Source: a virus. Taken from it: a DNA stretch of 23,305 bases. The translations under genes were made by a program, and so were the position numbers. The stretch covers positions 1-23,305 of the IMG/VR virus record IMGVR_UViG_3300046004_000121. One strand, 5' to 3'. Positions 1-23,305 of the stretch are shown here, in pieces; the first letter of the stretch is position 1; every line of letters starts with the position of its first letter. The notes under the pieces are model-generated. The model saw nothing but the letters and a program-made list of their open reading frames with translations, made no database searches and was not told the DNA's origin.

Positions 1-141
1 CTTAAATTTTTCAATTGTGCGTACATCACGAATGGTATCGTGAACCGTTGTTGTTAAAGTTTGAGTAACAACTTGCTTTGTTCTGCAAGAATTGAGAAAT
101 ATGATAAACAAAACGCCGAACAGATAAATTAAATTTTTCAT
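1..141 (-). CDS. Putative spanin-like lipoprotein (partial, runs off the left edge)
   Basis: The 47 codons in the window read MKNLIYLFGVLFIIFLNSCR and then a polar stretch rich in T, V, D and R. This is a short hydrophobic signal sequence followed by a lipobox (L-N-S-C), so residue 19 would be the lipidated cysteine after signal peptidase II cleavage. The start ATG (141-139) overlaps the TGA of the M15 endolysin gene (140-138) as ATGA, which suggests translational coupling. A small lipoprotein directly after an endolysin in a phage of a Gram-negative host fits an outer-membrane (Rz1-like) or unimolecular spanin, which disrupts the outer membrane in the last step of lysis. The lipoprotein signal is seen; the spanin role is inferred from position. 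The C-terminus is missing, so o-spanin and u-spanin cannot be told apart. Confidence 0.72.
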   Translation of the reverse strand, partial: MKNLIYLFGVLFIIFLNSCRTKQVVTQTLTTTVHDTIRDVRTIEKFK

Positions 142-584
142 TTATGTGGGATATATTTGGTTGCTCTTCCTTCTTTAACAGCATCTAATACACTTCTTCT
201 CTGCTTCCCGCTTGTATTGTATGAAACGTGTATCCAATCATAATCAAACTCGTTAATTAATTGGTCGAAGTCTAGGTTGTCTTTAATAAAGTCAAAAATC
301 TCCTTGTTATCTTTTTTGTTTCCTTGGTCTATATCAAGGGCTTCTCCCTTTGTGTGCTGAGAAGTTTTAGAGCCGCCAATAGCTGCGTTTAACGCTTTGC
401 TTCTATATCCACTTGATATATAAATAGGCTTATTAAGTTGAACTCTGATAGGCTCAAATATCTTTCTAGCAAGCTCAATTAGGTTCTCTGTATGCTCTGC
501 GTTTGGCATATTATTTATACCATTCCTTTTGGCATACTCAGACCTCGTCACTTCTATTAGACTCAAATGTTCTGTCAGCTTCAT
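138..584 (-). CDS. Endolysin, peptidase M15 family (D-Ala-D-Ala carboxypeptidase type)
   Basis: This 148-residue protein has the M15A fold signatures. Its N-terminus (MKLTEHLSLIEVTRSEYA) is typical of the family. A sugar-peptide-binding region with ISSGYRS follows, then the zinc-ligand motif SQHTKGEALDID (His and Asp ligands) and a C-terminal WIHVSY with the last His ligand. Such enzymes cut peptide bonds in the peptidoglycan stem or cross-bridge, and phages use them as endolysins. There is no signal peptide, so release would need a holin; two small membrane proteins lie directly upstream. An in-frame ATG at 623 would add 13 residues, but the protein from 584 begins as the family usually does, so I chose 584. 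It overlaps the end of the upstream gene by 47 bases. The family call is strong; the exact bond cut is not known. Confidence 0.88.
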   Translation of the reverse strand: MKLTEHLSLIEVTRSEYAKRNGINNMPNAEHTENLIELARKIFEPIRVQLNKPIYISSGYRSKALNAAIGGSKTSQHTKGEALDIDQGNKKDNKEIFDFIKDNLDFDQLINEFDYDWIHVSYNTSGKQRRSVLDAVKEGRATKYIPHK

Positions 585-789
585 ACTTGGAAAATTTAGA
601 TACAGTTGTTGCGGCAGCAGCATATCCCATTATAGCCATAACAAGATTCTGGACTCCCATACTTTCTGGATTAGCAATAAATTCGGATAATATAACGAAA
701 GAGCCTATTAGAAAAACAAGCCTACTGCTTGAATACTCTCCCTTGTGCGATATAAAGTCTTTAAGACTTCTTTCTTTTTGAGACTTCAT
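538..789 (-). CDS. Small two-helix membrane protein, holin candidate
   Basis: This is an 83-residue protein with a charged N-terminus (MKSQKERSLKDF), a hydrophobic segment at about residues 22-39 (RLVFLIGSFVILSEFI), a short loop, a second hydrophobic segment at about 47-65 (QNLVMAIMGYAAAATTV) and a charged C-terminus ending NRSDEV. Size, two predicted membrane segments, charged tails and position directly before the endolysin all fit a phage holin, which makes inner-membrane lesions that free the endolysin. Its start overlaps the upstream 63-residue gene by 29 bases and its end overlaps the endolysin by 47 bases. I do not recognise the sequence family, so the role comes from context. It could instead be an antiholin paired with the 63-residue protein. 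Confidence 0.65.
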   Translation of the reverse strand: MKSQKERSLKDFISHKGEYSSSRLVFLIGSFVILSEFIANPESMGVQNLVMAIMGYAAAATTVSKFSKYEADRTFESNRSDEV

Positions 790-952
790 TACCTTTTAGG
801 TAGTAATATCTTATGGCAAAAATACCTGATACGATTGCAACGCAACCTGCACCAATCTGTACATAAATTAATAAGCTAGTAAGAGATAACGCCCACATTA
901 ATATGCTTGTTATTACCGCTAAAATACCATTTTCTGAACTTGTGTCGTGCAT
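761..952 (-). CDS. Small two-helix membrane protein, holin or antiholin candidate
   Basis: This 63-residue protein is mostly membrane: about residues 9-29 (GILAVITSILMWALSLTSLL) and 30-51 (VQIGAGCVAIVSGIFAIRYY) form a likely helical hairpin, followed by a basic tail (KGNEVSKRKKS). The short N-terminus MHDTSSEN is polar. A two-helix hairpin with a lysine-rich end is the pattern of class II holins and pinholins. It is the first gene after a promoter-like sequence at 971-1000 and overlaps the next membrane gene by 29 bases. Which of the two is the holin cannot be told from sequence. No named family is recognised. Confidence 0.62.
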   Translation of the reverse strand: MHDTSSENGILAVITSILMWALSLTSLLIYVQIGAGCVAIVSGIFAIRYYYLKGNEVSKRKKS

Positions 953-970
953 TGTATAAATATTACATAG

Positions 971-1000
971 TAAAGATAATGGATAAATAATTTATCGCAA
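971..1000 (-). promoter_or_regulatory. Candidate Bacteroidetes-type promoter of the lysis cassette
   Basis: Read on the minus strand there is a TTG (1000-998), a 19-base spacer and TATCTTTA (978-971). This matches the Bacteroidetes consensus TTG-N19-TAnnTTTG except for the last base of the -7 box. It lies about 20 bases upstream of the 63-residue gene's start. The spacer contains the palindrome GATAAATTATTTATC (about 982-996), which could be an operator. Part of the element overlaps the last codons of the 44-residue gene. In an AT-rich phage chance matches are common, so confidence is modest. Confidence 0.4.
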
Positions 1001-1126
1001 AAGCTTTCTATATGTAATATTCAACGTTTCCTTTTTTCTCCAAATAATATATATGCAAAGGGCGATAAAACTTAATTCTACCGCCCCCAACACTATACCG
1101 AAGAGAATTAAATTATTCTCCGTCAT
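992..1126 (-). CDS. 44-residue single-helix membrane protein, unknown role
   Basis: The ATG at 1126-1124 lies inside the last codons of the 146-residue gene (stop 1115-1113), and the frame runs to TAA at 994-992. The product begins MTENNLILFGIVLGAVELSF, continues IALCIYII, then WRKKETLNITYRKLLR. That gives one hydrophobic helix (about residues 5-28) with a basic cytoplasmic-type tail, a normal N-out or C-in topology by the positive-inside rule. Twelve bases at the start overlap the upstream frame, typical of translational coupling. Its place just before two holin candidates and an endolysin suggests a lysis-related role (antiholin, i-spanin-like or regulator), but no family is recognised. Without conservation data it could be a chance frame, though the clean membrane profile argues against that. 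Confidence 0.55.
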   Translation of the reverse strand: MTENNLILFGIVLGAVELSFIALCIYIIWRKKETLNITYRKLLR

Positions 1127-1553
1127 CTTCTTTGATTAACTTAAATACGATAGCATAGTTCTCTTCGCTCTCGATAGACTCTAGGTCAGATACCGTAATT
1201 GGCTTGTATTCCAATTCTTTCTTCTCATTAAGCAAAGTCATATACTCGCCTTGAAACTCAATGTAGCTAGGGTTAACCTGAGTGCGCTCTTCGTCTAAGA
1301 AAGTCTCGATAAAGATTTTACCATCTTCTTCCTTGCCAAACTTCTTGATTAATTCTTCGCGAAGCCCGTCAACAACTTTCTTTTCAGATTGACATTTGTC
1401 AGCAAGCTTTGTTAACCAGTACTTCTTAGCAAGGTTAAGTTTACTGTTCAATAAACCTGATACAATTTTCTCTCCTGTTTCTGGGTGAGTGAAGCCATTT
1501 AATTCAGCTTCTAGCGTGATAATTTCGCCTAGTGTTAATGTTATTTTCTCCAT
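1113..1553 (-). CDS. Conserved-type phage protein of unknown function, 146 residues
   Basis: The product is soluble and charged. It starts MEKITLTLGEIITLEAEL, has a helical middle rich in K, E and L (KKVVDGLREELIKKFGKEEDGK) and ends with a short acidic tail (KEDDGE). The pattern of a leading amphipathic segment, then helices with E/K pairs, then an EFQGEY...LNEKKEL segment recalls the small DUF1617-type phage proteins, but I cannot confirm that. There are no cysteine clusters, membrane segments or catalytic motifs. It has its own TATATTTG box and an AACCAAACA leader 4 bases before the start codon, so it can probably be expressed apart from the fibre genes upstream. The next gene (44 residues) starts inside its last codons. 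Confidence 0.75.
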   Translation of the reverse strand: MEKITLTLGEIITLEAELNGFTHPETGEKIVSGLLNSKLNLAKKYWLTKLADKCQSEKKVVDGLREELIKKFGKEEDGKIFIETFLDEERTQVNPSYIEFQGEYMTLLNEKKELEYKPITVSDLESIESEENYAIVFKLIKEDDGE

Positions 1554-1557
1554 TGGA

Positions 1558-1584
1558 TGTTTGGTTTAAACTTATGCAAATATA
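1558..1584 (-). promoter_or_regulatory. -7 box and AACCAAACA leader of the 146-residue gene
   Basis: On the minus strand TATATTTG (1584-1577) matches the Bacteroidetes -7 consensus TAnnTTTG. Ten bases later comes AACCAAACA (1566-1558), ending 4 bases before the ATG. I see no TTG at the expected -33 position. The same leader precedes four other genes in this window. There is no Shine-Dalgarno sequence. Confidence 0.55.
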
Positions 1585-1596
1585 ATAAATAAATTA

Positions 1597-1860
1597 TTAG
1601 TTCTTCCATTTACCTTGTGGACACTTCTGTTCTTTAGGAGCGTCTTTAGGCGTGAACATTTTACCCTGCATAGGGCAGCCACATCCGCCACAAAGAAAGT
1701 AGTTGTTGATTAGTCCGCCAGTCATACTCTTGACATCGACTTCTTGAAGCATTGGGCAGGTGTTGCAAACTTCCATTCGCTCGTCAGCAAGTTGTTTTTC
1801 CTCTTCTGTGTGAAAAACTGCGATACCCCAAGCCTTAGCAATTGTTAAGAATTTGTTCAT
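1597..1860 (-). CDS. Small cysteine-rich, probably zinc-binding phage protein
   Basis: This 87-residue protein begins with a helical segment (MNKFLTIAKAWGIAVFHTEEEKQLADERMEVC), then has CNTCP, CGGCGCPM and a last CP near the C-terminus (KCPQGKW). The spaced CxxC pairs followed by a lone cysteine fit a zinc ribbon or zinc-knuckle fold. Similar small proteins (short helix, CxxCP, CGGCGCP, CPxGKW) are common in phages of Bacteroidetes as I recall them, with no known function. It is preceded by its own promoter-like box and AACCAAACA leader, and lies between the adhesin genes and the lysis module. Structural role or transcription-related role are both open. Confidence 0.8.
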   Translation of the reverse strand: MNKFLTIAKAWGIAVFHTEEEKQLADERMEVCNTCPMLQEVDVKSMTGGLINNYFLCGGCGCPMQGKMFTPKDAPKEQKCPQGKWKN

Positions 1861-1868
1861 TGTAAAAA

Positions 1869-1912
1869 TGTTTGGTTATGCAAATATATGAAATGTTTTT
1901 GTTTATCCACAA
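1869..1912 (-). promoter_or_regulatory. Promoter and AACCAAACA leader of the zinc-binding gene
   Basis: On the minus strand TTG (1912-1910) is followed after 21 bases by TATATTTG (1888-1881), then CAT and AACCAAACA (1877-1869), which ends 8 bases before the ATG. The -33/-7 pair fits the Bacteroidetes promoter pattern with a slightly long spacer. By the usual distance from a -7 box, the transcript would begin at or next to the AACCAAACA leader. The -33 part lies in the end of the cysteine-rich adhesin gene. Confidence 0.6.
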
Positions 1913-3180
1913 AATCCTGCTGTACCAGCATCATTAGTAGTAATACCTAAGTTCACAGAACAATCTGCTGTGTATAATAAATATCTTTCAGTTGCGCACG
2001 GATTATTGGCTTCATAAACACAATACGCTCTACCGCTAATACATCTAACTCCTATTGAAGTAGGGTAGCCTGTATCTGTATTACACGGGACGTTAGATGG
2101 CTTATTAAAGCCGTAGTCATATCCTTTTGCAAAGTAATGACCCGCAGTAGGGGAGCATACAGCAAAGTCCCTAAGTATAAACCAATTTTGGCAATCAATA
2201 CAAGTTTGCTCTAACGGCTCTAGGTATCTGATATCTGGCTGATTGTTTGTGCAACCGCAAGTTTCATAAATTGTATTTCCTGTAAAATTATACGGAGCGC
2301 AATTGAATCTTTCTCTCTTTAATTTGTCTTGCTGGAATGTGTTAACGCATTCGTAATAATCATAGTTAGTTCCTGCGCAACCTTGTCCACATTCGCAAGA
2401 ATTAGTAGCGGTTACATAGTCGTTTCTGTATAATCCAGTACAAGTATCAACCTCTCTAACTCCATAGCGAAAACACTCATAGCAAGCAGGAGACGGAACC
2501 CAGCAACAGCAAGAGCCATTAGCATTAGCGTAAGCCTGCCCACCTGCATTAACTTCTGCTACGGCTGCATTATATGCGGCTGCATTTGCTTGTGATTGAG
2601 CTTCAGTACAAGATACTGTTGATTGCGCTGAATAACCTGTTTTTGTTATAGAATAAGATACTGTTCCGTTTGGATAGCAGTTTGATGCGCAGTTGTTCTT
2701 AGTGAAGTTTGCACTATAAGTTCCTGTACCTCCAGAAAATGTAAACGTACAGAAGCCTCTGCTATTTACGGCAGCTTGCTTATTGGCATCAAACATAGCA
2801 ATAGCCGCTGTTTGAGCTTGTGTATCTGCGTCAGATTGCGATATAAAAGAAGTATATGTGGCATAGCCCGAGTATGCATTTTGAGGAGAGCCGTCATTAA
2901 GTGTTACTGTACTTCCTATCACTGTACAAGACCCGCCTACGCAGTTGTTCTTAGTAGAAGTAAATAATGGCGCGTATGTAAAACTAGCGCTCCAAGAACA
3001 AACTGCCTCCGCTGTTATTTCTCCACTCGAGTTTGTTGTAAACGTCTTTTGCCCTGTGCCAACTGGTATCTTATGGAATCCAGCACCCAAGTTTGTTTGT
3101 AGCGAATTGTCAGAATACAGCGTACACCCAACAGCTAGTGTTGTGCAGTTTGAATAAATATATTTTGATATACACGCCAT
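1903..3180 (-). CDS. Cysteine-rich adhesin-like protein with DUF5977-type repeats
   Basis: This 425-residue protein has two tandem repeats at about residues 67-145 and 146-222. Each has the order (F)TKNNC, a V/S-rich strand segment, a SQADA-like stretch rich in D, A and Q, and an end like NGQAYANANGSC. That order matches DUF5977, a short repeat found in secreted and surface proteins of Bacteroidetes. The C-terminal half is unusually rich in cysteine (for example CCCW, CECGQGC, CGC, CIDC). It has no signal peptide or S74 domain. It follows the T9SS-like protein by 12 bases, at the end of the fibre run, so I infer a virion tip or receptor-binding protein. If cytoplasmically assembled, such a cysteine content is odd and may mean metal binding or disulfides formed outside. 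The repeat assignment was by eye. Confidence 0.72.
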   Translation of the reverse strand: MACISKYIYSNCTTLAVGCTLYSDNSLQTNLGAGFHKIPVGTGQKTFTTNSSGEITAEAVCSWSASFTYAPLFTSTKNNCVGGSCTVIGSTVTLNDGSPQNAYSGYATYTSFISQSDADTQAQTAAIAMFDANKQAAVNSRGFCTFTFSGGTGTYSANFTKNNCASNCYPNGTVSYSITKTGYSAQSTVSCTEAQSQANAAAYNAAVAEVNAGGQAYANANGSCCCWVPSPACYECFRYGVREVDTCTGLYRNDYVTATNSCECGQGCAGTNYDYYECVNTFQQDKLKRERFNCAPYNFTGNTIYETCGCTNNQPDIRYLEPLEQTCIDCQNWFILRDFAVCSPTAGHYFAKGYDYGFNKPSNVPCNTDTGYPTSIGVRCISGRAYCVYEANNPCATERYLLYTADCSVNLGITTNDAGTAGFCG

Positions 3181-3192
3181 ATTAATAATATC

Positions 3193-4077
3193 CTATTGCG
3201 GGCAATAACCTTGTATTCTATTACCGAATTCGTCAAGCATTACCTCTCCTAAATTATTTAATCTAAACCAATATCCTTCAGAGCCTTGAAGTCTGTAATA
3301 ACCTTCTCTATTAATAATGTAGTCTCCAGAAGTTGCGTTTGGTGGTAATAACCCTCCTGCTGTAGTTATTGGCACCCTATAAGAGAATGATTCAAAAGTT
3401 GTAGAGGCACAAGCCGCTGCAAAAGTTGCTCCGAATGAAAAGTTGCCATTGGTATATTCCCCCGCAGAAGCATATAATATAGATAGTACATTATTATTTG
3501 TCAATGTGGTTCCTCCAATTACCCTGCCTGTTCCATCATTATAATCTATTTTGAAAAAATACAATTCGTAAGATGGCACCTTTACTCCATTATAAGCTCC
3601 AACATTTCCAATTCCGTTCCAAGGCACATAAACTCCCGTAAAGTCATATACAATATCAGCTTGTGTCGGAGAAATATATTTCATAACCACAAACCTAGCA
3701 TTAGGAAATTTGGCTGTATTTTGTATAATCCAAGTGTCATTTATTCCATCCCCATTAGGGCTCATCCCGTTTGCGGCAACCATTACTATATTGGAGTTTG
3801 CTTGATTGGTGTTAAATGGCACGTCACATATCCCTACATTAGTATCGCAACTAACAGACTTGTATTCATAAGATACGCAAGGCTGTGTATGATTATACCC
3901 CCACCATTCGTCTAATTCTGCTGGATTAGGAACTGCTGGCTTAAATGTGCTACACGGATTAATTTTAACATACAAGCCATCCTCAGCAGTATTTAAAGAA
4001 AAGTTTGATTCAACAGGCAAGTTTAACTCTTGCCGAATCATATTTATCGATATTGTCCCGCTATTAGGAAGTGGCAT
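3193..4077 (-). CDS. Virion protein with a T9SS type B (CHU_C-like) domain
   Basis: The 294-residue product starts MPLPNSGTISINMIRQELNL, a short N-terminal motif seen in many Bacteroidetes phage tail proteins. At about residues 100-200 it has the order NGMSPNGDGINDTWII, a strand FPNARFVVM, a WNG turn, VPSYELYFFKIDYNDGTG and an ending strand. This is the signature order of the gliding-motility-associated C-terminal (T9SS type B sorting) domain that sends SprB/RemA-type adhesins through the type IX system of Bacteroidetes. Here it lies in the middle, followed by about 90 more residues ending GYCPQ, so it may be a structural borrowing and not a working sorting signal. The gene lies 1 base after the 755-residue fibre stop and 12 bases before the next adhesin, so it is clearly in the phage fibre operon. 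Confidence 0.7.
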   Translation of the reverse strand: MPLPNSGTISINMIRQELNLPVESNFSLNTAEDGLYVKINPCSTFKPAVPNPAELDEWWGYNHTQPCVSYEYKSVSCDTNVGICDVPFNTNQANSNIVMVAANGMSPNGDGINDTWIIQNTAKFPNARFVVMKYISPTQADIVYDFTGVYVPWNGIGNVGAYNGVKVPSYELYFFKIDYNDGTGRVIGGTTLTNNNVLSILYASAGEYTNGNFSFGATFAAACASTTFESFSYRVPITTAGGLLPPNATSGDYIINREGYYRLQGSEGYWFRLNNLGEVMLDEFGNRIQGYCPQ

Positions 4078-4078
4078 C

Positions 4079-6346
4079 TTACTTCAGTTTATTTTCTAAC
4101 TCCTTAATTCTTGCCTCTTGTTCATTCATCCCTGCAACAAGTAATCCAATTATCTTTTCGTAGCGAACTGCAAGGTAGCCAGACTCTCTTTGTTGTACAG
4201 CTAAAGGAGCAACGCTCTGTACATCTTGAGCAATTAATCCCATATCGTCTCCTGTTAAGCCATACATCTCTTCGGCATTTTCTGTCCAACTAAATGTAAC
4301 TCCACGAAGTTTAGATATCTTGTCAATGGCATTATCAATAACAGTTATGTTATCCTTTAATCTTTCATCAGATGTACTATAACCAATAATATCCCCCGTA
4401 GCAGTAATTGTTCCAGATGCATAAATATTACCGCTTGTATTTGGCGGCGCAGTAGCAAATGTCCCAACTTTAAGTGAACCAACCTGAATATTATCTGTTG
4501 TTGCACCAATTGCTATGTTAGGTGTATTAGTCGGGTTTGTTACTACTGACGATATTCCGTTTCCAGAAGTCGTTGTTATAGTAGATACTGTAGTGAAAAC
4601 CATATTCGCCGATAAAGGGCGAGAGGTACCATTAATTGTAAGCGTTGTCGTAGAGTTTGCTGGGACAAAGTTTAATCCACCAGAACCAACAATCTCATTG
4701 TATCCGTAAGTAATTGCTCCAGTTAACCCGTTAAACGATGTTAGTCCAGCAGCAATTGTCCAGCTTCTATCGGCAGATAAGTCATAGCTTGTTCCGTTAA
4801 TTGTCAACGTTCTAGTTGTTGGGACAGGCGTATATCCTAATGCAGACGTAACCGTTCCTGAGCTAATCGAGCTTATGTATCCATTTGGATTTGACGCTCC
4901 ATTGTAGGGGGTATATCCTAGCGCTGTTGATATATCTGAGCTAAGTAATGTTATGACACCAGTGCGCCCAAAAACGCTCGTTACAGGGAAAGTAAATGAG
5001 CTAGTTAAAGTTCCTCCGTCTTGCTTTGTTAAGGTTAGCGTTTGAGTAGCTGTTCCCGAAAAAGCAGAAGATACAATAGAGCGATTATAAGAAGTGTTCC
5101 AATTAGAAATATTTGTATTTGTAATTGCAAACGAAGGAGATGCTGTAAAAATTGGGTCTGATTCACCAGCAGAAATAGTTTGATATGTGATAGCCGTTAC
5201 GCCAACAGTAATCGTAGTCTGATTCGTGTTACCGTATCTCGCGTTAATAAAAGTTCCTGCCGTGATTAGGTATTGGTATCCACGCAATTCTGCGTCGGTA
5301 TCTGAATCTGCTGCACGAGTCCATCCGCCAGAAGCTGCTTCGTAAACACCGTTTGCCGATTGAGTAGACTGCCCAATAACTAATATTCTATCTCCCACTA
5401 CAGGAGTGTATCCGTTAATAGCAGCAAGTCCACTTAACCCAATGTTAGTAGTTGCAACTGTCTTAACCTCTGCTCCTAGCTTTAAGCCCGTTAGAGCAGT
5501 ATTATCTACGTATTGCTTTGAAGCAGCGTGAGACGCGTCAACAGGAACTAATGGAATATTTACGTTAGAGGAAAACGTCCAAGTATTATTAGCTGCAACA
5601 CCTAATGTATTGCCAATAATTGGTGTGATTAAAGATGTTTGTATTCTAGCTGTTCCGTTTACATCAAATGTATATGCAGGAGCATTTGTTAAAACACCAA
5701 GTCTATTGTTTGTGTCGTTCCAGAATAAATGATTAACATCTGATACTAACGTATCGCCATCGCTAAAAGGTATCGCTCCTTCGGGGAATGGCGTTACAAC
5801 ACTAACCTTGCCATCAGGCTCAACCTGCAATAACTGATTGTAAGTTAATGCTGGGTCTTCAACCGTTCCTGATAAGAATAATGTATCAACGGACACCTTC
5901 TTTAAAGTAGAGTCTCCCATATAAATAATATCGGAGCCTTTCTTAGAGTAGGCTAGGTTGTAACCATTAATCTTGTATCCATTTTTTGAGGAGGCGTTAG
6001 ATACGTTTATGCTTGCCTCGTAAATATCAAATGCAAACTTAGGAGCTTTTGTGCCGAGTCCAATTTTCTTTACACTTTCGTATAATACAGAATTGTCAAA
6101 ATTATCTTTATTGGAGTTAACCTTTACAAGATAATTCTCGTCAGCATCTATTGCTAAAGCAACCGTCTCTGTTGTAGCATTTGTAATGATATTCGTTGTC
6201 GTAGGACGAACTGCTGGAGCAGCTGTTATAGCAGCAGCTTGTGTAACAGTAGCTTGCGTAGTAGTAAAAGCATCAGCGGGTATTGTAACAACGTTTCCGC
6301 TATTATCAATACCCATTAAGCCCACTACATTAGATGGTAATGCCAT
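4079..6346 (-). CDS. Tail fibre with C-terminal S74 intramolecular chaperone
   Basis: This 755-residue protein begins MALPSNVVGLMGIDNSGNVV. The middle is rich in T, S, G and N with fibre repeats such as VTSVFGRTGVITL followed by ALGYTPYN, and ALGYTP followed by RTLTINGTSYDLSADRSW. The last ~100 residues start at TSDERLKDNI and contain MGLIAQDVQSVAP and a terminal coiled coil (LLVAGMNEQEARIKELENKL). That is the S74 domain, which helps the trimer fold and then cuts itself off using a Ser-Lys pair; the Ser of SDERLK and the Lys 5 residues on are both present. A likely role is receptor contact on the tail or baseplate. It is separated from the upstream 126-residue gene by 41 bases and from the next gene by 1 base. 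Confidence 0.9.
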   Translation of the reverse strand: MALPSNVVGLMGIDNSGNVVTIPADAFTTTQATVTQAAAITAAPAVRPTTTNIITNATTETVALAIDADENYLVKVNSNKDNFDNSVLYESVKKIGLGTKAPKFAFDIYEASINVSNASSKNGYKINGYNLAYSKKGSDIIYMGDSTLKKVSVDTLFLSGTVEDPALTYNQLLQVEPDGKVSVVTPFPEGAIPFSDGDTLVSDVNHLFWNDTNNRLGVLTNAPAYTFDVNGTARIQTSLITPIIGNTLGVAANNTWTFSSNVNIPLVPVDASHAASKQYVDNTALTGLKLGAEVKTVATTNIGLSGLAAINGYTPVVGDRILVIGQSTQSANGVYEAASGGWTRAADSDTDAELRGYQYLITAGTFINARYGNTNQTTITVGVTAITYQTISAGESDPIFTASPSFAITNTNISNWNTSYNRSIVSSAFSGTATQTLTLTKQDGGTLTSSFTFPVTSVFGRTGVITLLSSDISTALGYTPYNGASNPNGYISSISSGTVTSALGYTPVPTTRTLTINGTSYDLSADRSWTIAAGLTSFNGLTGAITYGYNEIVGSGGLNFVPANSTTTLTINGTSRPLSANMVFTTVSTITTTSGNGISSVVTNPTNTPNIAIGATTDNIQVGSLKVGTFATAPPNTSGNIYASGTITATGDIIGYSTSDERLKDNITVIDNAIDKISKLRGVTFSWTENAEEMYGLTGDDMGLIAQDVQSVAPLAVQQRESGYLAVRYEKIIGLLVAGMNEQEARIKELENKLK

Positions 6347-6387
6347 TATAATTCTTTATTGTGCAAGTAAAGTTACGCAGTATTTTC

Positions 6388-6768
6388 CTATAATTGCACT
6401 TCTGGTTCAGCAGGTTCTTCTGGAGCTACTGGTGCTTCAGGAGCTGGAGCCCAAGGAAGTTGTAGCCTTACAATCGGGGGAGTACGCTGATTATCAATTT
6501 GTGCTACCAAATTATCATCTACGCCAACAGTATGTGGAGACGCTGATACCCACTCAATGCACATTTCCTCAGTAACTTCCTCGTAAGGAGTGAATGATGC
6601 AGGATGAGGTGCAGCAACAGATACTGTTCCGTACCAACGTGCGTTAAAATTGTCGTCTGAAACAGCAAGTTTCTCGCAATGAATAACGCTGATAACGTTT
6701 GTTAATCCGTCTAATGACGGGATGGTGTCTAGTGCGACAATGTTCCAATGTGATGTGATTGATGACAT
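6388..6768 (-). CDS. Small DUF7936-like phage protein with a proline-rich tail
   Basis: The 126-residue protein has SHWNIVALDTIPSLDGLTNV at the start, a VHC strand, ARWYGTVSV, FTPYEEVTEEMCIEWV and NQRTPPIVRLQLPW. This order (xxWNI, a Tyr/Val strand, FTPY-x-LTE, an amphipathic helix ending in a W, then Q-x-NPPIV-x-x-LPW) matches the small DUF7936 phage family, known best from marine T4-like phages, often near tail genes. The last ~20 residues are a low-complexity tail of A, P, E and V. It lies between two S74 fibres, 1 base after the stop of the 383-residue fibre. Function is not known; a fibre-associated or assembly role is inferred from position. Confidence 0.7.
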   Translation of the reverse strand: MSSITSHWNIVALDTIPSLDGLTNVISVIHCEKLAVSDDNFNARWYGTVSVAAPHPASFTPYEEVTEEMCIEWVSASPHTVGVDDNLVAQIDNQRTPPIVRLQLPWAPAPEAPVAPEEPAEPEVQL

Positions 6769-6769
6769 A

Positions 6770-7921
6770 TTATTTTTGTTTTAAAATTTCTATTTCTGCT
6801 TTTAATTCTTGGATGGCTTTGACTAAGACAGGAATAAATGCAGCCTGCTTTAGTCCGATAAATTTATCATCGCCTTCCTTGTCTTCGTAATAAGCCTGCG
6901 GAATAATATCCTTAACCTCTTGAGCAATAAAACCAATTTGCTCTTCTTGGTTCTCGTCATCTTTAAATTTGAAAGTAGACGGTTTTAATTGCATTACTTC
7001 AGCTAAACCTAATGTAGATAAGGCAATATCTTTTTTCTTATTTATATCAGATATACCAGTATAACCTCCACCTGTATCAATTTGAAATTTAGCAGAACCT
7101 TGCCCAACACCCGTACCTCCATAAAAGAATCTAAAATTATTACTCCAAGATGTACTTACTTGCATATACCATCCATTGCCCGATACTTGGTTATTTGAAT
7201 TTAAGCCATAGGCATATCCGTAATTAATAACAATACCATTGTCAGAGTAAAAGCCTCCAGAAGATGCTATGCTACTAGAAGAATAAATGCTACCAGACAC
7301 ATTTAATTTATTTCCGTTGTCGGTAGTTGTTCCTATTAATAAATTACCGTTACTAGCTAATTGCATTCTTATGACATTTGCTATCCAGAAGTCATATCTT
7401 TTTGTTTGCCCTGTATAGAAAAACCAGCCATTAGCTCCTGCTCCCACACTAAATGAACTACCTGTATTATCATATTGTATAAATGAGTCAGTAGAATCAC
7501 CTGTATTATTTAACCTCATACTAACTGAGGTAGAATTAGTTACTTCTAATTTGTAAGTTGGCGAAGTCGTTCCAATACCTACGTTGCCAGCGGAGGTTAT
7601 TGTTAGTGCATTTACACTGTCTGTATTATTTCTAATAACAAATTTTCCTGCCCCATAAACACCATCTCCAGTATTAGTTGAATATAAGTCCCAATTTTTA
7701 CCTCCTGTATGCGTATTGCTTAATCTTAAAATTGCCCTATACCCATCTGCAAAAGTTGAATTTATTGACAACAATCCATCTGACGCTCCACTATTAGTGA
7801 ACCTCCCAGCTCCTGTCACATCCAAGGCTACGGTTGGATTTGTATTTTTTACCCCAACATTACCTGATGAATTAACAAATAACCCATTAACTAAATTTCC
7901 TAAATCTGTATTCTTTGACAT
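6770..7921 (-). CDS. Tail fibre with C-terminal S74 intramolecular chaperone
   Basis: This 383-residue fibre starts MSKNTDLGNLVNGLFVNSSG and NVGVKNTNPTVALDV, an N-terminal block shared in form with the 439-residue fibre upstream. A glycine/serine/asparagine-rich shaft contains SAGNVGIGTTSPTYKLEV. The C-terminal domain begins at SDINKKKDI and has IGFIAQEVKDIIPQ and a terminal coiled coil ending EIEILKQK. It is an S74 domain; the Ser and the Lys at +5 are kept, but the usual Arg at +3 (SDxR) is replaced by Asn. Self-cleavage should still be possible if the dyad is what matters. It begins 4 bases after the stop of the GIY-YIG gene. Confidence 0.88.
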   Translation of the reverse strand: MSKNTDLGNLVNGLFVNSSGNVGVKNTNPTVALDVTGAGRFTNSGASDGLLSINSTFADGYRAILRLSNTHTGGKNWDLYSTNTGDGVYGAGKFVIRNNTDSVNALTITSAGNVGIGTTSPTYKLEVTNSTSVSMRLNNTGDSTDSFIQYDNTGSSFSVGAGANGWFFYTGQTKRYDFWIANVIRMQLASNGNLLIGTTTDNGNKLNVSGSIYSSSSIASSGGFYSDNGIVINYGYAYGLNSNNQVSGNGWYMQVSTSWSNNFRFFYGGTGVGQGSAKFQIDTGGGYTGISDINKKKDIALSTLGLAEVMQLKPSTFKFKDDENQEEQIGFIAQEVKDIIPQAYYEDKEGDDKFIGLKQAAFIPVLVKAIQELKAEIEILKQK

Positions 7922-7925
7922 ATTA

Positions 7926-8534
7926 CTAAGCGTTTATTAATGCTTTGAGTTCGTTAATTTTTCTAGGCTTTTTGCCCATTTTTTCTGGATATTTATATTT
8001 CCAAATAAAACCGTATGCTTGTTTAAATTTCTCTTGACAACAACGCATAATACCAGTAGAGCATCTATTTAAATATTTTGCAGCATCTATCATGCCATCC
8101 CATTCTTTAATAAAAGTGCCATCTAATTCATATTGAATGACAGGAAGTTTATTGTTTTTAGACATTTTTTCTCTTGCCTCTTCTGACATTTTTTTACCTA
8201 AAGAAGCTTTAGATAAATTTTCTCTATGCTGCAATGTAGGAGTATATCTCCTGCCAATAGTACCTTCTCCTCCATCAGTCATATTTGATAGGCATCCTGT
8301 TTTTTCATCAATTCTGCCATACATCAATATAAACTCTTTTTCTTTTTCACAGGCTTCTTCCCAAGTTAATTCATCTAATACCACCTCTGCCTTGTATTTA
8401 GTTTTATTGACAATTTTATTCCATATAGCATTTCTTTTTCTTTTATCATTAATCCTATATTTATTTTTATCGCCAATTCCTATATAGAATGGTTCATTTT
8501 TGTCTAGTCTTATATGTCGATAAACGTATGCCAT
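7926..8534 (-). CDS. Homing endonuclease, GIY-YIG with NUMOD3 and NUMOD1-like modules
   Basis: The 202-residue product has the GIY-YIG N-terminus (AYVYRHIRLDKNEPFYIGIG), an Arg-rich helix and a Glu in the EKEFILMYGR segment that would bind the metal, then LSNMTDGGEGT. The C-terminal half has a NUMOD3-like helical DNA-binding piece (LSKASLGKKMSEEAREKM) and a NUMOD1-like piece with a strand and Trp (VIQYELDGTFIKEWDGMIDA followed by a helix and GFIWKY). Such free-standing enzymes cut a site in a related phage lacking the insert and so spread themselves. The start overlaps the stop of the 439-residue fibre by one base (TAATG), and its stop lies 4 bases before the next fibre. It uses no promoter of its own and so depends on the fibre transcript. 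Confidence 0.87.
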   Translation of the reverse strand: MAYVYRHIRLDKNEPFYIGIGDKNKYRINDKRKRNAIWNKIVNKTKYKAEVVLDELTWEEACEKEKEFILMYGRIDEKTGCLSNMTDGGEGTIGRRYTPTLQHRENLSKASLGKKMSEEAREKMSKNNKLPVIQYELDGTFIKEWDGMIDAAKYLNRCSTGIMRCCQEKFKQAYGFIWKYKYPEKMGKKPRKINELKALINA

Positions 8535-9853
8535 TATTTTGACTCTAAAGTTACAATTCTTGTTTCTAAATCTTTAATAATTTGAGTCTGTTCTTGGATG
8601 GCTTTGACTAGTAGAGCCGAAATTGAGCCATAATCTACGCCTAGATATTCTCCGCTTGTATCATCTACCACTTGAGGTAGTATTTCCAATATTTCTTGAG
8701 CGACAAAGCCAATCTTTACTTTTTCTTTTTCGTCATTTATAAATTTATAAGAAACAGGACGCAATAAAGAAACCGCATCTAATCCATTAAATGATATTGT
8801 ATTTATATCTTTTTTTAATCTTGCATCAGAACCATTTATCCAAGTTGTTCCATTGCAATATGCCCCAGTTGACCCGCCAACAAATGCCTGAAGCGAACCA
8901 TAATCATTATAGAATCCAGAACTATTATTTGGAGAAACTGCTGGCTCTAATACTAAGTCAGCTCCACTTCTCAATAATAATCCAGCTCCTCCTGTTGGAT
9001 GCCAAACTTGCAAAGTTCCGAGTCCATTGTCAGATGTGCCACCCATAAGAACTTTTCCGCCACTAGAAATCCGCATACGTTCCTCGCTGGTACTAAAAAA
9101 TGCTACACCATAATATCCTGACAAACCTAAAGGTTGCGAACTCCATCCGTAACCAATTCCATATTGCGGAATAGATGTTCCTAAAGCACTAAATTGGTCT
9201 GATGTATTAAATCCAATTCTAGTTCCACTTGATGAAACTACACTAATGTTTCCACTAACGTGAAGCCTTTCGTTTGGAGAACTCGTTCCAATACCTACGT
9301 TGCCTGCGGAGGTAATTCGCATACGTTCGGTGTCATTAGTAAAAATGGCAGCAAAATGATTAGATGTTGTTCCAACATATAAACCACCATTTGGATTATG
9401 AGCCCTTACTGAAGCATTAACACTTGTACTTCTAAGATTTAATGTACCATATTGCCCACCATTAATCTGCAATCTAGTGTCTCCTGAATCTGGATTAGGT
9501 AATCCATTAATACCTATACTACCATCAGCAGTAATCCGCATACGTTCTACTGCATTTACAATAAATGACATTGGATAAGCGCCTGACGAATAAATGAATC
9601 TACCATAAGCGGTTCCTGTGAAGTTTGCTCCTGCCGAATCATCAATCCCAACATACATTGTGCCTCCAGTATTAGTATATTGAGACACCACAAAATTAGT
9701 TGTCCCAGCAATATTAATACGAGCATTTGATGCCCCAGTAGAATACGCATCAATAAGATATGATGGGCTAGTATTATTTACCCCCACCCTGCCATTGGTA
9801 GTGTCAGCGAAGAGTACATTGGTTAAACTATATTGATTCGATATTTTTGTCAT
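8534..9853 (-). CDS. Tail fibre with C-terminal S74 intramolecular chaperone
   Basis: The 439-residue fibre begins MTKISNQYSLTNVLFADTTN, then GRVGVNNTSPSYLIDA. The shaft has MRITSAGNVGIGTSSP-type repeats (four ERMRI segments) that also occur in the giant fibre and the 383-residue fibre. The S74 domain begins at SDARLKKDI (Ser and Lys +5 present), has IGFVAQEILEILPQVVDD, and ends with a coiled coil (IIKDLETRIVTLESK). It starts 20 bases after the giant fibre stop. Like the other S74 fibres it should trimerise, fold with its chaperone and then lose it by self-cleavage. Confidence 0.9.
   Translation of the reverse strand: MTKISNQYSLTNVLFADTTNGRVGVNNTSPSYLIDAYSTGASNARINIAGTTNFVVSQYTNTGGTMYVGIDDSAGANFTGTAYGRFIYSSGAYPMSFIVNAVERMRITADGSIGINGLPNPDSGDTRLQINGGQYGTLNLRSTSVNASVRAHNPNGGLYVGTTSNHFAAIFTNDTERMRITSAGNVGIGTSSPNERLHVSGNISVVSSSGTRIGFNTSDQFSALGTSIPQYGIGYGWSSQPLGLSGYYGVAFFSTSEERMRISSGGKVLMGGTSDNGLGTLQVWHPTGGAGLLLRSGADLVLEPAVSPNNSSGFYNDYGSLQAFVGGSTGAYCNGTTWINGSDARLKKDINTISFNGLDAVSLLRPVSYKFINDEKEKVKIGFVAQEILEILPQVVDDTSGEYLGVDYGSISALLVKAIQEQTQIIKDLETRIVTLESK
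9281..9331 (-). repeat. Short DNA cassette shared between fibre genes (copies near 7566, 10411)
   Basis: The segment here, the one at 10411-10460 in the giant fibre and the one at 7566-7601 in the 383-residue fibre are nearly identical (GTTCCAATACCTACGTT and GCGGAGGTAAT appear on the plus strand). They encode the ERMRITSAGNVGIGTSSP block or part of it. Identity at the DNA level across different genes suggests recent exchange or duplication. Confidence 0.7.
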
Positions 9854-9873
9854 CGTATTGTTATTTTTTAAGA

Positions 9874-12800
9874 TTAAAAAGCACGAATCGCGCGAACATA
9901 AAATCCAGTACTTTTATCGTGGTTAGCGGATGCGCCATTTATGAAGTTTATATTTGCCGCCCTTGCGTTAAATGGACTTAATTCTAAAGAACTCCAATAA
10001 TTTCCATTTGCAAATCCGCCAACTACTGTTTTTTGTAAATACAATAAATTCAATTCATATAAACTTGGTAAGTACCAATCAGAATAATTGCCACCATTAT
10101 ATGTTGCACATAATTGCGCTGCATAAGTTCCTGATTGATAAACTGCCGTAGCATTTGTTGTATTTCTTATGCCCCCATTAATACCATTTGCTAAGGCATT
10201 CACTGCTCCATATCCTGTATTATACCAAGATGCTGATGATGACTGGTCTGATGGCGCCGCAATTAATCCGTGCTTACCTCCATCGTACACAAAAAATACT
10301 ATCCCTCCTCCGTAACTTTCTCCTATAAAATGTACTATATTAGTTCCTCCAGTATTTACATTTACGCTAAATGTTCCTGTACCAGCAACATCTAAGGTAG
10401 TTGCAGGTGAACTTGTTCCAATACCTACGTTTCCAGCGGAGGTAATACGCATACGTTCAGTATTTGCAGTTTGGAAAAACATAAGATTTGATGTATTCCC
10501 AAAATATATACCTTCTCCAGCTTGCCCTGTTGCTGTACTAATCATTACGCCAGCACTATCAGGATAAAAATATAACTTCTGAGCAGAAGTTCCAATTGAA
10601 ACAAGCTCTCCTGCTGCTCCTAATACATCTAATTTATATGCAGGAGTTGCAGTCCCAATACCTACGTTAGTCCCATTATCAAATATCTGACTATTCCCAA
10701 TCGTACCACTTGCAGTAAACTTAGGCACATAGTTTGCCGTACCACTTCCTGACACACCTGTTACCGAAGCATTGTATCTAATAGCTTGTACTTGGTCGCC
10801 AACCACCGAAGCGACTGTTAGGACAAACGTTGTTCCGTTAGTTGCTGTAAACTCAGCTGCTGTTAACTTAGAACCGTTGACATATACGTCTAACAAACCA
10901 ACTGTGTAACCACCTGTTACCGTAAAGGTAGTCTGTGCCGCAGTTGCTGTGTAATCAATTACATCTCTTGACGTAGGTAATGCCGCAATTGTACTTGTAT
11001 AATTTAATACCGTTACAGCATCATTTAATAAAGCACCTGTGCCAAGTACCACCGTCGTACCATTCGTTGCCGTATAGTCCGTTGGAAGAAGTCTAGCACC
11101 GTTAATAAACACGTCAACCAAGCCTACTACATAACCACCTGTTATGGTGAAAGTAGTTTGTCCAGCAGTAGCTGTAAAGTTTTGTTCTGCTCTAGCGGAG
11201 GCAGAAGGAGTAATTGTATAAGTTCTATCCGCTGACAAGTCTAACGTTGTACCATTAATCGTAATCGTACGCGTTGTCGGAACACCACCCAATCCAGCAA
11301 GAGTATATGTTGGAATGTTAAGTGTGTTAGAAGACAATGTCGCAGAACCGCTTGAACCTGTAGTGGTTAAAGTCGTAATTCTGTTTGTATAAGCAGTATC
11401 CCAGTTTGTAGCAGAACTTGTTGTCGGAATAACATATCCAGAAGTCAAGCTGAACACACCCGTTGTGTTGGTGTACGTTAAGCCAGTTGCCGTAGAAGAT
11501 AATGCTGTTAACGCAATATAGTTATTGGGGTTAGTTGCGTTATATGGCGTGTAACCTAATACCGTTGTTAACTGAGCGTTCTTCCAAAGGCTAGTCGCGC
11601 TATCGTAGTAAACTAAGTCTTTGTTAGCCTTAGAAGTAAGAAGCACATTATGAAGTTCTTCAAACTCAAAGCCATTCTGTACGTTAACAAATATCTCTCC
11701 GTTGTTAGATTGAACTCTTGTTACAACACCGATAAACACCAAGTGTGCAGGAGCGACAGGCTTGTTAGCTAAGCCAAATATCAAGTTGCCACCTGTACCT
11801 AACCATACTGGGTCTCCAGCAGTTGCAGTAGAAGTATCAAGTCCAGCGACAAGTCCCTCTGTAACAACCTTTACGATGTCGTTTGTAACTCCGCCAGTTT
11901 CTGTTAAACCAAGTACTTTTGAAGACGTAGCCTCTGAAGCATTAGATGCCGCAGAAACAATCATATTTGTACCGTCAGCACTTGATACATAAACTGCCCT
12001 GCCCTTAGCAATAGTAGCACCTAATTTAACATCGTGCTTAACTTGAGTTGCATAATTATCAATCCATTGTGTATTGTAATCAGTAGCATCAATCTTAGAT
12101 AATATCTGCCCAGCAGTTCCTCCAGCAGCTAATGTGCCAGAAACTGTCCAGCTTCTATTTGCTGTTAAGTCGTATGTTGTGCCGTTAATAGTTAACGTGC
12201 GAGCATTTGTTACAGGAGTATATCCTAGCGCAGTCGTAACATCTCCCGAAGTTAATGTAATTGCACCTGTTCTTGTATTGAAGCTAGTAACTCCAGCGGC
12301 AACCGTTCCCCAACTTAAAGCAGAACCGTCTGTTGTTAAGTATTTACCTGTATTACCAGTCTGCGAAGGGAAAGCTGCTACAAAAGTGTAAGCGTCATCC
12401 CAGTTGCTCTGCTTAACAGTAGTAGGAATAGCGTATCCAGTTGTTAAACTAAATACACCTGTTGTGTTAGTATATGTTAACCCAGTAGCCGTAGAAGACA
12501 AAGCCGTTAAGGCAATATAATTGCTAGGGTTAGTTGCGTTATACGGAGTGAATCCTAAAGCAGTTGTTACGTCTCCAGATGATAATGTAACAGCTCCTGT
12601 TCTAGTGTTAAAGCTAGTAACTCCACCTTGATATTCAGGAATATTTAAAACACCCGTAGTCGAATTGTAAGTCGCCGCACCACTTGTTCCTGTAGTGGTT
12701 AATGATATAGCAGCTCTTGCTAACGCATCTGTGTACTGAGTTAGCGAAGTGCTTATAACTCCAGTTGTAGAGTTGTAAGATATATTGCCAGTAGCACTAA

Positions 12801-15456
12801 TAGCCGCTCTTGCTAAAGCATCTGTATATTGTGTAATCGTAGAGCTTATTACGCCAGTAGTATTATTGTAAGATATACCCGTTCCCGCAGATAATGCTGT
12901 TAAGGCGATATATGCACTAGGGTTAGTTGCGTCGTATGGCGTAAATGTTAATGCAGTAGTTACATCTCCCGAAGTTAAAGTGATAGCGCCAGTTCTAGTG
13001 TTAAAGCTAGTAACTCCGCCCTGATACTGAGGGATGTTTAATGTATTGCCAATAAACGTCGCAGCACCACTTGTTCCTGTAGTAGTTAAAGTAATGTCAT
13101 CCTGCTTCGCATCTAAAGCTGACTGCAAATCTGTTTGATTAGCAAGTGTTCCTGTAATGCCACCCCAGATAGTTCCAACCGTAGGAGAAACTTCAATGTA
13201 AGCAGAACCGCTCCAGCGGTATATCTTATTCGTGTCTAAAGTAACATATATTTTACCAGTCTCACCCGTTGCAGGAAGTGCTGCAAGGTTAGCAAACTCC
13301 AACACATCGTCCACATAAGAAGGAAGCTGTGTAGAAGGAACTAATCCGCCGCCATCTAGGCTTGCATATCCGCCCGCTGTGCCCTTATTAGCTGCGTTCT
13401 CAGGTGTGAACCCTAATCCGCTTGTAATATTTCCTGACGTTAAAGATAAAGTGCCTCCTAGCGTTAAGTTTCCGCTAGTAGTAACTGAACCTGTTAAAGT
13501 TAATCCGCTAACAGTTCCTGTTCCACCAACAGATGTCACAGTACCTACGTTAGTAGTATATCCAGCAGGGTTAGTTGCGTTGTAAGGAGTGTATCCTAAC
13601 GCATCAGTAACATCAGTAGAAATTAATGTAATAGCCCCTGTTCTCGTATTGAAACTTGTAACACCTCCCTGATAAATAGGGATATTTAAGACACCTGTTG
13701 TGCTATTATAAGTAGCTGCTCCAGCTGTCCCAGTTGTCGTAAGTGAGATAGCAAGTCTTGCTAACGCATCTGTGTACTGAGTAATTGTATTTGTAATAAC
13801 ACCTGTAGTGCTATTATAAGAAATACCTGTTCCAGCAGATAAAGCTGTTAGCGCAATGTAATTGCTAGGGTTAGTAGCGTTGTAAGGAGTAAATGTTAAA
13901 GCAGTAGTTACGTCTCCAGAAGTTAATGTAATAGCTCCTGTTCTAGTATTAAAACTTGTAACACCACCTACATACTGAGGGATATTTAAAACTCCCGTAG
14001 TAGAATTGTATGTAGCAGCGCCTGCTGTGCCAGTAGTTGTCAAACTAATCGCCGCTCTAGCTACGCTGTTAAAGTTTCCTGTAGCGCCGTCTCCTCTAAT
14101 ATATTCAACAGAAGAACCATTTGCTGTAATAGCAATTGTGCCTAACGTTGTTATAGGAGAGTTACTAACTGTAAATGCTGAAGGCATAGAGATGCCAATA
14201 CTTGTAACCGTACCAGTTTGTGCTCCAGCAGCAATACCATCTAACTTAGCTTTATCAATAGCGCTCATTGCTCCACCAGCACTTGTCGTAGCAGTAGCTA
14301 ATGAAAGTTGCTGAGTAGATAAAGATAAACCGTTTGTAGAACCACCTAATGTAACAGGGTCGTGAAAACGACTATCGCTACCAGAAGCAAACGTATTAGG
14401 TGTAACCCCAAACGTAGGCGTATAGATAACGCTGTTATTGGTTATCGTTGGCACTAAAGCTGCACTTCCAGATGCAAATAATAAAGTCTCTCCTAAAGAG
14501 AAGTTATCCGATACCGTACCATTTGATATCACAAAACCCGTTGTACCAATTGTGTCTAACGTAAATGGAGTTAACGGAGCTGATGTATAAGTATGTACAT
14601 TATACGGACGCAAGATATCAAGTAACTGAGTAAGCAATGGCTCTGAACCATCTAGCGTACCAGACTCATATCTAGCAATAATATGTGAATACAAAGCAAC
14701 TACTAAGTCGTATTGCTCATTCAGTAAATTAAATTGAGTATCATTCTTTTCCTCATACGCTTCAATCGCAGCGTGATAAGTATTCATAAACCCGATTAAT
14801 TGAGTCTGAGTCGGAGCTCGCTGAACATCAATAATCTCTTGCAATAAGTCTGTGTAAAATAACGTTAACCAGCTATTTGTTCCGTGGGTATATGTGATAG
14901 AAATATCTGACTTAACAGTATATATTCCTTCGTAATAATTACCGCTAAATATCGGGTTAATTAGATTACCTACGCCAATAACATTTGTGCCAGATTGCGG
15001 TGTGTTACTGGGCATAAGTGTACTGAAAGTACGAGATACTGTTCCAGTAAAACTGCCTGATGGCGAGTAGGATGTGTTATCTAAAAACCTAACCTCTGGG
15101 ACTAAAACATCCGTTCCGCTAACAATCTTTTTCTCAGGCTTAGTCCAGTTAAAGTCAAATGTTTTTGTAGAAGGATAAGATGTGTTTGCGCCATCTAATG
15201 CAACAAAGTCAATCTTATAGCTTCCCGTTAGAACAACTCCCGCAACATCAGTAACCAATAACACGTCTACAAATCCACCAGCCGTAGTAATATCAGGACT
15301 ATTAAAGTCAGTCTTGATTCTAGTAGAACCATCTGGAAACGTTACCGAGAAGTTACCTTTTGCTAAAGTAAACCCAGTTGAAGTATCTGTAAGGCGTAAA
15401 ACTCGTGACTGAGTTTTTTCGTTTATCCTGAATTGAACGCTAAAGTTAACTGCCAT
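9874..15456 (-). CDS. Giant repeat-rich tail fibre ending in a DUF1566 (C-type-lectin-like) domain
   Basis: The protein is 1860 residues long from the ATG at 15456 (MAVNFSVQFRINEKTQSRVL). An in-frame TTG at 15483 is part of a promoter -7 box, so I reject that start. Residues ~1-170 are an attachment-like domain of beta strands. A helical segment follows at about 220-280. At about 490-1150 five VTSFNTRTGA-type repeats alternate with ALxFTPYNATNP and SAGTGISYN blocks. Later come two copies of an FTATAxQTTFTITGGY block followed by a VDVFINGARL-like piece, and an ERMRITSAGNVGIGTSSP block. The last ~145 residues (GGGIVFFVYDGGKHGLIAA, SDWYLPSLYELN, YWSSLE, YVRAIRAF) are a DUF1566 domain, which has the C-type-lectin-like fold used by several phage receptor-binding tips. 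It has no S74 domain. It is likely the main host-recognition fibre. Confidence 0.88.
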   Translation of the reverse strand: MAVNFSVQFRINEKTQSRVLRLTDTSTGFTLAKGNFSVTFPDGSTRIKTDFNSPDITTAGGFVDVLLVTDVAGVVLTGSYKIDFVALDGANTSYPSTKTFDFNWTKPEKKIVSGTDVLVPEVRFLDNTSYSPSGSFTGTVSRTFSTLMPSNTPQSGTNVIGVGNLINPIFSGNYYEGIYTVKSDISITYTHGTNSWLTLFYTDLLQEIIDVQRAPTQTQLIGFMNTYHAAIEAYEEKNDTQFNLLNEQYDLVVALYSHIIARYESGTLDGSEPLLTQLLDILRPYNVHTYTSAPLTPFTLDTIGTTGFVISNGTVSDNFSLGETLLFASGSAALVPTITNNSVIYTPTFGVTPNTFASGSDSRFHDPVTLGGSTNGLSLSTQQLSLATATTSAGGAMSAIDKAKLDGIAAGAQTGTVTSIGISMPSAFTVSNSPITTLGTIAITANGSSVEYIRGDGATGNFNSVARAAISLTTTGTAGAATYNSTTGVLNIPQYVGGVTSFNTRTGAITLTSGDVTTALTFTPYNATNPSNYIALTALSAGTGISYNSTTGVITNTITQYTDALARLAISLTTTGTAGAATYNSTTGVLNIPIYQGGVTSFNTRTGAITLISTDVTDALGYTPYNATNPAGYTTNVGTVTSVGGTGTVSGLTLTGSVTTSGNLTLGGTLSLTSGNITSGLGFTPENAANKGTAGGYASLDGGGLVPSTQLPSYVDDVLEFANLAALPATGETGKIYVTLDTNKIYRWSGSAYIEVSPTVGTIWGGITGTLANQTDLQSALDAKQDDITLTTTGTSGAATFIGNTLNIPQYQGGVTSFNTRTGAITLTSGDVTTALTFTPYDATNPSAYIALTALSAGTGISYNNTTGVISSTITQYTDALARAAISATGNISYNSTTGVISTSLTQYTDALARAAISLTTTGTSGAATYNSTTGVLNIPEYQGGVTSFNTRTGAVTLSSGDVTTALGFTPYNATNPSNYIALTALSSTATGLTYTNTTGVFSLTTGYAIPTTVKQSNWDDAYTFVAAFPSQTGNTGKYLTTDGSALSWGTVAAGVTSFNTRTGAITLTSGDVTTALGYTPVTNARTLTINGTTYDLTANRSWTVSGTLAAGGTAGQILSKIDATDYNTQWIDNYATQVKHDVKLGATIAKGRAVYVSSADGTNMIVSAASNASEATSSKVLGLTETGGVTNDIVKVVTEGLVAGLDTSTATAGDPVWLGTGGNLIFGLANKPVAPAHLVFIGVVTRVQSNNGEIFVNVQNGFEFEELHNVLLTSKANKDLVYYDSATSLWKNAQLTTVLGYTPYNATNPNNYIALTALSSTATGLTYTNTTGVFSLTSGYVIPTTSSATNWDTAYTNRITTLTTTGSSGSATLSSNTLNIPTYTLAGLGGVPTTRTITINGTTLDLSADRTYTITPSASARAEQNFTATAGQTTFTITGGYVVGLVDVFINGARLLPTDYTATNGTTVVLGTGALLNDAVTVLNYTSTIAALPTSRDVIDYTATAAQTTFTVTGGYTVGLLDVYVNGSKLTAAEFTATNGTTFVLTVASVVGDQVQAIRYNASVTGVSGSGTANYVPKFTASGTIGNSQIFDNGTNVGIGTATPAYKLDVLGAAGELVSIGTSAQKLYFYPDSAGVMISTATGQAGEGIYFGNTSNLMFFQTANTERMRITSAGNVGIGTSSPATTLDVAGTGTFSVNVNTGGTNIVHFIGESYGGGIVFFVYDGGKHGLIAAPSDQSSSASWYNTGYGAVNALANGINGGIRNTTNATAVYQSGTYAAQLCATYNGGNYSDWYLPSLYELNLLYLQKTVVGGFANGNYWSSLELSPFNARAANINFINGASANHDKSTGFYVRAIRAF
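12230..13980 (-). repeat. Tandem-like repeats inside the giant fibre gene
   Basis: Five diverged copies of a unit coding for VTSFNTRTGA, then ITLTSGDV, then ALGFTPYNATNP lie near 12285, 12610, 13005, 13650 and 13955, spaced unevenly at about 300-650 bases. Between them are NSTTGVLNIP and YTDALARAAISLTTTG units. At the DNA level long stretches are nearly identical, for instance around 12590-12630 and 12975-13020. Such repeats let recombination lengthen, shorten or swap fibre parts. Confidence 0.8.
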
Positions 15457-15480
15457 TTTAAAGCGAGAATAGTTTTGCCT

Positions 15481-15488
15481 CAAAGATA
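15481..15488 (-). promoter_or_regulatory. Candidate -7 box of the fibre operon
   Basis: On the minus strand TATCTTTG is a full match to the Bacteroidetes -7 consensus TAnnTTTG. It lies 24 bases upstream of the giant fibre ATG and directly downstream of an intrinsic terminator. There is no clear TTG at -33; the T-rich tail of the terminator occupies that place. The leader would be about 20 bases long and lacks AACCAAACA, unlike the head and accessory genes. Confidence 0.5.
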
Positions 15489-15502
15489 GCTATTTTTCCG
15501 AT

Positions 15503-15536
15503 AAAAAAAGAAAGGCGTTACAAAATGCAACGCCTT
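15503..15536 (-). terminator. Intrinsic terminator after the 271-residue gene
   Basis: On the minus strand AAGGCGTT (15536-15529), a 9-base loop and AACGCCTT (15519-15512) form a perfect 8-bp stem, followed by a T-rich run (15511-15503). It ends transcription of the head operon, about 40 bases after the 271-residue stop codon. Confidence 0.85.
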
Positions 15537-15543
15537 CTAAACA

Positions 15544-15559
15544 ACCGAAACCAAACAAT
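15544..15559 (-). other. 3' UTR element complementary to the AACCAAACA leader
   Basis: On the minus strand this part of the 3' UTR of the 271-residue gene reads ATTGTTTGGTTTCGGT. It is complementary over 16 bases to the scaffold gene leader (ACCGAAAACCAAACAAT, 19746-19730) with one extra A bulged, and over 12 perfect bases to the leader of its own gene (16412-16401). It sits between stop codon and terminator. The complementarity is seen; any RNA pairing is inference. Confidence 0.55.
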
Positions 15560-15576
15560 CTATCCTGTTGTCGGAT

Positions 15577-16392
15577 TTACCCCAAACGGGTCTTGATGGC
15601 GCTTAGCTCATCTGGATTGTTTTCTTCTAGGTAATCGGCTAGCTCCTTGACATAATTCTTATTAGGGGACTTCTTGTACTTGTAAATCTCCTTATGAGTT
15701 TCTGCCCACTCAAATACTTGAGCATTTAAATTGTTTAAAATAATACCTTTCTTAATTGCTTCTTTTAATAAAGATTCAACCTCGACAGTAGCGCGCTCAG
15801 CAACCTCTAAGAACTCAGATGGATTCTCCTCTGCGTAGTCTTCTAACAAATTACGAACTTCTTCCATACTTTCTGCGTCAATACCTAAAGCCATCGCAAC
15901 TTCCTTAGCCTTCTTGTCTTCCATCTCAATCGCTAAGTTAACTGCTTTTACGATTAACTTACGAACAGAACGCTCTTGGATTGCTTCCTTCTTAGTATCT
16001 ACGCGGTGAAAATGAACTTCAGCTTCTCCGTTTTTATTTGGATTGCTGTCATTGTAATTACACAACTCTAAGAATTGATAAATTTTCTGATGAACAGCAT
16101 TCTTTCCATCAAGAAATAAATATCCAAAGTTAGATGCGGTAAATACAATGTTTAAAAATACTGGATTCCCATCATTGTCAACTCGCTCAATAGCGCCAAT
16201 AGTAACAAAGTCTTTCTTTCCTTTGTCGTAAATAACGTCTGTAGAAGGGATTTGCAATGCTGATGGCATCAAGAACTTCCCATAATTATCTGGGTCAGGA
16301 CGCACATTATTAACTCGGTAAGTAGCTCTTTCATTTTGAGCTAACTTTCTCTCCATATCTGGAGACAACTGATTGTATTCAGATGCTTTCAT
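15577..16392 (-). CDS. Head-operon protein of unknown function, 271 residues
   Basis: The protein begins MKASEYNQLSPDMERKLAQN. The N-terminal ~110 residues look like mixed strands (YGKFLMPSALQIPSTDVIYD, FVTIGAIERVDNDGNPVFLN), and the rest is helical and acidic (EVRNLLEDYAEENPSEFLEV, KELADYLEENNPDELSAI). There are no membrane segments, cysteine clusters or catalytic motifs I recognise. It follows the capsid gene (if the HNH insert is left out) and ends at a terminator, so a capsid-associated, head-completion or neck role is plausible. Its leader AAACCAAACAAT lies inside the last codons of the HNH gene, 9 bases before the ATG. Function is not claimed. Confidence 0.8.
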   Translation of the reverse strand: MKASEYNQLSPDMERKLAQNERATYRVNNVRPDPDNYGKFLMPSALQIPSTDVIYDKGKKDFVTIGAIERVDNDGNPVFLNIVFTASNFGYLFLDGKNAVHQKIYQFLELCNYNDSNPNKNGEAEVHFHRVDTKKEAIQERSVRKLIVKAVNLAIEMEDKKAKEVAMALGIDAESMEEVRNLLEDYAEENPSEFLEVAERATVEVESLLKEAIKKGIILNNLNAQVFEWAETHKEIYKYKKSPNKNYVKELADYLEENNPDELSAIKTRLG

Positions 16393-16398
16393 TTCTTT

Positions 16399-17175
16399 TT
16401 ATTGTTTGGTTTTATAATTAACTCCGTCAAAAGTAGCACCTTTTTTTAAATTATCCAATGCCCACATAGGTTGTAAATTAGTATAATGATTTGAAGCCAT
16501 TATTTCTTCTTGTGTACTTGCCATAGCTAACGGCTTTATATGGTCTATATGCCATCCATTTATTCCATAATTATCCCACGTCATCCCTTCTGTGAATTGT
16601 TTTTCAATATGGAGTTTTAGCTCTTCAAAAGTGCATCCAACTATTTCTTGAGTTTTTTTGTCTTTACTTCCTAGGATATATCGTAATACCATATTTCTAG
16701 TATTTCTTATTAAGCGATATAAAGGGTCATTCGCTCTACGTTTTTTATCGTATTTCGATTGCCTTGCATTTATTTTGGGTCTATTATTTTTTGTGTATTC
16801 AGACTTTTCTTTTGAAAGTTTTTCTGCATTTTCTTGTCTATACTTCTTTTGCTGATTAAATACTTGTTGTGCATTTTCTATTGCCCATTGTTTTTTATAC
16901 TCCGCTATCTTTGCTTTATTTTCTTCTCTGTATCGTTTATCGTATTCTGCTTTAGATTCTTTGGTTTTTTCTGCGTACGATTTTGCCCGTGCAAGATTTT
17001 CTTCTCTTTTTTTATAATAAGAAGCAAGATTCATTTTTCTTCTTTTTTCTAGATTTTTAAGTCTATCTTCTTTTTGTTTAATATTCGTGCATTTTTTACA
17101 AGACCCCATATTCGGTTTATGGTATTGGTCAATTGTTAATTCTAAATTACAAGTTTTACAGATTTTTTCCCTCAT
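16399..17175 (-). CDS. HNH homing endonuclease, free-standing
   Basis: This 258-residue protein starts MREKICKTCNLELT and has a zinc-binding four-cysteine site (CKTC and CKKC, residues ~6-30). A long highly charged K/E/R/N-rich helical stretch follows (residues ~35-150). The C-terminal catalytic part has GWHIDHIKPLA (the His-Asp-His of the HNH fold) and NHYTNLQPMWALDNLKKGA, the usual phage HNH ending with the Asn and metal-side His. It is an insert-type mobile enzyme, coded in the same direction as the head genes. The gene lies between two copies of the AACCAAACAA leader (17192-17183 and 16411-16402); its last codons (YKTKQ, stop) contain the second copy. It is visibly more AT- and Lys-rich than the capsid gene. 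Confidence 0.9.
   Translation of the reverse strand: MREKICKTCNLELTIDQYHKPNMGSCKKCTNIKQKEDRLKNLEKRRKMNLASYYKKREENLARAKSYAEKTKESKAEYDKRYREENKAKIAEYKKQWAIENAQQVFNQQKKYRQENAEKLSKEKSEYTKNNRPKINARQSKYDKKRRANDPLYRLIRNTRNMVLRYILGSKDKKTQEIVGCTFEELKLHIEKQFTEGMTWDNYGINGWHIDHIKPLAMASTQEEIMASNHYTNLQPMWALDNLKKGATFDGVNYKTKQ
16401..16412 (-). repeat. Second AACCAAACAA leader copy, used by the 271-residue gene
   Basis: Minus-strand AAACCAAACAAT here is read in frame as the last codons of the HNH gene (K-T-K-Q-stop) and, at the same time, is the leader 9 bases upstream of the 271-residue ATG. With flanking As it matches the scaffold leader over 16 bases (AAAACCAAACAATAAA). There is no TAnnTTTG box directly upstream. 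It forms a direct repeat with 17183-17192, about 780 bases away. Confidence 0.7.
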
Positions 17176-17182
17176 ATTATTG

Positions 17183-17225
17183 TTGTTTGGTTACGCAAAT
17201 ATAAGGAACATTTTGTAATATACAA
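17183..17225 (-). promoter_or_regulatory. Promoter and AACCAAACAA leader upstream of the HNH gene
   Basis: On the minus strand TTG (17225-17223), 19 bases, TATATTTG (17203-17196), CGT, then AACCAAACAA (17192-17183). This is the best match in the window to the Bacteroidetes promoter consensus, with both boxes exact. The HNH ATG follows 7 bases after the leader. It lies directly downstream of the capsid gene's terminator, so it probably once drove the 271-residue gene. Confidence 0.75.
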
Positions 17226-17234
17226 TATATTTAT

Positions 17235-17266
17235 AAAAAAAGAGGAGAAATTTCTTCCTCCCCTTT
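17235..17266 (-). terminator. Intrinsic terminator after the capsid gene
   Basis: On the minus strand a purine-rich arm GAGGAAGA, an AATT loop and TCTCCTC form a stem with one bulged A, followed by a run of T (17241-17235 region). It starts about 20 bases after the capsid stop codon. Partial readthrough would be needed for capsid and downstream genes to share a transcript. Confidence 0.7.
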
Positions 17267-17288
17267 TAATAATTGCACTATTCTAAGA

Positions 17289-18620
17289 TTAAATAGAATA
17301 TTTAACGAAGTGCTCGTTCCCTACCGTTTCTAACCCCTCGATACTTGTGTACACGATATCAAGAGTATCTGTGTCACTTGTAGGAGTTGGAGCAAGTCCC
17401 CCGAGCATTTTCTCACGGAAGCGAGAATTTAAGCCTTCTGGCATCTCTAGGTAACGAACCATCATACGGTCTACTTGACCACCACCTTGCTCAACCTTAA
17501 TCTTTCCAGCAGGAACTAAGTACGCCTCTTTTGTGAAAGTAGTTGTACCACCTACTGAAGTTACTTGTGGGTGAGATAAAGCGTTAAGACGCTTCTTGTG
17601 GAAAGTACGTCCAAATGCAGCTAAAGATTGAACACCTAAAGCGATAGCAACGTCTTTCTTACCACCGTAAGAAGCATAGTTTACTGCACCATTGATGAAT
17701 TGAGTAGCACCAGTGATTTGAGAATCAAAAGCGTTATCAAAGTCAGCACCAGCCCATAATTGGTATTCTGAAGGGCAACGGTTAGCATCCATCAAACGAG
17801 ATAATGCAGCGATATCAGACAATAACAAAGTGCCACCAGTTGCAACTGAAGATGAAATACCACCAGCATTAACGATAGTGTCACGCAAACCGCGAGTTGT
17901 ATTGATAGCGTTACCAGAAGCATCAGTTAATCCAGCTGACTCACGTCCAAATAATACTGAATAAAGGATGTCCATACGGTGCTTCAAATACGCATCGTGC
18001 TGCTGCTTCAAGAAGTAGTAAGGCTTACCTTTGAATTCAACTTCGATTTTAGAACCGTAAGCGATATCAGTAATAGAAGTCTTAGTCTTGAAGATTTGCA
18101 ATTTGTTAGAACGCTTAATCAAATCAGACTTACGCATTTGGTTAGAACCAGTTCCTTCCGCGTATGCGTTAGACATAAATGACAACTTAGAACCTGTTGT
18201 AGCAGCAGGGATAGCATCAGCTGAGTTAACTGGCTTAACAGTGATAACGAAGTCAGTAGCTGAAGAAACAGCAGATACATAACCTACAACACCGTTAGCA
18301 AACAAGATTAACTCACCAACTACTGGCTTAACAGAAGTAGCGCCAACACAAGTGATATCTACAGATGCACCAGCAGAACCAGCAGAAGTGCCAGGAGTCT
18401 TAACTGTAGCAGTAGCATACAAGAAGTTGTTTTGTACTGTAAAATACTCAGTTTGAGCAGTAGCCTTAGCCTTACCTGTCCAATCTAAGATGTCCAACAT
18501 AGACGCTTCCTCATCATAGATGTCAAGAACGTCCTTTAAAATTTCACGTTGCTCTAACGTGTTTGTAAACGATACCGTCGATAAAAACGTACGGTCGATA
18601 TTACCTGCTGCAATAGCCAT
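17289..18620 (-). CDS. Major capsid protein
   Basis: The 443-residue protein begins MAIAAGNIDRTFLSTVSFTN, followed by a helix (LEQREILKDVLDIYDEEA), strand-rich middle (VVGELILFANGVVGYV) and a long helix-like segment with GKPYYFLKQQHDAYLKHRMD. The C-terminal half has RCPSEYQLWAGADFDNAF, KIKVEQGGGQVDRMMVRYLEM and a final strand. The size, fold order and position after portal and scaffold fit an HK97-type capsid subunit; the start resembles the SU10-type (DUF5309) group, but I am not certain. Codon use is cleaner (repeated use of a few codons) than in neighbours, as expected for the most expressed gene. No cleavage signature for a prohead protease is obvious. It follows the scaffold gene by 27 bases without an AACCAAACA leader. 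Confidence 0.82.
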   Translation of the reverse strand: MAIAAGNIDRTFLSTVSFTNTLEQREILKDVLDIYDEEASMLDILDWTGKAKATAQTEYFTVQNNFLYATATVKTPGTSAGSAGASVDITCVGATSVKPVVGELILFANGVVGYVSAVSSATDFVITVKPVNSADAIPAATTGSKLSFMSNAYAEGTGSNQMRKSDLIKRSNKLQIFKTKTSITDIAYGSKIEVEFKGKPYYFLKQQHDAYLKHRMDILYSVLFGRESAGLTDASGNAINTTRGLRDTIVNAGGISSSVATGGTLLLSDIAALSRLMDANRCPSEYQLWAGADFDNAFDSQITGATQFINGAVNYASYGGKKDVAIALGVQSLAAFGRTFHKKRLNALSHPQVTSVGGTTTFTKEAYLVPAGKIKVEQGGGQVDRMMVRYLEMPEGLNSRFREKMLGGLAPTPTSDTDTLDIVYTSIEGLETVGNEHFVKYSI

Positions 18621-18647
18621 TTTTAATAAAATTTAAACTGTTAATAA

Positions 18648-19727
18648 TTATTTTCTAACAGTCATTCCCTTTAAGAAATCTACAGGGTTATCAAATGGAT
18701 TACTATAATCGCTGTTTTCAATAACCTCTTTTGAGTTCGTCGGTGGAGTGACATTTTTTAATTCTGACTCCATCGCTTTACGACCCAAAGACTTTCCGTG
18801 CTTAATGAGTTCACTTATAAATTGAGTTGGGTTCTCTGCGAACGCAACTACCTTAGTCCATTTATCCCAATCCACATTTCCATCTTTAGCAAAAGTCGAT
18901 AGAAATTTACTTGAATCTATGGCGTAATCAACAATCTTGCTAGTATCAGCTACTTGGTAGTTAATTCCTTCCCCGTTAGCTTCCAACTTGATTAAGTTGT
19001 CTTTAACCACATTACTAATCCCAGATTGAACAGTTGCTCTAGCTTGCGCTTGTTGAGCTTCTATCTCCTCCTGAGAAAATTGTTGTACTTGCTCCTGAGC
19101 CGCAGGCTGAATTGACTGGATGAACTTTTGTTGTTCTTCCTTGAGGTTTCTTCTTAGCTTATTAGCATCTCGCATTAACAAAGCTTTTCCAACCTCGGCG
19201 TCGTCTTCATCATACGCATCAAGATTATATTTTTCAAGTTCTTTTTCAAATAGTTTTGTGCGCGCTCTTTCACTTAAATCACTATTCTGTTTGTCAAACT
19301 CAGCTTTAACTAAGTCTAAGTCAGACACAGAATCATAATCTACAGTAGCCGCTTCCAAATAAGGCTGTAGTGTACCATACGTCTCGTAGTATTCTACCGC
19401 TTTCTTTATGAAATCGTCCTTGAATTTATATTCAGATGGCTCAGTAGGCGCTTCTTGGTTTGTGTCTTCTTGTGTTCCCGCCTCTGGGGTAACGCTAGAT
19501 TCTTCATCTCCAGCTTCTACTGAACCTTCTGTAATATTTTCTTCTTCTATTTGAGCCTCCTCGTTTGAAGACTCATTCGCAACAGAATCATCATTTCCTT
19601 CAGTTTCAGTCTCAGCATCTTCGCTAACAACTTGTTCTGAAGCGGGGGTAATGTCCCTAACTGTTGATTCTCGCGTTTCCTCATTATTGGGCAATAATTC
19701 GTCCAAATTAATTACGTTCTCTTCCAT
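18648..19727 (-). CDS. Acidic scaffold-like protein
   Basis: The 359-residue product has a very acidic, disordered N-terminal third (MEENVINLDELLPNNEETRE onward, rich in E, D, S, T), then a helical part with heptad-like Q/E/K repeats (RRNLKEEQQKFIQSIQ, QFSQEEIEAQQAQARATV), and a C-terminal basic tail ending KGMTVRK. Acidic front, coiled-coil middle and basic capsid-binding tail are the usual layout of phage scaffold proteins, which guide procapsid assembly. Position between portal and major capsid supports it. It has its own -7 box and AACCAAACAAT leader 4 bases before the ATG. No protease motif is seen, so a fused maturation protease is unlikely. Confidence 0.78.
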   Translation of the reverse strand: MEENVINLDELLPNNEETRESTVRDITPASEQVVSEDAETETEGNDDSVANESSNEEAQIEEENITEGSVEAGDEESSVTPEAGTQEDTNQEAPTEPSEYKFKDDFIKKAVEYYETYGTLQPYLEAATVDYDSVSDLDLVKAEFDKQNSDLSERARTKLFEKELEKYNLDAYDEDDAEVGKALLMRDANKLRRNLKEEQQKFIQSIQPAAQEQVQQFSQEEIEAQQAQARATVQSGISNVVKDNLIKLEANGEGINYQVADTSKIVDYAIDSSKFLSTFAKDGNVDWDKWTKVVAFAENPTQFISELIKHGKSLGRKAMESELKNVTPPTNSKEVIENSDYSNPFDNPVDFLKGMTVRK

Positions 19728-19729
19728 TT

Positions 19730-19755
19730 ATTGTTTGGTTTTCGGTACAAATGTA
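19730..19755 (-). promoter_or_regulatory. -7 box and leader of the scaffold gene
   Basis: Minus-strand TACATTTG (19755-19748) matches TAnnTTTG. The leader ACCGAAAACCAAACAAT (19746-19730) follows, ending 3 bases before the ATG. The -7 box lies just after the portal stop codon (19762-19760). No TTG at -33 is seen. This leader is the one most complementary to the element at 15544-15559. Confidence 0.55.
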
Positions 19756-19759
19756 TAAA

Positions 19760-22057
19760 TTACTTCTCGGTATTTCCTAAATCTTTTTCACCCTTTTTTA
19801 TTTGGGCGATGTATTCTCTACTATTTGCCTCAATCTTACTCATATTAATTTTGCCCTCAACCTTCATCGCTTCAATCTGAGCTAGTTGCTGCATCTTAGC
19901 CAATTCAACCTGCAATTCCAATTCTTTTTCCTTCTGAATTACAGCCATTTTAGCTTGCATTTCAACTTGTAAAGTTTGTTGCTTAGCAGCCTCCGCAGCC
20001 TGAGCAGATTGCATTTGAATCTGTCCGTTCATCTGCTGTTGCTCCATAGCACGTTTCTGTTGGTCATCTAAGTTTTTCTTAATCTTGTCGCCCAACAATA
20101 CTTCAGCGTATTTAAGGTTCTCAAGATTGTCAATCATCATTGCGTCAGCCAATGTAATCTGATTAGATTGAATTGCTTGCTCAATTCGGCGAGCTAATTT
20201 TTCTTTCTCAAATTCTGTTGGCTTTTGTCTAACCATCAATCCACATTCGTGAGCAGATACGTTCGGGTCTAACTTAAAGAACTGAACTGTCTCGCTGCCT
20301 AGTGCACGAACATATCCTGAGATAGAGCCATTTAATGCAGAATCTTGGATACGCAATGTTAAGTCATAGCATAAACGCTCAAGCAAATCTCTTTCAGCGC
20401 GCTTAACAAAGTCTAGCGAATTATTAGTAGATTCAGACGCGTACTTTGCAACACCATTTAATGTACGTGGGTCTGGAGTAGAACCATCGGTAATCTCATT
20501 AAACCCTAGTATATCCCTAAGTAATTCAATATTTTGTTTAATAATATTAAAATACTGAACAGCTTCATTTCCAATACCATTTTCAAGCTCTTCAATTGGC
20601 TTGTAATTACTTGCTTGCCCTTCATCATTAAGTCTTCTATAAACAAGAGTACCAGTTTGATTGTATAAGTCTAATATTTCTGACGGCTTTAATGCACGAC
20701 CTGCTTTTCCTAAAGGCACTCCTTCTAACGAGCCAATCTCAATCATTATACCACGTGGCTTAGCACGTAACATAACATTCTGTAATTTGTAGTAGGCTAA
20801 CTGTATCTGGTCGGCGACACTCTTCATCTGGTCTCCCATCGAATAAGTTGACATCTGATACATATTAGGTGCCGAGATATGGTAGCTTAACGAAGTCTCT
20901 GTTAGAGAAGACTTGGCGCGCTTCATATTTGTAGCTAAGCCGCAATCAAAAAAGAACTCAGAACCTACTACCCACTTGCCTTTATAAACAACTTTGTAAT
21001 CTGTCTTTGAGTATGTTTTATCTTTTCTTGAGTTTTTAATTTTACTTGCACGACCAACAACTTTGTTTCCTTTTGAGTTAACTCGCTCCTCAAGAATCAT
21101 ACTATTGTATGAGTAGAATTCTAGGTCTAATACCTTTATTCTAAAGCCGTCATAAATACCATTGTAATTGCTATTTAAGTCGCGCAACGTAGAAGTATTG
21201 TTGTATTTGTTTGAATACTTCTCTGCAATGATTTGATACTGCTCCTCAGTTAACTTATCCCCAGCCATTTGCTTTAAGTCGGAGATTGTCATCTCAATAA
21301 CTTCTCCAATGTACTGAACGTCTTTAAAGTTCGGGTCAGTCGTATATGACATAATCATATTCATTGGATTGACACGGCGAATCTTAATGTTATTTTGTGA
21401 GTCAAAGTATTCCTTGTAACCACCTATTCCCCAATCGTATAAATCTTCAATTACCTTTGCGCGCTCATTTTCAAACTTATTTAGATTCATTATAAGCTGT
21501 AAAGCTTGCTCCATTTCGATTGCCATTCTGTGCTTGTATGAATAATTCATATACATATCAAGTTCCTTCATATCCTCTACAGGAGCCTCTGGCGATGGAA
21601 TTAATTCTGGGTCAAGTCCCTGCTTCTCGTATTCTTTTTTAAGAATAAGTTTTGCAGCGTTGTCAGCGTAAAAAGATTTCTTGTCGTCCTGAGCTATTGG
21701 GTCAATAGCGTCTATTGAAATATTGTAGTCGGTCTTAAATAAAGTAGCAAGTGCTATACGGCGGAACTTAGGGATAATTGGTAAGATGTCCCAGTTGATA
21801 TTAATCCAAGACTGGTCTTCGTTGGCAACGTCACGCGGCTGTAACAATTTCTTGTATCTGCTAACAGATTGTTTTCCATACATATACAACTTAATCTCGT
21901 GATACTTATCTCGACCATTGTACATTTGGTTAGGATAGTAAGCAGAGAAATCCATCCAAGCTGCTTTTAAGTATTGTGCTATCCATTTTTCATCCTTCGC
22001 TGCCGCATCAATAGTGTGCGAAGGAAAATTGTTAGTCGTGTTTGCGTTTTCTGCCAT
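19760..22057 (-). CDS. Portal protein
   Basis: This 765-residue protein carries the portal layout: an N-terminal wing part (WININWDILPIIPKFRRIAL, LATLFKTDYNISIDAIDP), a long middle with DWGIGGYKEYFD and MNMIMSYTTDP, a crown-type helical part (ADQIQLAYYKLQNVMLRAKP, RDILGFNEITDG) and a C-terminal helix of about 110 residues rich in Q, M, A, K and E (coiled coil). It forms the ring at one capsid corner where DNA is packed and the tail attaches. Large portals of this kind are typical of crAss-like and related Bacteroidetes phages. The ATG lies 4 bases after the terminase stop codon; the two genes are clearly one unit. Confidence 0.85.
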   Translation of the reverse strand: MAENANTTNNFPSHTIDAAAKDEKWIAQYLKAAWMDFSAYYPNQMYNGRDKYHEIKLYMYGKQSVSRYKKLLQPRDVANEDQSWININWDILPIIPKFRRIALATLFKTDYNISIDAIDPIAQDDKKSFYADNAAKLILKKEYEKQGLDPELIPSPEAPVEDMKELDMYMNYSYKHRMAIEMEQALQLIMNLNKFENERAKVIEDLYDWGIGGYKEYFDSQNNIKIRRVNPMNMIMSYTTDPNFKDVQYIGEVIEMTISDLKQMAGDKLTEEQYQIIAEKYSNKYNNTSTLRDLNSNYNGIYDGFRIKVLDLEFYSYNSMILEERVNSKGNKVVGRASKIKNSRKDKTYSKTDYKVVYKGKWVVGSEFFFDCGLATNMKRAKSSLTETSLSYHISAPNMYQMSTYSMGDQMKSVADQIQLAYYKLQNVMLRAKPRGIMIEIGSLEGVPLGKAGRALKPSEILDLYNQTGTLVYRRLNDEGQASNYKPIEELENGIGNEAVQYFNIIKQNIELLRDILGFNEITDGSTPDPRTLNGVAKYASESTNNSLDFVKRAERDLLERLCYDLTLRIQDSALNGSISGYVRALGSETVQFFKLDPNVSAHECGLMVRQKPTEFEKEKLARRIEQAIQSNQITLADAMMIDNLENLKYAEVLLGDKIKKNLDDQQKRAMEQQQMNGQIQMQSAQAAEAAKQQTLQVEMQAKMAVIQKEKELELQVELAKMQQLAQIEAMKVEGKINMSKIEANSREYIAQIKKGEKDLGNTEK

Positions 22058-22061
22058 AATC

Positions 22062-23305
22062 TTACAGGAATATCTCCTTTACGTCGTATAACTTTTTTGT
22101 TACTTCTTGTTTTTGAGCAAATCGAGAACCATTGGCTAACATTAATGTGTAGCCACTCGCCATTGTCGCATCAAATTTAGTGGTTTTATTTATATCAAAC
22201 TTCAACCAATCCAATAAAAGATTTTTGAATCTTACTTTTGCTACATTTTCCTCTACGTAAGTCTCGATTAATTCAGCTATTTGTTGGTGCGTTTTTACTG
22301 TGGCAGATACACCAAACTTAGCTCCGTTCTTAAACAAGAACCGCTCGTAACCTCTGTGCTCAAAGTATTTAATTAAGCCAACCTTGTTATCCTCTGGAAG
22401 TATTGTACATCCAAAGAAGTGGCACAACTTAATCATATCCTCGTAAAATATTTCCGCTTTATCTGGGCGGTTAAGGTATTCGACAACAAACGTCTCACTT
22501 AGTTCGTGGATAGCATCAAATGTTTTATAAACGTATGCTGCACCATCAGAGCGTTCTTTTGATGTTGTAATGTTGTGGTCAAACGGGTCACATCCAATAA
22601 CAAACTTAGTGGCTTCTATTGGAGCTTTTCTTGTTCCAAACTCTCTTACCTGATTGTAGTAGTTTGAGTCTGTTGGATTTACGCTGGCGTGTACTAAGAA
22701 CTTTCCGTTAGAAGTTTTCTTGAAGACAACTTTACTGTCTCGCACACTACCTTCCCACATAAATTCGCCGCGAATATACAATTCTTTTTCGTCCATCCAA
22801 GAGATTGACTCTACTTGGCGGTTTAACTTCATCGCATCAAATAGACAAGATTCAGCTTCAGAAAAGAATGCCTCCTCAATTGTAAATGGGTTCTTACGGA
22901 TATATGAAGCTAAAGCACGTGGGTCGCTTTCGAGTCCATTACGAGCATTCATAAAATATTCCTTACCCTTCACCTCATCAGGGAATCCATACCTATCGTA
23001 GAATAAAGTTTTGTAGGCAGGCATAAAGTATTGATACAATCCTGATTGCGTTCTTCCGTTGGCATCTCTTTCGTTTATGTCAGACGCATTCCATAACTTT
23101 TGAAAGGCTTGACCTCCATCCTCCATCTCCTCGACAGTTGTTGTGTAGAGAGCCTTGCCGATAATGCGTTCTTCTTCAAACAAACAGAACTGAACGACTT
23201 GATGTCTATCGTAAACGTCAACGCCCTTTGTCTTTCCTGCCTCGTCTCCTAGGTACCTGTGAAGCTTCATACCGTCATACGCAAACTTGTCGGCAGATTT
23301 AAATC
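22062..23305 (-). CDS. Large terminase subunit (partial, 5' end beyond the right edge)
   Basis: The frame is open to the window edge; the first in-frame Met at 23270 is internal. The visible part, about 413 codons, starts in the ATPase domain with RYLGDEAGKT (Walker B-type acidic pair DE) and TTTVEEME (coupling motif). The nuclease domain has the RNase H-like acids: VIGCDPFDH, LPEDNKVGLIKYF and KFDATMASGYTLML. So this is the packaging motor's ATPase end and all of its headful-cutting nuclease. The Walker A motif must lie beyond the edge. Resemblance to crAss-like terminases is by eye. The portal follows 4 bases after the stop. Confidence 0.88.
   Translation of the reverse strand, partial: FKSADKFAYDGMKLHRYLGDEAGKTKGVDVYDRHQVVQFCLFEEERIIGKALYTTTVEEMEDGGQAFQKLWNASDINERDANGRTQSGLYQYFMPAYKTLFYDRYGFPDEVKGKEYFMNARNGLESDPRALASYIRKNPFTIEEAFFSEAESCLFDAMKLNRQVESISWMDEKELYIRGEFMWEGSVRDSKVVFKKTSNGKFLVHASVNPTDSNYYNQVREFGTRKAPIEATKFVIGCDPFDHNITTSKERSDGAAYVYKTFDAIHELSETFVVEYLNRPDKAEIFYEDMIKLCHFFGCTILPEDNKVGLIKYFEHRGYERFLFKNGAKFGVSATVKTHQQIAELIETYVEENVAKVRFKNLLLDWLKFDINKTTKFDATMASGYTLMLANGSRFAQKQEVTKKLYDVKEIFL

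Follow-up and report, generated by a model that had tools for sequence, protein, structure and literature searches.

P0001, a putative 294-aa fibre-partner protein, is encoded in the structural region of the 23,305-base window (the whole stretch of DNA that was analysed, an IMG/VR contig), where S74 fibre, portal, major capsid and terminase genes were identified using Pfam and PHROG. The plus strand of 3193-4077 is stop-rich, and the open reading frame lies on the minus strand. The following features were located:

1903..3180, minus strand: 425-aa DUF5977 protein, the next gene downstream of P0001 and not PorP/SprF (Pfam PF19404, E 2.7e-11)
3193..4077, minus strand: P0001, 294-aa putative fibre-partner protein (open frame, with homologues on contigs L001, L211, L183, L200 and L230 in the same gene order)
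3196..3459, minus strand: P0001 C-terminal module, aa 207-294 (confident in the full-length model; conserved in six homologues)
3508..3783, minus strand: P0001 CHU_C-like (T9SS type B CTD-derived) domain, aa 99-190 (Pfam PF13585, masked-loop profile-profile comparison, domain model and Foldseek viral matches)
3733..3762, minus strand: P0001 hallmark loop PNGDGINDTW, aa 106-115 (only in the window and L001)
3880..4077, minus strand: P0001 N-terminal module, aa 1-66 (LPNSGTISINMIRQEL...NTAEDG...DEWWGYNHT), common to phage proteins with varied C-termini
4079..6346, minus strand: 755-aa tail fibre with a C-terminal Peptidase_S74 chaperone, directly upstream of P0001 (Pfam PF13884, E 5.9e-15; PHROG tail fibre families)
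6388..6768, minus strand: DUF7936 protein between fibre genes (Pfam PF25590, E 2.5e-18)
6770..7921, minus strand: 383-aa S74 fibre (Pfam PF13884, E 4.9e-13)
8534..9853, minus strand: 439-aa S74-type fibre (our own S74 profile, whose seeds included the C-terminus of this fibre itself)
17289..18620, minus strand: major capsid-type structural protein (PHROG 13704; tblastn to phi18:3, E 3e-5, 23%)
19760..22057, minus strand: portal protein (PHROG 6547, E 5.5e-88)
22062..23270, minus strand: terminase large subunit, a fragment at the window end (PHROG 6681, E 6e-57)

The capsid-type protein has distant similarity to the Cellulophaga phages phi18:3, phi13:2, phi19:3 and phi46:3, and phi18:3 (assigned to Pachyviridae) is also matched by the terminase and portal of the window. 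A Bacteroidota host is likely for this phage. Profiles of the N-terminal, middle and C-terminal modules of P0001 gave nothing above the inclusion threshold when compared with a fetched stretch of phi18:3.

Judged by sequence alone, GIY-YIG-like (7926-8534) and HNH-like (16399-17175) endonuclease genes lie among the structural genes, and a lysis-type gene appears to differ at the same site in close relatives, being M15-like in the window (138-623), another peptidase in L001 (9480-9947) and lysozyme-like in L230 (3641-4165). A 1869-aa protein (9874-15483) gave a sub-threshold C-terminal match to Lcl_C (31.2 versus 34.9 bits).

One close relative of P0001, L001 (about 86-87% identity), was recovered from IMG/VR. 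Further homologues were obtained using an N-module pattern scan and an alignment-based scan, namely L211 (52% identity), L183 (36%), L200 (35%) and the partial L230 (28%), and the family comprises six members only. The gene order of S74 fibre, P0001-type gene and DUF5977-type gene is common to the window, L001, L211, L183 and L200, and its downstream part is present in L230. Within this syntenic family the PNGDGIND loop occurs in the window and L001 and is gone in the other four of six members; L211 carries YPIPDGFPNTW at the loop position, and L183, L200 and L230 are without a loop. Identity to L001 is 87% for P0001 versus 98% for the upstream S74 fibre, and to L211 it is 52% versus 78%. The C-terminal module is 33% identical between the window and L211 and is conserved across all six homologues. 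The fibres at 6770-7921 and 8534-9853 share only 35% and 42% identity with their L001 counterparts, the 755-aa fibre 98%.

Searches of reference collections yielded little. No match to the whole of P0001 or to its CHU_C part alone was found in INPHARED phages using tblastn, and the other two parts gave weak matches only (E 0.4 or worse). Nothing convincing was returned from PHROGs, no match was found among PDB sequences, and the P0001 family profile gave only weak matches to PDB sequences (best E 0.098).

The first ~66 residues of P0001 belong to a module common to phage proteins of many sizes with varied C-termini, which was found on 68 distinct contigs (e.g. L172-L216). The module-bearing gene lies downstream of an S74 gene on the same strand in 60 of these 68, with a gap of ≤ 100 bases in 39, and six of the eight contigs lacking an upstream S74 gene have ≤ 608 bases of upstream sequence. 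P0001 itself combines the module at its N-terminus with an S74 fibre gene directly upstream. A related N-terminus was also seen in Vibrio phage PhiImVa-1, where the preceding gene bears the annotation long tail fiber distal subunit. The N-terminal module would appear to be a general marker of fibre-partner genes, with an S74 predecessor almost invariable where upstream sequence exists.

The original prediction had placed an internal T9SS type B-like domain in this fibre gene cluster on the basis of four ordered motifs. All four are present in that order in P0001 (NGMSPNGDGINDTW, FPNARFVVM, WNG and ELYFFKIDYNDGTG, spanning about aa 102-184), and the domain was recovered with the Pfam CHU_C profile (PF13585) at aa 102-182 of 294 (E 5.5e-7, 30.1 bits versus a gathering threshold of 27, profile positions 4-75 of 86). 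The proposed profile check was borne out for CHU_C and not for NCBIfam TIGR04131, which scored 28.1 bits, under its cut-off of 35. Among the homologues, PF13585 scored above its cut-off in L001 (30.7 bits) and sub-threshold in L211 (15.1 bits), with no match in L183, L200 or L230.

A host CHU_C profile, drawn from three host genomes, was compared with the six phage domains using hhalign. The score was 71 with the loop included and 44.7-45.3 (about 95%) once the PNGDGIND loop was masked; the four members without the loop scored 35. As a control, the columns of the unmasked alignment were shuffled (n = 30), which gave a maximum of 15.8. The match to a phage-cargo CHU_C profile was weaker and more loop-dependent, falling from 41.9 to 17.7 on masking. 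The similarity is not due to chance, given the masked-loop score of 44.7-45.3 versus the shuffle maximum; the middle domain of P0001 is truly CHU_C-derived, and the similarity exceeds the PNGDG loop. In a FastTree phylogeny of 93 columns the six phage domains formed one clade (support 1.0), and host adhesin-type CTDs were the nearest neighbours of this clade in the midpoint-rooted tree. Host-to-phage capture is the simplest reading, and this is the direction that we infer.

Structures were predicted using AlphaFold. The full-length model of P0001 was poor (pLDDT 50), with the exception of the C-terminal module, whose blocks were mostly at 65-87 pLDDT, and a search of the PDB with the full-length fold found no match at E ≤ 1e-3. 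The model covering aa 68-206 was beta-rich (pLDDT 80.8, pTM 0.73) and CHU_C-like, in agreement with what had been predicted, but this fold is partly built in and is not independent evidence, because 33 of the 38 further rows in its alignment are CHU_C sequences. Foldseek comparison of the domain model with BFVD returned five matches at E ≤ 1e-3. Three of these carry the name gliding motility-associated C-terminal domain protein; the other two, A0A516LFN5 and A0A516LPX6, are nameless. No match was returned from the PDB library at E ≤ 1e-3. According to a 2025 paper, no type B CTD structure had been solved (PMC12618676).

The P0001 domain resembles the CHU_C/type B sorting domain of SprB (PF13585, TIGR04131) in its collinear similarity, its PNGDGIND and W(D/N)G loops and its beta-rich predicted fold. 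It differs in being internal, in lacking a signal peptide, NRWG, the terminal strand and a nearby shuttle gene, and in belonging to a phage fibre locus. The Pfam match stops at aa 182 and about 110 aa follow, whereas 29 of 30 host CHU_C cases in the three host genomes end ≤ 20 aa from a stop. By inspection, no hydrophobic stretch of a signal peptide was seen in the N-terminus of P0001 (MPLPNSGTISINMIRQELN). The loop motifs PNGDG and WNG are retained in the window and L001; neither NRWG (motif B) nor the terminal strand is present in the window, L001 or L211 (motif letters were assigned from the text of PMC12618676). In the SprB CTD of F. johnsoniae, each of five conserved motifs is reported there as needed for secretion or SprF recognition, and NRWG and the terminal strand correspond to motifs described in that text as individually required for secretion. 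No PorP/SprF gene (PF11751) was detected in the window or among 15 phage records searched; two host genomes searched hold 7 and 9 PorP_SprF proteins. By the features that can be assessed from sequence, the P0001 domain does not appear to be a working T9SS tag. With key tag features missing, the fold has most likely been reused as a fibre part rather than as a secretion tag.

Other phage-borne members of the domain family were surveyed using pattern scans of IMG/VR. These yielded 99 other phage PNGDG proteins with a C-terminal domain, a partial census because set patterns were required and one in which some loci are near-identical contigs; a real internal CHU_C domain was found in the window and L001 only. 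Many NGDGxND matches proved not to be CHU_C, these being repeat and other unrelated proteins, and an internal PNGDG in L053 looks like a chance translation in another frame. P0001 shares a domain family with the phage C-terminal CHU_C proteins (IMG/VR contigs; in BFVD, e.g. A0A7S9STS8). Unlike P0001, those found carry the domain at the C-terminus and mostly have a signal peptide (69 of 77 complete proteins passed a crude test), and an S74 gene was present within 4 kb at 0 of 141 CHU_C-profile loci, a count that includes host loci and some duplicates.

Some of these phage proteins consist of a bare signal peptide and CHU_C, at about 107-109 aa in L008, L030 (where the frame is longer), L036, L059, L061, L066 and L149, and at 93 aa, lipoprotein-like, in L038. 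Such proteins might titrate host shuttles, an idea prompted by the lack of PorP/SprF in the phage records tested and by the description of shuttles as limiting in PMC12618676.

Several accounts of P0001 were weighed. That it is T9SS cargo exported by the infected host, like other phage CHU_C proteins, is extremely improbable: a CHU_C score above the Pfam cut-off and the existence of phage cargo with a C-terminal CHU_C speak for it, but the layout, unlike that of the 99 C-terminal cases counted, already contradicts it; the signal peptide is absent, the domain is internal, TIGR04131 is under its cut-off and motifs are missing. A PNGDG loop that arose by chance or convergence on an otherwise unrelated phage beta domain would fit an HMM score lying mostly in the loop and the drop of the phage-cargo hhalign score from 41.9 to 17.7 on masking; the masked host-profile score of 45, the score of 35 for loopless members and shuffles at ≤ 15.8 make this very doubtful. 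Genes directly downstream of fibre genes often encode chaperones, and a non-virion assembly chaperone that folds or trims the S74 fibre, its CHU_C-like fold being incidental, would predict the same gene order and the strong coupling to S74 genes. We consider this unlikely, since the S74 fibre has its own intramolecular chaperone and the regions after the N-terminal module vary widely in size and sequence, a better fit to adhesins.

The original prediction also proposed that a mimic of a host surface-protein tail docks on the T9SS or gliding machinery. The phage would have captured the type B tag of a host adhesin, and the CHU_C-like domain would bind a receptor, docking the fibre partner on PorP/SprF-like outer-membrane barrels or gliding machinery of the host. 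Type B CTD proteins are described as binding PorP/SprF-like proteins for surface anchorage (PMC9143113 and PMC12618676), the PNGDG loop and WNG are retained in the window and L001, host adhesin-type CTDs are nearest to the phage domain, and 7 and 9 PorP_SprF proteins occur in the two host genomes searched. Docking could survive the loss of tag features, as binding of a phage protein to a host barrel does not require its secretion. Two findings speak against it: motif B and the terminal strand are missing from the window, L001 and L211, when PMC12618676 reports each of five motifs as needed for SprB CTD secretion or SprF recognition, and four of the six homologues no longer carry the PNGDG loop. 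The proposal is not supported as it was worded, and docking of this kind, weakened by these findings, seems distinctly improbable.

The other half of the original prediction, reuse of the fold as a structural module, gives the best-fitting reading. We hold it to be probable that P0001 is a fibre-partner protein with an N-terminal docking module and a host-derived CHU_C domain repurposed as a beta-rich module, probably serving as a tip adhesin. The first ~66 residues would pair with the tail fibre made from the adjacent upstream S74 gene. The middle would descend from the subtype of host type B CTDs (CHU_C) found in host adhesins and, having lost the secretion-tag function, would form a beta-rich part of a protein associated with the fibre. 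The end would be a fast-diverging C-terminal module. An adhesin on the fibre fits because the N-terminal module is coupled to S74 genes and P0001 is diverging faster than its S74 neighbour; a virion location, a tip position and receptor binding are what we infer. In phages T2 and T6 the gene for the adhesin gp38 follows the fibre gene gp37, and P0001, as an adhesin probably at or near the fibre tip, may be comparable as a small variable protein encoded right after a fibre gene. In the window an S74 fibre replaces gp37, and the likeness is one of arrangement, with no sequence link claimed.

T9SS-related domains are known from other Bacteroidota phages: crAss-like contigs are reported to encode T9SS sorting-domain proteins (PMC6949934), and Cryophage to encode cargo with a type A CTD (PMC7468147). 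Those proteins are described as T9SS sorting-domain proteins or cargo; P0001 is a fibre-partner candidate with an internal domain. The P0001 domain is real and unusual. If the favoured reading is true, the fold of a host secretion signal became a phage fibre module, with homologues having shed the hallmark loop. A CHU_C annotation of a phage protein need not then imply T9SS cargo, and in the annotation of Bacteroidota phages a gene with the N-terminal module directly after an S74 fibre gene would be a candidate host-range determinant.
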